Positions 1 to 64,000 of a stretch of 64,000 nt of DNA are shown one piece after another. The stretch is from the NCBI GenBank assembly GCA_949283575.1, contig CASDSU010000031.1, forward strand, positions 1-64,000, written 5' to 3'. The stretch comes from an uncultured Eubacteriales bacterium. GTDB taxonomy: Bacteria; Bacillota; Clostridia; TANB77; UBA1234. Positions within the stretch are counted from its first letter, which is position 1. Every line of letters begins with the position of its first letter. The notes under the pieces were generated by a model. The model ran no database searches, was not told the origin of the DNA, and was given only the letters and a program-made list of their open reading frames with translations. A program made the translations under genes and the position numbers.

Positions 1-2
1 TA

Positions 3-128
3 AAATGTGGTTTTCAAATTGAGGCTATTGAGGAAGCAATGCCTCCGGCAGATATGATGGGTATGCCGGGAATGTGTAATGAAATGCGTAGACCTATGAT
101 GTTGTTGGTTAAGGTTAAAAAGGTTTAA
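3..128 (+). CDS. C-terminal end of an unidentified protein (cut by window edge)
   Basis: An open frame enters from the left edge and ends at TAA 126-128. The 41 visible residues are methionine- and proline-rich (a PADMMGMPGM stretch) and end in a basic LVKVKKV tail. Codon use is GC-richer than the genome average and matches the ATPase fragment that follows, so it probably belonged to the same integrative element. I do not recognise the family. A hairpin terminator follows within 60 bases. That this is the true 3' end of a gene is inferred from the stop followed by the terminator. Confidence 0.45.
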   Translation, partial: KCGFQIEAIEEAMPPADMMGMPGMCNEMRRPMMLLVKVKKV

Positions 129-180
129 TAAACAACTTCCAGTTTGTCTGAAACTAAAAGACAAGTATTGAAGCAAAAAG

Positions 181-203
181 CACCGTAGAAATACGGTGTT
201 TTT
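181..203 (+). terminator. Rho-independent terminator
   Basis: Stem CACCGT (181-186) pairs with ACGGTG (193-198) around a six-base loop and is followed by a run of six T. It ends the transcription unit of the partial gene at the left edge. Confidence 0.75.
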
Positions 204-384
204 TGTTGCCCCAAAACCCACAATTCCATACATAACCACAGGTTAGTACAAAGACCTTGTGTTCCTTTTTTGAAAGGCTTAGAACGAGGATTTTCCCTTG
301 ATTTAAGCCCCGAAAAGCAACACAAATAAGGCTGATGTATCAATCTGTGGTTTTTATATTTTCAGACGAAAAGGAGAACAAAGA

Positions 385-1263
385 ATGATGAAACAGATTG
401 AAAATGAAATGAATTTCAGCGTACCTCTTGAAATTATCAAGGCAAGTGAAATTGAGCCGAAAGAAGTAAAATGGCTATAGTATCCGTATATTCCGTTTGG
501 CAAGGTTACGCTGTTGCAGGGAGATCCGGGCGATGGTAAAAGCAAGTTAATGCTTTCCGTTGCAGCCCTGCTCTTAAAGGGTAAACCTCTACCCTTTGCC
601 GAAACGGAAGAAAACGAGCCGATGACTATTATCTATCAGACAACGGAAGATGACGCAGACGATACCGTAGTACCCCGTTTCAATTCTGCCGGCGGAGACG
701 TAGAAAACCTTATCTTCATCAAGGAAGATGAAAAGACTTTGTCTTTCGGAGATAACCGCATTCGTGAAGCGATTGAAAAGTACAATGCAAAGCTCTTAAT
801 TCTTGACTCATTGAGTTCGTATATCGGAGAGAACTGCTCTATGAACAATGCCAACGAAACAAGAACCGAGTTTAACCATCTGATAGCGGTTGCGAAAGAT
901 ACGGGTTGTGCGATTGTCATTATCGCTCATATGAACAAGATGAAAGATAATAATCCACTCTACCGCACCAACGGCTCGATTGACATTGCGGGTGCTGCAA
1001 GAAGCATTCTTGCAATCACACGCACACCGAACAAGGAAGTACCTGCGGAAAGATATTTGGTGCAAGTGAAATCAAATCTTGCTCCGACAGGGTCGGCAAT
1101 TCTTTTTGAGGTTGCCGAGAAAGGTGTGGACTTCATTTCCGAAATGGAGATGACAGCCGAAGAAGCGTTTTTATCTCTTGCTCCACAAATGGGCAGACCG
1201 AATGAAAAAGAGATGAAAGCAAAATCATTTCTCGTTGAAATGAAACAAAACATAAGTTTATAG
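385..1263 (+). pseudogene. RepA/DnaB-like AAA ATPase of an integrative element, broken
   Basis: The reading frame starts at ATG 385 behind an AAGGAG site and resembles the RecA/DnaB-fold replicative ATPases of conjugative elements. Walker A is GDPGDGKSK just after position 520. The Walker B-like strand is AKLLILDSLSSYIG, followed by IVIIAHMNK. An in-frame TAG at 478-480 interrupts the usual WLWYPYIPFGK block where family members have tryptophan, so TGG to TAG is the likely lesion. The C-terminal part (primase or regulatory region) is missing: homology stops near residue 285, where sequence of another element protein begins. GC content is clearly higher than the surroundings. Product not expected to be functional. 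Confidence 0.8.
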
Positions 1264-1908
1264 CTCAAATTATGAGAGGTAAAGTTGTTGGTAAAAAAAT
1301 GGAGGATATAGATGATAGTAGTCTTAATTATGAACAAGTAAAAGCTATTGCAAGTGGAAACCCTATGATTTTAGAAAAGTTTAAAGTAGATATGGAAGTA
1401 AACAGACTAAAAGATTTGAAAAAACAATATAATGGTACGATTTACAGACTACAAGATAACCTAACTAAAATATTACCAAGAGATATTGAAAGGCTTGTGT
1501 AAGTATAGAGGTTTTGACATAGCTTTAATAAGTAAAAGTAATGTAGATTTCTTTGGAAATGTAAAACTACCAACAAAAGAATTACTTATAAAAGGGGAAA
1601 CAATACAAAAATTTGAACTTAAATTAATACCATCATTGAATATTACTAAAATCAACGAAAAAATAAATGAATTACCTAAATTATTAGATAATGCTATTGA
1701 AAATAAAAAAGATAAAGAAAGGCAGGTTGAACAATGTAAAATTGAACTTGAAAAACCATTTAAATATGCTGAAGAATTAGAAATATTAACAAAGCGACAA
1801 ACTGAAATAGACCAAGAGTTGAATGTAGATAAATATGAAGATGAAATCAGAGCTATTGATGAAGAAGAAACTCAAAGAAGTAATACAGTTTATGAAGCTG
1901 AAGTATAG
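1245..1908 (+). pseudogene. Remnant of large ICE helicase/methylase-like protein (C-terminal region)
   Basis: In the frame of 1245-1502 the text KHKFIAQIM, then MEDIDDSSLNYEQVKAIASG and NPMILEKFKVD, matches the C-terminal part of the very large SNF2-type helicase/methylase-like proteins carried by Firmicute conjugative elements. After a stop at 1502 the homology resumes in a second frame (about 1500-1908) with KYRGFDIAL, FGNV and a coiled-coil EKPFKYAEELEILTKRQ block. The segment that normally lies between the two blocks is absent. N-terminal helicase motifs are missing. Base composition is AT-rich, unlike the ATPase piece it abuts near 1240, so the junction joins material of different origin. 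Family assignment is from remembered motif order. Confidence 0.6.
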
Positions 1909-1982
1909 ATTATTAAATTTAAATTTGATATAATAATCTCTGTGATATTGACTATCAAAGGAATGATAAAGATGAAAATTGA

Positions 1983-2300
1983 AATAAATTGCCAAGCAAA
2001 CACATTATACATACAGTCGCACCAGAATGGTATAGAGAATATGAAGTGCCAAAAGAAGAATTATTGAAAAATTGCTATTTGAACTCATTAAAATTAGCAG
2101 AAGAATATAATTTGAAAACGATAGCTTTCCCTTGCATTGGTATGGGAGTATATAGTTGTCCAAAAGATATTGGTACAAGAATTGCATTAAAAACAGTTGC
2201 TAATTATATTGAGTCATCTACCATTGAAAAAGTATTTTTTGTATGTTTTGAAGCAGAACTATATGATTATTACACAGAATTTATGAAAGAAATGTTGTAA
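1983..2300 (+). pseudogene. C-terminal half of a macro domain (ADP-ribose binding) protein
   Basis: The text LPSKHIIHTVAPEW and then LKTIAFPCIGMGVYSCPKDI is the characteristic second half of macro (Appr-1''-p processing) domains. The N-terminal half, with the Asn/Asp loop that contacts ADP-ribose, is absent: an in-frame stop lies at 1980-1982 and only TTG 1989 could start translation, without a convincing ribosome site. Complete macro domain proteins of this type are about 150-270 residues; only about 104 remain. It is therefore probably a truncated remnant, although translation of a short product cannot be excluded. Confidence 0.7.
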
Positions 2301-2315
2301 TAAGGAGGAGTTAAA

Positions 2316-2498
2316 GTGAAAACTTATGGAAGTATATCAAGTATGCGACTTTTAGACATAAGGGTAATATTAAATGATACAGAAACAATTTATGAGGGAA
2401 TGACAGAAGATTTACCAAGTCATATAAAAGAAATGAAGTATTCTAAAATAGAGATGACAGATAAAATGGAATTGTATGTGTATGATACAGATAAATAG
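2316..2498 (+). CDS. Small hypothetical protein (60 aa)
   Basis: GTG 2316 sits seven bases behind AAGGAGG, so the start is well supported. The 60-residue product has no signal peptide or membrane segment and is a mixed-charge, probably alpha/beta cytosolic protein ending in MELYVYDTDK. It follows the macro-domain fragment by 15 bases, which suggests both were once part of the same accessory operon. I do not recognise a family. Confidence 0.55.
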   Translation: MKTYGSISSMRLLDIRVILNDTETIYEGMTEDLPSHIKEMKYSKIEMTDKMELYVYDTDK

Positions 2499-2618
2499 TA
2501 ATTTATAGGGATTAGTGTAAAAGCTAATCTCTATTTAATTTTGATTAAAAAATATTTAAAAATTTCAAACTTTTTATATAATCATAATAGTCTAAAAAAT
2601 GAAAGGAGTTAAAATTGC

Positions 2619-3122
2619 ATGCAAATAAAAAAAGAAAAATTGAAAACATATGTTACAAATAATATTGATAAAATATATAGACTCGCTTTCTCTTATGCAA
2701 AAAATCAAGCTGATGCCGAAGATATTGTAAACGAAAGCATAAAAAGAGCATTACATTCTATAAATTCTTTAAAAAAAGATTATTATATGGGAACTTGGCT
2801 TTATCGAATAGTGGTAAATACTGCCAATACATATCTAAAGTCAAAATCAAAAATTATTTATATAGATGATATTGCAGAAGAAACTCTAGTTACAGAGGAT
2901 AATTATCAAGATACAGACGTATATAATCAGGTAATGAAGCTGGATATTAAATATAGAGAAGTTATTGTTTTGAAGTATTATGAAGATATGACTTTCGAGC
3001 AAATCGCAGACATATTGAATGAAAATATTAGTACAATAAAAACAAGATTATATACCGCATTAGATAAATTGAAAATAGCACTAAATAAGGAAGGTGATTT
3101 TGATGAGAGATTTAAACTTTGA
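2619..3122 (+). CDS. ECF RNA polymerase sigma factor (SigV-like)
   Basis: The 167-residue protein has the two-domain layout of extracytoplasmic-function sigma factors. Region 2 is near residues 10-75 (YRLAFSYAKNQADAEDIVNE, then GTWLYRIVVNTANTYLKSK). Region 4 is near 110-160 (YREVIVLKYYEDMTFEQIADIL, then STIKTRLYTALDKLK, a helix-turn-helix). It would direct RNA polymerase to promoters of an envelope-stress regulon. The next gene overlaps it and encodes an RsiV-like membrane anti-sigma factor, the arrangement of sigV-rsiV in Bacillus and of csfV-rsiV in Clostridioides, where lysozyme triggers release. The specific inducer here is inferred only by analogy. The upstream AGGAG site is about ten bases from ATG 2619. 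Confidence 0.88.
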   Translation: MQIKKEKLKTYVTNNIDKIYRLAFSYAKNQADAEDIVNESIKRALHSINSLKKDYYMGTWLYRIVVNTANTYLKSKSKIIYIDDIAEETLVTEDNYQDTDVYNQVMKLDIKYREVIVLKYYEDMTFEQIADILNENISTIKTRLYTALDKLKIALNKEGDFDERFKL

Positions 3123-3921
3123 AAAAGCTAAAGAAAAATATGAAAATATCAAAGCGTCAGACAAATTAAAATTGGAGGTAAATGATATGTTCAAAGAAAA
3201 AATAAGTATTTTTAAAATAGCTACAAGCACTGTAGCAGCTGCTATGGTTACATTTACGATTGCTTTAAATGTAAGTCCTGTTTTTGCAAGCACTATTGCA
3301 AGTAATAAATTTATGAAACCGTTAGTGACAATATTAACTGGTAATAAATATGAAGTTAAATACAATAATATGGAGGCTAATGTAATTACTCCTGTTATTA
3401 AAGGAATTAGCGATAAAGAAATTGAAGATAAAATAAATGCAGAAATTGAGGAAATGTCAAAACAACTAATAGCAGATTTTGAAAGAGATAGTAATGACTT
3501 AAAGAAATTTGATGGAAATGCACATTTAGGTATTGAATCAAATTATATTGTAAAAACAGACAATGATGAAGTTTTATCAATTGATATATATGTTGTTAAT
3601 ACTGTGGGCTCGTCTTCTACAAAACATAAATTCTATAATATAAATAAACTTACGGGCGAAGTAATTACATTAAAAGATAAATTTGAAAATGATGATAATT
3701 ATTTGGAAATTATAAGTAAATATATTGAGAAAGAAATGGAAAGACAAAATAATGAAAGTGAGTATGAGTTATACTCTGTAACTTATGATGAGCTTTATAA
3801 ATTAGTTTCAGAAAAACAATCATTTTATATAAATGAAAACGGAAATATTGTGATAGTTTTTGATAAATATGAAGTTGGACCAGGAAGTACAGGCTGCCCA
3901 GAATTTGAAATAAAATTATAA
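3103..3921 (+). CDS. RsiV-like membrane anti-sigma factor (DUF4163/DUF3298)
   Basis: I place the start at ATG 3103, six bases after the GGAAGGTG site; it overlaps the sigma gene by 20 bases, which implies translational coupling. The first 35 residues are cytosolic and hydrophilic and would hold the sigma factor. One membrane segment lies near residues 38-65 (FKIATSTVAAAMVTFTIALN). The rest is an extracellular DUF4163-DUF3298 type region ending in IVFDKYEVGPGSTGCPEFEI, the typical end of DUF3298. In B. subtilis and C. difficile RsiV binds lysozyme and is then cleaved, freeing SigV. That function is plausible here but not shown. A strong terminator follows, so the pair forms a two-gene operon. 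Confidence 0.85.
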   Translation: MRDLNFEKAKEKYENIKASDKLKLEVNDMFKEKISIFKIATSTVAAAMVTFTIALNVSPVFASTIASNKFMKPLVTILTGNKYEVKYNNMEANVITPVIKGISDKEIEDKINAEIEEMSKQLIADFERDSNDLKKFDGNAHLGIESNYIVKTDNDEVLSIDIYVVNTVGSSSTKHKFYNINKLTGEVITLKDKFENDDNYLEIISKYIEKEMERQNNESEYELYSVTYDELYKLVSEKQSFYINENGNIVIVFDKYEVGPGSTGCPEFEIKL

Positions 3922-3969
3922 AATGAAAATTACTTGTTATTTTGAATAAAAATCCCATTAAATATGTGA

Positions 3970-4005
3970 AGTAGCAGATAATAAGTAAATTATCTGCTAC
4001 TTTTT
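3970..4005 (+). terminator. Terminator of sigma/anti-sigma operon
   Basis: A perfect 13-bp stem (3970-3982 with 3989-4001) around loop AAGTAA is followed by TTTTT. It lies 48 bases after the anti-sigma stop codon. Confidence 0.88.
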
Positions 4006-4081
4006 CGGATGAGTGTTTCTAAATATATGAAATAAAAAAATAAGCTAGGTTTGGAAACTAGAAAACTACAATTTAACGATT

Positions 4082-4109
4082 AGATTATCAATAAAAAGAT
4101 AGTCTTTTT
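4082..4109 (+). terminator. Weak terminator-like hairpin
   Basis: AGATTATC (4082-4089) pairs with GATAGTCT (4098-4105), with one G-T pair, and is followed by T residues. It may be a secondary stop for the upstream operon. Confidence 0.45.
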
Positions 4110-4229
4110 AATTGCTTTGAAAAATTTCTTTCTACTAAAAAAATTTATTCTATTGACTTAAATTTTTATTATCATATCATTTAAATAGAGCAAAATCTTT
4201 CTCAAAATTTAAGGAGGATGATATAAAAT

Positions 4230-4942
4230 ATGTATCATTTAAGATTTAAAGGAAACCACTATGATATAGGTGTTAAGCGAGGAAAAATATTTTAAAGAAG
4301 TATGCGAAGAAATAAAAGGACTTACAGATATAATAGGAGTTGATTATTATAAATTTGCTTCTTGGCTTTTAGCTATGGGATGTTGTATGTATAACTTAGA
4401 AGACAACTTTCCACTAGAAGTAAGAGGATGTACTGCTTTTGCAATAAATCATAAAAATCATATTTATTATGGTAGAAATAATGATTTACCACCTTATTTA
4501 AAAGATGGAGCTAAAAGTGAAATATATATTACTTGCTGATAATAGTGGTGATATGCTTGTCATTGAATGTACGCCAAATAAGAAAGTTATTAGAGAACCT
4601 ATTAAAATAAATGATGAATTAAGTATTATATGTACTGTTAATAGTTTTATATCTGAATATATGAAAACTTATGAATGGTTTGGAGAAGATGACTATAAAT
4701 CTTTAGAAAGATATAACAATGTAATTAGTGCGTTTAAAAATTATAACAACGAAGATATAATTGAATATATAAGGGATGTACTTAAAGGTAATAAAGGATT
4801 TATGTGTCAGTATGATAAATCATTAAATTTTGAAACAGTATGGAGTTCAATATTTGATTTAGATAGTTTAGTTATATATAGAGCAGAAGGAAATCCAAGA
4901 AGATGTAAGTTTATTAATGATGAGAGATTAAAAAAGAAGTAA
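4230..4942 (+). pseudogene. C45-type acyltransferase/amide hydrolase, frameshifted
   Basis: ATG 4230 follows AAGGAGG and opens MYHLRFKGNHYDIGVKRGK, the start of autoproteolytic C45 family proteins (acyl-CoA:6-aminopenicillanate acyltransferase and bile-salt-hydrolase relatives). The frame closes at TAA 4293. Homology continues in other frames. Residues EVCEEIKGLTDIIG run through the nucleophile site VRGCTAFA (4430s) and GRNNDL. After another shift near 4505 comes a C-terminal part with LLADNSGDMLVIE and SIICTVNSF. The regions between these blocks are shorter than in family members, so there are internal deletions as well as frameshifts. The autocatalytic cysteine is still visible, but no single polypeptide can be made. 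Confidence 0.72.
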
Positions 4943-5036
4943 TTAAAAAAATATAAAAGAACACTATTTCCATACAGAAAGCCACAAACTTATTATAAAA
5001 ATTTGCTATGTAAAACTATAATTTAAATTATGTAAA

Positions 5037-5324
5037 GTGATTTTAAAGAACAAAAGTATAAAAATAGGTTATGCAGATCCTTTTAAATTTAATGGAGATA
5101 AAAGTGAATATGATGGGAATGTCAGAGATTACATATATTTATGGACTTTTAAAAATCTTGATGAAGAAAATCATAAATATAATCCAGATGATGGAATAGA
5201 TATACAAAAGGTTAGTGTCAATGACATAGAAGATATTTATGCAATTTTGTATTCTAATCCCAGATGGGGAGGAAGTATAACAAACAAGTTTTATATAGAG
5301 GAGTTGATTAGCAATGATGATTAG
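5037..5324 (+). CDS. Hypothetical protein (about 95 aa)
   Basis: The frame from GTG 5037 gives an acidic cytosolic protein with the segments KIGYADPFKFNG, YIYLWTFKNLDEEN and ILYSNPRWGG. There is no signal peptide or membrane helix. The start is uncertain because no good ribosome site precedes GTG 5037, so the gene could be N-terminally truncated. It overlaps the next gene by 11 bases (the ATGATG of that gene lies inside its last codons), which points to coupled translation of the pair. Function unknown to me. Confidence 0.5.
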   Translation: MILKNKSIKIGYADPFKFNGDKSEYDGNVRDYIYLWTFKNLDEENHKYNPDDGIDIQKVSVNDIEDIYAILYSNPRWGGSITNKFYIEELISNDD

Positions 5325-5568
5325 CCCTAATTGTTTTGTTGATGAATTAAAAGATAAAACTTATAAAAAGTTGCTTAAGGAAAGAGATAAATTGATAAGG
5401 CAAATACGAGCTTTTGAAAAAGATAAAGTGCCAGAAAGTGAATATAGTATATGTCCATCTCCAGAAGTTGTTTATCAAATGAATTTACAATATCTTGAAG
5501 AATTATGCAATTTGATTGCAGAGAAATATAACAAAGAATACGTATGGAAAGAGTGGAATATAGAATAA
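5314..5568 (+). CDS. Hypothetical protein (84 aa)
   Basis: ATG 5314 is preceded by GAGGAG at a suitable distance inside the end of the previous gene. The product is a short, largely helical, charged protein: DKTYKKLLKERDKLIRQIRAFE, then ICPSPEVVYQMNLQYLEELC, ending YVWKEWNIE. No membrane segments or recognised motif. It is followed immediately by a terminator, so it is the last gene of a two-gene unit. Its partner and function are unknown to me. Confidence 0.6.
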   Translation: MMISPNCFVDELKDKTYKKLLKERDKLIRQIRAFEKDKVPESEYSICPSPEVVYQMNLQYLEELCNLIAEKYNKEYVWKEWNIE

Positions 5569-5580
5569 AAATGTTTTTAG

Positions 5581-5612
5581 ACACTTACTGAAAAATCAGT
5601 AGGTGTTTTTTT
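5581..5612 (+). terminator. Rho-independent terminator
   Basis: ACACTTACTG (5581-5590) pairs with CAGTAGGTGT (5597-5606), with one G-T pair, followed by a run of T. It ends the two hypothetical genes upstream. Confidence 0.8.
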
Positions 5613-5639
5613 ATACTCAAAATGAAGGGAGGGAGGTAT

Positions 5640-5911
5640 ATGCAAGTTAATTATGAAGTAAGATATAGACATATTTATATGAAAATCAGCGAGTTTGTAG
5701 CTTCGACAGGAAAAGTTGAAGTATATAAAAATTTCTTGATTCCTATTATAAAAAAATACTAAAGAATTATACTAGATTTAGAAAAGAAATCGTTGATGAG
5801 CAAGAAAGAAATGTATGTGATGAATACATACAAAGTATTAGAAAAATTTTAATTTTATTAGAAAAGAAAACAAGATGTTGCGAATATAATCGAGAAAATG
5901 AACTTGATTAG
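5640..5911 (+). pseudogene. Small hypothetical gene, frameshifted
   Basis: ATG 5640 behind GGGAGG opens a 40-codon frame (MQVNYEVRYRHIYMKISEF and on) that stops after an A-rich run near 5755-5762. In another frame coding continues with TRFRKEIVDEQERN, YIQSIRKILILLEKKTRC and stops at TAG 5909-5911. The coding character on both sides of an A tract suggests a slippage-type frameshift in a gene of about 90 codons. No family recognised. Confidence 0.4.
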
Positions 5912-5945
5912 AGTAACATCTATTTTTATTTAGGAGGTATGTTTT

Positions 5946-6428
5946 ATGGAATTTAAAGATAAATTGTTTAATAGAGAATTAAAGATATATCCAGTAGAAG
6001 ATGTATATAGAATTTACGGCAAGACTTTTGAAGATAAAGATGAAATAAAAGAGCTTTGTGGGGTATGGAATAGTGAAAGAAAAGTTTTTGAGATAAGCAG
6101 AGAAGCTTTTGCAAAATTAGAGCCAGAAGTAAGAGATAAAATTTTACATTTAATACTACAAGAAAAAGTCAAAAGTAAAAAGGTAATCGAAGAAAATATC
6201 TTAAGCGAAAATCTAAAACTATATTTTAAAGACGATGTTTATAGAGTTTATGGAAAAACAAAGGAAATTTATAAAGATTTAATAAATACAGGTTTCCGCT
6301 TTGTTGATGGTAAGTATGAAATTGGCATTGAAACTTTTAGTACAGGATTTTGTGATGAAGCCAAAGAGAAAGTTATGCAACTTGTAAATGAGCCACCACA
6401 AGTAGAAGATGAGGAAATGGAGGCATAG
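5946..6428 (+). CDS. Hypothetical protein with an internal duplication (160 aa)
   Basis: ATG 5946 follows AGGAGG by seven bases. The protein contains two similar halves of roughly 60 residues: the first reads ELKIYPVEDVYRIYGKT and the second NLKLYFKDDVYRVYGKT, each followed by a region ending in YE or FEI and a helix. It ends in an acidic tail (EDEEMEA). There is no signal peptide or membrane segment. Repeated small beta/alpha units of this type suggest a binding protein, but I cannot name a family. The next (frameshifted) gene begins four bases later, so the two were probably cotranscribed. Confidence 0.65.
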   Translation: MEFKDKLFNRELKIYPVEDVYRIYGKTFEDKDEIKELCGVWNSERKVFEISREAFAKLEPEVRDKILHLILQEKVKSKKVIEENILSENLKLYFKDDVYRVYGKTKEIYKDLINTGFRFVDGKYEIGIETFSTGFCDEAKEKVMQLVNEPPQVEDEEMEA

Positions 6429-6431
6429 AAA

Positions 6432-6949
6432 ATGGGGTATAAAACAGATGTAAGACTTATAACCACATTAAAAGGTTTTAGAGAAATAAAAAATTTGCAG
6501 AACAAAAAATTGCAGAAAATGATGAAGATGCAGAAATATTAAAAGAGCCAGATATAGAACAAAAGTATAAAGACATTATAAAGCTTGGTTGGAATGATAT
6601 GCGAGGAAATGAAGTGGATCTTTTACAAGAATGTATGATTGAGTTTATGGAAAAAGATATAACATATAGAGCTATGTATCTTGGCGAGAATATTGAAGAT
6701 ATAGAAGAAAATTCATACACAAGTCCGAAAGATAATAAAAAATTTATACCATATCCAAGCATAACTAGAGAATTTGATGAGGAGGAAGATGAAAGACAAT
6801 TAAATCAGTATTTGAAAGAAAATGAAAATAAAAAAGATGAAGAAATGGAAATGATGAGTAAGCTTGAAACAGGAGAACCTTATTTCCAAGGTTTTGGTTC
6901 ATCAAATGAAATGGATTCAGCTGGAGAAAGATGGGGATTAGATACTTAA
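6432..6949 (+). pseudogene. Hypothetical accessory gene, frameshifted near its start
   Basis: ATG 6432 lies just after a GAGG-containing end of the previous gene and opens MGYKTDVRLITTLKGF. This frame stops at about 6540. From about 6487 another frame carries the coding signal: KKFAEQKIAENDEDAEILKE, later WNDMRGNEVDLLQECMIEF, DITYRAMYLGENIEDIEE and a strongly acidic C-terminus to 6949. The two parts read as one protein of about 170 residues after removal of a single frameshift near 6480. I have seen similar proteins only as unannotated accessory proteins, so no function is proposed. Confidence 0.55.
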
Positions 6950-6982
6950 TGTAGAAATGAAAATTTGAAATGTATTAAAAAG

Positions 6983-7012
6983 TAGCTTTGCTAAAAGTAG
7001 CAGAGCTATTTT
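6983..7012 (+). terminator. Rho-independent terminator
   Basis: TAGCTTTGCT (6983-6992) pairs with AGCAGAGCTA (6999-7008), with one G-T pair, followed by TTTT. It ends the rightward accessory genes. Confidence 0.65.
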
Positions 7013-7072
7013 AATTATATAAAAGATTTAAGAGTGAAAGACAAATTACAATTTATAAGAAAAAATAAAAAG

Positions 7073-7109
7073 AGAAACTACATCATAAACGAAGTAGTTT
7101 CTTATTTTT
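7073..7109. terminator. Bidirectional terminator between convergent genes
   Basis: AGAAACTAC (7073-7081) pairs with GTAGTTTCT (7094-7102). A T run follows on the plus strand and an A-rich stretch precedes on the left, so the hairpin can also serve the leftward histidine kinase gene. Confidence 0.7.
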
Positions 7110-8311
7110 TAGCACATATTTAAAAGTATATAAAAAACATTTTTATTATCGAAACTTTCACACCAAATTTTTCCGTTATGTTCTTTTATAATATCTTTAG
7201 CAATAGCAAGTCCTAAACCATAACTATTATCTTTGTTTCTAGCTTCGTTTGTTTGATAAAAACGTTCAAATATATCAAGACATTCTTGTTTATTAAGAGG
7301 TGTTCCAGTGCTAGTTATTGAAAATAAACATTGTTTGCCATTTTTCTTTAAAGTTAAAGGAATATTGTTGTTAGGTGTTGAATATTTTAAAGCATTATCT
7401 AACAATATATCAATAACTTGTTGCAAGTATTCTGAATTTCCATTTACATGAATATCATCTTTAATATCTGTAACTAAAGGTTTATTGTTTTCATATAACA
7501 TTGGTTCAAAAGGATAAGTACATTTTTTTACTAAAGAACTAAAGTCAATATCTGTCATTGTAGATTTAATAAAACCATTTTCTATTTTTGTTAGTTCAAG
7601 TAATCCTGATACAAGATTTTTCATCTTATGTGTCATAGTCAATATATTATCTGCAAATTGCCTTTTTGAATCTTGATTGTAATTTGTATCTTGAAGCAAT
7701 TCAGCATTAGTAAGTATAACTGCAAGTGGTGTTTTTAATTCGTGAGATGCATCTTGTATAAATTGTTTTTGTTTCTTCCAAGCAATATCTACAGGGGTAA
7801 TTGCCCATTTAGCAAGTATAATGCTAATTGCTAGAAATGAAACAAAACTAATAATACCAATGAAAGCACAGCTTTTATAAAGGTTATTAATTGTTGAAAT
7901 TTCACTAGATATATCTGAATAAATTATGACATTTGATTTAGGAGTAGAAAAATGATAATAACGTAGATTATAGTCTTTTATTACTCCTATTTCTGATGTA
8001 CTCGAAGTCTTTTTCAATAAATCTTCAATAAAATCTTCGTCAGATAAATCGTAATATCCACCAGAGGCACTTTTTAAATTTCCTTTATGGTCAAAGTGTA
8101 GGCAAAAGTAAGGGAGTCTTACATGATTTGGAGGAGCCGATGGACTATTTAATAGCATTGGATTAGATGCAATTCCTTTCATCATTTGGATGTTTTCTAT
8201 TTCAAGATTTTTACTAGTAAAAAATGTTACTAAACCTAATATAACTACAAGCATTATAGTGATGAAACTCATAGTTATACATATAAATTTAATTTTTAAT
8301 TGTTTAATCAT
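7109..8311 (-). CDS. Membrane sensor histidine kinase
   Basis: The 400-residue protein has an N-terminal membrane helix (residues 8-32), an extracellular sensor region of about 110 residues, a second helix near 145-168, and then a kinase core. The phosphoacceptor H box is DASHELKTPLAVI, the N box LLDNALKYS and the G2 box YGLGLAIAKDII. The G1 region reads ITSTGTPL, the degenerate form seen in many PhoR/EnvZ-like kinases. It overlaps the upstream response regulator by eight bases. The pair is transcribed away from the polyphosphate/CotH operon at 9.1-12.5 kb, so it may regulate that operon; this is inferred from position only. The signal sensed is unknown. Confidence 0.9.
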   Translation of the reverse strand: MIKQLKIKFICITMSFITIMLVVILGLVTFFTSKNLEIENIQMMKGIASNPMLLNSPSAPPNHVRLPYFCLHFDHKGNLKSASGGYYDLSDEDFIEDLLKKTSSTSEIGVIKDYNLRYYHFSTPKSNVIIYSDISSEISTINNLYKSCAFIGIISFVSFLAISIILAKWAITPVDIAWKKQKQFIQDASHELKTPLAVILTNAELLQDTNYNQDSKRQFADNILTMTHKMKNLVSGLLELTKIENGFIKSTMTDIDFSSLVKKCTYPFEPMLYENNKPLVTDIKDDIHVNGNSEYLQQVIDILLDNALKYSTPNNNIPLTLKKNGKQCLFSITSTGTPLNKQECLDIFERFYQTNEARNKDNSYGLGLAIAKDIIKEHNGKIWCESFDNKNVFYILLNMC

Positions 8312-8978
8312 TTGCCACCTCTAAATGATAACCTAAATTTCTAAGTGCAACGATATTAATATTTGAGTTTATGCTATTTAATTTTTTTCTCAAAAAACCA
8401 ACATAAACTTCAACGTGATTTTCAACAGCGTTAGAATCATATCCCCAAACATAGGCTAAAATACTTTCTTTTGAAATGTTATGTTCTGGTGATTGTAATA
8501 ACAAACGCATAACATCGAATTCTTTTGCTGAAAGTCTTACACTTTCTTTTCCACAAACAAGCATACTTGTATCTAAATCAAGAATAGTATTACCGAAAGA
8601 TAGTTCATTAATTTGATTTCCTTGTCTTCTAAGTAGGGCATTGATACAGGCTAAAAGTTCTCTTTGATCAAAAGGTTTAGTTAGATAATAATCAGCACCT
8701 GCATTTAAACCTTCAATTCTGTCTTCAAGAGCAGATTTAGCAGTTAGCATTAATATTGGTGTACCAATTCTTTTACTTCTAACGTTTTGAGCTAATTTAT
8801 ATCCATTAATAGATGGTAGCATTACATCAAGTATTAATAGGTCATAGATACCAAGTAATGCGTATTCTTCGCCTTCTTTTCCATCGTATATAGTTTCTAC
8901 TTCAAATCCTTTTGATTCAAGCATTGTTTTTAGGGATTCTGCAAGAAGAACTTCATCTTCTATAATTAATATTTTCAT
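8304..8978 (-). CDS. OmpR-family response regulator
   Basis: I choose the start MKILIIEDE at 8978, seven bases after GGAGG, rather than the upstream in-frame ATG at 8996. The receiver domain (1-115) has the acidic pocket EDE, phosphoacceptor Asp in LLILDVMLP, Thr in ILMLTAKSA and Lys in YYLTKPFDQ. The C-terminal winged helix (about 130-222) contains LSAKEFDVMRLLL and VEVYVGFLRKKL, typical of OmpR/PhoB DNA-binding domains. It forms an operon with the histidine kinase that overlaps its stop. The likely target is the divergent operon that begins about 190 bases away. Confidence 0.92.
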   Translation of the reverse strand: MKILIIEDEVLLAESLKTMLESKGFEVETIYDGKEGEEYALLGIYDLLILDVMLPSINGYKLAQNVRSKRIGTPILMLTAKSALEDRIEGLNAGADYYLTKPFDQRELLACINALLRRQGNQINELSFGNTILDLDTSMLVCGKESVRLSAKEFDVMRLLLQSPEHNISKESILAYVWGYDSNAVENHVEVYVGFLRKKLNSINSNINIVALRNLGYHLEVAND

Positions 8979-9166
8979 ATTCCAAACCTCCATCAAGATT
9001 ATATTATTATTCTTTCCTTAAATAAAGCTGAAAATTTATTTTATTATATGAATAAAATATGAATTAAACATGTTTATTTGATGAAGTTAAAAAAATATAA
9101 ACTTTTTTCAGTTTGGTTTCAGTAAAGCTTGTTACTATTGTTTTGTGTCAGAGGGAGGTGATGCTA

Positions 9167-9844
9167 ATGAAAATGCGTCATGAAATAAAGCATGAAATAA
9201 CTTATCACGATATGATTATTCTAAGAAAACGTTTACAGACAGTAATGAAAAGAGATAGTTATGCGAAAGATGGTATATACAAAATAAGAAGTTTATATTT
9301 TGATAATATATCAGATAAAGCATTACGTGAAAAAATAGATGGAGTAAATCATAGAGAAAAGTTTCGTATAAGATATTATAACGATGATACAAGTTTTATT
9401 AGATTAGAAAAGAAAAGTAAGAAGTCTGGTCTTGGAAATAAGCAAATGGCACCTTTAACTTTAGAAGAAGCACAAAAAATTATAGATGGAGATTACGAAT
9501 GGATGAAATCTTGTAAAGACAGACAGCTTATTTTGGAACTATATACCAAAATGGTATTACAAGGATTGAGACCAAAAACCATTGTGGATTATACAAGAGA
9601 GCCATTTACATTTGATGCGGGAAATGTACGTGTAACTTTAGATTACAATATAAGAACTGGCTTAAAATGTACAGATTTTCTTAATGGTAATTGTATTACA
9701 ATTCCAGCAGGTGACACAAACACAATAATCCTCGAAGTAAAATGGGATAATTATCTACCAGAAATCATAAAGGATATAGTTCAGCTAGAAGGTAGAAGAG
9801 GTGCTGCTTTTTCAAAATATGCAGTAAGTAGAATTTATGGATAA
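9167..9844 (+). CDS. VTC-domain polyphosphate polymerase-like protein
   Basis: I prefer ATG 9167, eight bases after GGGAGG, over upstream starts. The product (about 225 aa) begins MKMRHEIKHEITYHDM and contains the conserved basic tunnel elements of the VTC/CYTH superfamily: KIRSLYFDN, REKFRIRYYND, IRLEKKSKKSG, VDYTREPF and TIILEVKWD. Yeast Vtc4 uses this fold to make polyphosphate. The bacterial genes almost always sit before a DUF4956 membrane protein and a CotH protein, as here, and their product has not been settled. The operon runs 9167-12522 with gaps of about 14 bases. Confidence 0.85.
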   Translation: MKMRHEIKHEITYHDMIILRKRLQTVMKRDSYAKDGIYKIRSLYFDNISDKALREKIDGVNHREKFRIRYYNDDTSFIRLEKKSKKSGLGNKQMAPLTLEEAQKIIDGDYEWMKSCKDRQLILELYTKMVLQGLRPKTIVDYTREPFTFDAGNVRVTLDYNIRTGLKCTDFLNGNCITIPAGDTNTIILEVKWDNYLPEIIKDIVQLEGRRGAAFSKYAVSRIYG

Positions 9845-9858
9845 AAAGGAGAATGAAA

Positions 9859-10530
9859 ATGAGTTTTAATGATATTTTTAAATCAAGTTATTTAGAAAAT
9901 GTAACAAGTGTAGGTATTATAGATATGTCTATTGCACTTATACTAGCATTTTGCTTAGGAATGTTTATTTTTTACACATATAAAAAGACATATTCAGGAG
10001 TAATGTATTCATCAAATTTTGGTGTTACTTTAGTAGCATTAACAATGATTTCTACATTAGTAATTATGGCAGTAACATCTAATGTTGTACTTTCTTTAGG
10101 TATGGTTGGTGCTTTGTCTATTGTTCGTTTTAGAACAGCAATAAAAGAACCTTTGGATATAGCATTTTTATTTTGGTCGATAGCCGCTGGTATTGTACTT
10201 GCTGCTGGAATGATTCCACTTGCTGTAATTGGTAGTGTTGCAATAGGTGTGATTTTAGTTATATTTGCAAATAAAAAATCACATAACAATCCATATATTA
10301 TAGTTTTACAATGCGATAATCAAAATAGTGAGAAGAAAGCAATAGAGTATTTAGAAAAGCAAGTTGAAAGAAGTGTAGTAAAAAGTAAAACAGTTCAAAA
10401 AGACTTGATTGAATTAAATATAGATATAAGAATGAAAGAAGATAATACAGACTTTGTTAATACATTAGCAGATATGCAAGGAGTAAAAAGTGCTGTTTTA
10501 GTAAGTTATAATGGCGATTATATGGGGTAG
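9859..10530 (+). CDS. DUF4956 integral membrane protein
   Basis: ATG 9859 lies seven bases behind AAGGAG. The N-terminal part holds about four hydrophobic helices, including LVALTMISTLVIMAV, LSLGMVGALSIVRFRTAI and VLAAGMIPLAVIGSVAIGVI. The central SLGMVGALSIVRFRTAIKEP motif is the family signature. A cytosolic domain of about 85 residues follows (from KSHNNPYIIVLQ). DUF4956 proteins are found beside VTC-domain proteins and CotH kinases. They probably form the membrane part of that system, perhaps a polymer export or attachment complex, which is inference. It lies between both partners in one operon. Confidence 0.88.
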   Translation: MSFNDIFKSSYLENVTSVGIIDMSIALILAFCLGMFIFYTYKKTYSGVMYSSNFGVTLVALTMISTLVIMAVTSNVVLSLGMVGALSIVRFRTAIKEPLDIAFLFWSIAAGIVLAAGMIPLAVIGSVAIGVILVIFANKKSHNNPYIIVLQCDNQNSEKKAIEYLEKQVERSVVKSKTVQKDLIELNIDIRMKEDNTDFVNTLADMQGVKSAVLVSYNGDYMG

Positions 10531-10542
10531 GAGGTAGCTTAA

Positions 10543-12522
10543 ATGGCGACTCATAAGAAAATAGATAAGATATGCATAATAATTATTGTATTTGCTTTAA
10601 TTTTAACCGCTTTAATAGGATGTACTAATACTGGTGATACAGAAAAAACAGTAAAAATGGGATATGAAAATAGACTGTTTGATACAAGTAAAGTTCATAC
10701 TATTGATATTGTAATAGATGATTGGAACGAATTTATAGAAAATTGTGAAAATGAGGAATATGTAAATTGTGCAGTAGTTATTGATAATGAAGCTTATAAA
10801 AATGTTGGAATAAGAGCAAAAGGTAATACATCTTTAAGTAGTGTATCCGCTAGTGGTGGAGAAAGATATAGCTTTAAAATTGAATTTGACCAATATCAAG
10901 CTGGTAACACATATCATGGTTTAGATAAACTTTGTTTAAATAATGTTATTCAAGATAATACTTATATGAAAGATTATCTTGTGTATCAAATGATGAATGA
11001 ATTTGGGGTTGCAAGTCCTCTTTCTAGTTATGCATATATAACAGTTAATGGGGAAGATTTTGGACTTTATTTAGCTGTTGAAGCTGTTGAAGAAAGTTTC
11101 TTAACACGTAATTATGGTAGTAACTATGGTGAACTTTATAAACCAGATGGTATGAATATGGGCAAAAGAGATGATGGAAATACTGGAGATAGATCAGAAG
11201 GTGGTATGCCTCAAATGCCAGATATGGGTAACAGAGGAAACTTTGATAAAAATGCTATGCCAAACTTTGGTGATTTTGATTTTAGCCAAATGGAAGGTAA
11301 TATATTTAGCCAGACAGCAAGTGGCGAAAGTTTTAATAAAGGCATGACAAGAGAAAACAGAAATAGAAATTTTGAAATGCCTGAAATGTCAAGTGGAGAT
11401 ATGCCAAATACGGGCAATTTCGATTTTGGTAATATGCCAGGAGGTATGGGTAGTAGTGATGTAAAATTGCAATATATCGATGATAATCCAGAAAGCTATA
11501 AAAATATATTTGATAGTGCTAAAACAGATGTAACTATAGCAGATCAAAACAGATTAATTGAAAGCTTAAAGAATTTAAGTGAAAATAAAGATATTGAAAA
11601 TGTTGTAGATGTAGAAGAAGTAATAAAATATTTTGTAGTTCATAATTTTGTTTGTAATGGTGATAGTTATACAGGAAACATAGTACACAACTATTATCTT
11701 TACGAAAAAGATGGCAAGATGTCAATGATACCGTGGGATTACAATTTAGCTTTTGGTAGTTTTGGAGGTTCTTCAAATGTAAGTAGTACAATAAATGAAC
11801 CTATTGATAGTTATAAAACTGATAGACCTATGATTGCATGGATATTCCAAAATGAAGAATATACAAAACTATATCATGAATATTTTGAAAAATTTATAGA
11901 AGAATATTATACAAATGGTAGAATGACTGAGATTATTGATAATGCCTATGAACTTATAAATTCTTATGTAGAAAAAGATCCAACTAAATTCTGCACTTAT
12001 GAAGAATTTAAAGATGGAGTAGAAACATTAAAAGAATTTTGTTTATTAAGAAGTCAAAGTGTTGAAGGACAACTAAAAGGAACTATTGGTACAACAGCAG
12101 AAGAACAAAAAGAAACACAAAACGAATTGATTGATACCTCATCTCTTGAACTTTCAAATTTAGGAAGTATGGGTAAAGGTATGGGAGATTTCGGAGATAA
12201 AGGAAATTTTAGAAGTAACTCAAAAACAGATAATGTTCAAAACAAAGTTGAAGCAACAGATGAATCTGGTGAAAAAGAAGAAATTATTCCTGTAGATGCA
12301 AAGATACCAACTAATACTTTTAATATAAATGATTTCAATGAATCAGGTGATAGTAGACAAAATTTTGGATTTGGTAATATGAATAATAGAGAAAATTCAC
12401 GTAATATCGGACAGATGCAACAAGGAACTACTACAAATACATCAGAAAATATAATTTTAACAGTGATTTCATTCGTTGTTTTAATTGGTGGAATAGTATT
12501 TGTGAAGAAATTTAAAATATAA
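10543..12522 (+). CDS. CotH-family atypical protein kinase, lipoprotein
   Basis: ATG 10543 is seven bases after AGGAGG. A lipoprotein signal ends in the lipobox LIGC around residue 27. The CotH kinase region spans roughly 50-500. It has NVGIRAKGNTS, then YLAVEAVEESFLTRNYG and, in the catalytic part, MIPWDYNLAFG, which fits the metal-binding aspartate of CotH kinases. Between these lies a low-complexity Met/Asn/Gly/Phe-rich insertion (about 205-300) and another after residue 540. A membrane helix lies at the extreme C-terminus (TVISFVVLIGGIVFV). In Bacillus CotH phosphorylates spore-coat proteins. Vegetative homologues with VTC and DUF4956 partners have no settled substrate. No terminator lies immediately after; the first hairpin is about 50 bases downstream. 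Confidence 0.88.
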   Translation: MATHKKIDKICIIIIVFALILTALIGCTNTGDTEKTVKMGYENRLFDTSKVHTIDIVIDDWNEFIENCENEEYVNCAVVIDNEAYKNVGIRAKGNTSLSSVSASGGERYSFKIEFDQYQAGNTYHGLDKLCLNNVIQDNTYMKDYLVYQMMNEFGVASPLSSYAYITVNGEDFGLYLAVEAVEESFLTRNYGSNYGELYKPDGMNMGKRDDGNTGDRSEGGMPQMPDMGNRGNFDKNAMPNFGDFDFSQMEGNIFSQTASGESFNKGMTRENRNRNFEMPEMSSGDMPNTGNFDFGNMPGGMGSSDVKLQYIDDNPESYKNIFDSAKTDVTIADQNRLIESLKNLSENKDIENVVDVEEVIKYFVVHNFVCNGDSYTGNIVHNYYLYEKDGKMSMIPWDYNLAFGSFGGSSNVSSTINEPIDSYKTDRPMIAWIFQNEEYTKLYHEYFEKFIEEYYTNGRMTEIIDNAYELINSYVEKDPTKFCTYEEFKDGVETLKEFCLLRSQSVEGQLKGTIGTTAEEQKETQNELIDTSSLELSNLGSMGKGMGDFGDKGNFRSNSKTDNVQNKVEATDESGEKEEIIPVDAKIPTNTFNINDFNESGDSRQNFGFGNMNNRENSRNIGQMQQGTTTNTSENIILTVISFVVLIGGIVFVKKFKI

Positions 12523-12575
12523 AATAAATAACAAAAAGTAAATGAGATTGTTATGGAAATTAATTTAAAATTTTT

Positions 12576-12595
12576 AAAAATCACACGTGATTTTT
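12576..12595 (+). terminator. Terminator after CotH operon
   Basis: AAAAATCAC pairs perfectly with GTGATTTTT around a two-base centre. The A-rich and T-rich arms make it symmetrical, so it could work in both directions. Confidence 0.6.
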
Positions 12596-12778
12596 GCCAT
12601 TTCTCGATGGTTTATATATATGGGGATAAATTTTCTCCCCATGTGGAGAGTGTAGTATTGCTAGATGTGAAATAATAGAACAGTAGGTCGTCTATTAAAA
12701 TCCATGTGTGGTAGCAAAATAGCGGTTACAGCTGTTCAAGAAATTATATTAACTATTGACGAGGTTGAATATATTAAA

Positions 12779-12812
12779 GACAAGAGCTATAAAAGAGCAT
12801 CTTGTCTTTTTT
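12779..12812 (+). terminator. Rho-independent terminator
   Basis: GACAAGA (12779-12785) pairs with TCTTGTC (12800-12806), followed by six T. No intact gene lies directly upstream, which suggests loss of a gene between it and the CotH operon. Confidence 0.65.
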
Positions 12813-12886
12813 GTGTTTTTCGATAAATATTATGTTAAAATATAAATAATTATATGATTTGAAAATAAAAAAAGAGGGGGATGCTT

Positions 12887-14122
12887 ATGAATAAAAGGCA
12901 ATACAATTTCTTAGAGAAAAAGCTCACTGAATTAAATCATAATGAAATTATTTCAGAAGAGCAATGTGCTAATGCGAAGAATTATTTTGTGAAACAAACT
13001 AAAGCAGATAAGTCACTAATTATTATTTTTATGAGTCTGGGTTTTTTACTTGTGTCACTTGGTATAATTACATTATTTGCAATAAATTGGGAGCATATAG
13101 CAAAAGGAATGAAAGTGTTGATTTCATTTTTACCACTTGTAATTACAGCAATAATGCTATTCTTTACGATGAAAAAAGATGATGATAAGTTGAAAATTTA
13201 TACAAGTATAGTTGCACCAATTTCAATACTTGCAACAAATTCACTTTTATCACAAGTTTTTCATATTCAAACAGAAATTTATGAATTATTTTTTACATCA
13301 CTTTTAATGTTTATGCCAATAGCATTTATATTACGAAATTATTTGTCGATTTTAGTATATTCAGTTGGTACTGTGGTGTATGCAATTTCAGCAACTGGTT
13401 CAATGTCATTTGCACTTGTGACTACTGGACTTATTTCTTTACCTATATTTGTATATGAGGTTATAAATTATAAGAATAACAAGCGCGACAGAAAAAACAC
13501 ACTAATGTGGACAGCAATAATTTGCATTTTGACACTATTTTTTATAAGAACAGAATTTCTTAGTGGACATGCAATTATTATTTATTTTTATATGATTTAT
13601 TTAATGACTAGAAAATTATTCAACGAAGAATCCTTGTTAAACAAATTATTTAAATTAGTTTTTGTTTCAATTGTATTGATTGCATGCATAAGTAGTGACA
13701 TGGTACTTTATGTTGAAAAAATGACATTTACAATTGATGCGATTATATTCACATTTTTAAGTGCAATATTTATTGCTTTTACAAAAGTATATAAAGAACC
13801 AAAAGAATGGTTTATATTTATTTATGTTTGTTTAATTCAATATTTAGGGATTTTAGAAAATGAAATATTATATATATTGATAAGTATATTAGCATTAATT
13901 TTAGGCTGCTATAAAATTGCAATTGGTAATAAAAATTGTGAATACAAAGAAAGTAAGCAGGGTTTAGCAATTGTCTTATATTTGATTTTCATTAGATTTA
14001 TGAATGCAGATTTAACATTTGCAATGAAGAGTATCATTTTCTTACTTTCAGGTGTTGCATTTATGTTTGCTGCGAACATGATGAAAAAAAGAATAGGAGG
14101 TAATGAAGATGAAGAAAAATAA
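12887..14122 (+). CDS. DUF2157 multi-pass membrane protein
   Basis: ATG 12887, seven bases behind GAGGGGG, is preferred over ATG 12881. The first 40 residues are a soluble DUF2157-type segment (QYNFLEKKLTELNHNEIISE). It is followed by about ten to twelve predicted membrane helices; FMSLGFLLVSLGIITLFAINWEHI is the typical first helix with the conserved NW motif. The C-terminus is basic (MMKKRIGGNEDEEK). The next gene starts inside its end and encodes a GDYXXLXY protein, the usual partner. The pair probably forms a membrane complex of unknown activity. Confidence 0.85.
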   Translation: MNKRQYNFLEKKLTELNHNEIISEEQCANAKNYFVKQTKADKSLIIIFMSLGFLLVSLGIITLFAINWEHIAKGMKVLISFLPLVITAIMLFFTMKKDDDKLKIYTSIVAPISILATNSLLSQVFHIQTEIYELFFTSLLMFMPIAFILRNYLSILVYSVGTVVYAISATGSMSFALVTTGLISLPIFVYEVINYKNNKRDRKNTLMWTAIICILTLFFIRTEFLSGHAIIIYFYMIYLMTRKLFNEESLLNKLFKLVFVSIVLIACISSDMVLYVEKMTFTIDAIIFTFLSAIFIAFTKVYKEPKEWFIFIYVCLIQYLGILENEILYILISILALILGCYKIAIGNKNCEYKESKQGLAIVLYLIFIRFMNADLTFAMKSIIFLLSGVAFMFAANMMKKRIGGNEDEEK

Positions 14123-14639
14123 ATTGATTTTGTATATTGTTGCAGTATGTATTCTTTTCTTGCTTCCAATCGGAACAGTTATATTAAAAACAGATGCTTT
14201 AAGAAATGGTGAAGAATTTTTATTTAAAGTAGAAGCTTTTGATCCTTATGATATGTTTAGAGGAAATTACTTGAATATAAATTTTATGGAACAAGAGATT
14301 GTGGGTGAATATCCAAAAGCGGGGGAGTACTACGATTGGTTTTATGTAACGATTGAAAAAAGTGGTGACGGCTTTGCATACTTCTCAAATATAAGTTTAG
14401 AAGAACCAAAAGATATATCAAACTATTATAAAACTAGAGGATATTATATAGAATATAGAAAAACTTATAATATCGATACTCCTACAAGATATTATATGAA
14501 TGAAAATAAATCTCTTGATGCTGAAAAAGTTTATAACGAAAATATGGAAGATACATATGTAAAAGTAAAAGTGAAAGATGGACAAATGGTTATAATTGGT
14601 GTATATGTAAACGATGTGTTGATAGATACTATGATATGA
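14109..14639 (+). CDS. GDYXXLXY domain membrane-anchored protein
   Basis: ATG 14109 is eight bases after AGGAGG and overlaps the DUF2157 gene by 14 bases; ATG 14103 is too close to the ribosome site. A single N-terminal membrane helix (ILYIVAVCILFLLPIGTVIL) is followed by an extracellular domain. That domain carries the family motif as DPYDMFRGNYLNINF (the GDYxxLxY-type element) and an FYVTIEKSGDG strand. Proteins of this family occur with DUF2157 partners in many bacteria. Function is unknown. Length (177 aa) is normal for the family. Confidence 0.85.
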   Translation: MKKNKLILYIVAVCILFLLPIGTVILKTDALRNGEEFLFKVEAFDPYDMFRGNYLNINFMEQEIVGEYPKAGEYYDWFYVTIEKSGDGFAYFSNISLEEPKDISNYYKTRGYYIEYRKTYNIDTPTRYYMNENKSLDAEKVYNENMEDTYVKVKVKDGQMVIIGVYVNDVLIDTMI

Positions 14640-14686
14640 TTTAACAGAAATGAGAAGGGAGTGTAAATTCAAATTTGGAGGTAACT

Positions 14687-14875
14687 ATGACTAATCAAAA
14701 TTATTGGGATGAAATTGTAAATAACCTTAAAGAAAAAGGTCTTACTGTTGCAACGATGGAAAGTTGCACTGGTGGCGGTATTGCAAGTGCAATCACAAAT
14801 GTTTATGGTGCATCAGCTGTACTTTCGGAAAGCTATGTTACATATAGTAACGATAGACTTGGGGACGTCCATTAA
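14687..14875 (+). pseudogene. pncC: pncC (CinA C-terminal domain) truncated by insertion
   Basis: ATG 14687 follows GGAGG. The frame encodes the N-terminal third of nicotinamide-nucleotide amidohydrolase: GLTVATMESCTGGGIASAIT includes the conserved catalytic serine region, then SESYVTYSN. After codon 58 the frame enters the left end of a transposase unit and stops at 14875. Complete PncC proteins are about 160 residues, and no remainder of the gene is found beyond the right end of the unit. The insertion therefore came with a deletion, or the 3' part decayed. The enzyme recycles NMN in the pyridine nucleotide cycle and would be nonfunctional here. Confidence 0.85.
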
Positions 14876-14883
14876 AAGTCTAA
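14852..14883 (+). repeat. Left hairpin end of transposase unit
   Basis: TAGACTT (14854-14860) pairs with AAGTCTA (14876-14882) around a loop holding GGACGTCC. It matches the inverted right end at 31 of 32 positions. Confidence 0.75.
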
Positions 14884-14998
14884 GTATTGTAAATTGCAAA
14901 AAAATAGTATAGAATAACATTAATTTTAGGGGGCATGTTATTCGTTTGATTTTAACAAACGGATAGTACATGTTTCTTTTTTTATTATAGGAGGGTAA

Positions 14999-15748
14999 AT
15001 GTCAAGAATATCTAGAAAATCAATAATATCATCTTATTACCATGTGATGGTGCAAGGAATCGATAAGGAATATATTTTTAATGAGGATCTTTTAAAAGAT
15101 AAATATAAAGAGCTATTATTAAAAAAATCCAAAACAAATCAAATACTAATTATCTCGTATTGTATAATGGGAAACCATATGCATTTATTAATTAAAACGG
15201 AAAATAGTGATAATTTATCTAAGATGATGTTACAAATTAATTCAAGTTATGGTAAATTTTATAACAAAACTAAAAATAGGGTAGGGTATGTGTTTAGAGA
15301 TAGATATAGAGCAGAACCTATATATAATGTAAATCATCTGCATAATTGTATACGATATATTCATGAAAATCCGGTGAAGGCTGAAATGGTAGAAAAATGT
15401 GAACAATATTTATATTCAAGTTTTAATGATTATAAGAATAATATGATAGATAAATACATTATTGAAGAAGTATATGGTACTACTAGTCAATATATGGACA
15501 AAATATCAGGAAATTATGAAGATTATAATTTTATTGAAGTAAGTAATGAGTTTGGAAATAAAGTTTATGAAGATTTTAAAGTGGTATGTAAAGAATATGA
15601 AAATGTGAATTTTAAAGATAGAGCAAATGTATGTAGAGTTTCCAATGAATTGAAAAATAGGTGTAGGATAACCAATGATGAGATAATAAAATTTATGAAG
15701 TTGAAACGAGCAACGTATTATAATATAATGAAAAATAATAAAATTTAG
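14999..15748 (+). CDS. REP-associated-type Y1 tyrosine transposase
   Basis: ATG 14999 is behind AGGAGG. The 249-residue protein starts MSRISRKSIISSYYHVMVQG and has the HUH motif as NHMHLLIK (residues 60-67). The helix that follows includes IRYIHENPVKAEMV, a signature of the RAYT/Y1 transposase group (Pfam Y1_Tnp). The C-terminal 60 residues form an extra, possibly helix-turn-helix domain (CRITNDEIIKFMKLKRATY). These enzymes cut and rejoin single strands at hairpin sites. RAYTs are thought to spread REP palindromes. Its stop codon lies within the right hairpin end. The gene is intact, so the unit may be active. Confidence 0.85.
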   Translation: MSRISRKSIISSYYHVMVQGIDKEYIFNEDLLKDKYKELLLKKSKTNQILIISYCIMGNHMHLLIKTENSDNLSKMMLQINSSYGKFYNKTKNRVGYVFRDRYRAEPIYNVNHLHNCIRYIHENPVKAEMVEKCEQYLYSSFNDYKNNMIDKYIIEEVYGTTSQYMDKISGNYEDYNFIEVSNEFGNKVYEDFKVVCKEYENVNFKDRANVCRVSNELKNRCRITNDEIIKFMKLKRATYYNIMKNNKI

Positions 15749-15776
15749 ACTTTTAATGGACGTCCCCGAGTCTATC
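15745..15776 (-). repeat. Right hairpin end of transposase unit
   Basis: TAGACT (15746-15751) pairs with AGTCTA (15769-15774) around a loop containing GGACGTCC (15757-15764). It is the inverted copy of the left end and overlaps the last codons of the transposase. Confidence 0.75.
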
Positions 15777-15821
15777 CTCAGTAATAGAAAGATTTTAATT
15801 CTTTTATTTACATAAAACTGG

Positions 15822-15850
15822 TTGACTTTTTATCAGAAAAGTTATAAAAT
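15822..15850 (+). promoter_or_regulatory. Sigma-A type promoter of T-box/thrS
   Basis: TTGACT (15822-15827), 17 bases, then TAAAAT (15845-15850). It lies just upstream of the T-box leader. Confidence 0.6.
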
Positions 15851-15866
15851 ACATCTCATGAAAGCC

Positions 15867-16086
15867 AAATGGAAGAAAAAGTAGAGTAGAGGTTACTAAC
15901 AGGGAGAGCTGGTCACCGACTGAAAGCCAGCTTAAGCAAACATACTTGAAAAACTAACTTCTCAAGGTGCTAGTGAATAAGCTAGACGTGTAAGATGCGT
16001 TAAATCTATTTAATTAAGTAAAATCTAGGATGGAACCGTGTAAATTGCACTCCTATGAATCTTTTTCGATTCATAGGAGTTTTTGT
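15867..16086 (+). promoter_or_regulatory. T-box leader controlling thrS
   Basis: The leader has the conserved T-box sequence AGGATGGAACCGTG (16027-16040), which binds the uncharged tRNA acceptor end. Next comes a strong terminator: ACTCCTATGAATC (16049-16061) pairs with GATTCATAGGAGT (16068-16080), then TTTTTG. The upstream part contains Stem I elements (GAGAGCTGGTCACCGACTGAAAGCCAGC region near 15905) and the GNUG-like features usual in T-boxes. Because the next gene is threonyl-tRNA synthetase, the sensed tRNA should be tRNA-Thr. I did not fix the specifier codon. Binding of uncharged tRNA would stabilise the antiterminator and switch on thrS. Confidence 0.92.
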
Positions 16087-16149
16087 TTGCTTAAAAAACA
16101 ATGAGTCGAAAATATACTTAAAATAAATATAGAGAAGGAGGATAAAGTT

Positions 16150-18084
16150 ATGATAAAAATAACTTTAAAAGATGGTTCTAGTTTAGAAGTTGAAAATGGA
16201 ATGTCTATACTAGAAGTAGCAAAAAAAATTAGTGAAGGATTAGCTAGAAATGCAACTTGTGGCGAAGTTGATGGTGAAGTTAAAGATTTAAGATTTGTTT
16301 TAGAAAATGATTGCAATTTAGTTATCCATACTTTTAGCGAGAATGATTTAGTTGGAAAGAAGGCTTATTGGCATACAACTGCACACATCATGGCTCAAGC
16401 TGTTAAGAGATTATTTCCTGCAACAAAATTAACAATAGGTCCAGCAATCGATAATGGATTTTATTATGATTTCGATACTGAAAATACTTTTTCAGATGAA
16501 GATAAAATGAAAATAGAAGAAGAAATGAAAAAAATCATTAAAGAAGATTTGCCTATAGAAAGATTTTCTCTTCCAAAAGCAGAAGCATTAGAACTTATGA
16601 AAGATGAGCCTTACAAAGTTGAATTAATAAACGAGTTACCTGATGGAGAAGAAATTTCGTTTTATAGACAAGGTGATTTTACAGATTTATGTGCAGGTCC
16701 ACATTTATTAAGTACTGGTAAAGTTAAAGCATATAAATTATTAAGTTCTTCGAGTGCTTACTGGCGTGGAGATGAAAAAAATGCAACATTACAAAGAATT
16801 TATGGTATTGCATTTCCTAAAGCTAGTGAACTTGATGAGTATTTAGAAAAATTAGAAGATGCCAAAAGACGTGATCACAATAGATTAGGAAGAGAGCTAG
16901 AATTATTTACAACTGTAGATTACATTGGTCAAGGCTTACCAATTCTTTTACCAAAAGGAACAAAAGTTATTCAATTGTTACAAAGAATGGTTGAAGATGA
17001 AGAGGAGAAGAGAGGATATTTGTTAACAAAAACTCCTTTCATGGCTAAATCTGATTTGTATAAAATTTCAGGTCACTGGGATCACTATAGAGAAGGTATG
17101 TTCATTTTAGGAAATGAAGATGATAAAGAAGTTTTTGCATTAAGACCAATGACTTGTCCATTCCAGTTCCAAGCATATTTAAATAGACAAAGAAGTTATA
17201 GAGATTTGCCACTTCGTTATAATGAGACATCTACATTATTTAGAAACGAAGATTCTGGAGAAATGCATGGATTAATAAGAGTTAGACAATTTACAATTTC
17301 TGAAGGACACTTAGCTGTTAGACCAGATCAATTAGCAGATGAAATTAAAGGATGTGTTGATTTAATTAATTTGTTTACAGATAGATTAGGTTTATCTGAA
17401 GGTGTTTCTTATAGATTTTCAAAATGGGATCCTAATAACACAGAAAAATATTTAGGTTCTGCAGAAGATTGGGAACAAGCACAATCTACTTTAAAGAAAA
17501 TCCTTGACGATTTAGGAATTGAGTATGAAGAAGCTGAAGGAGAGGCTGCTTTCTATGGACCTAAATTAGATATTCAATACAAGAATGTTTGGGGAAAAGA
17601 AGATACAATTATTACTGTTCAAGTTGATTTCCAACTTGCAGAAAAATTCGGAATGACATATGTAGATAAAGATGGTTCTAAGAAATATCCAATAGTAATA
17701 CACAGAACATCAATTGGATGCTATGAAAGAACACTTGCTATGTTGATTGAAAGATATGCAGGTGCATTCCCAACATGGCTTGCACCAGTTCAAATCAAAA
17801 TGTTACCAATTGCAGATAGACATGTTGAATATGTAGATCAAATATTAGAAAAATTCAAAGCAGCAAATCTTAGAGTTGAAGTTGATGATAGAAGTGAAAA
17901 AATCGGATACAAGATTAGAGAAGCTCAACTTGAAAAAGTTCCATATATGCTAGTTATTGGAGATAAAGAAATTGAAAATGGAGCAGTTGGAGTTCGTTCT
18001 AGAAAAGACGGAGATTTAGGTTCTATGTCTGTTGATGAATTTATAGAGAAAGTTAAGAAAGAAGTAGAAAACTACGAGAGATAA
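16150..18084 (+). CDS. thrS: Threonyl-tRNA synthetase
   Basis: ATG 16150 follows AAGGAGG. The 644-residue length is normal. Domains in order: TGS (1-60), the SAD second editing domain with HTTAHIMAQAVKRLFP (about 75-85) and the metal-binding GDFTDLCAGPHL, the class II catalytic core with motif 2 (YNETSTLFRNEDSGEMHGLIRVRQF), the zinc Cys in MTCPFQFQ, motif 3 (IHRTSIGCYERTLAMLIE), and the anticodon-binding domain (from about 540; PVQIKMLPI). It charges tRNA-Thr and can edit mischarged Ser. It is a single-gene unit under T-box control. No strong terminator is visible right after the stop. Confidence 0.98.
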   Translation: MIKITLKDGSSLEVENGMSILEVAKKISEGLARNATCGEVDGEVKDLRFVLENDCNLVIHTFSENDLVGKKAYWHTTAHIMAQAVKRLFPATKLTIGPAIDNGFYYDFDTENTFSDEDKMKIEEEMKKIIKEDLPIERFSLPKAEALELMKDEPYKVELINELPDGEEISFYRQGDFTDLCAGPHLLSTGKVKAYKLLSSSSAYWRGDEKNATLQRIYGIAFPKASELDEYLEKLEDAKRRDHNRLGRELELFTTVDYIGQGLPILLPKGTKVIQLLQRMVEDEEEKRGYLLTKTPFMAKSDLYKISGHWDHYREGMFILGNEDDKEVFALRPMTCPFQFQAYLNRQRSYRDLPLRYNETSTLFRNEDSGEMHGLIRVRQFTISEGHLAVRPDQLADEIKGCVDLINLFTDRLGLSEGVSYRFSKWDPNNTEKYLGSAEDWEQAQSTLKKILDDLGIEYEEAEGEAAFYGPKLDIQYKNVWGKEDTIITVQVDFQLAEKFGMTYVDKDGSKKYPIVIHRTSIGCYERTLAMLIERYAGAFPTWLAPVQIKMLPIADRHVEYVDQILEKFKAANLRVEVDDRSEKIGYKIREAQLEKVPYMLVIGDKEIENGAVGVRSRKDGDLGSMSVDEFIEKVKKEVENYER

Positions 18085-18116
18085 TTAGCACTTATATGTA
18101 TATAAGAACTAGTTGT

Positions 18117-18145
18117 TTGACGTCTAGCAAAGCTAAAGATAAAAT
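18117..18145 (+). promoter_or_regulatory. Sigma-A type promoter
   Basis: TTGACG (18117-18122), spacer of 17, then TAAAAT (18140-18145). It drives the short GC-richer gene remnant starting at 18230. Confidence 0.6.
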
Positions 18146-18184
18146 ATAGTTGTAACAAAAAGTTATGAAGGACCGACCGATGTA

Positions 18185-18212
18185 CAAGTTAACTGTTAAT
18201 TAGGATAACTTG
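18185..18212 (+). promoter_or_regulatory. Leader hairpin before ribosome site (copy 1)
   Basis: CAAGTTA (18185-18191) pairs with TAACTTG (18206-18212) directly before AAAAGGAGG. The same arrangement occurs at 22543-22570 with a compensating base-pair change, so the structure rather than the sequence appears conserved. Confidence 0.5.
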
Positions 18213-18229
18213 AAAAGGAGGAACCAAAA

Positions 18230-18468
18230 ATGACTGCATTATTTTTCGGGGAGAGTCAGATTGCAAAGGTGAGAAAGAACGTATGAGAGTTGCAGAAGCC
18301 ATAAAGGGAGAGATTAGAAGCTTCTTGGGGTTTGAGGCAGATGTGGACTTTTCGCTTTCTCGAACGGAAGAGTGGGAGATTGATGAAGACCGCTTGCCGT
18401 ACTGTGATTTTACGACGGAGACTATGTATTTTTATAACATAACTATCAAGATCAAGTTGGAACGTTGA
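18230..18468 (+). pseudogene. Degenerate paralogue of the 22.6 kb small gene
   Basis: ATG 18230 behind AAAAGGAGG opens MTALFFGESQIAKVRKNV and stops early. In another frame, 18283-18468 gives RVAEAIKGEIRSFLGFEADV and then DFSLSRTEEWEID and MYFYNITIKIKLE. These two pieces match the start (MAFFFTDEQITKM) and the last 60 residues (LREEISQLFGVNAEVDFF and on to VYYYSLTVKVKL) of the intact gene at 22589-22984. The central 60-70 residues are missing. It has its own promoter, leader hairpin and terminator, like the intact copy. GC content is above the genome average. Function of the family unknown. Confidence 0.7.
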
Positions 18469-18494
18469 TAACTTGTGTAAGCAAAGTGATGAAG

Positions 18495-18529
18495 AAATTC
18501 GCATACAATTAAGTATGCGAATTTTTGTT
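18495..18529 (+). terminator. Rho-independent terminator
   Basis: A perfect 12-bp stem (AAATTCGCATAC with GTATGCGAATTT) is followed by TTTTGTTT. Confidence 0.85.
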
Positions 18530-18547
18530 TAAAGTGATGTCAAAACT

Positions 18548-18576
18548 TTGATGTAAGCTTAATTACGTGATATAAT
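18548..18576 (+). promoter_or_regulatory. Sigma-A type promoter
   Basis: TTGATG (18548-18553), spacer of 17, then consensus TATAAT (18571-18576). Downstream is a hairpin AAATTGT...ACAATTT (about 18603-18630) in the leader of the gene starting at 18651. Confidence 0.7.
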
Positions 18577-18650
18577 CCCAAGGATTTAAGCGTTGTTGCT
18601 TGAAATTGTTTGTTGAAGATTTCACAATTTATATGAGGGGGTTAAGAGGT

Positions 18651-19336
18651 ATGCCAGGTTATTACTTACATTTTGCCGCTTGTGGAGGAGATTCGCTTAA
18701 GAATCTGATGCTATAATGTATGGCCGTTTGGATATTGATGCAAAATTTCGCAAAGTTCTGATGCAAAAAAACGTAATCAAAGATAATTATGAGTATGCTA
18801 GAGCACATGAAGTTGAAGTCCTTCATACTGATTGGGATAAAACAAACTCTTTGGTTCGAGCTACTTATCCTGAGGTGCATTTGACAGATGAAGTTGAAGC
18901 TCTTGGTGTAGTTGGTTTCATCGATGGAGGAAATCTTACCTATGTAGACTGGCCTTTGTTGAAAGAAACAATCGATTATTTGAGAACTTTTAACCCGTTG
19001 AATGATGATATGAATGTTATCATTGAAACTGTGTTGGGTAACAATATGGGACCTAACAATTGCGGCGCTTCTCAGAGTTCTTGTAGTGGATGCTCTCGAA
19101 CTAGTAGTTTTTTTTATGACAGCTCGTGCAGTGGTAAGTGTCAGGGAAATGTATATTCTCCGGGGTGGTATATTGGAGATCCTATTGAGAATGATTGTTG
19201 TTGCAGGTGTTGCAGATGCTGTAGGCGCAATCGAAGTCCTTATGAATCAGGACCGTACTATTCTAGATATGATTGTTATGGCCATGAAGTGACCGACGAC
19301 GGAACACATTATGATTCTTCCGGTACGTATTTCTAA
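18651..19336 (+). pseudogene. MPGYYLHFA-family gene with internal deletion and Cys-rich tail
   Basis: ATG 18651 behind AAGAGG opens MPGYYLHFAACGG and stops at 18714-18716. The downstream frame, read as DAIMYGRLDIDAKFRKVL from about 18707, continues to 19336. I recall a family of gut Clostridia proteins that begin MPGYYLHFA and later carry a DAIMY.RLDIDAKF block about 100 residues further on; they are loosely like zinc-dependent phospholipase C proteins. Those 100 residues are missing here. The C-terminus is odd: after a normal family-like end near residue 105 there is a long tail with CSGCS, CSGKC and a CCCRCCRCCRR cluster. The remaining ORF from ATG 18716 (206 aa) might still be translated. 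Family recall is uncertain. Confidence 0.55.
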
Positions 19337-19343
19337 TAAAAAG

Positions 19344-19369
19344 ACGTCCTCTTTTGAGGACGTTTTTTA
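19344..19369 (+). terminator. Rho-independent terminator
   Basis: ACGTCCTC (19344-19351) pairs with GAGGACGT (19356-19363), followed by TTTTTT. It can also end the leftward LysR pseudogene in reverse because of flanking A residues. Confidence 0.85.
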
Positions 19370-20146
19370 TTAAACTGTTTTAAAAAATTTCATAAATTCT
19401 TTCATGGCTGGCGTTAATGATAAGTTTTTAGAATAGAAGAATCCAATATTTCTTTCTGGAATTGGTTCGTTTTGTTTTAACTCAAAAACATCACCATTTT
19501 TTATATATTCTTCGGAGAATTCCTTTATAACACATGACACACCCAAATTAATTTTTGCAAGTTGTAATAATAACTCATGTGCTCCAAGCTCAAATACAGG
19601 ATTTTTATCTTGATGTTCTTTAAAATCATTTCCGGCAACAAAAGTATCATGCACAGTCATACAATTTTTTATTTCAAGAGTTTCATCTTCAATTGGTAAA
19701 TTTCCAAAAGCTAAATCTATTTTTCCTTTCTTCAGTAATTCAACAGTTTCGTGAGTAACTCTATTTATAATTTGAATTTTTATGTTTGGATATAATTTGT
19801 GGAACATTTCTAAATGAGAAAGTAATTAGTGGGTGGTTATTGTGTCTGCCGCACCTATTTTAAGTTCACCCATTTCAAGCGTTTTTAGCGACTCAAGTTT
19901 ATGAAGTCCAGTATCTAAAAGTTCCATTGCTGAAGAGGTATATTTGTATAAAAGATCACCAGCTTCTGTAAGGTCTACTCCTTTGGCAGTTCTTTGAAAT
20001 AAAGTAACATTGATTGCACTTTCTAATTGTTTAATTGATTGACTAATGGCTGATTGGGTCATGTAAAGTTCATCAACTGCTTTTGAAAAGCTTTTTGCGT
20101 TTGCAACAACATTGAAGATTTTACAAAGTTCGGTTCGAAAATTTAT
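19370..20146 (-). pseudogene. LysR-type transcription regulator, nonsense mutation
   Basis: On the minus strand the text runs CKIFNVVANAKSFSKAVDEL, then MTQSAISQSIKQLE, the N-terminal winged helix of LysR proteins. It continues to AADTITTH, where a TAA codon stands, and resumes in the same frame with LLSHLEMFHKLYPNIKI through the effector domain to IPERNIGFFYSKN. Family members have Tyr or similar at that position (TAC or TAT to TAA). The expected start is also damaged: seven bases after AGGAGG (20154-20159) stands ATA (20144-20146) instead of ATG. Two independent lesions make it a pseudogene. The regulated gene is unknown. Confidence 0.82.
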
Positions 20147-20364
20147 AAAAAAACCTCCTAAAAATGTATTATCTCTTTTTGAGAATAATCATAAAACAAA
20201 TCATATATTATGATGTTAATATACATATTAGCAAGACTTATATCGGGTAGTAGTGATAGTAATTTAATTTATAACTTCGGGGAGATTATACTTAAAATAT
20301 GGTAAAAAAGCAAGATTGCAAGAATATATTTTAAAACTTTTTGTAAGATAGTAATAAAAAATAG

Positions 20365-20512
20365 CTACATCGATATGATGCAGCCTTTTTTATAACTTTC
20401 ATATTCTTCATTTTTGAAAATCATTGTTCCACCATTTGCATTAAAAACAAAAAAACATGTATCCATTACAGGTGCGTCAGACCAACCTTCCCTTGGATTT
20501 CTGAAATTAATG
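20365..20512 (-). pseudogene. Short remnant of an AbrB/MazE-like or unknown gene
   Basis: A minus-strand frame reads INFRNPREGWSDAPVMDTCF and then FNANGGTMIFKNEEYESYKK, ending at TAG 20365-20367. The NPREGW element is common near the C-terminus of AbrB/MazE-type antitoxins, but the rest does not fit that family well. There is no start codon on the left boundary with the helicase remnant. I read it as a decayed fragment, low confidence. Confidence 0.3.
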
Positions 20513-20517
20513 ATGAG

Positions 20518-22485
20518 TTGACACAAACAAAACTAGCTATATTAGAAGAAGGGTTAAAAAATGTAAAGAGTGAAAATGATGAAAGTGAAGAATCAAATGT
20601 ACTAGTTAGATTATTTTCAAAAATTAGAATGAATAGAAAAATGAATGTTATTTTAAAAGATTATTTTAAGACTAAAAATAAAGAATTGCGTAATATATTA
20701 TTAAACAAACTAGAAGAAGTAATTCAAAGTCTTAAATTTTACACAAAATATCAAGAATTGAAATTAGTATATAAAGGTTTGAATCAGACAGAGAACTCAT
20801 ATTATAAGGTTATTTCAAGTATAAAAACAGAATGTGAATATACGCTTAATGATGCAAATAATGATTTGTTCAATCAATTATTGTATAACTATATTGAAGC
20901 TTTTGAAGTTAAACATAGGGAAGTTTTTCAAGAAGTTAATGACTTTGATAATATTATTCGCGAATTTGGTTCTACAATAGGGAATAAACAAGAAATGACT
21001 AAGAGAAAATTAGAAGAGATTTTGTCTAGTGAAATAGCAGAAATTTCTAATTCAAAACGCTGTGGAGAAATTTTAAGAGTATTAGATAGTAAAAGAAAAT
21101 GGAGCGCTAATAAGTTTATACAGAAATTCAATTTTGAATTGTTTAGAAGTGTGAAGATTTGGCTTTTGACGCCTGAAGTTGTTTCTGAAATTATTCCACT
21201 TCAGACTGGTGTTTTTGATTTAGTTATTTTTGATGAGGCTTTACAAATGTTTGTTGAAAAAGGTATTCCTTCAATTTTAAGAGCAAAAAAAGTTGTGATT
21301 GCAGGAGATCATAAACAGCTTCGTCCATCAAATCTTGGTGCTGGTAGGATAGAAATTGATGAGGATAGTTTGGGTGAAGATGAAGAAATTTCAGCTGCAT
21401 TGGAAGAGGAAAGTTTGCTTGATTTGGCAAGATTTAAGTATAAAGATGTATTGCTTAATTTCCATTATCGTTCTAAGTTTGAAGAGTTAATAGCATTTTC
21501 AAACCATGCATTTTACGATGGAAGATTATATGTATCGCCTAATACTACTGAATGTGAAATGCCACCGATTGAGGTTCATAAAATTGAAAATGGAATGTGG
21601 ACTAAAAGAGCAAATATCGAAGAAGCTAAATATATTGTAGAAATGGTAAAAAAGTTCTTCGAAGAAAGAACTGGAGAAGAAACAATTGGTATTATTACGT
21701 TTAATATTTCTCAACGCGAATTGATTGAAGATTTAATTGATGAAGAATGTGCTAAGTCACCAGAGTTTGCATTTTATGTTCAAACTGAGATGGAGCGCAA
21801 GAAAAATGAGCAAGATATTGGTTTGTTCGTGAAAAATATTGAAAGTGTTCAAGGTGACGAAAGAGATGTTATCATTTTTTCAATTGGATACGCAAAGAAT
21901 GAAAATGGTAAAATTGTTAGAAATTTTGGTTGGTTAAATCAGCAAGGTGGAGAAAATAGACTTAATGTTGCTATAAGTAGGGCAAAGCAAAAAGTGCATA
22001 TAGTTACGTCGATTAATCCTTCAGAACTTCAAGTTGAAGATGTTAAAAATGATGGTCCAAGATATTTAAAGAAATACCTTGAATATGCTGTTGCTATAAG
22101 TAATAGAGATAAAGAGGCAGCAAAACAAATTTTACATTCTTTGAGCGATGATAAAAATCCTAGACAAGCTGTTACGTTTGAAGGTGACTTTGAAAATCAG
22201 GTGTACGACGCGCTTGTTAAAATGGGATTCGAAGTCGATATACAAGTTGGTATCGATGGTTATAGGATAGATATGGCTGTTAAGAAAAGAGGAAATTATG
22301 TTTTAGGAATTGAATGTGATGGAAAATTGTACCACAGTTCAAAAACTGCTCGTGAGAGGGATTATCACAGACAAAAATATTTAGAATCAAGAGGATGGAA
22401 GATATATCGTATATGGAGTACAAATTGGTGGAAAAATCCAACACAAGAGATTGAAAAAATTTCAGCGATTGTTGACATTTTGTAA
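20518..22485 (+). pseudogene. SF1 helicase with C-terminal nuclease domain, N-terminus missing
   Basis: The 655-residue frame holds the second part of a superfamily 1 (Upf1/DUF4011-like) helicase. Motifs are FDLVIFDEAL (Walker B), VVIAGDHKQLRP (motif III), VLLNFHYRSKFEEL (IV), TIGIITF, SVQGDERDVIIFSIGY (V) and RLNVAISRAKQKV (VI). From about residue 560 there is an MTES_1575/Vsr-like endonuclease domain: FENQVYDAL, GYRIDMAV, VLGIECDGKLYHSS, RGWKIYRIW. The Walker A domain that should precede is absent, and only an unconvincing TTG (20518) is available. The upstream frame is open without a ribosome site. Full relatives, often in defence islands, exceed 1000 residues. Probably a 5'-truncated gene. 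Confidence 0.8.
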
Positions 22486-22500
22486 AAAAGCGAGTAAAAT
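22472..22500 (+). promoter_or_regulatory. Near-consensus sigma-A promoter
   Basis: TTGACA (22472-22477), spacer of 17, then TAAAAT (22495-22500). It overlaps the end of the helicase remnant and drives the gene at 22589. Confidence 0.7.
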
Positions 22501-22542
22501 GTGGGCGTAAAAGGAGGAACTGTAAAGACCAACAAAGACGTG

Positions 22543-22570
22543 CAAGTTGACAGATAATTTTGACGACTTG
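22543..22570 (+). promoter_or_regulatory. Leader hairpin before ribosome site (copy 2)
   Basis: CAAGTTG (22543-22549) pairs with CGACTTG (22564-22570), directly followed by AAAAGGAGG. Compared with 18185-18212, the innermost pair changes from A-T to G-C, so pairing is kept. Confidence 0.5.
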
Positions 22571-22588
22571 AAAAGGAGGAATCGGATT

Positions 22589-22984
22589 ATGGCATTCTTT
22601 TTCACCGACGAACAGATTACGAAGATGAAGTTTCTTATTCCTGAAGTGAAGATTCCGGAACGAGAGCATAATTCTCCGGCATATATTGCGAAGGAAATTC
22701 TCGCAGGCGTAACTATCCACGACATTAAGCTGGATGGTGGCGTCATTACCGTTTGTCGCGACGCCAGGACGTATTCATATAACTATTACAACAAGGATGA
22801 ATGTGCCAAGGCTGAGGAAGATCTTCGTGAGGAGATTAGTCAGCTTTTTGGCGTCAATGCGGAAGTTGATTTTTTCATTGCCGCAACGGAAGAGCGTGAA
22901 CCTGATCCGCTGCCGCCCATGTATTGGGGTGGAACCGAAACTGTTTACTACTACAGCCTTACCGTGAAGGTGAAGTTGGCGTAA
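22589..22984 (+). CDS. Hypothetical protein of atypical composition (131 aa)
   Basis: ATG 22589 lies eight bases behind GGAGG, so the upstream TTG start is not needed. The product is soluble: MAFFFTDEQITKMKFLIPEV, then IHDIKLDGGVITVCRDARTY, a central DECAKAEEDLREEISQLFG helix and a C-terminal strand pair ending VYYYSLTVKVKLA. No motif I recognise. Codons such as GCC, CGC, CCG and CTG are frequent, unlike neighbouring AT-rich genes. It has a private promoter, leader hairpin and terminator. A degenerate paralogue lies at 18230-18468. The intact copy may be a horizontally acquired stand-alone cassette. Confidence 0.75.
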   Translation: MAFFFTDEQITKMKFLIPEVKIPEREHNSPAYIAKEILAGVTIHDIKLDGGVITVCRDARTYSYNYYNKDECAKAEEDLREEISQLFGVNAEVDFFIAATEEREPDPLPPMYWGGTETVYYYSLTVKVKLA

Positions 22985-22993
22985 AACAAAAAG

Positions 22994-23023
22994 ACCGCAT
23001 ATCTTACGATATGCGGTTTTTTG
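22994..23023 (+). terminator. Rho-independent terminator
   Basis: ACCGCATATC (22994-23003) pairs with GATATGCGGT (23008-23017) around TTAC, followed by TTTTT. Confidence 0.9.
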
Positions 23024-23052
23024 AAAATATTATGGTATAATTTTAAATAGAG

Positions 23053-23367
23053 GTGATTTTTATGGAATGGCACGAAGAGTCAAGAGCGAATAACGAGTTT
23101 TCACTTGGTGTTTTAGAAATTATAAAATTTGAAAAGACAGAGGATATAGTTGTTTTTGGAAGAGAAAAAGGAATTTTGGCTGGAGCAAATGTTGTTATGC
23201 CAAATCTTTCACCAATATCAGTTAGAAAAAAATATGAATTATATGATAATAAAATTTGCATGGATGCAGAATCTGCGCAAAACAAAAAAGAGCTAGAAGA
23301 GAAAATGGAAAAAATTAGTTATAAAATAGTTATAGACCGTGGAGATATAAGAAAGGAGTTTGAATAA
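23053..23367 (+). pseudogene. hydE: hydE remnant (C-terminal end of FeFe-hydrogenase maturase)
   Basis: Only about the last 90 residues of HydE are left: VVFGREKGILAGANVVMPNL, then SPISVRKKYELYDNKICMDA, which are HydE C-terminal signatures, and a VIDRGD end. The radical-SAM CX3CX2C motif and most of the barrel are gone. A start at ATG 23062 behind AGGTGA is possible but would give no enzyme. HydE is the radical SAM enzyme that works with HydG and HydF to build the H-cluster. Its stop overlaps the hydG start (TAATG), preserving the operon structure of the ancestral hydEGF locus. Confidence 0.8.
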
Positions 23368-24705
23368 TGGCAGTTTATAATCCAAAATCTTTGAAAGCAG
23401 AAGAGTTTATAAATAATGAAGAAATTTTAGAAACTCTTGAGTATGCTGAAAAAATAAAAATAATGTTAAGTTGATAGATGAAATTTTAGAAAAAGCTAGA
23501 CCTAAGAAAACTGATAAAGGTTTCAGATGCGAAGGTCTTTCTCATAGAGAAGCTTCAATCCTGCTTGCATGTGAAATTCCTGAGAAGATAGAAAAAATTT
23601 ATAAAATAGTAGAAGAAATAAAGCTTGCTTTTTATGGCAATAGAATTGTTATGTTTGCGCCACTTTATTTGTCAAATTATTGTGTGAATGGTTGTGTGTA
23701 CTGTCCATATCATTTGAAAAATAAACATATTGCGAGAAAGAAACTTACGCAGGAAGAAGTAAAAAATGAAGTTATTGCGCTTCAAGACATGGGGCATAAA
23801 CGTTTAGCAATTGAGGCTGGTGAAGATCCTGTTAATAATATCGTCTTTTAAAAGAAGCTGGAATTGGTACGTATATTTTGTTTCAAGAAACTTACCATAA
23901 ACAAAGTTATTTGGAGCTTCATCCAACTGGTCCAAAGCATGATTATGATTATCATACTGAAGCGATGGATAGAGCGATGGAAGGGGGAATTGATGATGTA
24001 GGTCTTGGGGTCCTTTTTGGTCTTGAAATGTATAAATATGAATTTGCTGGGCTTTTGATGCATGCTGAACATTTGGAAGCTGTGCATGGAGTAGGCCCTC
24101 ATACGATTAGCGTTCCAAGAATAAAACATGCTGATGACATTGATCCTACTGCATTTGATAATTCTATTTCTGATGAGATATTTGCTAAAATCACAGCGTG
24201 CATTCGTTTAGCAGTTCCTTACACAGGAATGATTATTTCAACAAGAGAATCTGAAGAGGTTAGAGGAAAACTTTTGCACCTTGGAATTTCGCAGTAAGTG
24301 GTGCATCGCGTACTTCGGTTGGTGGTTACACAGAGAAAGAACGTCCGCACGACACTGAACAATTTGATGTATCAGATCAAAGAACTTTGGATGAGGGTTG
24401 TACGTTGGCTTATGGAAAATAATCATATTCCTTCATTTTGCACGGCGTGCTATCGTGAGGGAAGAACGGGTGATAGATTTATGAGTCTTTGCAAAAGTGG
24501 ACAAATAATAAATTGTTGTCATCCAAATGCATTAATGACACTTGCAGAATATTTGGTGGGTTATGCTTCAGATGAAACAAAGAAAATTGGTTTTGAACTT
24601 ATAGAAAAAGAGCTTCAAAAAATTACAAATGAAAAAGTTAAATCGATTGCTACGCAAAATATTGAAGATATCAAATCTTCAAATCGTAGAGATTTTCGTT
24701 TTTAA
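23367..24705 (+). pseudogene. hydG: hydG pseudogene (tyrosine lyase for H-cluster), several lesions
   Basis: The gene starts ATGGCAGTTTATAATCC at 23367. Four lesions are seen. One: a base lost in an A run near 23455, after which KLIDEILEKARPKK is in a new frame. Two: about 45 codons deleted after EAGEDPVNN (near 23845). Three: a base lost after LLHLGISQ at 24298. Four: an extra G near 24395 in the TLDE-VVRWLME junction. Intact signatures between them include the radical-SAM cluster in NYCVNGCVYCPYH, then ILFQETYHKQSYLELHPTGP, GLGVLFGLEMYKYEF and the C-terminal cluster region PSFCTACYREGRTGDRF. HydG makes CO and cyanide from tyrosine for the FeFe-hydrogenase active site. It cannot function here. 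Confidence 0.9.
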
Positions 24706-24717
24706 GGAGTGAGGGTG

Positions 24718-25902
24718 ATGGGATTAAATAATACGGTATCTGCTGAAAGGATTCATATTGGAATCTTCGGCTCAAGAAATGCTGGGAAATCTAGTATTAT
24801 AAATGCAATAACAAATCAAAATATTGCGATAGTTTCAGATACGCCAGGAACAACTACAGATTCAGTGAAAAAGACAATGGAACTTTTGCCGCTTGGACCA
24901 GTTGTAATAATTGATACACCTGGAATTGACGATACGGGTGAGCTTGGAAAAATGCGTGTAAAAAAAGCTAAGCAAGTGTTAAATTATGCAGATATTGCGA
25001 TATTAGTTGTTGATGCAACTATTGGCATAGATGATAATGATACGATGCTTGTGGATTTGTTTAATAAAAAGAATATACCATATTTGATTGTGTATAATAA
25101 ATCGGATTTGCTTGATGAGGTGCCTAATGGTACAAACGAAGCTATTTATGTGAGTGCTAAAACAAAAGAAAATATTGAACTACTAAAAGAAAGAATTGCA
25201 AACATTAGTGTGAAAAATGAAAATAAAAAAATTTTGTCAGACATTGTTTCAAAAGGGGATACAGTAGTGCTTGTAATTCCGATAGATAGTTCGGCACCTA
25301 AGGGAAGAATTATATTGCCACAACAGCAAACATTCCGTGAACTTCTGGAAGTGGGAGCAACAATTATAATTTCAAGTGATGATAATTTAAAAGAAACATT
25401 AGACAAACTTGTAGTAAAACCAAAACTTATAATCACTGATTCTCAAGTGTTTGGAAAGGTTAATAAAATTGTGCCAGAAGATGTTATGCTTACGTCATTT
25501 TCGATATTGTTTGCAAGATATAAAGGAAATTTAGAAACGCTTGTTGGAGGTGCAAATGCAATAGAAAAATTAAAAGACGGCGATACGATATTAATATCAG
25601 AAGGCTGCACGCATCATAGACAATGCGAAGATATAGGAAGTGTAAAAATTCCAAAATGGATTAAAGAATATACAAATAAAGATGTTAAATTTTAATTCAC
25701 ATCAGGTACAGAATTTCCAGAAGATGTCTCAAAATACGTATTAATAATTCATTGTGGAAGATGCATGTTAAATGCGCGAGAAATGCATTACCGCCTAGAA
25801 CATGCAAAAGATTCGGGAATACCAATAACTAACTATGGAATTGCAATTGCACATTTGCATGGAATTTTAAAAAGAAGTTTAGAACCATTCAAAGAATTCT
25901 AA
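24718..25902 (+). pseudogene. hydF: hydF (H-cluster scaffold GTPase) with premature stop
   Basis: ATG 24718 is eight bases after AAGGAG. GTPase motifs are GSRNAGKSSIINA (P-loop), DTPG twice and NKSD. The dimerisation part and the start of the cluster domain (SEGCTHHRQCEDIGSVKIPK) follow. At 25693-25695 a TAA replaces the Glu or similar residue in VKF-FTSGTEFPED. The same frame then continues to 25902 with SKYVLIIHCGRCMLNAREM, the Cys-x-x-Cys cluster ligands, and the normal family end ILKRSLEPFKEF. The truncated product would lack part of the iron-sulfur site. Together with hydE and hydG, the whole maturation operon is inactivated. Confidence 0.9.
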
Positions 25903-25939
25903 AAAGTATACTTTCGAAATAAATTATAGTATACTTTTT
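25901..25939 (+). terminator. Terminator of hyd operon
   Basis: AAAAAGTATACT (25901-25912) pairs perfectly with AGTATACTTTTT (25928-25939) around a 15-base loop. Confidence 0.8.
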
Positions 25940-25955
25940 ACTAGGAGGGGTCTGT

Positions 25956-26213
25956 ATGAGTACAATCGTAATTTATAAAACAAAATATGGTTCAACCAAA
26001 ACATATGCAGACTGGATTGCAGAAGAATTAGTTTGTGAATCAGTAGATGCAAAGAGTGTAAAAATAGAGGATTTAGAAAAATATGATACTATTGTGTATG
26101 GGGGCGGATTATACGCAGAAATGGAAAAATTGCTTGTTGAACTTTGTGATGTAAATGGAGATTTTACAGATAAAGCAGCGATTAAAGAGTTAATCGAATA
26201 TGTTAAACACTAA
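25956..26213 (+). pseudogene. Flavodoxin with internal deletion
   Basis: ATG 25956 follows GGAGGG. The N-terminal half is a typical flavodoxin-domain start: IVIYKTKYGSTKTYADWIAE (FMN phosphate-binding loop TKYGSTKT), then YDTIVYGGGLYAEM. The following text, LLVELCDVNGDFTDKAAIKE, belongs to the extreme C-terminus of the same family. About 80 residues with the second FMN loop are missing, leaving 85 of about 165 residues. The frame is intact, but FMN binding is unlikely. It sits right after the broken hydrogenase maturases. Confidence 0.75.
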
Positions 26214-26266
26214 AACGGACAAGTGGGACTGAGAATTTTATCCATAAACTTATGGGGGTGATGTAG

Positions 26267-26923
26267 TTGGAATATTTAATTACATTTTTAGAAGGGGTAA
26301 TTTCTTTTATCTCTCCTTGTATGCTACCAATGATTCCAATATATATATCGTACTTTGCTGGTGATGCAGGTAAGAAAAATAATACGTTGATTAATTCAAT
26401 TGCTTTTGTAATTGGTTTCACAATCATATTTTGTCTTATGGGTGTGTTTGCTGGAACATTAGGTGGACTACTTAGAAATTATCAAAAAATTGTTAATATT
26501 GTTTGTGGAATAATTGTTATATTATTCGGATTAAATTATTTGGAGTTTATAAATATTAAACTTTTTAAATTAAGAAATAAGAAGCAAACAAGTGTGAATG
26601 GAATCTTTTCAGCTTTTTTATTTGGAATAATTTTTTCAATAAATCTTACACCTTGTGTTGGTGCTTTTCTAGGTTCAGCTTTAATGATGGCATCTGTATC
26701 AGGTACTGTGGCTAAAGGGATTTTACTACTTTTAGTTTATTCTTTAGGACTTGGAATTCCTATAGTCCTTTCTGCAGTATTAATAAAAAAGTTAAATTCA
26801 GTTTTTAATTTTATAAAGAAAAATTATAAAATAATCAATAGCATTGCTGGTATTTTCTTGATAGTCATTGGTGTTTTAATGATGTTTGGAATTATGAATA
26901 GTGTATTATATTCTTTAGTATAG
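26267..26923 (+). CDS. ccdA: CcdA-like thiol transport membrane protein
   Basis: TTG 26267 is the start supported by GGGGGTGATG; no ATG is available before the first helix. The 218-residue protein has six predicted membrane helices and the two conserved cysteine sites of CcdA/DsbD: FISPCMLPMIPIYISYFAG in helix 1 and NLTPCVGAFLGSALMMAS in helix 4. It carries reducing equivalents from cytosolic thioredoxin to the outside. The next gene, 11 bases on, is a membrane-anchored TlpA-type thioredoxin, the natural acceptor. Confidence 0.92.
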   Translation: MEYLITFLEGVISFISPCMLPMIPIYISYFAGDAGKKNNTLINSIAFVIGFTIIFCLMGVFAGTLGGLLRNYQKIVNIVCGIIVILFGLNYLEFINIKLFKLRNKKQTSVNGIFSAFLFGIIFSINLTPCVGAFLGSALMMASVSGTVAKGILLLLVYSLGLGIPIVLSAVLIKKLNSVFNFIKKNYKIINSIAGIFLIVIGVLMMFGIMNSVLYSLV

Positions 26924-26934
26924 AGGAGGTTTAT

Positions 26935-27594
26935 ATGAATAAAAATTTGAAGTTTGTTGTATATTGCATATGTTTTGTAGCATTTATTTTGCTTGCTGTT
27001 TGGGGATATGATTATTTAAGTAATAATTACTATAATTCGTATGCTAATCAAAATAATGTCCAAAATTCAGGAGATACTGATTTAATTTGGATTTCAGGAG
27101 ATAGTGAATTGAATAATAGTGAGAATCAAGAAAAAAATGAGGAGCCTAATCAAGGTATGGATGTTGATACATCAGTACAAGCTATTGATTTTGAGGTTTT
27201 AAATCAAGATGGTGAAGTAGTGAAATTATCTGATTTTTATGGAAAACCTATAGTAGTTAATTTCTGGGCAACTTGGTGTGGTCCTTGCAGAGTAGAGCTT
27301 CCAGATTTTGAAGAAGCATATAAAAAGTATGCTGGGGAAGTTGAATTTTTGATGGTTAATTTAACTGATGGATATTCAGATACCATTAGTAGTGTAGAAA
27401 AGTTTGTTGCAGATAATGATTATGATTTTCCTGTTTATTTTGATACAACTTATAGTGCATCAAATGCATATGAAGTATACTCAATACCACAAACAATTTT
27501 TATTGATAAAGATGCCAATATTGTTGCATCTTACATAGGGACGATAAATGAAAATGTATTAGAAAGTAATATATTGCAGATAGATAAAAAATGA
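26935..27594 (+). CDS. TlpA/ResA-type membrane-anchored thioredoxin
   Basis: ATG 26935 is behind GAGGAGG. An N-terminal anchor helix (FVVYCICFVAFILLAVWGYD) is followed by an acidic Asn/Glu-rich linker (35-75) and a thioredoxin fold. The active site is VNFWATWCGPCRVELPDFE (WCGPC) and the cis-Pro segment is YSIPQTIFID. It would act outside the membrane as a disulfide reductase, kept reduced by the CcdA protein encoded upstream. Substrates are unknown; the anaerobic lifestyle suggests repair of extracytoplasmic proteins after oxygen exposure. A strong terminator follows. Confidence 0.92.
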   Translation: MNKNLKFVVYCICFVAFILLAVWGYDYLSNNYYNSYANQNNVQNSGDTDLIWISGDSELNNSENQEKNEEPNQGMDVDTSVQAIDFEVLNQDGEVVKLSDFYGKPIVVNFWATWCGPCRVELPDFEEAYKKYAGEVEFLMVNLTDGYSDTISSVEKFVADNDYDFPVYFDTTYSASNAYEVYSIPQTIFIDKDANIVASYIGTINENVLESNILQIDKK

Positions 27595-27670
27595 TTTAAT
27601 CTATTATATAGAAAAGATGTGGAAGGTAAATGGAAAAAAATTTAATTATATGAAAATAGTTATACAAAAT

Positions 27671-27713
27671 AAAAAAACTTCTATGGTGATTAGTTTCGCC
27701 ATAGAAGTTTTTT
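27671..27713 (+). terminator. Terminator (repeat-type hairpin, copy 1)
   Basis: ACTTCTATGG pairs with CCATAGAAGT, flanked by A and T runs, so it can act in both directions. The loop reads TGATTAGTTTCG. An almost identical hairpin with a similar loop lies at 30047-30087. Confidence 0.85.
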
Positions 27714-27886
27714 CTTTTTTAGAATATTTGTTTAGAATTCTATTTTTAGAAATTTCTGTGTGTTAACTCATTCTTTGTATTAAAATAGACTTTATTTGAT
27801 AGAAGAGGTTTTATATTGATATAGAAAAAAGCAAAAAGTGTGATATAATATGTAAAAAAATTGTGATAAATAAAGGAAGAATATTT

Positions 27887-28825
27887 ATGAGTAATAGTAT
27901 AGAAAAATTTGAGAGTGAAATTGCAGTACTAATTCCGTGCTACAATGAAAGTAAAACTATTGAAAAAGTTGTAAAAGACTATAAACAAGCTTTGCCAGAT
28001 GCAGACATTTATGTGTATGACAATAATTCTTCTGATGGTACAGATGAAATTGCTAAGAAAGCAGGTGCAATTGTACGTTATGAATATAAGCAAGGTAAAG
28101 GTAATGTAATTCGTACAATGTTTCGCGAAATTAATGCTAAATGTTATTTAATGATTGATGGTGATGATACTTATCCTGCTGAAAATGCACGCGAAATGTG
28201 TGATTTGATTTTAAATAAAAAAGCAGATATGGTTGTAGGTGATAGGCTTTCTAGCACATATTTTATAGAAAATAAAAGGCCTTTTCATAATTTTGGTAAC
28301 AAAATAGTTAGATTTTTAATTAATAAATTATTCAAAAATAATATTAAGGACATAATGACAGGCTATAGAGCTTTTAGTTATCAATTTGTAAAAGGATTTC
28401 CGATACTTTCTAAGGGGTTTGAAATAGAAACAGAAATGACTATACATGCTGTTGATAAAAACTTTAGAGTTGTTGAAGTTCCAGTTACCTATAGAGATAG
28501 ACCTGAGGGTAGTGTTTCTAAATTAAATACATATAAAGATGGTCTTAAAGTATTAAAAACGATAACGACTTTATTTAAAGAATATAAACCTGCATTATTT
28601 TTTAGTTTAATAGCGTGTTTATTTTTAGTAGCGTCGCTTATTTTGGGGATTCCTGTTGTGATTGAATATTTCCAAACGGGTTTGGTTCCTAGATTTCCTA
28701 GTTTGATTGTTTCTGGTATTTTCTTAGTTGTTGCTTTGCTTTTATGGAGTTGTGGTATTATTTTGGAAGTAATAGTAAAAAAACACAGACAGCTTTATGA
28801 GATACTGTTGAACAATATGAATTAA
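27887..28825 (+). CDS. Family 2 glycosyltransferase (polyprenyl-phosphate type)
   Basis: I choose ATG 27887 behind GGAAGA. The GT-A fold begins IAVLIPCYNESKTIEKVV, with the DxD-type motif in MIDGDDTYP and an acceptor-site block DIMTGYRAFSYQF. Two C-terminal membrane helices (about 250-305) follow, as in GtrB/CsbB/DpM1-like enzymes that load a sugar onto undecaprenyl or dolichyl phosphate. The gene is followed after 19 bases by a large multi-pass membrane protein, which may use the lipid-linked sugar to decorate an envelope polymer. The sugar cannot be told from the sequence. Confidence 0.9.
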   Translation: MSNSIEKFESEIAVLIPCYNESKTIEKVVKDYKQALPDADIYVYDNNSSDGTDEIAKKAGAIVRYEYKQGKGNVIRTMFREINAKCYLMIDGDDTYPAENAREMCDLILNKKADMVVGDRLSSTYFIENKRPFHNFGNKIVRFLINKLFKNNIKDIMTGYRAFSYQFVKGFPILSKGFEIETEMTIHAVDKNFRVVEVPVTYRDRPEGSVSKLNTYKDGLKVLKTITTLFKEYKPALFFSLIACLFLVASLILGIPVVIEYFQTGLVPRFPSLIVSGIFLVVALLLWSCGIILEVIVKKHRQLYEILLNNMN

Positions 28826-28844
28826 CATATATAAGGAGATAAAA

Positions 28845-30044
28845 ATGAGAAAAACACTACATTTATTTTTAAAGATATCGCTTATAATATTTTTGTGTGT
28901 TATTTTAGGAAGCATATTATTAACGTTAGTATATTGTATACCCATTCAAAAAATTCAACGTAATGTAAATGAATCTATGGAGATTTTTGAAGAGGAGAAA
29001 ACTTATCCAGAATTGAGCAAATGGTGCACTAGTACGCTTGATAATTATACTGATTCTATAATGCTAATGTCAGCTTCTTATAGTGGTGATGAGGATACTT
29101 TTAATAAAGCATTAATGGTTTATAGATTAGAGCAAGAAGACTCCTTGCAAGTTGTGAATTATCCGACATATTGGCATGGATATTTAATTTTTTTGAAACC
29201 GTTATTGGTATTTATGGATTATGGTGAGATTAGAGTATTGAATTTAGTAATTCAAACACTTATTAATATTGCGATTATTGGTTTGATGTTTAAGAAAAAT
29301 TTAAAACAATATATTTTACCATATATATTAAGCGTTTGTATGATTATGCCAATAGCGACAGCGATTTCAATGCAGTTTGCAGATATTTTCTATATTTTTT
29401 CTATTGCGAATATTGTATTATTATGCTCTAAAGAAAAATGGAATAATAAAGATACATATTGTATGTTTTTTGCTGCCATAGGAATGGCTACATCATATTT
29501 TGATTTGTTAACGTATCCTTTGTTAACATTTGGAATACCAATGATATTATACATGTGTACGAATGATACAGAAAATTTAAGAGAAAATCTAAAAGATATG
29601 TTTAAATATATTTTTTGTTGGGGATTCGGTTATGCTGGGATGTGGGCTGGAAAATGGTTTCTTGCCACGATCTTTACAGATGTTAATGTGATTGACGAAG
29701 CAATTTTAAGTTTTCTATTTCGTACTTCATCAGAGACCGCGATGGGAAAATTTTCAATTATAATGGTGTTTGCGAAGAATGTTTATAGATTTATAAAAAC
29801 TCCAGTGACTATTATTGTGGGGATATTTGTTCTAAAAAGAATATTAGACATTATAAAAAATCGTATAAGAATTGATAAATCAACTTTAATTCAGTTTGTA
29901 GTTGTTTGCTTATTGCCATTTGGTTGGTATATTTTTGCAAGTAATCATTCATATATACATAGTTTTTTTACTAATAAAATATTGATGATTGTAGTTTTTG
30001 CTATAATGTGTTTTTTGACCAAGACAGTAAGTCGCAAGGAATAA
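28845..30044 (+). CDS. Multi-pass membrane protein, probable GT-C-type transferase
   Basis: ATG 28845 follows AAGGAG. It has about ten predicted membrane helices. After the first helix an extracellular segment of about 90 residues contains NYPTYWHGYLIFLKP. Later loops carry SMQFADIFYIFSIA and ATSYFDLLTYPLLTFGIP with conserved-looking acidic and aromatic residues. This layout resembles GtrII/GT-C transferases that take sugar from a polyprenyl carrier, and the GT2 enzyme encoded directly upstream fits as the donor maker. I cannot assign a family with certainty. A terminator starts three bases after the stop codon. Confidence 0.65.
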   Translation: MRKTLHLFLKISLIIFLCVILGSILLTLVYCIPIQKIQRNVNESMEIFEEEKTYPELSKWCTSTLDNYTDSIMLMSASYSGDEDTFNKALMVYRLEQEDSLQVVNYPTYWHGYLIFLKPLLVFMDYGEIRVLNLVIQTLINIAIIGLMFKKNLKQYILPYILSVCMIMPIATAISMQFADIFYIFSIANIVLLCSKEKWNNKDTYCMFFAAIGMATSYFDLLTYPLLTFGIPMILYMCTNDTENLRENLKDMFKYIFCWGFGYAGMWAGKWFLATIFTDVNVIDEAILSFLFRTSSETAMGKFSIIMVFAKNVYRFIKTPVTIIVGIFVLKRILDIIKNRIRIDKSTLIQFVVVCLLPFGWYIFASNHSYIHSFFTNKILMIVVFAIMCFLTKTVSRKE

Positions 30045-30046
30045 AT

Positions 30047-30087
30047 AAAAACTTCTATGGGGATTAATTTCACCATAGAAGTTTTTT
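30047..30087. terminator. Terminator (repeat-type hairpin, copy 2)
   Basis: AAAAACTTCTATGG pairs with CCATAGAAGTTTTT; the loop GGATTAATTTCA resembles that of copy 1. It serves the rightward membrane protein gene and, in reverse, the leftward YeaQ remnant. Confidence 0.85.
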
Positions 30088-30100
30088 GTTTATATATAAA

Positions 30101-30265
30101 TTACACTTTTTTCTTAAGTAATCTTACGGCAGCAATTAGGATGCAAGCACCTAAAACACCAGAAATAGTACTTCCGATAATTCCGCTTACAGCAAGTCCC
30201 AATACATTCAAAATCATTCCACCAATGGCACGACCAACTACACCAAGAATAATATTGAAAAATGT
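30101..30265 (-). pseudogene. GlsB/YeaQ/YmgE-family membrane protein remnant
   Basis: The minus strand reads NIILGVVGRAIGGMILNVLG and then ISGVLGACILIAAVRLLKKK to a TAA at 30101-30103. This is the second half of the small glycine-rich GlsB/YeaQ (transglycosylase-associated) membrane proteins. An in-frame stop lies just upstream (30266-30268) and the first membrane helix is absent. About 53 of some 85 residues are left. Confidence 0.7.
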
Positions 30266-30339
30266 TTAAGTTGAAGTTCGGAATAATTTGAGAATTTTCG
30301 GAAATTATAAAAGTAGAAAAAAAATTTAGGAGGATTTTG

Positions 30340-31413
30340 ATGGATAACAAAATTAAAGTTGCGCAAATTGGTACTGGAAAAATGTCGGTTTATACCATGA
30401 GATATGTATATGAAAAAGGTGGAGAAATTGTTGCTGCGATTGATGTTGACTCTGACAGAATAGGTAAAGATATTTCTGAAATAATGGGGGGAGAACCAAG
30501 AAATGTTAGAATTTCTCATATTGATGAAGCAGAAGCTGTTTTAAAAGAAACAAAGCCAGATGTTGCAATAGTGACAACGAAGAGTTTGTTAAATGATGTT
30601 GAAGAAGCTTTGTTATTATGTGCTAGATTGGGAATAAATGCTATTACAACATGTGAAGAAGCCTTTTATCCTTGGAATTCAAATCCAGAGGCTACGAAAA
30701 AAATAGACGAGTTAGCGAGAAAAAATGATTGTACAATCACAGGAAGTGGATATCAAGATATTTTCTGGGGACAGTTAATTGCAGATTTAGCAGGTGCTAC
30801 ACAAAAGATTACTAAAATAAAAGGTTCATCAAGCTATAACGTAGAGGATTATGGAATATCATTAGCTAGAGCTCATGGTGCTGGTTTGAGCTTAGATGAT
30901 TTCAAAAAGGAAGTTGCTGCAGCTGATAATATTTCAGAAGAAGAAAGACAAAAGTTGATTGAAAAAGGCGAATTTTTACCATCATACATGTGGAACGTTA
31001 ATGGTTGGTTATGTTCAAAACTTGGATTAACACCAATAAGACAAACACAAAAATGTGTACCACAAACGCATACAGAAGATATTGAATCATCAACATTGGG
31101 AATGACAGTAAAAGCAGGATACGCAACAGGTATGAGTGCAGTTGTTACAACAGAAACAGAAGAAGGAATTACGATAGAATCAGAATGTATTGGTAAAGTA
31201 TATTCAAAAGACGACTTTGATAAAAATGAATGGACAGTTGAAGGTGAGCCGACTACAACATTAGTTATAAACAGACCAAACACGGTTGAATTAACATGTG
31301 CATCAATTGTAAACAGAATCCCTGATTTAATAAATGCAGAACCTGGATTTATAACAACAGAAGAAATGGGTGAATTACTTTATATAATAGATAGTTTTGA
31401 AGAGTATGTATAA
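30340..31413 (+). CDS. NAD(P)-dependent amino acid dehydrogenase-like protein (OrD-like)
   Basis: ATG 30340 is behind TTAGGAGG. A Rossmann domain begins IKVAQIGTGKMSVYTMRYVY with the GxGxM turn, then IVAAIDVDSDRIGKD. The catalytic part has TTCEEAFYPWNS and TGSGYQDIFWGQLIADLAG, resembling dihydrodipicolinate reductase-fold proteins, in particular 2,4-diaminopentanoate dehydrogenase of clostridial ornithine fermentation. No other ornithine degradation genes are in view, so the substrate is not settled. Single-gene unit, followed by a long hairpin. Confidence 0.7.
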   Translation: MDNKIKVAQIGTGKMSVYTMRYVYEKGGEIVAAIDVDSDRIGKDISEIMGGEPRNVRISHIDEAEAVLKETKPDVAIVTTKSLLNDVEEALLLCARLGINAITTCEEAFYPWNSNPEATKKIDELARKNDCTITGSGYQDIFWGQLIADLAGATQKITKIKGSSSYNVEDYGISLARAHGAGLSLDDFKKEVAAADNISEEERQKLIEKGEFLPSYMWNVNGWLCSKLGLTPIRQTQKCVPQTHTEDIESSTLGMTVKAGYATGMSAVVTTETEEGITIESECIGKVYSKDDFDKNEWTVEGEPTTTLVINRPNTVELTCASIVNRIPDLINAEPGFITTEEMGELLYIIDSFEEYV

Positions 31414-31415
31414 TT

Positions 31416-31450
31416 TTAATGGACAAGAGGACGTGTCTCTTGTCCATTAA
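31416..31450. repeat. Perfect 14-bp inverted repeat after OrD-like gene
   Basis: TTAATGGACAAGAG (31416-31429) pairs perfectly with CTCTTGTCCATTAA (31437-31450) around GACGTGT. No T run follows, so a classic terminator is doubtful. The TGGACAAG arm recurs in the hairpin at 55121-55142. Confidence 0.7.
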
Positions 31451-31504
31451 TTTAGTATACTATATAATGAGTGTAATATATTAAGTTCAAAAGGAGAATA
31501 TACT

Positions 31505-32683
31505 ATGGAATATCGTGTTGACAAATATGGTAATAAAATTTCTGTTCTTGGATTCGGTTGCATGCGTTTTACACAAAAAGCAGGAAAAATAGATTTTGAA
31601 AAAGCTGAAAAAGAGATTATGACTGCATATAAAGCAGGCGTAAATTATTATGATACGGCTTACATATATACTGGTAGTGAAGCTACTATTGGAGAAATTT
31701 TTGAAAAGAATGGAATACGAGACAAAATAAATATCGCAACTAAGTTACCTCATTACATGATTAAGAAGAACGAAGATGCGGAAAAATATTTTAAGGAAGA
31801 ACTAAAACGTTTAAGAACAGATCATGTGGATTATTATTTGATGCATATGTTAAATGATGTAAAGTCATGGGATCGTCTAAAAGAATTGGGAATTGTTGAA
31901 TGGATTAACGAGAAAAAAGCAAGTGGTCAGATTAGGCAGATTGGTTTTTCGTATCATGGAAATTCAGATGGTTTTTGTAAGTTGATTGATGCATATGATT
32001 GGGATTTTTGTCAAATTCAATATAACTATTTAGATGAAAATTCACAGGCGGGAAGAACCGGGCTTAAACATGCAGCTTCTAAAGGTATTCCAGTTATAAT
32101 CATGGAACCACTAAGGGGAGGAAAGCTAGTGAATAATCTTCCTGAAAAAGCTAAGAAATTATTTGAAAATTATAAAGTAAAACATACACCTGCAGAATGG
32201 GCATTTCGTTGGCTTTGGAATCAACCAGAAGTTACATGTGTTCTTTCTGGAATGAATTCTACAGAAATGGTCGAGGAAAATGTGAGAAATGCATCAACTT
32301 CGAAAGTTGGTGAGTTAACTGATGAGGATGAAAATCTTTTGAAAGAAGTTGTAAAAGCTATCAATGAAAAAATGAAGGTTGGATGTACAGGTTGTCGTTA
32401 TTGTATGCCATGTCCTAAAAATGTTGATATACCTGGAACTTTTGCTGCATATAATAGTCGTTATGCAGATGGGAAATTTTCGGCACTTCGTGAATATATG
32501 ATGTGTACATTACTTAGAAAAGACTTCACATCCGCATCAAATTGCATCGAATGTGGAAAGTGCGAGCAACATTGTCCACAAAAAATTGAAATTCGTAAAG
32601 AATTAAAAAATGCTAGAAAAGAGCTAGAAGGACCAATTTATAAAATTGCTTCAAAATTTGTACATTTATTTTTTAAATATTAA
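31505..32683 (+). CDS. Aldo/keto reductase with C-terminal 4Fe-4S ferredoxin domain
   Basis: ATG 31505 follows AGGAG. The TIM-barrel starts KISVLGFGCMRF, with the catalytic tetrad elements YYDTAYIYTGSEA (Asp and Tyr), a Lys in NIATKLPH and His in YYLMHML. Near residues 295-365 come iron-sulfur ligands: GCTGCRYCMPCPKNVDIP and SASNCIECGKCEQHCPQ. This fusion is common in anaerobes (MocA/YghZ-like oxidoreductases), probably linking reduction to ferredoxin. Substrate unknown. Confidence 0.93.
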   Translation: MEYRVDKYGNKISVLGFGCMRFTQKAGKIDFEKAEKEIMTAYKAGVNYYDTAYIYTGSEATIGEIFEKNGIRDKINIATKLPHYMIKKNEDAEKYFKEELKRLRTDHVDYYLMHMLNDVKSWDRLKELGIVEWINEKKASGQIRQIGFSYHGNSDGFCKLIDAYDWDFCQIQYNYLDENSQAGRTGLKHAASKGIPVIIMEPLRGGKLVNNLPEKAKKLFENYKVKHTPAEWAFRWLWNQPEVTCVLSGMNSTEMVEENVRNASTSKVGELTDEDENLLKEVVKAINEKMKVGCTGCRYCMPCPKNVDIPGTFAAYNSRYADGKFSALREYMMCTLLRKDFTSASNCIECGKCEQHCPQKIEIRKELKNARKELEGPIYKIASKFVHLFFKY

Positions 32684-32690
32684 GAAAAGA

Positions 32691-32718
32691 TTGTATATTT
32701 TTTAAAATATGGTAGAAT
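32691..32718 (+). promoter_or_regulatory. Sigma-A type promoter
   Basis: TTGTAT (32691-32696), spacer of 16, then TAGAAT (32713-32718). It drives the 30-residue membrane peptide gene. A leader hairpin CAGAGA...TCTCTG follows near 32744-32765. Confidence 0.5.
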
Positions 32719-32804
32719 AACAATTCGTAAATCATGTCATTATATGCAGAGAGGTAATCTCTGTAAATATAAATGCAAATGAGATGAAGGAGAGGTAATT
32801 AAGG

Positions 32805-32897
32805 ATGAGTAAGTTGCTCAAAGGTTTTATCATGGCTCTGTTAGTTCTACTGCTTCTCGCAAGTTTTGCATTACGTTTGGCAAGTTTTGGTGCATAA
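32805..32897 (+). CDS. Single-helix membrane microprotein (30 aa)
   Basis: ATG 32805 has a GGAGAGG site about 11 bases upstream and AAGG directly before it. The peptide reads MSKLLKGFIMALLVLLLLAS then FALRLASFGA: a short basic start, one membrane helix, no cytosolic domain. It could be a membrane microprotein or a type I toxin-like peptide. CTC, CTG and CTT codons are frequent, unlike neighbours. It has its own promoter, leader hairpin (about 32744-32765) and terminator, the pattern of the other small isolated genes in this window. Translation is likely but not shown. Confidence 0.6.
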   Translation: MSKLLKGFIMALLVLLLLASFALRLASFGA

Positions 32898-32920
32898 TTT
32901 TTTAGGCCTAAAGAAGAAGA

Positions 32921-32948
32921 CACCTCCGTTGAAGTACGGGGGTGTTTG
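32921..32948 (+). terminator. Rho-independent terminator
   Basis: CACCTCCGT (32921-32929) pairs with ACGGGGGTG (32936-32944), with one T-G pair, followed by TTTG. Confidence 0.7.
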
Positions 32949-32989
32949 TTATATAATTGAACTATATTAAAAACGAAAGGAAAAAAATC

Positions 32990-33562
32990 ATGAATAAAGT
33001 TGTATTTGTAACGCATAACAAAGGAAAAATTGAAACTGCAAAGGAATTATTAAAAGAAGTTGAATTTGAAGTTTATGAGTATGAACTAGATGAACCAAGA
33101 AGTGACGATATAAATTATATTTCAAAACAAAAAGTAATGGAAGCATACCAAGTAGTTAACAAACCATGCATATCAATGGATTCTGGTTTTTGGATAGATG
33201 AACTTGAAGGATTTCCAAGAGCGTATGTAAACTTTGCACTTGATACAATTGGAATAGAAGGAATCTTAAAACTTATGGAAGGTAAAGATAATAGAAGTTG
33301 CAGATTCACAGAATGTTTATCATATTATGATGGAAAAGAACTTCATCAATTTATGGGAAAACATGAAGGAATTTTAGCTTCAGAAATTCTTGGAAGAGAT
33401 ACAGAGAAAAAATGGTCAGATTTATGGTATGTGTATAAGCCATATGGATACGATAAAACATTAGCACAAATGACAGATGAAGAAAGACGTACAAGAAAAA
33501 AATATGGATCTGTAAATTCACTTGAAGAATTTGCAAAATGGTATAAGGAGAATGAAAAATAA
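32990..33562 (+). CDS. HAM1/RdgB-family nucleoside triphosphate pyrophosphatase
   Basis: I choose ATG 32990, six bases after AAAGGA, over the upstream ATG 32957. The start MNKVVFVTHNKGKIETAKEL has the family (T/S)xNxxK substrate motif, followed by CISMDSGFWIDELEGFPRAY with the catalytic Asp/Glu cluster (DSGFWIDELEG corresponds to the usual DDSGLxVDALxG). Such enzymes hydrolyse dITP and XTP. The C-terminal half is divergent (SDLWYVYKPYGYDKTLAQMT), so specificity may differ. It is one of three related ITPase-like genes in this window. Confidence 0.8.
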   Translation: MNKVVFVTHNKGKIETAKELLKEVEFEVYEYELDEPRSDDINYISKQKVMEAYQVVNKPCISMDSGFWIDELEGFPRAYVNFALDTIGIEGILKLMEGKDNRSCRFTECLSYYDGKELHQFMGKHEGILASEILGRDTEKKWSDLWYVYKPYGYDKTLAQMTDEERRTRKKYGSVNSLEEFAKWYKENEK

Positions 33563-33580
33563 TAATTTGGAAATTGCATT

Positions 33581-33820
33581 TTAGTTGTTACTAATTATTT
33601 CAATCAACTTTTGTGTAGCAAAGCTTGTAATCGTATTTTTAGGGAACACAATTCCCAAGTTTCTTTCTGGTATTTTTTCTTTTATTGGTATTTCGAAAAG
33701 TATTTCTTTTACTAAACCATGTAATGAAATTTTTCTCGAAATTTGTTTTTTATAATTTGCAGCTTTACTGATACTGCCGTAAAGTGCTACAAAATAGAAT
33801 ATTTTATAAGATTCGTAATT
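33581..33820 (-). pseudogene. LysR-type regulator remnant (middle deleted)
   Basis: On the minus strand NYESYKIFYFVALYGSISKA, the first helix of a LysR DNA-binding domain, runs directly into SRKISLHGLVKEILFEIPI and KEKIPERNLGIVFPKNTI, which is the end of the effector domain. About 200 residues between them are missing. No start codon is preserved. The stop is at 33581-33583. Confidence 0.65.
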
Positions 33821-33873
33821 AGCAAGAAAGATTACATTTTTTCTTCAGAAGAATTCATATTTCGAGAAATCCC

Positions 33874-34002
33874 GAGCTTAAAGATAAGTTGTTTGGAATA
33901 TTTGCTATATGCTCAAATTCAAACACACGAGTTTTTGAAGAAGAAACACTGTGCATTCATAATCACAACGAAGGCTTGTATACATTTGTACTCACTGTGT
34001 AA
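33874..34002 (+). pseudogene. C-terminal fragment of an unidentified protein
   Basis: A plus-strand frame without start reads ELKDKLFGIFAICSNSNTRV, then EETLCIHNHNEGLYTFVLTV and stop. Codon pattern and residue mix look like genuine protein, and it opposes the LysR remnant. No family recognised. It lies in a 600-base stretch that otherwise holds only remnants and the palindrome at 34036. Confidence 0.3.
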
Positions 34003-34035
34003 GCACGTATCAAATTCTTTTTTAAATGAACACTA

Positions 34036-34103
34036 GGGACGTCTGTTAAATGTGCATTTTTTGTAATTATTTTACAAAAAGTGAAGCATGTAACGGACGT
34101 CCC
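34036..34103. repeat. REP-like 68-base imperfect palindrome with GGACGTCC arms
   Basis: GGGACGTCTGTTA at the left pairs with TAACGGACGTCCC at the right (one T-G pair), and the inner part TTTTTTGTAA pairs with TTACAAAAA. The outer arm shares GGGACGTCC with the hairpin ends of the transposase unit at 14852-15776. It is a candidate non-autonomous relative. There is no T run right after the right arm, so it is not an ordinary terminator. Confidence 0.6.
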
Positions 34104-34189
34104 TCTTGTTTTTTTGTATAATATTGAGTAAATAGTAAATTTGTGCTATATTCAAAAAAGCAAATTATATTAGAAAGAGAGGTATTTGA

Positions 34190-35356
34190 ATGGATATTAA
34201 AATTACAGATTCAATAAAATATATAGGAGTAAACGATAAAGATATTGATTTGTTTGAGGGACAATATGATGTCCCAAATGGAGTTTCGTATAACTCTTAT
34301 TTAATAAAAGATGAGAAAAACGTGGTTATGGATACTGTTGATAAAAGGGCGACAGATGAATGGGTGAAAAATTTGGAGAGAGAGTTAGATGGCGAAAATG
34401 TTGATTATTTAGTAGTTTCACATTTAGAGCCTGATCATTCATATAATATAGAATTACTTTGTGAAAAATATCCTGAGATGAAGATTATAAGCAATGCGAA
34501 AACGTTTGCATTTATGCCACAATTTTTCAATATTGAAAATTTTGAAGATAGAAAAGTTGTTGTAGGTGAAGGCGAAGAAATAAATTTTGGTAAACATACT
34601 TTAAAATTTGTAATGGCTCCAATGGTGCATTGGCCAGAGGTTATGGTGGCTTACGAAAAAAGTGAAAAAATATTATTTTCAGCAGATGGCTTTGGAAAAT
34701 TTGGAACATTAGACACAGACGAAGACTGGGATTGCGAAGCAAGAAGATATTATTTTAATATTGTTGGAAAATATGGTGTTCAAGTTCAATCATTATTGCA
34801 AAAAGCAGCAACATTGGATATAAAAATGATTTGTCCACTTCATGGACCAATCTTAAAAGAAAACTTGGAGCATTACATTAATAAATATGATATTTGGAGT
34901 AGCTATAAAGCTGAAGATGATGGTGTTTTCATAGCATATGCTTCAATACATGGAAATACAAAAATTGTGGCAGAAAAATTAGCGGAAATTCTAAAAGAAA
35001 AAGGCGCAAAAAAAGTGGTAATCACAGATTTGTGCAGAGATGATATGGCGGAAGCTATTGAAGATGCCTTTAGATATGATAAATTAGTTTTAGCGGCATC
35101 AAGCTATGATGGCGGATTATTTACACCAATGGATCAATTCTTGAGATTGTTAAAAAGTAAAAACTATCAAAATAGAAAAATAGGAATTGTTGAAAATGGT
35201 ACGTGGGCACCATCAGCTGCAAGAGTTATGTTAGAAATTTTTGATGGAATGAAAAATATACAAATTGCTGATTCAAAAGTAACTATAAGAACAACTTTAA
35301 AGGATGAAAATATAGAAGAATTAAAAAGTTTGGCTGATGAAATTCTAAATAACTAA
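34190..35356 (+). CDS. FprA-type flavodiiron protein (A-type flavoprotein)
   Basis: ATG 34190 follows GAGAGG. The metallo-beta-lactamase domain (1-250) holds the diiron ligands: VVSHLEPDHSYNIE (HxExDH), MVHWPE, FSADGFGKFG and CPLHGPIL. The flavodoxin domain (250-388) begins VFIAYASIHGNTKIVAEKLA, with VLAASSYDGG and VENGTWAPSAARVM. There is no C-terminal rubredoxin domain, so an external rubredoxin must deliver electrons; the flavin reductase-rubredoxin fusion at 55916 is a candidate. Its role is four-electron reduction of oxygen to water, or of NO, in anaerobes. Confidence 0.97.
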   Translation: MDIKITDSIKYIGVNDKDIDLFEGQYDVPNGVSYNSYLIKDEKNVVMDTVDKRATDEWVKNLERELDGENVDYLVVSHLEPDHSYNIELLCEKYPEMKIISNAKTFAFMPQFFNIENFEDRKVVVGEGEEINFGKHTLKFVMAPMVHWPEVMVAYEKSEKILFSADGFGKFGTLDTDEDWDCEARRYYFNIVGKYGVQVQSLLQKAATLDIKMICPLHGPILKENLEHYINKYDIWSSYKAEDDGVFIAYASIHGNTKIVAEKLAEILKEKGAKKVVITDLCRDDMAEAIEDAFRYDKLVLAASSYDGGLFTPMDQFLRLLKSKNYQNRKIGIVENGTWAPSAARVMLEIFDGMKNIQIADSKVTIRTTLKDENIEELKSLADEILNN

Positions 35357-35391
35357 AAATGGACAAAAATCTCCGTTCCACTTGTACATTG

Positions 35392-35420
35392 TTGACAAAA
35401 TTATAATATGAATTTATAAT
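35392..35420 (+). promoter_or_regulatory. Perfect consensus sigma-A promoter
   Basis: TTGACA (35392-35397), spacer of exactly 17, then TATAAT (35415-35420). It drives the 74-codon gene at 35467. Confidence 0.85.
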
Positions 35421-35466
35421 CATTATGTAAATTTGTTTAACAAGAAACCTTGGGGAGGGTAACAAC

Positions 35467-35691
35467 ATGAGTCGGAAGCAGAAGCGAGGCAAAGTTGTGC
35501 ACAATGAATTCCTTAAGTACGAAAGCTATGTGAATTCTAGATACTTTGAGGAAGCCGTCAAAGAGCGCGTGACATACTTGAAGTCAGCTCGTGAGATCTA
35601 CACAGACCATAAAATTGGCACAGTGAAGGTATTCCGAAACAGAATAGGTGCAAGGATAATTGCATACGATTTGCCGGAGGAGTCTAAATGA
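35467..35691 (+). CDS. Basic hypothetical protein of atypical composition (74 aa)
   Basis: ATG 35467 is behind TTGGGGAGGG. The product is basic and soluble: MSRKQKRGKVVHNEFLKYES, then SRYFEEAVKERVTYLKSARE, ending VFRNRIGARIIAYDLPEESK. No motif I recognise. Codons such as GCC, CGC, CGG and AAG are frequent compared with neighbours. It has a perfect consensus promoter and a terminator that overlaps its stop codon, so it is a compact, strongly expressed single-gene unit. A nucleic-acid-binding role is possible from its charge but is speculation. Confidence 0.7.
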   Translation: MSRKQKRGKVVHNEFLKYESYVNSRYFEEAVKERVTYLKSAREIYTDHKIGTVKVFRNRIGARIIAYDLPEESK

Positions 35692-35703
35692 CTCCTCCTT
35701 TTT
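35676..35703 (+). terminator. Terminator overlapping the stop codon
   Basis: GGAGGAGTC (35676-35684) pairs with GACTCCTCC (35690-35698), followed by TTTTT. The TGA stop (35689-35691) lies at the loop, so coding sequence forms the left arm. Confidence 0.88.
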
Positions 35704-35709
35704 CATATT

Positions 35710-35919
35710 TTACAATTTCGTATATTTTCCAGACTCATCCATATCTTTTGAGAGTTGTTCCATTTGCCTTCTTTGATTCTTTTGTTTTTCGGCCATATTA
35801 TTAATTTGTTCATAAGATAAAGTTCCTAAGTTATTGTGTAAATAATTTTTACTTCTTTCATAACTTTCCTTTAAATTTTCAAAATGTTCATCTGAAGAAA
35901 TTCTTTTATTATCACTCAT
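35710..35919 (-). CDS. Small hydrophilic helical protein (69 aa)
   Basis: On the minus strand ATG 35919 follows AGAGGTGAC by eight bases. The protein is very hydrophilic and probably all-helical: SDEHFENLKESYERSKNYLH, then SYEQINNMAEKQKNQRRQME and SKDMDESGKYTKL. No membrane segment or Cys. It converges on the 74-residue gene and shares its terminator in reverse. I do not recognise the family. Confidence 0.6.
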   Translation of the reverse strand: MSDNKRISSDEHFENLKESYERSKNYLHNNLGTLSYEQINNMAEKQKNQRRQMEQLSKDMDESGKYTKL

Positions 35920-36077
35920 AAATTTAAGTCACCTCTTATACTATAAAAGTCAAAAACAAATTTGACTTTTATATAATATTTGCGAAATCAAAGGAAAATA
36001 TTCTTAAGGCACATATTTTTAGTCTGGATTTTGTGTAAAGATGACATTATAATTAAATTGTGAAATGGGAGGAAAAT

Positions 36078-36585
36078 ATGGATAAAAATACAATTTTAAA
36101 AGATGAAAAAAACTCAAATTTTATAAAACAATATTCATCATATCTAAAATACAAAGAAAAAGGTATAAATAATGATTTGATTAGTTTTTATTATCAATTC
36201 AATCATTTGAAAAACATATACAGACAAGGATGGTTAAAAGGATTATTAGATATAAGTAAGTTTGTAGATGTTGAAAGTATAGCTGATCATACATGGAGCG
36301 TTGCAATGCTAGCAATGAGCTTAATAGAAAAGTATAAACTTGATTATGATATTGCGAAGTGTATGAAACTAGCGCTTGTGCACGAACTTGGAGAAATTTA
36401 TACGGGTGATTTTACGCCTAGAGATAATATTACAAAAGAAAGAAAACATGAACTTGAAAGAGAATCTATAGAATATGACGTCAAGTATAGACAATCTAAC
36501 TTTGCCATATTTAAAAGAAATTGTGGATGAACTAAAAGATATAGCCCAAGGTAACGAAATAACATATTGTTTAAAAAATGAATAA
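36078..36585 (+). pseudogene. HD-domain (YfbR-like) nucleotidase, frameshifted
   Basis: ATG 36078 follows GGGAGG. The HD-fold signatures are ESIADHTWSVAMLAMSL (first His) and MKLALVHELGEIYTGDF (HE), like the 5'-deoxynucleotidase YfbR/HD-hydrolase family. After RKHELERESIE, near 36470, the frame shifts: the listed frame ends at 36530, while a neighbouring frame carries NLTLPYLKEIVDELKDIAQG and ends at 36585. The region in between is shorter than in family members and the last metal ligand region seems lost. Cluster with an ITPase and a Nudix gene directly downstream suggests a role in clearing unwanted nucleotides. Confidence 0.65.
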
Positions 36586-36603
36586 AAAAGGGACGTGAGA
36601 ATA

Positions 36604-37134
36604 ATGAAAATATTAATGGGAACAAAAAATCCAGGAAAAATAGAAGGTGCAAAGCAAGCATTTGAAAAGTATTTTGATAATGTTGAAATAGAAGGTATTT
36701 CAGTAAGTTCAGAAGTTAGCAATCAACCTTTAAATGAAGCGATAATTGAAGGCGCAAAAAATAGAATAAAAAATTTAAAAGAATATGCGATGAAGAATGA
36801 TATAAAAGCTGATTTTTATGTTTCAAGTGAAGCTGGAATTACAAATTATTTTGAGGAATGGGTAGATATAAATGTGGTAGTGATTGAAAGTGTTGATGGA
36901 TTGCAAAGTACTGGAACAAGTCAAGGTTTCCCAATCCCAGAAAAATATATGGATGAAATAAAAGCAACTGAACTTGGAAAAGTTATGGATAAAATATGGG
37001 GATTGGATGAATCGGGTAAAGGTAAAGGTGGTATAAGTATTTTAACTAAAAATGAAATATCAAGAATTGATTTGACAAGAAATGCATTTATTATGGCACT
37101 AACGAAACATATAAATGGAGATACATGGAGGTAG
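36604..37134 (+). CDS. DUF84/YjjX-type inosine/xanthosine triphosphatase
   Basis: I choose ATG 36604 (MKILMGTKNPGKIEGAKQAF) over GTG 36595. The TKNPGKIEGA start and the middle VSSEAGITNYFEEWVDINVV fit the DUF84 family, which hydrolyses ITP and XTP, as does the end LTRNAFIMAL. Length 176 aa is normal. The 3' end overlaps the ribosome site of the Nudix gene. It removes deaminated purine nucleotides from the pool. The HAM1-type genes at 32990 and 57667 are distant relatives with the same job. Confidence 0.85.
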   Translation: MKILMGTKNPGKIEGAKQAFEKYFDNVEIEGISVSSEVSNQPLNEAIIEGAKNRIKNLKEYAMKNDIKADFYVSSEAGITNYFEEWVDINVVVIESVDGLQSTGTSQGFPIPEKYMDEIKATELGKVMDKIWGLDESGKGKGGISILTKNEISRIDLTRNAFIMALTKHINGDTWR

Positions 37135-37138
37135 AATT

Positions 37139-37708
37139 TTGGAAGAATTAATTGATGTTCTAGATTGTGATGGTAATAAAACCGGAGAAATAAAGCCTAG
37201 ATCTGAAATAAAAAAAGCGGGTAATTATCACCGAGCTATAGCTGTATGTATTGTAAATGATAAAAAAGAAGTATTGATGCAAAGAAGAAGTAAAAATAAA
37301 AAAGTATATGCAAATTTATGGAGCATTTTCGTAAAAGGGCACGTAATGTCTGGTGAAACCTCAGAAGAAGCATGTATACGAGAAATCTCAGAAGAACTAG
37401 GTATATCAATAGATAAGTGTGAGCTTAAGTATTTGTATACAATAAAAGAAGAATTAATAATAAGTGAAGATTACATAGAAAGAATATTTTTTGATGCTTT
37501 TATTGTACATAAAAACATTGATATAAAAGATGTAAAAGTTCAAGAAGAGGAAGTTGAAGAGGTAAAACTAATGTTTTATAAAGAGATTGAAGAACTTGTT
37601 TTAAATAGTAACTGTATGGTTCCTAACAAAAATGATTATGAAAAAATGTTTAAAATAATTGAATTTCGGAGATTCATATTAAAAGCAAAAAATGTCATTA
37701 ATTGTTGA
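37139..37708 (+). CDS. Nudix hydrolase
   Basis: TTG 37139, seven bases after GGAGG, gives MEELIDVLDCDGNKTGEIKP, the usual start of IDI-like Nudix proteins; the ORF could extend upstream but not with a ribosome site. The Nudix box is complete: GHVMSGETSEEACIREISEELGI spans it, with the REISEEL core at about residues 86-92. The protein of 189 residues resembles the isopentenyl-diphosphate isomerase-like Nudix group whose real substrates vary. Coupled to the DUF84 gene upstream. Confidence 0.88.
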   Translation: MEELIDVLDCDGNKTGEIKPRSEIKKAGNYHRAIAVCIVNDKKEVLMQRRSKNKKVYANLWSIFVKGHVMSGETSEEACIREISEELGISIDKCELKYLYTIKEELIISEDYIERIFFDAFIVHKNIDIKDVKVQEEEVEEVKLMFYKEIEELVLNSNCMVPNKNDYEKMFKIIEFRRFILKAKNVINC

Positions 37709-37733
37709 AAAGAAAAATATAAATGTATATAAT
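37705..37733 (+). promoter_or_regulatory. Promoter of VWA gene (copy 1 of duplicated promoter)
   Basis: TTGAAA (37705-37710), spacer 17, then TATAAT (37728-37733). The same layout and similar spacer occur at 40413-40441 before the second VWA gene. Confidence 0.7.
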
Positions 37734-37806
37734 TTTATAAAGGTATTTTGTTGTTTGAACGGAAACGAATTATTTTATAAATAGTTCATAAGGGGGATAT
37801 ATACTA

Positions 37807-40344
37807 ATGAAAAAGAAAAGTTTTTTTATAATTTCAATACTGTTAATGTTTATGCTATTTACAGTTTCATATGCTGCAGAAGAAGAAACGATAAAAAAGA
37901 TTGTAAGCATTGTTTATGACGATTCGGGTAGTATGATATCATTTAATAATTATTGTTATTCAGACTATGCTCTTCAAATTCTTACTGCATCATTGGGAAA
38001 AGATGATGAATTAAATATTGTAAAAATGTCAGATTATTATAGAAATAATGAAATTGGTTTAACTAATCAAAAGGAGAGACAAAAATATATTGATGAAATT
38101 AGAGGATATTCACACGTTGGTGGAACTCCTTTTGACTCTGTTAATACTGCTAAAAATTGGCTGATTAGAAAAAGTGAAACATATAAAGAAGAGGCAGATT
38201 ATTGGCTTGTTGTAATAACAGATGGTGCTTTTTTTGATTTGCCTATGGATATAGATAATTATCTACAAGATTTAAATAATTCATTTAATAATCTAAATTA
38301 TGAATTTGTTTTACTTAGTATAGGAACGAGTTATGATACAACATTACAAGATGCAGTTGAGGTTAGCACCAATAGCACTAATGTTACTGCTCAAGATAAA
38401 CAAAGCGTTTATGAATCAATATTAGAAATTTCTAATATGATAAATAATGGAGCTAGTGATAAGATAGCTAAAGCGGAACAAATTGGTGAAAAGACAGTAA
38501 GAATAAATTCAAAATATCCGCTTAGAAAAATGATGTTGTTATTACAAAATACAGATAATCGTGTTGTTAGTATTACAAGAAGTGGATCAAAATTGGATGC
38601 GGAAACATATGATGTTTCATATCCGTTAGAAGATTTAAAAGGTTCGCTTACTCATGTCGTAGATCCAAAAGAAGAATATTTAAATTCTGGTTACTATGAA
38701 GTTTCGTTCGCAAAAGAAATTGATATGAATAAACTTACTGTTTTATGTGAAGCGTACGTAGAGTGTAAAATAAGTATTGTTGATGAAAATGATCGTGTTC
38801 TTAATGATGCTCAAATGAATTTCTTAACACCAAGTAAAATTGTAAGAGTAAAATGTGAATTGTATAATGCTGTTGATGGAAAACCTTTAGAATATAATGA
38901 TGAAACTGCGAATGTAAAGATAGAATTAATAAATGAAAAAAATAAATATCCACTTACATTTGATAAAAGTAAAAATGCATATTATGGCAGTTTAACATTA
39001 CTTGAAGAAAAGAATAACATATATGCAATTGCAGAATCAGAAGATTTGTTTAGGATAAAATCTAATGTTATTTTTGTTGATACACTAAATGCTTCGGCTA
39101 ACATTGAAAAAAATGAAAATGATATGTTAAAAATTGAAGTTCCATATTCATCTGATAAAGAATATAAACAAGTACACCAATTTATTTTTAGTTTTGTTGA
39201 AAATATGGATTATAATGTTGCTCAAGATTTTGAATTACAACTTCTTAATGTTCCTGATGGTATTGAGTTTGAATATGATGGTAAAAGGTATGGTAATAAT
39301 GATAAAATTCCAATGATAAAAGAATTTGGAAAAAATTATATCTTAAATATTTATTCAAATAAAGATTACAAAGAAAAAGAAGAAAAAAGAGTAACGTTGA
39401 AGATTTTGACAGATGAATATAATCAAACGATTTACTGGACGTCAAATGGTGTTGATGAAGAATTCTTATTGATTGTTCCAAAATTATATCCAATACAATT
39501 AATAAAGAAAAACATAGGAAATGAAATTGATGTTCAAGAAGAAACGTTAGAATTTAAAATTGCAAGAACAGCAGACGAGAGCAATATTTTAAGTATAGTG
39601 AATTACATAAATATTGAGGACATAAAAAGTCTTAAAGATAACAGTACAATGACTTCTGGCTTTCCATATACTGTAGAACAAGATGAAGAAGACAATATCT
39701 TAAGATTGAAATTTAAACCGAATATATTTGCGCTATTAAAAGGCAATACAGTTGAAGTAGAAATAGAAGTTGAACTTAATAATAGTTTGGAAAAAACAAC
39801 TTATAGCGAAGAATTTACTTTGACTAATATTGATGTGATTGGTATATTAACTCCATACATAATACTTGCAATAATATTGATATTGTTAATGGGATATGTG
39901 TTCAAAAAGAAATTTAATAAAAAATCACAAATTACAATAACAGAAAACGGCGAGAGTATTTCTTATGCATTAAAACCAAACTTGGTTACAGTTTTAGTTC
40001 CATATATGGCGCATAAAACAAAAATAGGTATGATTGAGTTTAAAGCTGGAAAAAATAGTGAACTTATATATTCGGCTAAAAACTTAGATATTTTAAAAAT
40101 AGATGGAGAACCTCTAGAAGAATATAAAGAAAGTCATAAAGTAAATATTCAAAAAATGATAATGAAGAAAGATTTTTCAAGTATTAATATTAATGCGTTT
40201 GATGTTGAACAAAAGTATGAATATTTAACAAAAGAAGTTGATATGGCAAGTGGTGATGACAGTTATCTTGATGACTATTCAGATAATTATTCAAGTGATA
40301 GTGATTATACAGCTGGTGGAGATATGGATGATTATCAATTTTAA
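37807..40344 (+). CDS. Secreted, membrane-anchored VWA-domain protein
   Basis: ATG 37807 is behind AAGGGGGAT. The 845-residue protein has a signal peptide (FFIISILLMFMLFTVSYAA). A VWA domain spans about 30-210 with a complete MIDAS: VYDDSGSMIS, a Thr in HVGGTPFDS and the Asp in VVITDGAFF. A long beta-rich ectodomain includes a module VPDGIEFEYDGKRYGNNDKI. A membrane helix lies near 675-700 (ILTPYIILAIILILLMGYVF), followed by a cytosolic domain of about 120 residues and a very acidic tail (DDYSDNYSSDSDY). It probably binds a ligand outside through a metal ion and contacts cytosolic partners inside. It begins the VWA/tubulin gene group, though a terminator separates it from the next gene. Confidence 0.85.
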   Translation: MKKKSFFIISILLMFMLFTVSYAAEEETIKKIVSIVYDDSGSMISFNNYCYSDYALQILTASLGKDDELNIVKMSDYYRNNEIGLTNQKERQKYIDEIRGYSHVGGTPFDSVNTAKNWLIRKSETYKEEADYWLVVITDGAFFDLPMDIDNYLQDLNNSFNNLNYEFVLLSIGTSYDTTLQDAVEVSTNSTNVTAQDKQSVYESILEISNMINNGASDKIAKAEQIGEKTVRINSKYPLRKMMLLLQNTDNRVVSITRSGSKLDAETYDVSYPLEDLKGSLTHVVDPKEEYLNSGYYEVSFAKEIDMNKLTVLCEAYVECKISIVDENDRVLNDAQMNFLTPSKIVRVKCELYNAVDGKPLEYNDETANVKIELINEKNKYPLTFDKSKNAYYGSLTLLEEKNNIYAIAESEDLFRIKSNVIFVDTLNASANIEKNENDMLKIEVPYSSDKEYKQVHQFIFSFVENMDYNVAQDFELQLLNVPDGIEFEYDGKRYGNNDKIPMIKEFGKNYILNIYSNKDYKEKEEKRVTLKILTDEYNQTIYWTSNGVDEEFLLIVPKLYPIQLIKKNIGNEIDVQEETLEFKIARTADESNILSIVNYINIEDIKSLKDNSTMTSGFPYTVEQDEEDNILRLKFKPNIFALLKGNTVEVEIEVELNNSLEKTTYSEEFTLTNIDVIGILTPYIILAIILILLMGYVFKKKFNKKSQITITENGESISYALKPNLVTVLVPYMAHKTKIGMIEFKAGKNSELIYSAKNLDILKIDGEPLEEYKESHKVNIQKMIMKKDFSSININAFDVEQKYEYLTKEVDMASGDDSYLDDYSDNYSSDSDYTAGGDMDDYQF

Positions 40345-40360
40345 AAATTAGATAAACAAA

Positions 40361-40391
40361 AATGGCGGAGTGAAAACTTCGCTATTTTTTT
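40361..40391 (+). terminator. Terminator after first VWA gene
   Basis: AATGGCGGAGT (40361-40371) pairs with ACTTCGCTATT (40376-40386) with G-T pairs, followed by TTTTT. Confidence 0.7.
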
Positions 40392-40412
40392 GTCTAAAGA
40401 AGAAATAAAATG

Positions 40413-40441
40413 TTGAAAAAAGAATTGTAAAAGTATATAAT
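40413..40441 (+). promoter_or_regulatory. Promoter of second VWA gene and tubulin operon (copy 2)
   Basis: TTGAAA (40413-40418), spacer 17, then TATAAT (40436-40441). The leader ends in the same TACTAATGAAAAAGAAA text as copy 1. Confidence 0.7.
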
Positions 40442-40516
40442 TTTCTTGTGTTATAATATCGGTAGACCCGTAAAAAAGAATTATGTTTGAATAATTCATG
40501 GGGAGGAATTGTACTA

Positions 40517-43500
40517 ATGAAAAAGAAATGTTGCTTTATGTTTCTGGTACTGATAATATGCATGACTTTTGGTGTTGTATATGGAGCGGAAAATGAAATT
40601 ACACGAAAAGTAGTAAGTGTTGTTTATGACGATTTTTATTCAGTGAAGAAAGAGAGTAATAAAGAAAATTCGAATTACATACTTCAAATGATTACGTCGT
40701 TACTAGAAAGTGATGATAAGTTGAGTGTTGTAAAAATGTCAGAAGTTTATAAAAGTTTTGAGGTTGACTTGGAGAATCAAGAAAGAAAACAAACTTTTAT
40801 TGATGAAGTGAAAGATTATCAAAGTGTTATTAATACTCAATTTGAAGGAATGAATACGGCGAGAGAATGGCTGGTTAATGAAGCGTCTTATAATGAAGAT
40901 ACTGCAAAATATTGGTTAGTTGTAATTGCAAATGGAAGCTTTAAAGACAAATCAAAAGAATTAGAAAAATACTTAAAGGATATCGAATTTGATTTTAGAG
41001 ATTTTGAATTTGATATTTTATTTTTAGATCTAAGTAACCTTCAAGACACGGCGATAAAGGATGCAGTTGAAAATTCTAAAAATTCAAAATATATGACCAT
41101 AAATACTGAACAAAATACATATGATTCTTTTTTTGAAATAGCTAAATTGTTTAATATTAATGTTAATAATCAGTTGGTTTATATAAACAAAGAGAATGAT
41201 AGTGTTATAAAAGTGAATGCAAAATATCCTTTGAAAAAATTAAGTATTGTAATACAAGATTGCAATAATGAGGTGAAGTTTGTAACTCATAATAGCAGTG
41301 AAGTGAATTTGGAAAATCATTATATATATTCAACAGATAATTCATTAGTTGGTTCTGTGACAAATGTTATAAATAATGCAGTAAATTATTTAGATGCAGG
41401 TGAGTATGAAATTGAATTTAGAGGAAGTGTTGAGGAAGACAAAATACTGATTTTGCATGAGTCATATTTTAGACCGAAAATTTGTTTTGTTGATGAACGT
41501 GATAATTTGCTAAGTCCAGAAGACCAATGGATACATTTGACTGCTACAGATCGTATAAAAGTAAAATGTGAGTTGTATAGTGCTTTTGATGATAGCAAAC
41601 TTCCTTATTGTGAAGAAAACAAAAACTTTGATGTAGATGTGCTAATTGAAGAAAGAAGATATAGTTTGAAATTTGATGAAAATAAAAATGCATATTATGG
41701 TTATGTACCACTTGAAAATCCGTGGAACATTATGTATGCGTTAGTTGAAAAAGGTGAAAATTTTTCTTTAAAGTCCAACATTTTGGCTGTTAATGTATAT
41801 GCTAGTCCTGAAGAAGTTCCATCGCAAGATGAATTTTTTTTAGATTCTGCTGAAATGATAAAAATGGAAATACCATATTCTAATAGTGAAAAATATATTT
41901 TTAGAAATAAGTTCCTTCCTAAATGTGAGGGAGGAGATGAATATGTTTCTGAAAGTATCTATTACCAAATTCAGAATATTCCAGATGGTGTAATTTTTGA
42001 ATTTGCAGGAAAATGTTATCGAAGTGATGAAAAAATACCTGCTGATTTAAAAAAAGGAAAAATTCATGAAATATCTATATATTCTAATAAAGATTATATA
42101 GAAAGAGATGCACAAGAAATGATAGTGTTTATATCATATGCAAATGGATTATTTTTTCCAATATATTGGGTCAATACTGGTAATGATAATAGAACATGAT
42201 GGGAGAAAATATACCGACAACGAAGATATACCAATAATTGTTGAAAAAGGCAGAATATATACTTTGAAAATTTATGCTAATGATGAATATGTTGAGATGG
42301 ATAAAAAAGCATAATTTTGAAATTAAAAAGTGATGTTTTTGAACAAGAGCTTTCATGGAGTACAACGGGTAATACAGAAGAATCTATAGTGATTGTGCCT
42401 GAAGTATATCCTATAAAAGTAACAGAAATTGAAACTACAGATAAAATATTTTCATCTTATTCTTTTTCTGGTGATGAAAAGAATATTTTTAGGTATACTT
42501 TTATGATAGAGGAAGATAATGCTAAAAACAGTGGCGAAAAATTTGAAATACATCTATTCGATATGCCTGAAGGAATTTCTTTTGAATATGACGGAAAGCG
42601 ATATAAGAATATAGTGAGTATAGAGAGGCTGAAGAAAGAAATGTAATTTTAAAACTACAATCAATTCTTCCTAGCCAAGAAATATCTCTGAATGGGAAAG
42701 GGAATACAGAAAAAGTAATTACTATTTGTCCCCCAAATAACCCAATACATGTATTTAATAAAGGTACAGAGAAAATAGACATTCAGAAAGAATTTTTAGA
42801 ATTAGAAATTGCAAGAGTTGATGATATTCAAAGTTTAAATGTTATTGAAAATGTCAGTTTGAAGAATATAAAGAGTATTGAAGATAATAGTTCATTTTTT
42901 AGTGGATTTACATATAAAATTGAAAAAGACGTGGAAAACGATGTTTTAAAAATTAAATTTAAACCAAATCTATTTTGTTTAGTAAAAGATGATAAGGTAA
43001 ATGTAGAAATTAAAATGGAGTTTGATAACGATTTTGAAACAGCAATGTTTGTTCAAGAAATTGATATTGAAAATATCAATATAATGGTTGTGTTGAAGCC
43101 GTGTATAGTTGCATTTGAAATTTTACTTTTTATAATGGGATACATCGTTAAAAGAAAGTTTGATCCTGATGCTCAGATAGTCGTTACAGAAGATGGAGAT
43201 TGCATGGCATATGGATTAACCCCAAGTTTGATAAGTGTTGTAATACCGTATATGGCTCATAGAGCCAAGGTTGGTGTGGTTGATTTTAAAGCTTCAAAAA
43301 ATAAAGAACTTATATGTTCTACAAATGAGTTTGAAATTTTAAAGGTAAATGATGAACCATTTGTAGAATATAGAAAAAAACAAGGAATAGATAATAAAAA
43401 AATTGTAATGAGAAAAGGTAAATCAAGCTTTGTTATAAAAGCTTATGATAGCATGCAAAGATATTAATACTTAGATAGTGGTAATGAAACGACAGATAAA

Positions 43501-43545
43501 GAATATAAACTTGATGAAATTTATTTGGAAGATGATCAAAATTAA
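40517..43545 (+). pseudogene. Decayed paralogue of the VWA protein
   Basis: ATG 40517 starts MKKKCCFMFLVLIICM (signal peptide). The protein follows its neighbour closely along the whole length. Its MIDAS is already lost: DDSGS is DDFYS, GGTPF is INTQF and TDGAF is ANGSF. The ectodomain module (EFDGKRY type) occurs three times rather than once, for example PDGVIFEFAGKCYRSDEKIP and PEGISFEYDGKRYKN. The frame breaks near 42190, 42310, 42640 and 42830, and a TAA follows MQRY at 43465. In-frame text (YLDSGNETTDKEY) then runs to 43545. The membrane helix and acidic tail are still readable. The 5' half (570 codons) could still be translated as a secreted fragment. Confidence 0.85.
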
Positions 43546-43563
43546 AAAGGAGTGTAATGATTT

Positions 43564-46500
43564 ATGGGAAAAAGTGATGTAACGGCAACATTACTTGTTG
43601 GACTTGGAGGACTTGGAAGTAGTATAGTTAATAGAATTTATGGTGAGGTTAAGAAGAATGGACAAGATAAGAAGGTAGAGGCTGTTATTATTGATACAGA
43701 TATAGGAAGCTTAAATAAAAATACAAATATTGATCCTATATATAGAATTCAAACAAGTGAAAACTCTACAGTAAAAGGGTTGTTAGATAGAGATCCAAGC
43801 TGCAAAGAATGGTTCCCAGAACATCCTGTTATTTTGAATTCACAAATTTTAGAAGGCGCTGGAATGGTAAGAGCCATTTCAAGACTTGCTTTGAAAAATG
43901 CGATAAAAAGCAATAAATTATCCGTTTTGAATCAGATTGGTGATAATCTTTTTGAAGTTGGAAATGAAACGACAACTCGTGGTATAAGGGTAATGATAAT
44001 TTCATCGCTTATGGGTGGAACAGGTTCAGGTATCTTTTTACAAGTTCCATTACTTCTTAGAGATATTTTAGAAAATAAATATGGAACAGATAGAATCGAT
44101 ATAATGGGAACTTTTATACTTCCAGATGTTATATCTAAGGTTATACCAACAGAAAGAAAAACTGATATATATGCAAATGCGTATGCGTCATTTAAAGAAT
44201 TACAAGCCATTATAACATCATTAACAAAAAATGAATTTGGTGTTGATTTAGAATACAAACCAGAGCAAGTTAACTCAGAAGGTATAAGAAATATAACTGT
44301 AGATAGATTACCATACGATTTTTGTTATTTGTATGACAGCAAAAACATGAACAGTGAAGTTTTAAGTACACTTGATGATTATTTAAATTTAATTATTAGA
44401 GATGTATATGCAATGTTATTTGGACCTATTTCAGATGGAATATTCTCTAAGAAAATTAACACGATAAGAGAACTTATAAAGGGACAAGGTCAAAACCTAT
44501 ATAGTGCAATGGGCGATTCTATGTTGGTATATTCATATGAAGATATGGTTAATTATTGTTCGCTTTCATGGATAAGTAATTCTTTATCAGAAAACATGTT
44601 AAAACTTGATAATGAATATAAAAAACTTGATGAAGAATACAGAAAGAATCAAAGAAAAGGTATTGTATCTCCAAAAGTTGAGCGTTCTAAAATTTTCGTT
44701 GATTGCTTTGAAAATTTAGTAAAAGAAGAGAACAATTATTTTAAAGGAATCATGAATAGCATTGTTTACAAAGATCCTGTAAATCCAGCACTTTCATATG
44801 ATAAACCTGTGGACATGCTAAAAGCATTTGATGCAAAAATAATGGAACGTATTGAAACTGATATGGATGTAGCTCCAATACAAGCTGAGATTAAGAAAAA
44901 TATCAACTTCATTGCTAATATGAATGATGTTGGTTCTAATGATGCTTTTGGTGGTCGTGTTAGAATGTGTGAAGACAATATAGTTAAGTTTAAAAATATT
45001 GTTGAAACCGCAGCGAAGTCAAAGTGTGCTATTGATGTAAAAGGTATTGCGGGTCTTATTGATGATTCGCCAAGCGGACTATTATATGATTATATGCACA
45101 ATGGTAACGAATTCATTCATGTACTTGGTGTTAGATATTTGATGTATAAGGTTAAATATCTTGCTGCTAGTACAATGAATAAATTATCTGAAGAGGTAAA
45201 TAGATTTGCAGGAGCTTATGCTAGAGCCGATAAAGGTTTCACAATGAAAGATAAAGGCAATGGTACAGCTTCTCAAAAATTAAATGAAGTACAAAACGAA
45301 AAAGGTTTATTTAATAGAAGAATAAATAATTTCAAAAAAGAATATATAGACAACGCAAATGCTAAAGCTAGTATGATAAGAAAATATTACATATCAAAAC
45401 GTAAATTAGAGTCATATAAAGTTTTAGTAGAAATAATTGATGGAGTTTCAAAAGAGTTTGAAAACTTCTTCGAACATTTGAAAGCATATGAAGATACAAT
45501 AAATATAAGTAAAGAAAAAGAATACAATAAAACAAATAATCAAACTGGAAAAACAGTTATAAATGTTTTAGCAAAAGGTGAAGAAAAAGAAGCTATATAT
45601 AATCAAATAGAAGGACTACTTGACTTTAATTCTTTACAAGCAAAATTAGCAAGTTTCATGTTTGAATCGATATTTAAGAACTATAAAGTTAAACTTAACA
45701 ATGCAAATATAGCAAATAATACTTTTGGAAAAACGTATACAGCAATTGAAGAAGAAATAATGAAAAATTGTCGTCAAGAATTAATCGAAACGGCAAGAGA
45801 TGTTTTAGATATTGATATCGTTGATGCTTTAATTAAAGAAGCTAACTTAAATGGAATTGATTATAAAGAAAATATAGAAAACAAATTAAAACAAATTTGT
45901 AGACTTGTTTCTCCATGGATCATAACGAATGATAATGTAAAAACACATGATGATATTATATTTGCAATGAATCCAAAAACATATGAAAAATTACCAGATA
46001 AGGGTATTATATCTACACTTCTTAAAGATAAAGGTAATGTTTCTGCAGAACAAAATTCAGAAGTTAGTGAAAAAGAAATTTCTCTTGTAATGCTTAAATA
46101 TGGTATGAAAATAACTGATATTAAAGGATTTTCAAGTACGGCAAGTTATGCAGATCAAGGAGAAATGTTTAAAGCATATAATGAAGTAATAAAACAAATC
46201 CAAGATTCACATGCAAGTACAATTTTAAATAGGGTTGTTACACCGCATATTGATAAGCGTTGGCATGTAATGCTTCCATCAATTGATCAAGAATATGAAA
46301 GCATCAAACAAATAGAACAGTCAAAAGCTTACCTTGCAGGACTTGCACTTGGAATGTTTAAAATTAGAATGAAAACTGATGGAACAAATAACAAGACATT
46401 CTTATTCTATTCACCAAAAAATACAATACCAGCAAAGGTAACTATTGGTGGTATTCATGGTATGAAAGAAATAACAGATTCATATTGGGAACTATTAGAT

Positions 46501-46944
46501 GCAGTAAAATATAATCCACAAATGAGCAGAACAATAATGGATAAATATAATGAAGAGTTAGAAGCAAGTAATAATACTATGGGAATAAATGTACAAAATA
46601 TAGTTGATCTTCCAATAATCGCGAGCTTGTGTGATATTTATAGAGATTCAAATGATAACATGAGTGTTATAGATGCAATGATTTCAGCTTATTCAGTGGT
46701 TCCTGCTACCGAAAAACAAAGTACGGTTACTTTGAAAAAGATAACGGAACTTATAAAAGCTTTAGAAAATATTATTGAAGAAAATGTTAAAATCTTTGCA
46801 CTTAGCGAGATTCAAAAAGATGAAATGTTTAACAAAGTATTAAATCATTTATTATCAAAGAGTAGACTTGTAGAGAATTTGTCAGAAGATACAATCGAAA
46901 ATGTTTATATTGTGGAACCAATTAAAAATTTAATTAGAGGATAA
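43564..46944 (+). CDS. Large tubulin/FtsZ-like GTPase (Tubulin_2 type)
   Basis: ATG 43564 is behind AAAGGAGTG. The N-terminal GTPase domain has VTATLLVGLGGLGSSIVNRI (nucleotide-binding first loop), then VEAVIIDTD. The tubulin signature loop is SSLMGGTGSGIFLQVP (residues about 150-165), a variant of GGGTG(S/T)G. The remaining 700 residues are mostly helical with coiled-coil stretches and no membrane segment. At 1126 residues it is far longer than FtsZ (about 380) and fits the FtsZ-like/Tubulin_2 proteins predicted to shape membranes. It is cytosolic and may form filaments. It is followed after five bases by a membrane protein and lies behind VWA genes, so it is probably the motor or scaffold of an envelope machine. 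Confidence 0.85.
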   Translation: MGKSDVTATLLVGLGGLGSSIVNRIYGEVKKNGQDKKVEAVIIDTDIGSLNKNTNIDPIYRIQTSENSTVKGLLDRDPSCKEWFPEHPVILNSQILEGAGMVRAISRLALKNAIKSNKLSVLNQIGDNLFEVGNETTTRGIRVMIISSLMGGTGSGIFLQVPLLLRDILENKYGTDRIDIMGTFILPDVISKVIPTERKTDIYANAYASFKELQAIITSLTKNEFGVDLEYKPEQVNSEGIRNITVDRLPYDFCYLYDSKNMNSEVLSTLDDYLNLIIRDVYAMLFGPISDGIFSKKINTIRELIKGQGQNLYSAMGDSMLVYSYEDMVNYCSLSWISNSLSENMLKLDNEYKKLDEEYRKNQRKGIVSPKVERSKIFVDCFENLVKEENNYFKGIMNSIVYKDPVNPALSYDKPVDMLKAFDAKIMERIETDMDVAPIQAEIKKNINFIANMNDVGSNDAFGGRVRMCEDNIVKFKNIVETAAKSKCAIDVKGIAGLIDDSPSGLLYDYMHNGNEFIHVLGVRYLMYKVKYLAASTMNKLSEEVNRFAGAYARADKGFTMKDKGNGTASQKLNEVQNEKGLFNRRINNFKKEYIDNANAKASMIRKYYISKRKLESYKVLVEIIDGVSKEFENFFEHLKAYEDTINISKEKEYNKTNNQTGKTVINVLAKGEEKEAIYNQIEGLLDFNSLQAKLASFMFESIFKNYKVKLNNANIANNTFGKTYTAIEEEIMKNCRQELIETARDVLDIDIVDALIKEANLNGIDYKENIENKLKQICRLVSPWIITNDNVKTHDDIIFAMNPKTYEKLPDKGIISTLLKDKGNVSAEQNSEVSEKEISLVMLKYGMKITDIKGFSSTASYADQGEMFKAYNEVIKQIQDSHASTILNRVVTPHIDKRWHVMLPSIDQEYESIKQIEQSKAYLAGLALGMFKIRMKTDGTNNKTFLFYSPKNTIPAKVTIGGIHGMKEITDSYWELLDAVKYNPQMSRTIMDKYNEELEASNNTMGINVQNIVDLPIIASLCDIYRDSNDNMSVIDAMISAYSVVPATEKQSTVTLKKITELIKALENIIEENVKIFALSEIQKDEMFNKVLNHLLSKSRLVENLSEDTIENVYIVEPIKNLIRG

Positions 46945-46949
46945 TAAAT

Positions 46950-48974
46950 ATGATTAAGTTATGTATAGACAATACGTCTTCACTTCATGAATTTCACATG
47001 TATGAACCATATTTATATGGTGTTATGAAAAAGAAAAATTGTTTTTTGATAAATGATTTTTCGAAAAACAATAGTGATATCGAAAATTTCGATATCACTA
47101 TTCGTGATGCTGAAAGTATATTATTAGAGCACAAAGGAACAGATTATGAAGTTACAATTATTGCAGAATTGCTAGAAGTTGACAAACCTTTGGTTCAAAA
47201 ATTATACGAAATAGATAAATACATAACAAGTAAATTTACAAAAAGTCAAATTCAAAAAACTAAAAATATTACGATCATTCTTCTGGATTACACAGGTAAT
47301 AGTTATATAGATTTTAAGGAAGAATTGTATGTTGCTGAAGAAGAAAGTGAATTGTTTTTTACTAAAGAAGAATTACTTGCTTGTGAGAAAAAATTAAAAA
47401 ACACCAAAGACGTTGAAAAATTTATAAATGAGCTGATTCGTATAAGAGATACAAAAGTTGTTTGTAGCGAAAATGAGTGGTATTTATATATTTTTTCTAA
47501 AATGTTAAAACATTTTAATGATCCTCATTTACTAGAGTTAAATGGAGATACGCCATTAGATATTATAGATATCTTTAAAAAATTAATGTCTCATTTTGTA
47601 AAAAAAGAGATATTAGATACTAAATTAATTTTAAAGCATGATATGTATTCAGAAAAAAATCTATATTCAAAAGATAGTAAAAGTTTTACTGATATGAATA
47701 AACTTATTGCTTTACTTTCTTTTGATATGGAAGAGTTTTTGACAAAATCAAAATCTATTTTTTATAAAGGTATTTATAATGTACAAATTGGATTAGATGA
47801 AGAAAAAGTAAAGAGAATGATAATGCAATATTCTGAAAATTTAAAAGCGCAGTTAGATATGTTAAATCAAAATAAGCCAAGTAAAATAGAAGTTGCTAGA
47901 AGAGTAATGCCGAACATCTCTTTAAGAAATATTTATTTAGAACCAGTCAAAGTAAAACCAGAAAGATTAACTTTTTTTAGAAGTAGTAGGAATATACAGT
48001 ATTTAGACAGGATTGAAAAAAATCTTACAATATCTATAAACAAAAGAATAAAAAGAGCAAAAAGTCATAACGTTCAAAGTATATGTGATTTACGAACACT
48101 AAGATATGTTGATGAAAAAACTCTTTCAAAAGAAAAATTATCATTGATAGAAATTCGAGATAGAATAGAAGAAAAAGCGAACGAGTATAAAAGAAAAAAC
48201 AGAGAGGTATTTAATAGCAGAACTGATTATTATGAAATACTAGAAGATTATTTGAATAAGCAAAAAGCTCAAAAAAATGTGATACTAGAAGAACTTAACA
48301 AAAAGTTGAAATTAAAAAATTTTGCGTTTGCAAATATTGTTCTATATGTTATTTTGGGATGTATCATTCTAGCTAGTTGCCCAGAGCTTGTGACAAAGAT
48401 ATCAGAAGTAAAGAATCTTTTATTAACGCTTGGATATATTGCTGTAGCTGTCTTTATTACTACTCTTGGAAATTTGATAGTAGATAACATAAAAATAAAT
48501 AAAAAGATTGATGAATATGTGAAATTTGTTAATGGGTATAATTCAAGATTGCAAATAAATAGCAATGAAGAAATAAAAAAATTATCGGCTACATATGAAC
48601 TAATAATTTTAAATAGCGATATAGAGTATTATAAAAAACAATATGATAAATTATTAAATTTAATAAGCAAATATGAATTTCATATTTCTCAGCTTGAAAA
48701 ACATATAAACATAGCTAAGAGATTATGCTTAAGAGTAGGTGTTAAATTTTTTGATATTGTAGTAGCAAATGATACTAAATTTGATGAAAAAAATGTTGAG
48801 GTTGATATCAACAAAGATGTTTATGAAAATGATTGTTATTCAGTAATGCATTTTCTATTTGAAACAAAAGATTATTGTATGATGCTTAATAGTGGTGAAG
48901 TGATAGAAAAAGTTGGGTTAGAAACATATATAAAGAGTATAAACTTTACAGAGGATGAGGTGTATAGATTCTAA
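46950..48974 (+). CDS. Unknown membrane/coiled-coil protein of tubulin operon (674 aa)
   Basis: ATG 46950 starts five bases after the tubulin-like gene; no strong ribosome site, so translational coupling is likely. The first 440 residues are soluble and charged, and a long coiled coil lies before and after the membrane part. Two adjacent membrane helices near 455-505 (FANIVLYVILGCIILAS and LTLGYIAVAVFITTLGNLI) form a hairpin with both ends in the cytosol. The last 150 residues are again soluble, ending in YKSI-like beta strands. Its stop overlaps the next start (TAATG). I recognise no family. The layout suggests a membrane adaptor for the tubulin-like protein. Confidence 0.75.
   Translation: MIKLCIDNTSSLHEFHMYEPYLYGVMKKKNCFLINDFSKNNSDIENFDITIRDAESILLEHKGTDYEVTIIAELLEVDKPLVQKLYEIDKYITSKFTKSQIQKTKNITIILLDYTGNSYIDFKEELYVAEEESELFFTKEELLACEKKLKNTKDVEKFINELIRIRDTKVVCSENEWYLYIFSKMLKHFNDPHLLELNGDTPLDIIDIFKKLMSHFVKKEILDTKLILKHDMYSEKNLYSKDSKSFTDMNKLIALLSFDMEEFLTKSKSIFYKGIYNVQIGLDEEKVKRMIMQYSENLKAQLDMLNQNKPSKIEVARRVMPNISLRNIYLEPVKVKPERLTFFRSSRNIQYLDRIEKNLTISINKRIKRAKSHNVQSICDLRTLRYVDEKTLSKEKLSLIEIRDRIEEKANEYKRKNREVFNSRTDYYEILEDYLNKQKAQKNVILEELNKKLKLKNFAFANIVLYVILGCIILASCPELVTKISEVKNLLLTLGYIAVAVFITTLGNLIVDNIKINKKIDEYVKFVNGYNSRLQINSNEEIKKLSATYELIILNSDIEYYKKQYDKLLNLISKYEFHISQLEKHINIAKRLCLRVGVKFFDIVVANDTKFDEKNVEVDINKDVYENDCYSVMHFLFETKDYCMMLNSGEVIEKVGLETYIKSINFTEDEVYRF
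47070..47102. repeat. Perfect 33-base palindrome inside a coding region
   Basis: AATAGTGATATCGAAA (47070-47085) and TTTCGATATCACTATT (47087-47102) are perfect inverted copies around one base. It lies in codons 41-51 of the 674-residue membrane protein gene, 120 bases after its start. Confidence 0.8.
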
Positions 48975-51964
48975 TGGATATAGAAGCTTTTTTAGGAAAT
49001 TATATAACTGTATATTACTTTTTATTGCTTTTCTGCGTTGGAATCTCTGCGTCATTGAATCAACCTAAAGAAAAGCGTATTAATCAGACAAAATTAACAA
49101 AATTTTATATAATATATATTGTTTTATCGACAGTGATTTTGTACGCTTGGTTTTCGTTTGCAGATGTGTTACCTATAAGCTACCAAAATTCGGTGTGGCT
49201 TACATTAGCTGTAAAGTTATCAGAATGGTTTGCAGAAAAATATGCTAAATTCACACTTTGGGTAATAGGTATTGGAATTGTTGTTAAATTAATATCTAAA
49301 GTTGGTAAAACTATTATGAGTAGCACTTCAACGTATACGCCATCATATTCATACAAATCAAAAAGTAATACAGAATCGAAGCCAATAAAAAGAAATTTTC
49401 TTATAAAATTATTTTATAAGGAAACTGAAAGTGTAAATGAGCTTGGTGTTTTAGTTGGCAAGATATCGAGAATTATAGCTCTTGCTCTTATGATAGTTTA
49501 TATTAGTTTACCAATTTTTGAATATTTTGATATATATATGTTGTTTTCAAAAGTAGGTTTGCTATTATTTATAGTTACGTTTTGGGAACTATATTATTCA
49601 TTGCAATATAAGCAAAAAGAAGAGAAAAAAGATATAAGACATTTGAAAATAAAAGAACCTAATATATTACAAGCAGCTTTAAAACAGTTACTGAAGTTAA
49701 GTGAAATTGAAATTTTAGAGGAAAAAACTTTAGGAAGAAAAGATATAACTTCAAGTGGACCTGCAGCATTAATTTGTGAAGTTCCTAACTTAAATGAGTT
49801 AAAAGAACTTAATTTGAAAGTTATGAATGGAGCTTTTTTTGAAAATAAAAAAGTATTGGTTATTTGTTTAAATGATAAAACAGCAACTGAATATCATAAA
49901 AAACTTACAGCTTTCAACAGAGAATATGATGGTAAATTAGTGATAAAGCTTATAACTAGTGATGATAAACTTTTTGATAGTTCGGTTGATATTTATGTGA
50001 CTGCAATAGAGAATTGCTTTGGAAATATAAAATTATTAAGTGAAATAGATGCAATTGTTATAGAAGACTATGACGAAATTCTGCTTAATAAATTAGAACT
50101 ATTGAGGGCATTAGGTAGTATTGTAAAAATGGGAAATCCAGAAATGAATTACATCATTTTAACTTATATGTTACATGGAATTGAAGCGACAATCAAAAGT
50201 TTATTATTTGTTACAGATATTTCTTGTTATTGTCCAACTAATAGATACAGTTCTAAGAAAGTATTAATAAATGTTTGGGAAAAAAATGATAATTTTATTA
50301 CCGAAAAAGTCTTTGGAAAAGCTACACAAAATTTAGGTTCATTGGTTCCATTATCGTTATTAAGTGTAAAATGGCAACCTGAAAGAATATTGATGATTTC
50401 GAAAAATGAGCCATTAGACTTTGAACTTAACGAATTAAATGCTATGCGAAATTTGTCAGAAAGAAATGTAGATAATGTAGAATTAAAATTGTTAAGTGAG
50501 AAAGCGAAGATAAGTTCGAAAGAAAGATATTTTAATAATATAAAGAAAAACTGGATTATTACTGATGATAAAAGCAATGTGTATGAAAAAATCTATAAAT
50601 TATCATTAATTAATGGTGTAGAGAATAATTTAAATATTGTTTCTGAGCAATATATGCTTAGAGATTATATGGTAGCGACGTATAATGAAAACAAATCAAG
50701 ATTAAAATCATTTTTGACGTATGTACCATATGAAGTGAATAGTGGTAAAGTTGTTTTATATAATCTTTTGTTGCAACTTACTAACTTTGGTGTCAAAGAA
50801 AGTATAATCGCTAATATATTAAATGAAAATGGTATTCACATTAAAATTGGTAAAGGTAATAATGCAAAGTTAATATCAGATAAGCTAAATAAGTTTATAA
50901 AACAAGAATTTAATATTGATGTAGATTTATATTCGTACATAACAATTCAAGAATTAAAAGAAAAATATGTTTTTGATATGTCGAAAAAACAATATATTGA
51001 AGAAGAGAAGAATTATATTTTAGATGAATTGGCGTTAGAACTATTTCCAAATGAAATATTTAGTAGAGTAAGTTTTGTAAAAGATGGTTTTGAGTTGGAT
51101 ATTGAGAAAGAATATGCATATAATTTTTATCAAAAATATTTGCCTGGTCAAAAACATTATTTAAATGGCTATGTGTATGAAATAAAAAATACGATTGAGA
51201 CGGATGATGGTATAAATGCAGTTGTTGAAGCTAGTACTAATTATGATAATCATACGTATAGACAAGATAGAAAAGTTGAAATAGTAGCTCCTTTTGTTCC
51301 AACAGAAACAAAATTGAATAAATATGCAAATCTTACTTTGAAATATCAAATGGGAAAAATGAATTATCAAATAAGAACAGAAGGGTACTTTGAATTTAAA
51401 AATGGTATTTCAAAAATCCCAGGAGAATATAGATATGTTGGTTTAGATTCAAAAGATATTTTTAAAACAACAAGAAATCATGTAAATGCAGATGCTTTAA
51501 AATTGGAATTTGCGATGAATGAGACTTTGAAAAAAGGTATACCAACTGTAGAAACAGATGAACTTGGAGAGAAAATGGCATTTTTGATTACTGAAATATT
51601 AGTCTCATTACTTGGTGAAAACTCGAAATATATTCAAGTAAAATCAGTGAAAAATTCCACTTCAGACACTCTGTTTGGAGAAACATGGGTAGCACCAATC
51701 GAAATAGCAGGGTATTCAACAGAAAATATTGAAATATACATATTAGAGGATACTCAAATTGAACGTGGACTAATTGACATGATTTATAAAAATTTAGATA
51801 ATATATTAAAGATGATTCATGAATATTTAGCTTGGGTATTTGGGGCTGAACATAATTTGGCTGAAGAAAGAGATAAGTTCTTGAGAAATGTTGATATAGA
51901 CGAAAAGTCATTAATGAAATATAAGAGAATATTTAATATATTGAAAAATGCGATAATGCAATAA
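48974..51964 (+). CDS. Membrane protein with degenerate helicase-like core (996 aa)
   Basis: The start ATG 48974 overlaps the previous stop. Four to five membrane helices lie in the first 215 residues (FLLLFCVGISASL, IIYIVLSTVILYAWFSF, FTLWVIGIGIVVKL, IALALMIVYISLPIF, VGLLLFIVTFWELYY). From about 220 a two-lobed soluble part recalls SF2 helicases. GRKDITSSGPAALICEVPNL stands where Walker A would be but lacks GxGKT. KVLVICLNDKTATEYHKKL and DAIVIEDYDEILLNKLELL (DE box-like) are in order, then MNYIILTYML. The C-terminal 500 residues are of unknown fold. It would be a membrane-anchored, probably ATP-independent relative. The helicase comparison is weak and mine alone. Confidence 0.65.
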   Translation: MDIEAFLGNYITVYYFLLLFCVGISASLNQPKEKRINQTKLTKFYIIYIVLSTVILYAWFSFADVLPISYQNSVWLTLAVKLSEWFAEKYAKFTLWVIGIGIVVKLISKVGKTIMSSTSTYTPSYSYKSKSNTESKPIKRNFLIKLFYKETESVNELGVLVGKISRIIALALMIVYISLPIFEYFDIYMLFSKVGLLLFIVTFWELYYSLQYKQKEEKKDIRHLKIKEPNILQAALKQLLKLSEIEILEEKTLGRKDITSSGPAALICEVPNLNELKELNLKVMNGAFFENKKVLVICLNDKTATEYHKKLTAFNREYDGKLVIKLITSDDKLFDSSVDIYVTAIENCFGNIKLLSEIDAIVIEDYDEILLNKLELLRALGSIVKMGNPEMNYIILTYMLHGIEATIKSLLFVTDISCYCPTNRYSSKKVLINVWEKNDNFITEKVFGKATQNLGSLVPLSLLSVKWQPERILMISKNEPLDFELNELNAMRNLSERNVDNVELKLLSEKAKISSKERYFNNIKKNWIITDDKSNVYEKIYKLSLINGVENNLNIVSEQYMLRDYMVATYNENKSRLKSFLTYVPYEVNSGKVVLYNLLLQLTNFGVKESIIANILNENGIHIKIGKGNNAKLISDKLNKFIKQEFNIDVDLYSYITIQELKEKYVFDMSKKQYIEEEKNYILDELALELFPNEIFSRVSFVKDGFELDIEKEYAYNFYQKYLPGQKHYLNGYVYEIKNTIETDDGINAVVEASTNYDNHTYRQDRKVEIVAPFVPTETKLNKYANLTLKYQMGKMNYQIRTEGYFEFKNGISKIPGEYRYVGLDSKDIFKTTRNHVNADALKLEFAMNETLKKGIPTVETDELGEKMAFLITEILVSLLGENSKYIQVKSVKNSTSDTLFGETWVAPIEIAGYSTENIEIYILEDTQIERGLIDMIYKNLDNILKMIHEYLAWVFGAEHNLAEERDKFLRNVDIDEKSLMKYKRIFNILKNAIMQ

Positions 51965-51987
51965 AAGATATTTTAGGAGGATGAAAT

Positions 51988-52509
51988 TTGGATAATGTTA
52001 TTATGGTTTATACAAAAGAAAATCCTTTTAAATTAGAATTTTTTGAAAAAACGTTCACAACAGAAGTTTTAATTGGTAAGAACGGAGCAACAATAAATAA
52101 GCAGGAAGGCGATGGGAAAACACCGATAGGTGAATTTGAGACAGGAATAGTTTTTGGACTGCATGAAAGAGAAAATGTGAATTTAGATGAATCAGTGCAA
52201 TATGTAAAAATAAATGAAAATTTATACTGGATTGATGACGTGAATTCAAAGTATTATAACCGATTGATAGATGTTACGAAAGTAAATGTTGATTGGAAAA
52301 GTGCAGAGCGTTTGATTGATTATAAAGTTCAATATGAATTTGCATTGGAAGTAAAAACAAATCCTCAAAATATTGCGGGAAAAGGAAGCGCCATATTTAT
52401 TCATTGTAGCGATGGAAATCAAACAGCAGGATGTATAGCTCTTCCAAGAGAAAAAATGATAGAATTATTGTCAAAAATAGACAAAAATACAAAAGTTTGT
52501 ATCGTATGA
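51988..52509 (+). CDS. YkuD-type L,D-transpeptidase domain protein
   Basis: TTG 51988 is seven bases behind TAGGAGG. The 173-residue protein consists of the catalytic domain only: GDGKTPIGEFETG, then the active-site block GSAIFIHCSDGNQTAGCIAL with the His and the nucleophilic Cys (HxnGC). It fits the ErfK/YbiS/YkuD group that links or modifies peptidoglycan with 3-3 bonds. No signal peptide or membrane helix precedes it, which is unusual for an enzyme acting outside. As the last gene of the tubulin/VWA operon it ties the system to the cell wall. A terminator follows. Confidence 0.82.
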   Translation: MDNVIMVYTKENPFKLEFFEKTFTTEVLIGKNGATINKQEGDGKTPIGEFETGIVFGLHERENVNLDESVQYVKINENLYWIDDVNSKYYNRLIDVTKVNVDWKSAERLIDYKVQYEFALEVKTNPQNIAGKGSAIFIHCSDGNQTAGCIALPREKMIELLSKIDKNTKVCIV

Positions 52510-52531
52510 TGGTACGATAAATAAAAAAGAG

Positions 52532-52570
52532 AACCCCTCAATTCCTTGTGCAGGAACAAGAGGGGTTTTT
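52532..52570. terminator. Bidirectional terminator
   Basis: AACCCCTC (52532-52539) pairs with GAGGGGTT (52560-52567), with an inner TTCCT-AGGAA pairing and A/T runs on both sides. It ends the tubulin operon and the leftward small genes. Confidence 0.88.
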
Positions 52571-52583
52571 CTGTTAATCAGGA

Positions 52584-52691
52584 TTATTTTTCCCGATATT
52601 CCTCAAGCCAGGCATCGACGTCAATGACACCGAATCCACCACGGCCATTCGCGGCATTAACAGTAGAGATTGCTGCCATTGCACCAGCCAT
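52584..52691 (-). CDS. Alanine/glycine-rich microprotein (35 aa)
   Basis: On the minus strand ATG 52691 lies eight bases behind AGGAGG. The product is MAGAMAAISTVNAANGRGGF followed by GVIDVDAWLEEYREK: a small-residue N-terminal half and an acidic helix. Codons GCC, GCG, GGC and GTC dominate, unlike neighbouring genes. It follows a 54-codon gene by 19 bases on the same strand and ends at a shared strong terminator. The start and ribosome site are convincing. Function unknown; size and make-up are like a small peptide precursor (leader plus core) or a toxin, but no processing genes are adjacent. Confidence 0.6.
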   Translation of the reverse strand: MAGAMAAISTVNAANGRGGFGVIDVDAWLEEYREK

Positions 52692-52710
52692 TATCAAAAG
52701 CCTCCTTAAA

Positions 52711-52875
52711 TCAGTAGTCGAAGTTCTTCTTGTTGTTCGCTCGCTGGCGGTTGTAGCGCGTTTTTGGCTCTACGATACGGCTCTTAAACCGACCGGCTTC
52801 CTCGCGTACACGTTCAGCACGAGCTTCAGGGGATTCCTTGTAGTACTTAGGCAGGGTAGACTTCTTCTTGCTCAC
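52711..52875 (-). CDS. Very basic microprotein (54 aa)
   Basis: On the minus strand GTG 52875 follows AAAGGAG by eight bases. The product reads MSKKKSTLPKYYKESPEARA, then ERVREEAGRFKSRIVEPKTR and YNRQRANNKKNFDY. It is rich in Lys and Arg and has no membrane segment, like a ribosome- or nucleic-acid-associated protein. Codon use is GC-rich (CGC, GCC, CTG) and matches the microprotein gene 19 bases downstream, so both were probably acquired together. A candidate minus-strand -10 element, TATACT, lies near 52960. Confidence 0.6.
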   Translation of the reverse strand: MSKKKSTLPKYYKESPEARAERVREEAGRFKSRIVEPKTRYNRQRANNKKNFDY

Positions 52876-53099
52876 AGGGCAAAACTCCTTTCAAAAATCG
52901 CTTGAGGTGATGTTCCCAGGGGTTTTATCTCGGAAAGTTGAGAATAAACATGGAAACAGTATAGCACATCTATACATTTTACATAATACCATAAACAAAC
53001 ATAATTGTAAAGATAAGGAAAAATAATTTACATAATGTATAGCTAAAAATACTTTATTATGATATAATGCATTCGAAAATAAAAAAGGAGAGAAAATTA

Positions 53100-53360
53100 A
53101 TGGAATTAAAAGAATTAGAAGAAGAATTAATAAAAATCAAAGAAAGAAATAAAAAAGTAGAGCTAGACAAAGCTTGGGAAACAAGCTTAACAAGAAAACT
53201 TTGCATTTGTATACTTACATATGCAGTTGTAGTAATATATTCACATCTAATAAACAAAATTAGCAACGTATGGCTAAGTTCGCTAGTGCCAGTAATTGGT
53301 TTTACATTATCAACACTATCATTAAAACTTGTAAGAAATGTTTGGGAAAAAAATAAATAG
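53100..53360 (+). CDS. Small membrane protein with N-terminal coiled coil (86 aa)
   Basis: ATG 53100 is behind AAAGGAG. Residues 1-35 form a charged helix (ELKELEEELIKIKERNKKVE). Two hydrophobic segments follow (LCICILTYAVVVIYSHLI and VWLSSLVPVIGFTLSTLSL), and then a short basic end. It is probably a two-helix inner membrane protein with a cytosolic coiled coil. I do not recognise the family. No clear terminator separates it from the phosphoesterase 36 bases downstream, so they may be cotranscribed. Confidence 0.65.
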   Translation: MELKELEEELIKIKERNKKVELDKAWETSLTRKLCICILTYAVVVIYSHLINKISNVWLSSLVPVIGFTLSTLSLKLVRNVWEKNK

Positions 53361-53395
53361 AATGTGTTAAAATTATTGCAAGAGGAGGATGGTTT

Positions 53396-53932
53396 ATGAA
53401 ATACATTGTTTTTTCAGATATTCACGGGTCTGAATTCTATGCTAATAAAATTAAAGAATTAGTTGAAAAAGAAAATCCAAATAAAGTAATCTTGCTTGGA
53501 GATTTGTATTATCACGGTCCAAGAAATCCACTTTCAAAAGAATATGGACCGATGAAAGTTGCTGAAATTTTGAATTCTATAAAAGATAAAATTATATGTG
53601 TAAGAGGAAATTGTGATGCTGAAGTCGATGAAATGATTTCTGAATTTGAGTTTAATACAAATGTAGAGCTTGAAATATCGAATAAAAAATTCTTTTTTAC
53701 ACATGGACATAAATTTAATATAGATAATTTACCTTCTGAAAATATAGATGTGTTGATATACGGCCATTTTCATACAGGTTTTATTAAGGAAAAGGATGGT
53801 GTTATTTGTATTAATGCAGGCTCGATATCACTTCCTAAAAATGATACACCAAATAGTTTCTTAATAATTGAAAATAATCAGGTAATTTTAAAAGATATTG
53901 AGGAAAACGAGATAAATAAAATCAATTTTTAA
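53396..53932 (+). CDS. YfcE/MJ0936-type metallophosphoesterase
   Basis: ATG 53396 is behind GAGGAGG. All metal-binding motifs of the calcineurin-like fold are present in order: YIVFSDIHGSEFY (DxH), VILLGDLYYHGPR (GDxx), VRGNCDAEVDE (GNCD), FFTHGHKFN (GH) and DVLIYGHFHTGF (GHxH). Length 178 is typical of the YfcE family, which hydrolyses phosphodiesters in vitro with unknown natural substrate. Followed after 23 bases by a broken phosphatase gene in the same direction. Confidence 0.93.
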   Translation: MKYIVFSDIHGSEFYANKIKELVEKENPNKVILLGDLYYHGPRNPLSKEYGPMKVAEILNSIKDKIICVRGNCDAEVDEMISEFEFNTNVELEISNKKFFFTHGHKFNIDNLPSENIDVLIYGHFHTGFIKEKDGVICINAGSISLPKNDTPNSFLIIENNQVILKDIEENEINKINF

Positions 53933-53955
53933 TAAAAAACAAGGTGGGGATTATT

Positions 53956-55116
53956 ATGAATTTAGATGAAAAAAATCTTGTAATGCCAAATTATGAACAT
54001 TGTATACTAAGTACAATTACATCAATTTTGAAGTATTATAATGTGGAAACAAAACATAAGAGTTTGAGTTTATTAGATGATAAACTCAAATGCAAATATA
54101 AAAATGTTATCCTTTTAATTTTAGATGGAATGGGTGAGCATATTCTAAATAATACATCTCCAAACGGATTTTTTAATAATAATAAAGTTGATATTGTTAC
54201 ATCTGTATATCCATCAACAACTACAGCTGCACTGACTACATATTATGCAGGAAAACCGCCTTATTAAACTGGTTGGATTGCATGGTCTCAGTATTTTAGA
54301 GAATATGGGAGAGCTGTAGATATGTTACCACAAAGGGAATCATATAAAGGTGAATCAATAAAAGATGCTAATATGGATGTGTTTGAGAAGGTTGTAAATT
54401 ATAAAACTGTATTTGAGCAAATAAAAGAATCATCGCCAGAAACAGAAGTATTTGAAATAATGCCAGAATATTCTGTGAGGAGAGCGAAGAATAGTATAAG
54501 AGCAAATGATATTGATGAGGTTTTGGATTCAATAAGGATATTAACTAAACTTCCAACAGAAAACTTTATTATGGCATACTGTGATAATCCGGATGGATTA
54601 CTTCATAAATATGGTACGGATTCAGTTGAAGTAAAAGAATATTTGTTAGAAACTGAAGAAAAATTTAAAAAATTTTCAAAGGAACTAGCAGATGATTCAA
54701 TCTTGATAATATCTGCAGATCATGGTCATAAGAATATCGAAAAAGCATATACTTTATTGGATTATCCAGAAATACAAGAATGTCTTGTAACACCACCATC
54801 GTTAGAGTCAAGAACCGTTGGATTTTGGGTAAAAGAAGAAATGAAAGATGTTTTTGTAGAAAGATTCAACAAGCATTTTGAAAATGAGTTTTGGTTAATG
54901 AATAGAGAAGAATTTTTATCGAAAAATCTTTTAGGCTTTGGAGAAAAACATCCTAAAATTGATGATTTCATAGGCAATTATATTGCTTTATCAACAGCTA
55001 GTAGCATAATAAGATTAGAAACATTTTTAGCGGAAGGGAAGAAGATAAAAAAATCAACACACTGTGGACTTACAAGAGAAGAAATGGAAGTACCACTAAT
55101 AGTTATAGAAAAATAA
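53956..55116 (+). pseudogene. Alkaline-phosphatase-superfamily (nucleotide pyrophosphatase type) gene, nonsense
   Basis: ATG 53956 follows AGGTGGGG. The frame shows NVILLILDGMGEHIL (metal Asp), then VYPSTTTAALTTYYAGKPPY with the nucleophilic Thr/Ser site. At 54265-54267 TAA stands in the conserved P-Y-(E)-T-G-W element, and the same frame continues with TGWIAWSQYFREYG through LIISADHGHKNIEK (His/Asp ligands) and THCGLTREEMEVPLIV to 55116. This fits a single GAA to TAA change in a type I phosphodiesterase. Apart from this codon the gene looks complete, so the mutation is probably recent. Confidence 0.85.
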
Positions 55117-55122
55117 AAAAAT

Positions 55123-55150
55123 GGACAAGGTTTCTCTTGTCCGCTTTTTT
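55123..55150. terminator. Terminator with GGACAAG hairpin
   Basis: GGACAAG (55123-55129) pairs with CTTGTCC (55136-55142), followed by a T run. Located between two convergent genes. The arms match those of the inverted repeat at 31416-31450. Confidence 0.8.
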
Positions 55151-55152
55151 TA

Positions 55153-55722
55153 TTATCTATCAAAAATAAAAGTAACTTCACTATCATAAAGTTGTAGTTT
55201 ATTTAATCGTTCAGTTCTTTTTTTTACATTATCAAAAAGTAAATTTTCACACATTTCCCAAATAGCAACCCAACCAGCAATATAAAGAAATTCTTCGATG
55301 AATTCAGAAAGTTTTCCTTCTATTGCGAATGCGGCAAGTAAAAGGATAGTTCCTAATATAAATAAAAATATGCATTTTTGATTTGTAACTCTAACATCAT
55401 AATCTTTGTCATCAATATCCATACCGTAATTATTTTTAATAACTTTTCTAATTCTTTGTTGTTCATCTTCTGAAATCTCAGGACAATGAAGTTCAAGAAC
55501 TATAGGATATTTTAAAGGAATAATATATGCGATTTCTTCAATATAAGCTGAAACTTCATCAGACAAATCTAAATCTTTAAAATCATGTTTCATATAAAGT
55601 TCACTTATTGAATTTAGTCTTATTGGAATTATTGCTTTTCCATCTCTAATATAATGCTTTTCTACGTAGTCAGCCTCTCTAAATCTAATTTTTCTATTTC
55701 TAAAAATAAATCGCGATTTCAT
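55153..55722 (-). CDS. Unknown membrane protein (189 aa)
   Basis: I choose ATG 55722 (MKSRFIFRNRKIRFREADYV) just after AGGAGG on the minus strand rather than the upstream start. Residues 1-120 are soluble, with IPIRLNSISELYMKHDFKDL and a helix-rich part. One clear membrane helix is near 125-145 (IFLFILGTILLLAAFAIE), a second amphipathic or membrane helix follows (FLYIAGWVAIWEMCENLLF), and the end is a basic, cytosolic segment. No family recognised. It is a single-gene unit convergent with the phosphatase pseudogene. Confidence 0.65.
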   Translation of the reverse strand: MKSRFIFRNRKIRFREADYVEKHYIRDGKAIIPIRLNSISELYMKHDFKDLDLSDEVSAYIEEIAYIIPLKYPIVLELHCPEISEDEQQRIRKVIKNNYGMDIDDKDYDVRVTNQKCIFLFILGTILLLAAFAIEGKLSEFIEEFLYIAGWVAIWEMCENLLFDNVKKRTERLNKLQLYDSEVTFIFDR

Positions 55723-55915
55723 AAAACCTCCTATTTCAATTCGCCAAAGCGAAGAGTCCACCACTGAACATCCAGGTAAATTATAACATAGAATTAAAAT
55801 TTGGACAACGAAGAATTGCCGAAAAGCAAAATCTTCCTTGTTGAAAAAAACATTGAATTTTTGAATGATGTATGATAATTTTTTAGTGGAATATGATTAA
55901 GAAAGGAGCGAATAT

Positions 55916-56578
55916 ATGAACATTAATGCTTTAATGGATATGACGTATGGGATGTACGTTGTAACTTCAAGAGATGAAGATAAAAAAGTGGGATGTTTTG
56001 TGAATACAGTTACTCAAATTACTGCTGAAAATCCTATAATTTTGGTAAGTATAAATAAAAAAAGTTATACAAATGAAATAATAAAGAAAAATAAAAAATT
56101 CAATGTGTCAATATTATCAGAAAAGACAGATCCTAAAATTATTGGAACATTTGGATTTACATCGTCAAGAGATAATGATAAATTTGTAGATGTAAATTAT
56201 AAAATAATAAGCGAAATTCCTGTAATTGACGAAAATATATGTGGGTATTTGGTTTGTGAACTTTTGCAAGTGATTGATGCTGAAACTCATGATATTTTTA
56301 TAGCAAGAGTTATGGATGCAGAAAAAGAGTCTAATAATGAACCAATGACATATTCATATTATCATAGAGAAATTAAGGGAAGAGCGCCAAAGGAAGCGCC
56401 AACATATGTTGAGGAAAAAGAGGAGGAAGTTAAGGTGGAAGAAAAAAGTCAATATAAATGTAAAATTTGTGGATATGTACATGATGAGAATAAATCATCT
56501 ACAAAGTTTGACGAGCTTCCTGATGATTGGAAATGTCCAATTTGTGGAAGACCAAAATCAGATTTTGAAAAAATATAA
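55916..56578 (+). CDS. Flavin reductase-rubredoxin fusion (high-molecular-weight rubredoxin)
   Basis: ATG 55916 follows AAGGAGCG. Residues 1-150 are a FMN-binding flavin-reductase-like split barrel ([20 protein letters not shown], then [33 protein letters not shown]). A charged linker ([12 protein letters not shown]) leads to a rubredoxin domain with the iron ligands in [11 protein letters not shown] and [13 protein letters not shown]. In acetogens (Hrb) this protein passes electrons from NADH to flavodiiron proteins and rubrerythrins, which suits FprA at 34190. It is followed after 23 bases by desulfoferrodoxin, forming an oxygen-defence operon. Confidence 0.95.
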
Positions 56579-56601
56579 TTAAAGAAAAGGAGAAATTTAT
56601 T

Positions 56602-56982
56602 ATGGAGAAAAACGTTAGATTTTATGTATGTAAAACATGTGGAAATGTTATAGGATTAATTCATGGAAATCCTGCAATGTTAAGATGCTGTGGACAAGAA
56701 ATGCAAATTTTAGAAGCTAACACAGAAGATGCTGCTGTAGAAAAACATGTTCCAGTATATGAGAGAGTTGAGGATGAAATAGTTGTTAAAGTTGGAGAAG
56801 TTGAACATCCAATGGAGAAAGACCATTACATAATGTGGATTGCTGAAGTTTCTGATAACAAAACAACAAGAGTTAGATTGTTTCCAGAACAATCTACAGA
56901 AACAAGACTTCCTTATGAAAAAGGTGCAACTTTATATGCATATTGTAATAAACATGGTCTTTGGAAAACTACAATTGAATAG
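56602..56982 (+). CDS. Desulfoferrodoxin (superoxide reductase)
   Basis: ATG 56602 is behind AAAGGAG. The 126-residue protein has domain I with the desulforedoxin-type iron site (FYVCKTCGNVIGLIH and LRCCGQEM) and domain II with the catalytic Fe-His4Cys ligands: KHVPVYE, VGEVEHPMEKDHYIMWIAE and YCNKHGLWK. It reduces superoxide to hydrogen peroxide without making oxygen, using rubredoxin electrons; the gene directly upstream encodes a rubredoxin fusion. The length is that of class I (2Fe) enzymes. A terminator follows. Confidence 0.97.
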   Translation: MEKNVRFYVCKTCGNVIGLIHGNPAMLRCCGQEMQILEANTEDAAVEKHVPVYERVEDEIVVKVGEVEHPMEKDHYIMWIAEVSDNKTTRVRLFPEQSTETRLPYEKGATLYAYCNKHGLWKTTIE

Positions 56983-57000
56983 AATTTAGTATTAAATAGA

Positions 57001-57033
57001 AGCACCTTGATTTTTAAAGCAAGGTGCTTCTTT
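57001..57033 (+). terminator. Rho-independent terminator
   Basis: AGCACCTTG (57001-57009) pairs perfectly with CAAGGTGCT (57020-57028), followed by TCTTT. It ends the superoxide reductase operon. Confidence 0.8.
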
Positions 57034-57051
57034 ATGAGATAGGAGAAAAAT

Positions 57052-57612
57052 ATGGGTTTTATAGAAATCATATTAATTGCAACTGGACTTGCGATGGATG
57101 CTTTTGCAGTAGCTGTTTGTAAGGGGTTGCCAATGAAAAAACTAAAGTTGAAAAATGCAATAAAAATAGGTTTGTATTTTGGTTTTTTTCAAGGTGTAAT
57201 GCCTATTTTAGGATATTATTTAGGTGTATCATTTGAGAAATTGGTTTCACAAATTGATCATTGGATAGCTTTTATTTTACTTGGATTGATTGGTATAAAT
57301 ATGATAAAAGAAGCTTTTTGTAAATGTAAGGGGGAAGCAAATGATAAACTTGATTTAAAAACAATGTTGCCACTTGCTATTGCTACAAGTATAGATGCAT
57401 TAACTATTGGAATAAGCTTTGCATTTTTATGTGTAGATATATGGATTGCTGGTTTACTTATAGGAATAATAACATTTGCACTCTCTGTAATAGGAGTAAA
57501 AATGGGCAATAAATTTGGAGATAAATATGAGAAAAAAGCTGAATTTATAGGTGGTTTGATTTTAATAATAATGGGCATTAAAATATTGCTTGAACATCTA
57601 TCAATAATATAA
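57052..57612 (+). CDS. mntP: MntP-family manganese efflux pump (copy 1)
   Basis: ATG 57052 follows TAGGAG. Six membrane helices make two three-helix repeats; the conserved motif GLAMDAFAVAVCKGLPMKK in helix 1 and its counterpart ATSIDALTIGISFAFL in helix 4 carry the acidic residues that bind Mn. The 186-residue length is typical. It exports Mn2+ to prevent toxicity. A second copy, about half identical by eye, is at 59061-59621. No yybP-ykoY riboswitch is seen in the short upstream region. Confidence 0.92.
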   Translation: MGFIEIILIATGLAMDAFAVAVCKGLPMKKLKLKNAIKIGLYFGFFQGVMPILGYYLGVSFEKLVSQIDHWIAFILLGLIGINMIKEAFCKCKGEANDKLDLKTMLPLAIATSIDALTIGISFAFLCVDIWIAGLLIGIITFALSVIGVKMGNKFGDKYEKKAEFIGGLILIIMGIKILLEHLSII

Positions 57613-57666
57613 AATGAATGGTATAATTTCGGTTGTAAGGTAATAATAGTAAAAAAGGAGAAAGAG

Positions 57667-58269
57667 ATGAAAGCTTTATTTGCGACAGGAAATCCAGCAA
57701 AGGTCAAAAAATTTGCAGATGTTTTAAGTGAAAATGGAGTAGAATTATTAACAATAAAAGATTTAGATTTGAAAATCGATGTCGATGAGTCAGGCAATAC
57801 AGCAATAGAGAATGCTTATATAAAGGCAAAATCATATTATGATGTTGCTAAAATACCAACAATAGGAATGGATAACAATTTATTTATTGAAGGTATTTCT
57901 GAAGAAGAACAGCCTGGCACTCATGTTAGAAGAGTAAATGGAAAAGAACTAAATGATGATGAAATGATAGATCATTATATAAATCTAGTAAAAAAATATG
58001 GTGGGAAAGTTCCTGCTAAATGGGTTTATGGAATGGTTATATATGACGGAAAAGAAACTAAAGAATTTACTTGGTCAAAAGAACATTTTTATTTAGTGGA
58101 CACGCCATCACCAAATAGAAATCCAGGATACCCTTTAGATTCTATAAACATAATCCCTGAATTCAATAAATATTTGGTAGATTTAACGAAGGAAGAAAAA
58201 CAAAAATATAACGAAACGGACAAAACAAATGATGTAATAAGATTTATGCTTGATGCATTAAAAAAATAA
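57667..58269 (+). CDS. HAM1/RdgB-type non-canonical purine NTP pyrophosphatase
   Basis: ATG 57667 follows AAAGGAG. The protein begins MKALFATGNPAKVKKFADVL with the family (T/S)GNxxK motif. SGNTAIENAYIKAKSYYDVA (the ExA.xKA helix) and PTIGMDNNLFIEGI follow, where most members have DDSGL; the Asp is kept and the second residue differs. Near the end comes DSINIIPEFNKYL in place of the usual FxYDPxF/SHR region, so it is a divergent branch. It lies between the two mntP genes and is probably a separate housekeeping gene cleaning ITP/XTP from the nucleotide pool. Confidence 0.85.
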   Translation: MKALFATGNPAKVKKFADVLSENGVELLTIKDLDLKIDVDESGNTAIENAYIKAKSYYDVAKIPTIGMDNNLFIEGISEEEQPGTHVRRVNGKELNDDEMIDHYINLVKKYGGKVPAKWVYGMVIYDGKETKEFTWSKEHFYLVDTPSPNRNPGYPLDSINIIPEFNKYLVDLTKEEKQKYNETDKTNDVIRFMLDALKK

Positions 58270-58336
58270 AGTTTTGCCTAAACGCACAATAAAAATGAAA
58301 GTATAAATATATTTTAATAAAGGGGCGAAAGAAAAA

Positions 58337-59038
58337 ATGTCGTTAAAAAAACTTGCAGGGCTGTTTATTGGCATTTGTTTTTTAGAACTATTATTTGGTG
58401 CTTTTGGAATGATTATTGCATATTTTCTAATCACTAGGCATACTCGAAAATTTGTTATACAGCCATTGTCAAAATATATAAGTGCAAATGGTAATTTGCC
58501 AACTAATTACGTATACAGAAAAATGCAAACTATAAGGGGGGTGATTTGGTTTTTTGCTATAATTTTCAATATTGGATTAATATGCATTGTAGAATTAGTT
58601 GCAATTGCAATCGGTTCAAGGTATGAAGATGTATCGGAACTAAAAAACAAAAGTGATGAAAATAATGAAAATAAATCATATAGCTATGAAGATGTTATTA
58701 GCGGAAGAAATGTAAAAATAAGTCAAGAGAAAAAAGAGGAATTACTAAACACAGAAATAATAAAAGTTGTAAAGAGCAAAGAAATACCAGACAATGAAAT
58801 ACACAATAAAGAAATACCAAAAGTTGAAGATAAAAAAGTTGAATCAAATATTTTTGATAAACCTGTTGAATCAATTTATGTAGAGCCTATAAATTTACAA
58901 ACTACAAGCAATGAAAAGGCTGAACCAAAAGAAGATGAGATTAGTTGTGAAAAATGTGGCACAATAATGTCAAAACACAAAATTGCATGTCCAAAATGCG
59001 GAACATTAGTTAAAAATACATATAGGATAGGAAAATAA
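58337..59038 (+). CDS. Membrane protein with C-terminal zinc ribbon (233 aa)
   Basis: ATG 58337 has a GGGGCG site ten bases upstream. Two membrane helices lie at the N-terminus (LFIGICFLELLFGAFGMIIAY and VIWFFAIIFNIGLICIVELV). A long charged cytosolic linker follows (Lys/Glu-rich, with repeated EIP and KVE units), and then a zinc ribbon with two CxxC pairs: ISCEKCGTIMSK and IACPKCGTLVKN. Such zinc-ribbon/membrane proteins are frequent in Clostridia without defined function. It lies between the ITPase and the second mntP gene, all in one direction. Confidence 0.75.
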   Translation: MSLKKLAGLFIGICFLELLFGAFGMIIAYFLITRHTRKFVIQPLSKYISANGNLPTNYVYRKMQTIRGVIWFFAIIFNIGLICIVELVAIAIGSRYEDVSELKNKSDENNENKSYSYEDVISGRNVKISQEKKEELLNTEIIKVVKSKEIPDNEIHNKEIPKVEDKKVESNIFDKPVESIYVEPINLQTTSNEKAEPKEDEISCEKCGTIMSKHKIACPKCGTLVKNTYRIGK

Positions 59039-59060
59039 TTATATAAAAAGAGGAGAAAAT

Positions 59061-59621
59061 ATGGGGATTTTAATGATAAGTTTAATTGCAATAGGTTTAG
59101 CAATGGATGCATTTGCGGTTGCCATTTGTAAAGGTTTATCGATGAAGAAATTTGAAATAAAAAAAGCAGTGATAATAGCATTGTATTTTGGAATATTTCA
59201 AGGCTTAATGCCTATTGCAGGATTTTTTATAGGAAATTCTTTTACAGGAACAATTGAAGGCTATGAACATTGGATTACTTTAGTTCTTCTTGGAGTTATA
59301 GGAATAAACATGATAAGAGAAGCTTTTGATAAAGATGATATTGAAATAAACGAAAAAGTGAATTTTAAAACTATGATTTTACTAGCTATAATAACAAGTA
59401 TAGATGCGCTGATTACGGGAATAACATTTTCGTTTTGGAAAGTTAACATATGGTTTGCTGCGTTAACTATAGGTATAATCACGTATGTATTTTCGCTAAG
59501 TGGTGTTATTATAGGAACAAAGTTTGGTGCTAAACACAAAGCAATAGCAGAGGTTACGGGAGGAGTCATACTTATACTAACAGGTATTAAATTTGTAATA
59601 GAACATTTTGGAATTATTTAA
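59061..59621 (+). CDS. MntP-family manganese efflux pump (copy 2)
   Basis: ATG 59061 follows GAGGAG. Same six-helix architecture as copy 1, with GLAMDAFAVAICKGLSMKK and, in helix 4, ITSIDALITGITFSFW. Both acidic residues of the metal site are kept. The second half is more divergent (KFGAKHKAIAEVTGGVILIL). The close spacing of two paralogues suggests a local duplication followed by separation through two inserted genes. Substrates may have diverged. It ends 12 bases before trmFO. Confidence 0.9.
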   Translation: MGILMISLIAIGLAMDAFAVAICKGLSMKKFEIKKAVIIALYFGIFQGLMPIAGFFIGNSFTGTIEGYEHWITLVLLGVIGINMIREAFDKDDIEINEKVNFKTMILLAIITSIDALITGITFSFWKVNIWFAALTIGIITYVFSLSGVIIGTKFGAKHKAIAEVTGGVILILTGIKFVIEHFGII

Positions 59622-59633
59622 GGAGTAAAGTAG

Positions 59634-60893
59634 ATGAAAGAAATAGTAATAATTGGTGGAGGTCTTGCAGGTTCAGAAGCTGCATACCAAATTGCGAAGC
59701 GAGGATATAAAGTTAAATTATATGAGATGAAACCAAAAAAATATTCTCCAGCACATTCAAACAAAAATTTAGCGGAAATAGTTTGTAGTAATTCTTTTAA
59801 ATCAAACAACATAACGAATGCATGTGGTCTTTTAAAAGAAGAGCTTAGAAGATTAGATTCATTGTTAATAAAATGTGCAGATGAAACGAGAGTTCCAGCA
59901 GGACAAGCTTTAGCTGTGGATAGAGAAAAATTTGCTGAATTAGTTACACACAAATTACAAGAAAATGAGAATATCGAAATTATAAATGAAGAGGTTTCGA
60001 AAATAGATGATAATCAAATAACAATAATTGCGACAGGTCCTTTAACATCAGATTCTTTATCAGATGAAATTGCAAGACTTACTGGAAAAGATAGATTATT
60101 TTTCTATGATGCGGCAGCTCCAATAGTTACAAAAGAATCTATAAATATGGAAAAAACGTTTACTGCTGATAGGTATGGAAAGGGCGAAAGTGATTATATA
60201 AATTGTCCAATGACTAAAGAAGAGTATGAAACTTTTTATAATGAATTAATAAATGCTGAAATTGTGGATAAACATGAGTTTGAAAAAGGAAATCTTTTTG
60301 AAGGTTGTATGCCAATTGAAGAAATGGCTAGAAGAGGTTCACAAACACTTACATATGGTCCGTTAAAACCGGTTGGATTTGACAAAAAATATTATGCGGT
60401 TGTACAATTAAGACAAGATAATAAAGAAGATACAATGTATAATTTGGTTGGATTTCAAACAAATTTAAAATTTGGAGAGCAGGCTAGAGTTTTTAAAATG
60501 ATACCAGCTCTTGAAAATGCAGAATTTGTTAAGTATGGAGTAATGCATAGAAATACATACATAAATTCAAGTGAACTTTTAGATGAGACTTATAATTTGA
60601 AAGGAACAAATATTTATTTTGCAGGTCAAATATCTGGAGTAGAAGGATATGTTGAATCAATAGCATCTGGTTATGTTGCCGCAGTAAATGCAATTGCCAA
60701 AATGAATAATGAAGAAAAAATCACATTTTCAGAAGAAACAATAATTGGAGCTCTTTCAAAATATATTTCAACACCAAATAAAGATTTTCAACCAATGAAT
60801 GCAAATTTCGGAATATTAAATTGTGATAGAAAAATAAAAAACAAGGTCGAAAAATATCAATATTTAGCTGAAAGGAGTTTAAGTCACTTCTAA
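59634..60893 (+). CDS. trmFO: tRNA (uracil-54-C5)-methyltransferase, folate/FAD type
   Basis: ATG 59634 follows TAAGGAG. The Rossmann FAD site is VIIGGGLAGSEAAYQIAKRG (residues 5-24). EIVCSNSFKSNN (Cys51 region), then GALSKYIST and MNANFGIL near the end are TrmFO signatures. The 419-residue length is normal. It makes ribothymidine at position 54 of tRNAs, taking the methyl group from methylenetetrahydrofolate with FADH2. Close spacing to the mntP gene suggests cotranscription. Intact, in contrast to many neighbours. Confidence 0.96.
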   Translation: MKEIVIIGGGLAGSEAAYQIAKRGYKVKLYEMKPKKYSPAHSNKNLAEIVCSNSFKSNNITNACGLLKEELRRLDSLLIKCADETRVPAGQALAVDREKFAELVTHKLQENENIEIINEEVSKIDDNQITIIATGPLTSDSLSDEIARLTGKDRLFFYDAAAPIVTKESINMEKTFTADRYGKGESDYINCPMTKEEYETFYNELINAEIVDKHEFEKGNLFEGCMPIEEMARRGSQTLTYGPLKPVGFDKKYYAVVQLRQDNKEDTMYNLVGFQTNLKFGEQARVFKMIPALENAEFVKYGVMHRNTYINSSELLDETYNLKGTNIYFAGQISGVEGYVESIASGYVAAVNAIAKMNNEEKITFSEETIIGALSKYISTPNKDFQPMNANFGILNCDRKIKNKVEKYQYLAERSLSHF

Positions 60894-60923
60894 AAAGACT
60901 TAAGATAAAAAGGAGGTTTGCAA

Positions 60924-62159
60924 ATGAAGAAATTTTTATTAACATTTCTTGCTGTTTTGTCAATTTCGACAGTGACATTCGCAGGAAATGTAAGTGTTCA
61001 ACTAAATGGTGAAATTATTAATTTTACAGATTCAAATGGTCAAAGAGTTGATGCACAACTTATTAACAATAGGACAATGGTGCCACTTAGAAAAATATTT
61101 GAACTATTAGGTGCTACAGTTGATTGGGATGATGCAACTCAAACAGCATATGCAACAAAAGGAGATACGTCAATTAAACTACAGATAGATAATCCTATCG
61201 CAGAAGTTACCGAAAATGGAGTTACAAGAAAAGTTACATTAGACTCAAAACCAGTACTTGTAAACTGGAGGACGCTCGTTCCACTTAGATTTATATCAGA
61301 AAGCTTAGGAAAGCAAGTTGCATGGGATAATGCAAATCAAACAGCAATAATTATAGATTATGATTATTTTTTAAACAAAATAAATCAAAAAGCACCAATG
61401 TTATATAAATTAATTGCAAAAGATTCGTCAACCTCAAGAATTACAATAACCAGAAATTATTATGATTTGTCTAATTCAGCATATAACACAACATCGAATG
61501 TATATGGAACAATATTTAAAAATTCTGATAATAGTCAAACTATAATGGTTGATTTAAGTGGAACGTCAGAACTGTTTAAAGAAATAGTTTCAGAAGGATG
61601 GGGGTCTATAGATTTAGATATAACTTATAATGAAAATGGTATTACATATTCAACAACATCAACAATATTGAATCAAATGTTAACTAATAAGAGCAATACA
61701 TATAAAGAATTAGAATTGACAGGAAAATATAATGATTCACTTGGTGATATGATGAAATCATTATTAAATATAAATGAAAACAACATAAATGTTGCGACTT
61801 TTATGAATATCAAAAATGAATTTGATTCGCTTTTAAATTCATTTACATATTCTAATACAACAAGCACATCAACGATAAAGATAAATAATGAACAAGCTTT
61901 AATTGCAGGAAAATATATCGATATTACGGATTTTGATAATGTGATATTTAATGATGAAATTATGAAGGCTTATAGTGTTGTTAATAAATTAATTTTCAAT
62001 TATGATGTGAAAAATGATGAATTAATATATGATTATCCAACAATAAATGCTACAATAAATGTTAGTGAAATTACAGACAGTATAGATTTAGAAATGAATA
62101 TTGAACTAATAAACGACTACAATGAAAAAGTTGTTTATAATGTAAAAGTATCAAAATAA
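60924..62159 (+). CDS. Secreted copper-amine-oxidase-N-domain protein (1)
   Basis: ATG 60924 is eight bases behind AGGAGG. A signal peptide (MKKFLLTFLAVLSISTVTFA) is followed by the stalk-type domain called copper amine oxidase N-terminal domain in Firmicutes: NNRTMVPLRKIFELLGATVD and LVPLRFISESLGKQVAWDN. The remaining 270 residues are a beta-rich, Ser/Thr/Asn-rich region of unknown fold. Despite the name there is no oxidase activity; these domains probably bind the cell wall. The next gene is a paralogue 15 bases further on. Confidence 0.88.
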   Translation: MKKFLLTFLAVLSISTVTFAGNVSVQLNGEIINFTDSNGQRVDAQLINNRTMVPLRKIFELLGATVDWDDATQTAYATKGDTSIKLQIDNPIAEVTENGVTRKVTLDSKPVLVNWRTLVPLRFISESLGKQVAWDNANQTAIIIDYDYFLNKINQKAPMLYKLIAKDSSTSRITITRNYYDLSNSAYNTTSNVYGTIFKNSDNSQTIMVDLSGTSELFKEIVSEGWGSIDLDITYNENGITYSTTSTILNQMLTNKSNTYKELELTGKYNDSLGDMMKSLLNINENNINVATFMNIKNEFDSLLNSFTYSNTTSTSTIKINNEQALIAGKYIDITDFDNVIFNDEIMKAYSVVNKLIFNYDVKNDELIYDYPTINATINVSEITDSIDLEMNIELINDYNEKVVYNVKVSK

Positions 62160-62173
62160 GAGGAGGATGTATT

Positions 62174-63589
62174 ATGAAAAAATCAAGAATCGTTTCACTA
62201 GTAATGGTGGTAACAACAGTATTTTCAACTGCAACACCAGTTTTTGCAAATGATTTAGTAACAAGTAACTACGATTATAGTGTGATGCCAATATCAGAGG
62301 TATATGAGGATAGAGGTCCTATATTAATATCACCACGACCAGCGACACAAGAGATTAAAGTATTATTAAATGATGAAGAAATTGATTTTACAGATGAAAA
62401 TGGAAACAAGGTAACACCACAATTGATAAATGATAGAACTATGGTTCCAATGAGAAAAATATTTGAAGTTTTTGATGCTGAAATTGATTGGGATGGAGCG
62501 ACAGAAACAGTTACTGCTACGACAGAAGAAAAAGTATTGAAATTACAAATAAACAATGAAAAAGCTATAGTTATAGAAGGTGAAGAAATAGAAGAAATAA
62601 CACTTGACTCTGTTCCTGTTGTAATTGATGGAAGAACTTTAGTACCAGTTAGATTTATTTCTGAAACACTTGGATTAAAAGTAGGTTGGGATGAAGCTAC
62701 ACAAACGGTAATAATAATTGATCCAAGTTTCGTATTAGATGTAATAAAAGAAGATGCACCAATATTCTATGAATTAATTACATCAGATTATGAAACACCA
62801 AAAACATCAGAGACAAAAATGACTCTTAATGGTAACGTAAACTACACAAATGCAGAAGAAAAATCAAGTAATACAAACATAAAACTAGCTTTAACAGGAA
62901 CATCAAAATTAAACCAAGATGCAGTATCAGTAGATATTGATTCAAAAGTTACGGGTAAAGGTATACTTTATGATGCAATAAAAGAAGAAGGTTTTGAAAA
63001 AGTTACATTGTCTGCAATATTTGATATGAAGAATTTTGCATATTACATGAAATCATCTTTATTAGAAGAAGAAATCGGAAAGAAATGGATTAAAGAAACT
63101 TTAGCAGATGTAGAAGAAATTGAAGCAGTAATAGATATGGAGGCTTTAGAAACAGCTGAAGAAGTTGAGTTAGAAGATTTAGTAAATGTTTTATTTGATT
63201 ATGTTGAAATAGACAAAAATACATATGCTGGAACAAAATTATTAACAAAAATTCTATGCCAGTTTGTAAACGATGATCATTTCACAGTTAGTGGAAGAAC
63301 AACAAAAACATACACATATGAGATAACAGCAAGTGATATAAATGAAATATTTAAAAATATAGGAATAGGAGCAGTTTTACCAGAAGAAGTTATTAAAGAA
63401 GCTAAATTAAAATTTACAATGAAATTTAAAAATAATATGAACACAGAAGCTTCTGCAACTTTCGAGGGAGAATTTGAATATATGGAAGAAAAACTTGATG
63501 TGAATTTCTCTACAAAAGCTACATTAACAAGTACAAATAAGACCGTAACAATAAAAATGCCAGCTGAAAAAGATATTAGTAAAAGATAA
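62174..63589 (+). CDS. Secreted copper-amine-oxidase-N-domain protein (2)
   Basis: ATG 62174 follows AGAGGAGG. Signal peptide RIVSLVMVVTTVFSTATPVFA. The stalk domain spans about 55-185: NDRTMVPMRKIFEVFDAEID and LVPVRFISETLGLKVGWDEA. The C-terminal 280 residues resemble those of the previous protein in layout (SDYETPKTSETKMTLNGN, then a long charged part) and contain no Cys except one. Tandem paralogue of the gene at 60924. Exported, probably wall-associated. Confidence 0.88.
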   Translation: MKKSRIVSLVMVVTTVFSTATPVFANDLVTSNYDYSVMPISEVYEDRGPILISPRPATQEIKVLLNDEEIDFTDENGNKVTPQLINDRTMVPMRKIFEVFDAEIDWDGATETVTATTEEKVLKLQINNEKAIVIEGEEIEEITLDSVPVVIDGRTLVPVRFISETLGLKVGWDEATQTVIIIDPSFVLDVIKEDAPIFYELITSDYETPKTSETKMTLNGNVNYTNAEEKSSNTNIKLALTGTSKLNQDAVSVDIDSKVTGKGILYDAIKEEGFEKVTLSAIFDMKNFAYYMKSSLLEEEIGKKWIKETLADVEEIEAVIDMEALETAEEVELEDLVNVLFDYVEIDKNTYAGTKLLTKILCQFVNDDHFTVSGRTTKTYTYEITASDINEIFKNIGIGAVLPEEVIKEAKLKFTMKFKNNMNTEASATFEGEFEYMEEKLDVNFSTKATLTSTNKTVTIKMPAEKDISKR

Positions 63590-63782
63590 AAATGGTAAGG
63601 AGATAAAGGCTTCATACTATGCTACTAGTGAAGGAAATGTGTTTATATGGCCACCATTTAGAGGAAGCTATGTTACACATAATAATATACTTGAATTTGA
63701 TAATGCATCAGAAATATTCGAAAATGGTTATAAATTCATGGTAGGAAAAGTTGAAATAGAGGTGGGAAAAGATATAAAATAA
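63588..63782 (+). pseudogene. Remnant of a third copper-amine-oxidase-N-like domain
   Basis: An open frame without start reads KNGKEIKASYYATSEGNVFI, then WPPFRGSYVTHNNILEFDNA and GYKFMVGKVEIEVGKDIK up to TAA 63780-63782. The spacing of elements resembles the stalk domains of the two upstream genes (KIKAxYY, VxVPFR, IEFxN, VxVNGK). The hydrophobic middle is shortened and no ribosome site is present, so I read it as a decayed gene end, perhaps a 3' part of the preceding gene lost by frameshift. Confidence 0.5.
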
Positions 63783-63801
63783 CATTATTTTACATAATTT
63801 A

Positions 63802-63830
63802 TTGAAAAATAATGGAAAATGTGATAAAAT
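63802..63830 (+). promoter_or_regulatory. Sigma-A type promoter of riboswitch transcript
   Basis: TTGAAA (63802-63807), spacer 17, then TAAAAT (63825-63830), about 28 bases before the riboswitch core. Confidence 0.6.
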
Positions 63831-63857
63831 GTAGAACGTATTAAGGACGAAAGTAAA

Positions 63858-63988
63858 TAAAAACGCTGAATTCTAGAAATAGAAGCCGAGGAACCAATTT
63901 TGGGGTGTATCATGAAAATGAAGGAAACCTTTTATTCCTAACCCGACAGCTAACTTGGTAAGCAATTAAGAGGGGAAATCATAGGTCA
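63858..63988 (+). promoter_or_regulatory. ydaO/yuaA c-di-AMP riboswitch
   Basis: Conserved ydaO elements occur in order: AACGCTGAATTC, GCCGAGGAACCAA, TTGGGGTGTATC, GAAGGAAACC, ACCCGACAGCTAAC, TTGGTAAGCAATTAAGAGG. This riboswitch binds cyclic di-AMP and, when bound, generally turns off transcription of downstream cell-wall hydrolase, potassium or osmolyte genes. The expression platform and the regulated gene are beyond the right edge of the window. Confidence 0.9.
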
Positions 63989-64000
63989 TAGGGTATCCCT

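Follow-up and report, generated by a model that had tools for sequence, protein, structure and literature searches.

A tubulin-family GTPase, a VWA protein and a predicted membrane-tethered pseudo-helicase in a conserved operon, likely acquired horizontally by a Clostridia bacterium

What does a giant tubulin-like GTPase do next to an extracellular VWA protein and two large membrane proteins that resemble no familiar family? Operons that join VWA and FtsZl1 genes were predicted in 2010 (Makarova & Koonin, PMC2875224), and related GTPase/GAP1-tubulin systems with vWA proteins were described in 2020 (Kaur et al., PMC7159879). FtsZl1 has thus been known as a tubulin branch since 2010, and its function has been elusive partly since its partners had no recognisable domains. 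We analysed such a locus in 64,000 nucleotides (the window) of the genome of an uncultured gut bacterium of the order Eubacteriales and the class Clostridia. The original prediction for this DNA was a machine of VWA sensor, tubulin-like GTPase, two novel membrane proteins and an L,D-transpeptidase that couples an outside signal to a cytoskeletal filament and to wall modification. The features of the locus are as follows (TM, transmembrane segment).

37115..37708, + strand: NUDIX gene, at the left junction of the block below; precedes VWA1
37661..51974, + strand: 14.3-kb block, missing from the same-genus genome G005, which has collinear flanks (blastn and junction alignment)
37807..40344, + strand: VWA1, 845 aa; a signal peptide leads into an extracellular VWA domain whose MIDAS is complete, and a single TM near residue 677 precedes a tail in the cytoplasm
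40487..~43544, + strand: VWA2, tandem paralogue of VWA1; broken, with two or more frameshifts and no remaining MIDAS
43564..46944, + strand: FtsZl1/Tubulin_2 GTPase (TUB), 1126 aa; MGGTGSG; T1, T3 and T4 loops intact
46950..48974, + strand: P674, 674 aa; cytoplasmic apart from a hairpin of two TMs around residues 458-511
48974..51964, + strand: P996, 996 aa; five N-terminal TMs, then a cytoplasmic part with a predicted MrfA/DUF1998 fold
51988..52509, + strand: YkuD-domain protein, 173 aa; flanking chromosomal gene outside the system

The open reading frames, their strand, the tubulin loop MGGTGSG and the MIDAS are all as first described (ORF list, Pfam and homologue columns). So are the spacings of 19, 5, -1 and 23 bases from VWA2 to the YkuD gene, with the end of VWA2 taken as its last stop near 43544 in the ORF list. 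At the base composition of the block, an open frame of 996 codons would arise by chance with a probability < 1e-45. The MIDAS of VWA1 is formed by D38-x-S40-x-S42, T107 and D139, and over 41 aligned homologues these columns hold D/S/S in 40/41, T in 39/41 and D in 41/41. Pfam recognises the VWA domain in homologues only (8/41, best E 8.4e-9), and a VWA-family profile that excludes the window sequence recovers VWA1 (E=1.4e-72). A PDB sequence search with the VWA family gave no convincing match. VWA1 and VWA2 repeat in tandem at a spacing of about 2.71 kb. In VWA2, a short stretch (xDGKRY...I..Y) occurs about three times, in different frames, ahead of the C-terminal part.

Comparison with G005 defines the limits of the block. 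By blastn, two neighbouring stretches of one G005 contig (C24) correspond to window positions 36582-37660 and 52061-53372 at 80-83% identity, and across most of their length the G005 flanks have about 80-93% DNA identity to the window. Homology breaks at 37660 and picks up at the ribosome-binding site of the YkuD gene, near 51975. The junction alignment thus shows that the last codons of the NUDIX gene are derived from the block. In G005 the YkuD gene follows within about 25 bases of NUDIX, and the downstream gene order is then identical to that of the window. The block has a GC content of 27.2%, compared to about 30% in the flanks. We did not identify an integrase in the block, nor a clear target-site duplication at either end. 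Tubulin_2 was found in 0/94 other genomes sampled from the same order, so gain of the block in the window genome is likelier than its loss in G005. Taken together, these sequence comparisons make the block a likely horizontal acquisition. The set had been thought to be under selection given that it is largely free of lesions. This conclusion is not warranted, as the block has the look of a recent arrival and intact genes are then no proof of selection. Upstream, at window positions 33571-34095, about 2.7 kb of G005 sequence corresponds to short matching fragments over about 0.5 kb, which resemble the deletion scars of a gene lost in the window.

The same comparison bears on the putative wall enzyme. 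The YkuD protein has a confident domain match (Pfam PF03734, E=9.6e-11) and no signal peptide; compared with the L,D-carboxypeptidase ElsL it shares the YkuD domain and gives a weak match only (E 0.045). Homologues were found in four same-family relatives (G003-G006), where a Tubulin_2 search found nothing, and a search of the other operon loci with a profile of the window YkuD protein came up empty. The YkuD L,D-transpeptidase (TRANSPEPTIDASE) was therefore ruled out as part of the system, given that the empty site in G005 keeps NUDIX and YkuD adjacent without the block. Wall modification as the proposed output is likewise not supported.

Are the remaining genes a real unit? We scanned named genomes with a tubulin alignment, which gave 79 tubulin loci, and built families from neighbouring ORFs. 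In this sample, where tubulins near the query are over-represented, VWA lies ahead of TUB in 68/78 loci, and P996 and P674 are present in 60/68 and 55/68 loci with enough downstream DNA. The order VWA-TUB-P674-P996 occurs in >50 loci of several phyla, with genes often overlapping; P674 and P996 usually overlap or almost touch. The phyla include Bacillota, Bacteroidota and Pseudomonadota, among others, with hosts such as Bacillaceae, gut Clostridia, Saprospiraceae, Desulfobacca, Myxococcales, Rubrivivax, Treponema and Coriobacteriales. The repeated association that was foreseen for the set thus holds for these four genes and not for the transpeptidase. Judged by gene order and profile matches, VWA, TUB, P674 and P996 form a conserved operon that appears to encode a real multi-gene membrane machine of predicted function, with an extracellular VWA protein and a tubulin-family GTPase as had been proposed. 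Some loci have TIR-LRR, KAP-NTPase, RyR-type, Castor/Pollux-like or FtsK-type ATPase neighbours. At the nearest relative (L025), a phage integrase, an Xre-like gene and an ImmA/IrrE-like gene precede the operon. Three distant FtsZl1 loci (L015, L017 and L022) carry a DO-GTPase instead, and L015 and L022 also carry GAP1.

Assignment of TUB to the tubulin family is strong (Pfam Tubulin_2 PF13809, E=1.6e-54; E=5.5e-221 with a tubulin profile built without the window). In its AlphaFold model (pLDDT 84.9), long helices follow a core of the tubulin/FtsZ/CetZ type. The best Foldseek match is CetZ1 (4b46, E=1.3e-6), and CetZ, FtsZ and tubulin matches range from E 1e-6 to 1e-4; a PDB sequence search with the tubulin family gave no convincing match. 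Over 52 sequences, G13, G15, G16, G18, G151, G152, T153, G154 and G156 are invariant columns of T1 (GxGGxGS) and T4 (GGTGSG). Fold and invariant GTP loops together support the tubulin-family GTPase of the original prediction. An SxEDN motif (E in 44/52, D in 49/52) lies in the stretch that links the core helix to the following one, which is where FtsZ has T7; its assignment to T7 is by secondary-structure order alone, and it is the consensus of its own branch rather than a published defining feature. At this position the window protein reads SKKIN and its relatives L025 and L026 read SNFIN, so that the acidic pair is gone. If SxEDN is T7, with the catalytic role we presume for it, TUB of the window clade may bind GTP yet hydrolyse it poorly. 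In the tubulin tree, the window protein groups with L025 and L019/L026 (SH-aLRT 99) on a long branch (1.66 changes per site), and the GAP1-type loci L015 and L022 lie on a separate branch (support 99). No viral contig matched the tubulin alignment, and plasmid records held distant FtsZl1 relatives only. The one TUB relative among phage records (MT836542.1, 6973-9693) is uninformative and lies on a 9.8-kb unverified and unannotated faecal scaffold labelled 'Bacteriophage sp.', which is possibly a mislabelled bacterial contig.

P674 is weakly conserved, with homologues about 10-18% identical to the window protein. The TM pair is present in 56/60 homologues, and the C-terminal part of the window and L025 proteins aligns with that of the remaining family by hhalign (99.3%, E=1.2e-20). 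A direct scan of genome contigs with P674 found nothing, as the sequence is too divergent. The profile search proposed earlier for P674 and P996 gave family profiles that recur across loci, and no convincing Pfam family for either protein; PDB sequence searches with the two families also gave no convincing match.

P996 is the largest partner of TUB. The window protein is recovered by a family profile built without the window (E=6.9e-66). Its relatives are mostly 1280-1480 aa long. Four to five TMs at the N-terminus are followed by a large middle part and then by a zinc ribbon and HExxH, and 48/61 family members have HExxH plus an invariant downstream Glu. Homologues show weak Pfam matches to the metallopeptidase families DUF6782, DUF6055 and BSP. 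The window protein lacks the C-terminal zinc ribbon and metallopeptidase, and P996 of L025 also lacks the peptidase, so that it is missing in both members of the window clade with a visible P996. We searched the window genome for another peptidase copy, and none was detectable. Both the altered T7 motif and the absent peptidase are shared with relatives (L025 for both, L026 for T7); so they appear ancestral to the clade and do not indicate fresh decay. By these sequences, the window clade is a derived variant without the peptidase and without the acidic T7-like residues of its tubulin.

The fold of the middle part was modelled on the cytoplasmic part of a homologue (L028, pLDDT 88.6) and not on the window protein, which is linked to it by the profile match. 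Foldseek places the DNA-repair helicase MrfA first (6znp, E=5.6e-22 over 880 columns), with other SF2 helicases ranking after it, and the model matches the RecA1-RecA2 plus C-terminal canopy fold of YprA/MrfA. This likeness to the MrfA/YprA (DUF1998) helicases, known from DISARM, Druantia and ARMADA (PMC12458937), is one of overall fold. In contrast to those enzymes, none of the 61 full P996 family proteins has a Walker A motif (GxxxxGK[ST]), and where the P-loop would lie the consensus is about NPFYxDL. The arginine-finger motif VI (QxxGRxGR) is likewise found in 0/61, and the region of the DUF1998 4-Cys cluster has no conserved Cys column. P996 proteins also differ in their five TMs and in carrying a metallopeptidase rather than a nuclease. 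By eye, IYIIEDSxxDLGL of the P996 family looks similar to FYDRYPGGVGL, the DUF1998 motif in MrfA. An hhalign comparison of P996 with a MrfA profile, for which only four truncated MrfA sequences were used, was no better than the reversed control; because this profile comparison is not significant, relatedness is argued from the fold. The model of L028 thus identifies the P996 family as a putative membrane-tethered pseudo-helicase related to MrfA/YprA. This family, the metallopeptidase on most of its relatives and the likely horizontal acquisition of the block were not part of the original prediction.

Fusions indicate the topology of P996 and the enzymes associated with it. In a Treponema MAG (L063, 15716-20800), Subtilase, Big_2 and copper-amine-oxidase-N domains are fused ahead of the membrane part. 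The position of this extracellular-type subtilase before TM1 suggests that the N-terminus lies outside and the helicase part inside. A transglutaminase-like domain is fused to P996 in L084 and L103. The enzymes joined to P996 are thus mainly peptidase-like. In six gut loci, a transglutaminase-like gene (Pfam checked in L048) is separate, follows P996 and has an N-terminal anchor. An extra gene directly downstream of P996 in seven loci (L041, L043, L050, L054, L058, L074 and L097) encodes an FtsK/SpoIIIE-type ATPase domain (Pfam: L050 only); its complete copies are about 970-1170 aa long.

We give about an even chance to the explanation we prefer, that of a horizontally acquired four-component membrane machine in which ligand-gated TUB assembly acts on the pseudo-helicase P996. 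VWA1 would read an extracellular ligand through its MIDAS metal site, and TUB would assemble inside at the membrane, held there by the two-TM P674. P996 would be a non-catalytic clamp or scaffold that is clustered or reshaped by tubulin assembly. In most bacteria, assembly would switch the zinc metallopeptidase attached to P996, at times together with a transglutaminase-like or subtilisin domain, so that the machine would normally act through regulated proteolysis at the membrane. Because the peptidase was dropped and the T7-like acidic residues have changed, the window clade probably relies on a stable GTP-bound assembly and scaffolding, not on cycling and cutting. The separate anchored transglutaminase-like genes fit this explanation poorly, as they look extracellular whereas this domain would be cytoplasmic where it is fused to P996. 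The biological purpose is most likely a stress or conflict response; the patchy distribution, the mobility, the helicase fold and certain neighbours lean somewhat that way. A bolder version, which we consider rather unlikely, is a tubulin-powered surveillance system of a new class at the membrane. Here the ATPase-less tethered helicase fold would still grip nucleic acid or nascent complexes there and, together with the external VWA sensor, would trigger GTP-dependent assembly and release of the peptidase, with the window clade being protease-free.

It is possible, if tentative, that the operon is an anti-phage or inter-bacterial conflict system that senses invasion at the membrane and responds by tubulin assembly, with protection or killing by proteolysis or membrane effects. 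The distribution is patchy (P996 in 3/291 and Tubulin_2 in 13/391 sampled class genomes), and the empty site and the genes beside the L025 operon point to horizontal movement. TIR-LRR, KAP-NTPase, RyR-type and Castor/Pollux-like neighbours at some loci, the assignment of related tubulin and vWA systems to conflict (Kaur et al., 2020, PMC7159879) and the central place of YprA-fold helicases in DISARM, Druantia and ARMADA (PMC12458937) are in keeping with such a role. However, the PADLOC library gave no match at E<=1 (NCBIfam also gave no useful match to the block proteins), and several Neobacillus species have the operon with identical neighbours, unlike a fast-moving defence gene. TIR enrichment is also weak: from about 61 TIR matches in 15 genomes (roughly 39 Mb), we estimate about one locus expected against four observed, and with so small an excess TIR association was dropped as firm evidence. 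Envelope remodelling, in which tubulin filaments shape the membrane or modify the wall, was favoured by the original prediction and by Makarova & Koonin (2010, PMC2875224). The extracellular VWA, the many TMs, the tubulin homologue and the anchored transglutaminase-like genes of the six gut loci accord with it. We find it doubtful for three reasons: the gene for the window's wall enzyme flanks the block, the machine has as its largest domain a helicase fold in the cytoplasm, and the enzyme most often attached to that fold is a peptidase, likewise on the cytoplasmic side.

Could the block instead be a degenerating passenger of the window genome, with no current function? The broken VWA2, the missing peptidase domain, the lost T7 acids and the long tubulin branch would fit. 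Four very long frames remain intact in 27% GC DNA, however, and the peptidase and T7 changes are common to relatives and so ancestral to the clade, which makes this decidedly unlikely. It is very improbable that the block belongs with the GAP1-N2/DO-GTPase tubulin systems described by Kaur et al. (2020). That class, also in Firmicutes, likewise joins a tubulin with coiled coil to an extracellular vWA protein with TMs, and is multi-component and patchy in distribution (PMC7159879). In contrast, the block has one tubulin and not two, and P674 and P996 instead of DO-GTPase and GAP1. Pfam detected neither protein in the block, whereas the same scan finds them in the distant loci noted above, and L015 and L022 branch apart in the tubulin tree. 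As far as sequence profiles reach, this identity is refuted.

The preferred membrane machine shares with the FtsZl1/vWA operons of 2010 the tubulin family, a coiled-coil and alpha-helical C-terminus, an adjacent vWA gene with MIDAS and membrane-associated partners (PMC2875224). Most partners were called lineage-specific there, without recognisable domains, and the main text is silent on helicase and peptidase; here, the partner resolves as a predicted pseudo-helicase, with or without metallopeptidase, that recurs across phyla. The 2025 survey of the YprA family does not mention vWA or tubulin (PMC12458937). In the literature searched, which for the 2010 study means its main text, a membrane pseudo-helicase is nowhere described for FtsZl1 operons, and we found no published experimental test of any member of the system or of FtsZl1 function. 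P996 would represent a YprA helicase fold recruited to the membrane. If the largest partner is indeed a dead DISARM/Druantia/MrfA-type helicase with a zinc peptidase, the question moves from what the filament shapes to what the assembly gates, and this could be tested in culturable Neobacillus strains.

One further family is found near the operon. Three loci have a membrane protein of this family beside TIR-LRR genes (L099:20616-23477, L075:759-5082 and L089:12451-14888), with a weak RyR match in L099 and a TrkA-like match in L021. The same RyR/TrkA-like membrane protein recurs without TIR-LRR in ten loci.

Follow-up and report, generated by a model that had tools for sequence, protein, structure and literature searches.

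Tandem VWA genes in a vWA/FtsZl1 island of a Clostridia genome, the second with a damaged MIDAS site and a broken frame

The window, a 64,000-nucleotide stretch of a gut-type Clostridia genome, carries two adjacent VWA genes, A and B. They are best explained, with a probability of roughly 0.7, by an old tandem duplication after which gene B changed faster than gene A, lost two metal ligands and then the frame of its 3' half, its leader being kept for the operon that follows. The direct support for this reading comes from the homology of the two genes, the topology of the duplication, the rate of change, the lesion pattern, an empty site in a sister genome and a hairpin behind gene A.

Results

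An island that is absent from the sister genome

Both genes lie in an island of about 14.4 kb (37661..52060, forward strand), a vWA/FtsZl1 cassette that the colinear position in a sister genome (G002) lacks. In a blastn comparison with the reverse-complemented G002 C24 stretch, window position 37660 corresponds to position 12794 of that stretch and 52061 to 12947; the sister genome has 153 bp in place of the 14.4 kb island, a clean empty site. The left island junction is the stop codon of a NUDIX gene, and the GC content is 0.27 in the island against 0.30 in its flanks. The island looks mobile, and its clean boundary in the sister species marks it as a unit that comes and goes.

The tubulin-like gene of the cassette was found in 1 of the 385 genomes of the order sample and was absent from the 12 other genomes of the family; no match to PF13809 was detected in the 384 other genomes of the order sample. 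Searches for genes close to A or B came up empty in the 5 other genomes of the genus, the 12 others of the family and the 384 others of the order sample; gene A alone as a query retrieved none from a broader genome-contig collection, and viral contigs gave none either. The family of the host of locus L024, a relative of the cassette, yielded no further VWA gene, only G509 itself among 38 genomes. Either the island was gained with both copies already diverged or it was lost in all sampled relatives; both fit, and gain is simpler.

The cassette belongs to the vWA/FtsZl1 system

By sequence, the surroundings of A and B are recognisable as the known vWA/FtsZl1 (Tubulin_2) system. An intact gene for an FtsZl1/Tubulin_2 protein of 1126 aa (43564..46944, +) starts 17 bp after B and matches PF13809 with an E value of 1.6e-54 (186 bits vs a cut-off of 27, residues 10-340 of 1126); PMC9871819 ties the Tubulin_2 Pfam model to the FtsZl1 family. 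It is followed by a third cassette gene (46950..48974, +, 674 aa), assigned by place and size, and a fourth (48974..51964, +, 996 aa), assigned by homologs in relatives. The third had no family match above cut-off and no sequence homolog in the panel described below (best 80 of 195 matches plus 11 loci); relatives too have a gene of about 650-800 aa at this position. Homologs of the fourth gene occur in at least 64 other loci (at least 65 with the window). An HELTHIWQ-type C-terminal motif, as in zinc peptidases, is found in 41 of the 61 fourth-gene homologs of at least 900 aa (window counted), the window's own gene being without it, and weak Pfam matches to metallopeptidase families occur among the relatives (loci L025, L026, L034 and others).

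In Makarova and Koonin 2010 (PMC2875224), FtsZl1 is a Tubulin_2 protein with an adjacent VWA gene, membrane remodelling is predicted, and the MIDAS is intact in the majority of the system's VWA proteins. The island has in common with the system as given there a long extension past the GTPase domain, an adjoining VWA gene and further genes of unknown kind. It differs in having two VWA genes, of which the one beside the tubulin-like gene is broken in frame and damaged in its MIDAS: gene A, with its intact MIDAS, is present nearby, but the immediate neighbour of the tubulin-like gene is B. The kinase, P-loop GTPase or OmpA genes that accompany other loci were not recognised by Pfam among the cassette proteins of the window. 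A literature search recognised no experiments on the system.

The panel used for comparison comprises 91 other loci, namely the best 80 of 195 tubulin-like matches plus 11 others; it was gathered with the tubulin-like protein as a query, is not exhaustive and includes some contigs twice (L024/L033, L025/L110). In 79 of these 91 loci the gene immediately upstream of the tubulin-like gene encodes a VWA protein, and two full VWA genes occur in none of them. Among the listed loci, only L043 and L045 show more than one VWA piece, and these pieces look like fragments of one gene; the cassette VWA gene is there split over frames (L043 7720-9344, L045 7710-9934), in two actinobacterial genomes of which one is titled a complete genome.

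Gene A encodes an intact surface VWA protein

Gene A (37807..40344, +) is an intact open frame of 845 aa for a surface VWA protein, preceded by a putative promoter, a consensus match of the form TTGAAA-17-TATAAT (37705..37733, +). Its predicted order, from the sequence and a structure model, is a signal peptide, a VWA domain with a full MIDAS (all five ligands are present), beta modules, a TM helix at about residues 677-698 and a cytosolic beta domain. Just 3' of the gene, RNA folding gave a hairpin with a T run (40348..40397, +; -23.1 kcal/mol, z -6.4), a probable intrinsic terminator that a simple terminator scan did not pick up. The VWA proteins of the relatives L024 and L032 have 846 and 848 aa, a length that points to one ectodomain module as the ancestral state.

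The VWA fold of gene A resembles that of the ANTXR1/ANTXR2 ectodomains (PDB 3n2n, 8fz4; target-normalised TM 0.70-0.73), as does that of gene B (3n2n; 0.66). It should be noted that the identity between gene A and these receptors is 13-16%, that gene A is bacterial with another stalk and tail, and that the likeness is one of fold.

The duplication included the promoter

The first-pass annotation had proposed a tandem duplication including the promoter, on the strength of two TTGAAA-17-TATAAT promoters, similar leaders and an identical start, and each of these points held. Gene B has a putative promoter at 40413..40441 (+, consensus match), and in the 6.4 kb scanned only two sites match the consensus at 11 of 12 positions, the promoters of A (37705) and B (40413). 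In the whole window there are exactly two occurrences of the 17-mer TACTAATGAAAAAGAAA, at 37802 and 40512. Over a whole-length alignment, 73 of 101 aligned bases of the two control regions are identical, with a score of 80 vs 22.2 +/- 5.5 (maximum 44) for 500 shuffles, and a 131-base query from the control region of A aligns with B along 130 bases, 73% of them identical (E 1.9e-14). A genome-wide search with the A leader found no full-length match other than the B leader; when the latter was compared with 45 upstream regions in the window, it scored 204 with itself, 78 with that of A and 29 with the next best. In VWA trees of 19 sequences (A, the 5' part of B and 17 hand-chosen relatives), A and the 5' part of B are sisters with support of 0.989, 0.998 and 1.0 for three column sets, and the pair is placed next to L032 and L024.

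The leaders are more alike than the fourfold sites of the two genes (p 0.0014), so they were kept alike by selection or were homogenised, two explanations that the analysis cannot separate. Gene A ends in its terminator, and a simple scan found no terminator-like site between the B promoter and the tubulin-like gene; the B promoter therefore probably drives the tubulin-like operon now, which would explain why the leader is kept as gene B decays.

Gene B has three modules and a broken 3' part

Gene B (40517-43546, +), identified by homology as the tandem paralog of A, consists of two parts. The 5' part (40517..42196, +) is a 560-codon open frame with a signal peptide, a damaged-MIDAS VWA domain, beta domains and module 1. 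The 3' part (42183..43546, +) holds partial modules 2 and 3, a juxtamembrane region, a TM segment and a cytosolic domain. The several frame breaks and the TAA noted at first pass were confirmed as three frame changes, near 42190, 42305 and 42610-42640, and an in-frame TAA at 43465-43467. With frame changes before the TM region and the TAA after it, gene B does not encode a complete membrane-anchored protein.

Gene B is 35% identical to A over A residues 1-551 (E 1e-106) and 39% over a second stretch, residues 518-813 (E 1.3e-69), with module pieces in other frames between. Gene A has a single copy of the module at its residues 442-567 and gene B has three, in agreement with the earlier count. 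Copies 2 and 3 are incomplete: module 2 is without its first part and module 3 without an inner part, both gaps falling at frame changes. Modules 2 and 3 share 18 of 39 residues in their common stretch, vs 15/39 and 16/49 with A; they are slightly nearer to each other than to A, but the internal duplications, too, are old.

All four counted lesions fall within the last 45% of gene B (chance 0.04 if uniform), and the 5' part may therefore still be made; death of the gene is evident only in its 3' half. A purine-rich stretch precedes the start of the 5' part, and the N-terminus is signal-like. AlphaFold2 modelled this part with high confidence as a VWA domain in which strands and helices alternate (mean pLDDT 78.5, 560 residues). 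The input alignment of intact relatives favours such a fold, and the PDB matches of the model include VWA domains.

Two of five metal ligands are lost in gene B

The MIDAS had been described at first pass as replaced across three separate motifs; it is damaged and not replaced as a whole. Gene B loses two of the five coordinating residues (S40F and D139N) and keeps D38, S42 and T107. Its counterpart of DxSxS is DDFYS (40628..40642, +, from the A/B alignment; DDSGS in A), and its INTQF motif still holds the MIDAS Thr; ligand loss in all three motifs was rejected, as only two of the three lose a ligand. The other changes in the MIDAS loops are G41Y, M43V, P108Q and T138A. Judged from these residues, gene B may be metal-independent.

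A ligand departs in 1 of 74 relatives (L040, at one of the five ligands), and gene B departs at two. In L040 (Alteribacter; VWA protein at 7836-9929) DDEES stands in place of DDSGS, the sole ligand change among the 74 relatives. This comparison used 74 of 88 VWA-like rows, gapped positions of incomplete rows being scored as not departing. The 14 rows left out were three from the window, two distant VWA proteins (L028, L029), one duplicate (L033 = L024), five fragments (L043, L045) and three Saprospiraceae rows, dropped because their Thr motif did not align. At a 90% threshold, gene B keeps 4 of 9 invariant residues in the MIDAS loops vs 12 of 13 in the rest of the fold (Fisher p 0.023). The p values at other thresholds are 0.077 (95%), 0.028 (80%), 0.11 (70%) and 0.15 (60%), so that the enrichment of losses in the loops is weak and threshold-dependent, with no significance at three of five thresholds. 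A literature search on MIDAS-degenerate bacterial VWA paralogs found nothing.

Rate, age and order of events

In the VWA tree, the branch of B is about 3.5 times longer than that of A (1.13 vs 0.32), with similar figures for the VWA domain (1.09 vs 0.36) and the middle part (1.15 vs 0.30). Fourfold sites of A and B are identical at 41 of 84 positions (0.49; composition expectation 0.36), below the 594 of 932 (0.64) between this genome and the sister genome (Fisher p 0.009); on this basis the duplication is probably older than the split of the two sister species. Twofold codons agree between A and B no more often than composition predicts, which places synonymous sites near saturation, so the per-domain dN/dS values (nominally 0.4-0.75) are not trustworthy and were not used as proof.

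In simulation, a neutral frame of 560 codons stayed free of stops with a probability of 0.055 when 0.03 substitutions per site were applied and of 0.0025 when 0.05 were; for a frame still open over 560 codons, neutral change thus has an upper limit of about 0.03 substitutions per site. Changes in at least five of nine MIDAS-loop residues had a probability of 0.0015 at 0.05 substitutions per site and were seen in 0 of 4000 runs at 0.02. Together, these odds exclude neutral drift after the complete death of B, and the MIDAS change dates from a time when B was a frame under some constraint or still translated. The first-pass annotation had placed the MIDAS change before the loss of frame; against neutral drift after death this order is upheld (P <=0.0015), and the simulation leaves relaxed drift before the death of gene B as fitting.

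Decay elsewhere in the window

The three genes after B (43564-51964) are wholly open over 8.4 kb. At 22980-25900, the [FeFe]-hydrogenase maturation genes all look broken: hydG lies in several frames with an internal loss (it is whole in the sister G002 and was not found in four other sister genomes), hydF has an in-frame stop, and the remaining tail is presumably hydE, a name given by reading of the sequence and not by a family match. Since the genome is losing genes, true decay of B is likely.

Discussion

In the explanation that we favour, gene A would be the working surface subunit of the vWA/FtsZl1 island, with its MIDAS-VWA domain facing outward, and would presumably link the tubulin-like protein to the wall or to a ligand on the outside, a coupling suggested by the conserved gene order. 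The VWA gene and its promoter would have been duplicated in tandem long ago, probably before the sister species split. Gene B, still an open frame, would then have changed at about 3.5 times the rate of A; it would have acquired two further modules and, with its fold kept, given up two of the five metal ligands, before its 3' half lost the frame. Gene A keeps its own promoter and terminator, and the B promoter is continuous with the tubulin-like gene, so that the broken gene B probably survives as the long leader of the tubulin-like operon. The age of the duplication relative to the species split, the control of the operon by the B promoter and the metal-independence of B are the parts of this explanation that we infer.

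A change of role, for example to a non-binding partner as the first-pass annotation suggested, is possible, and relaxed constraint on a gene still translated fits equally well; relatives with a second copy were absent from the collections searched, so that a functional phase of B is presumed. Plain non-functionalisation, in which B drifted under relaxed constraint, losing MIDAS residues no differently from the rest, and took on no new role until its frame broke, falls somewhat short of an even chance. The spread of the rate excess over both the VWA and middle domains, an enrichment at the MIDAS that fails at three of five thresholds and the decay of further genes in the window speak for it; 560 stop-free codons despite great divergence, a sign of long constraint on the frame, the 12 of 13 invariant residues kept outside the MIDAS and the extra modules, which are added structure, speak against it. 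Gene B might also be alive: its 5' part would still yield a VWA fragment of about 560 aa, secreted and soluble, which has a damaged metal site, lacks a TM segment and acts beside or against A, decay being confined to the 3' part. This has in its favour the clustering of lesions in the last 45%, a promoter, purine-rich stretch and signal-like N-terminus, and a model with VWA and beta domains that finds VWA matches in the PDB. We regard it as doubtful, because the model leans on an alignment of intact relatives, soluble secretion departs from a membrane-anchored family and a clustering of so few lesions is weak. A more elaborate and unlikely variant has a two-VWA system in an unsampled donor, made of a metal-binding subunit and a three-module partner with a crippled site, the latter cut down here to a secreted 5' fragment that maybe modulates A, its promoter kept for the operon.

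Two further alternatives concern the data and the origin of the pair. Errors in the assembly of a draft, probably metagenome-derived genome in 38 contigs, with other broken genes such as hydG on the same contig, could in principle have produced the frame breaks of B. This is improbable, since the breaks include lost module stretches and not single slips only, the next three genes are wholly open, and hydG is whole in one sister and was not found in the other four, as expected of a gene truly being lost. The protein identity of only 35% could suggest that A and B are of separate origin, with no duplication at all; the sister placement (support 0.99-1.0) and the homologous leaders make this barely credible.

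Under the favoured explanation, gene B is a credible, if modest, example of a gene that was duplicated, changed and then died. The vWA/FtsZl1 system has been known since 2010 and is little studied, and a doubled VWA gene with one decayed copy is what differs here. The role of the metal site could be tested on a natural pair of VWA proteins of which only one has the full site.

Additional observations

PADLOC-DB models matched none of seven window proteins at E 0.1 and none of eight proteins of relatives at E 0.01, and a defence-island reading is therefore not claimed. In the Alteribacter locus L040, the cassette is followed directly by a Csm6-like HEPN gene (19404-20900), which hints at a defence setting there. 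Elsewhere in the window, a 5'-deoxynucleotidase-type HD-domain gene (36060-36530) has an end unlike its family, perhaps from a deletion fusion, and a fragment of a LysR-type regulator (19370-19807, -) has an internal loss. Two similar small membrane proteins, two genes apart (57052-57612 and 59061-59621), look like a local duplication, and a c-di-AMP riboswitch (RF00379, 94.6 bits) lies at 63854-63979.
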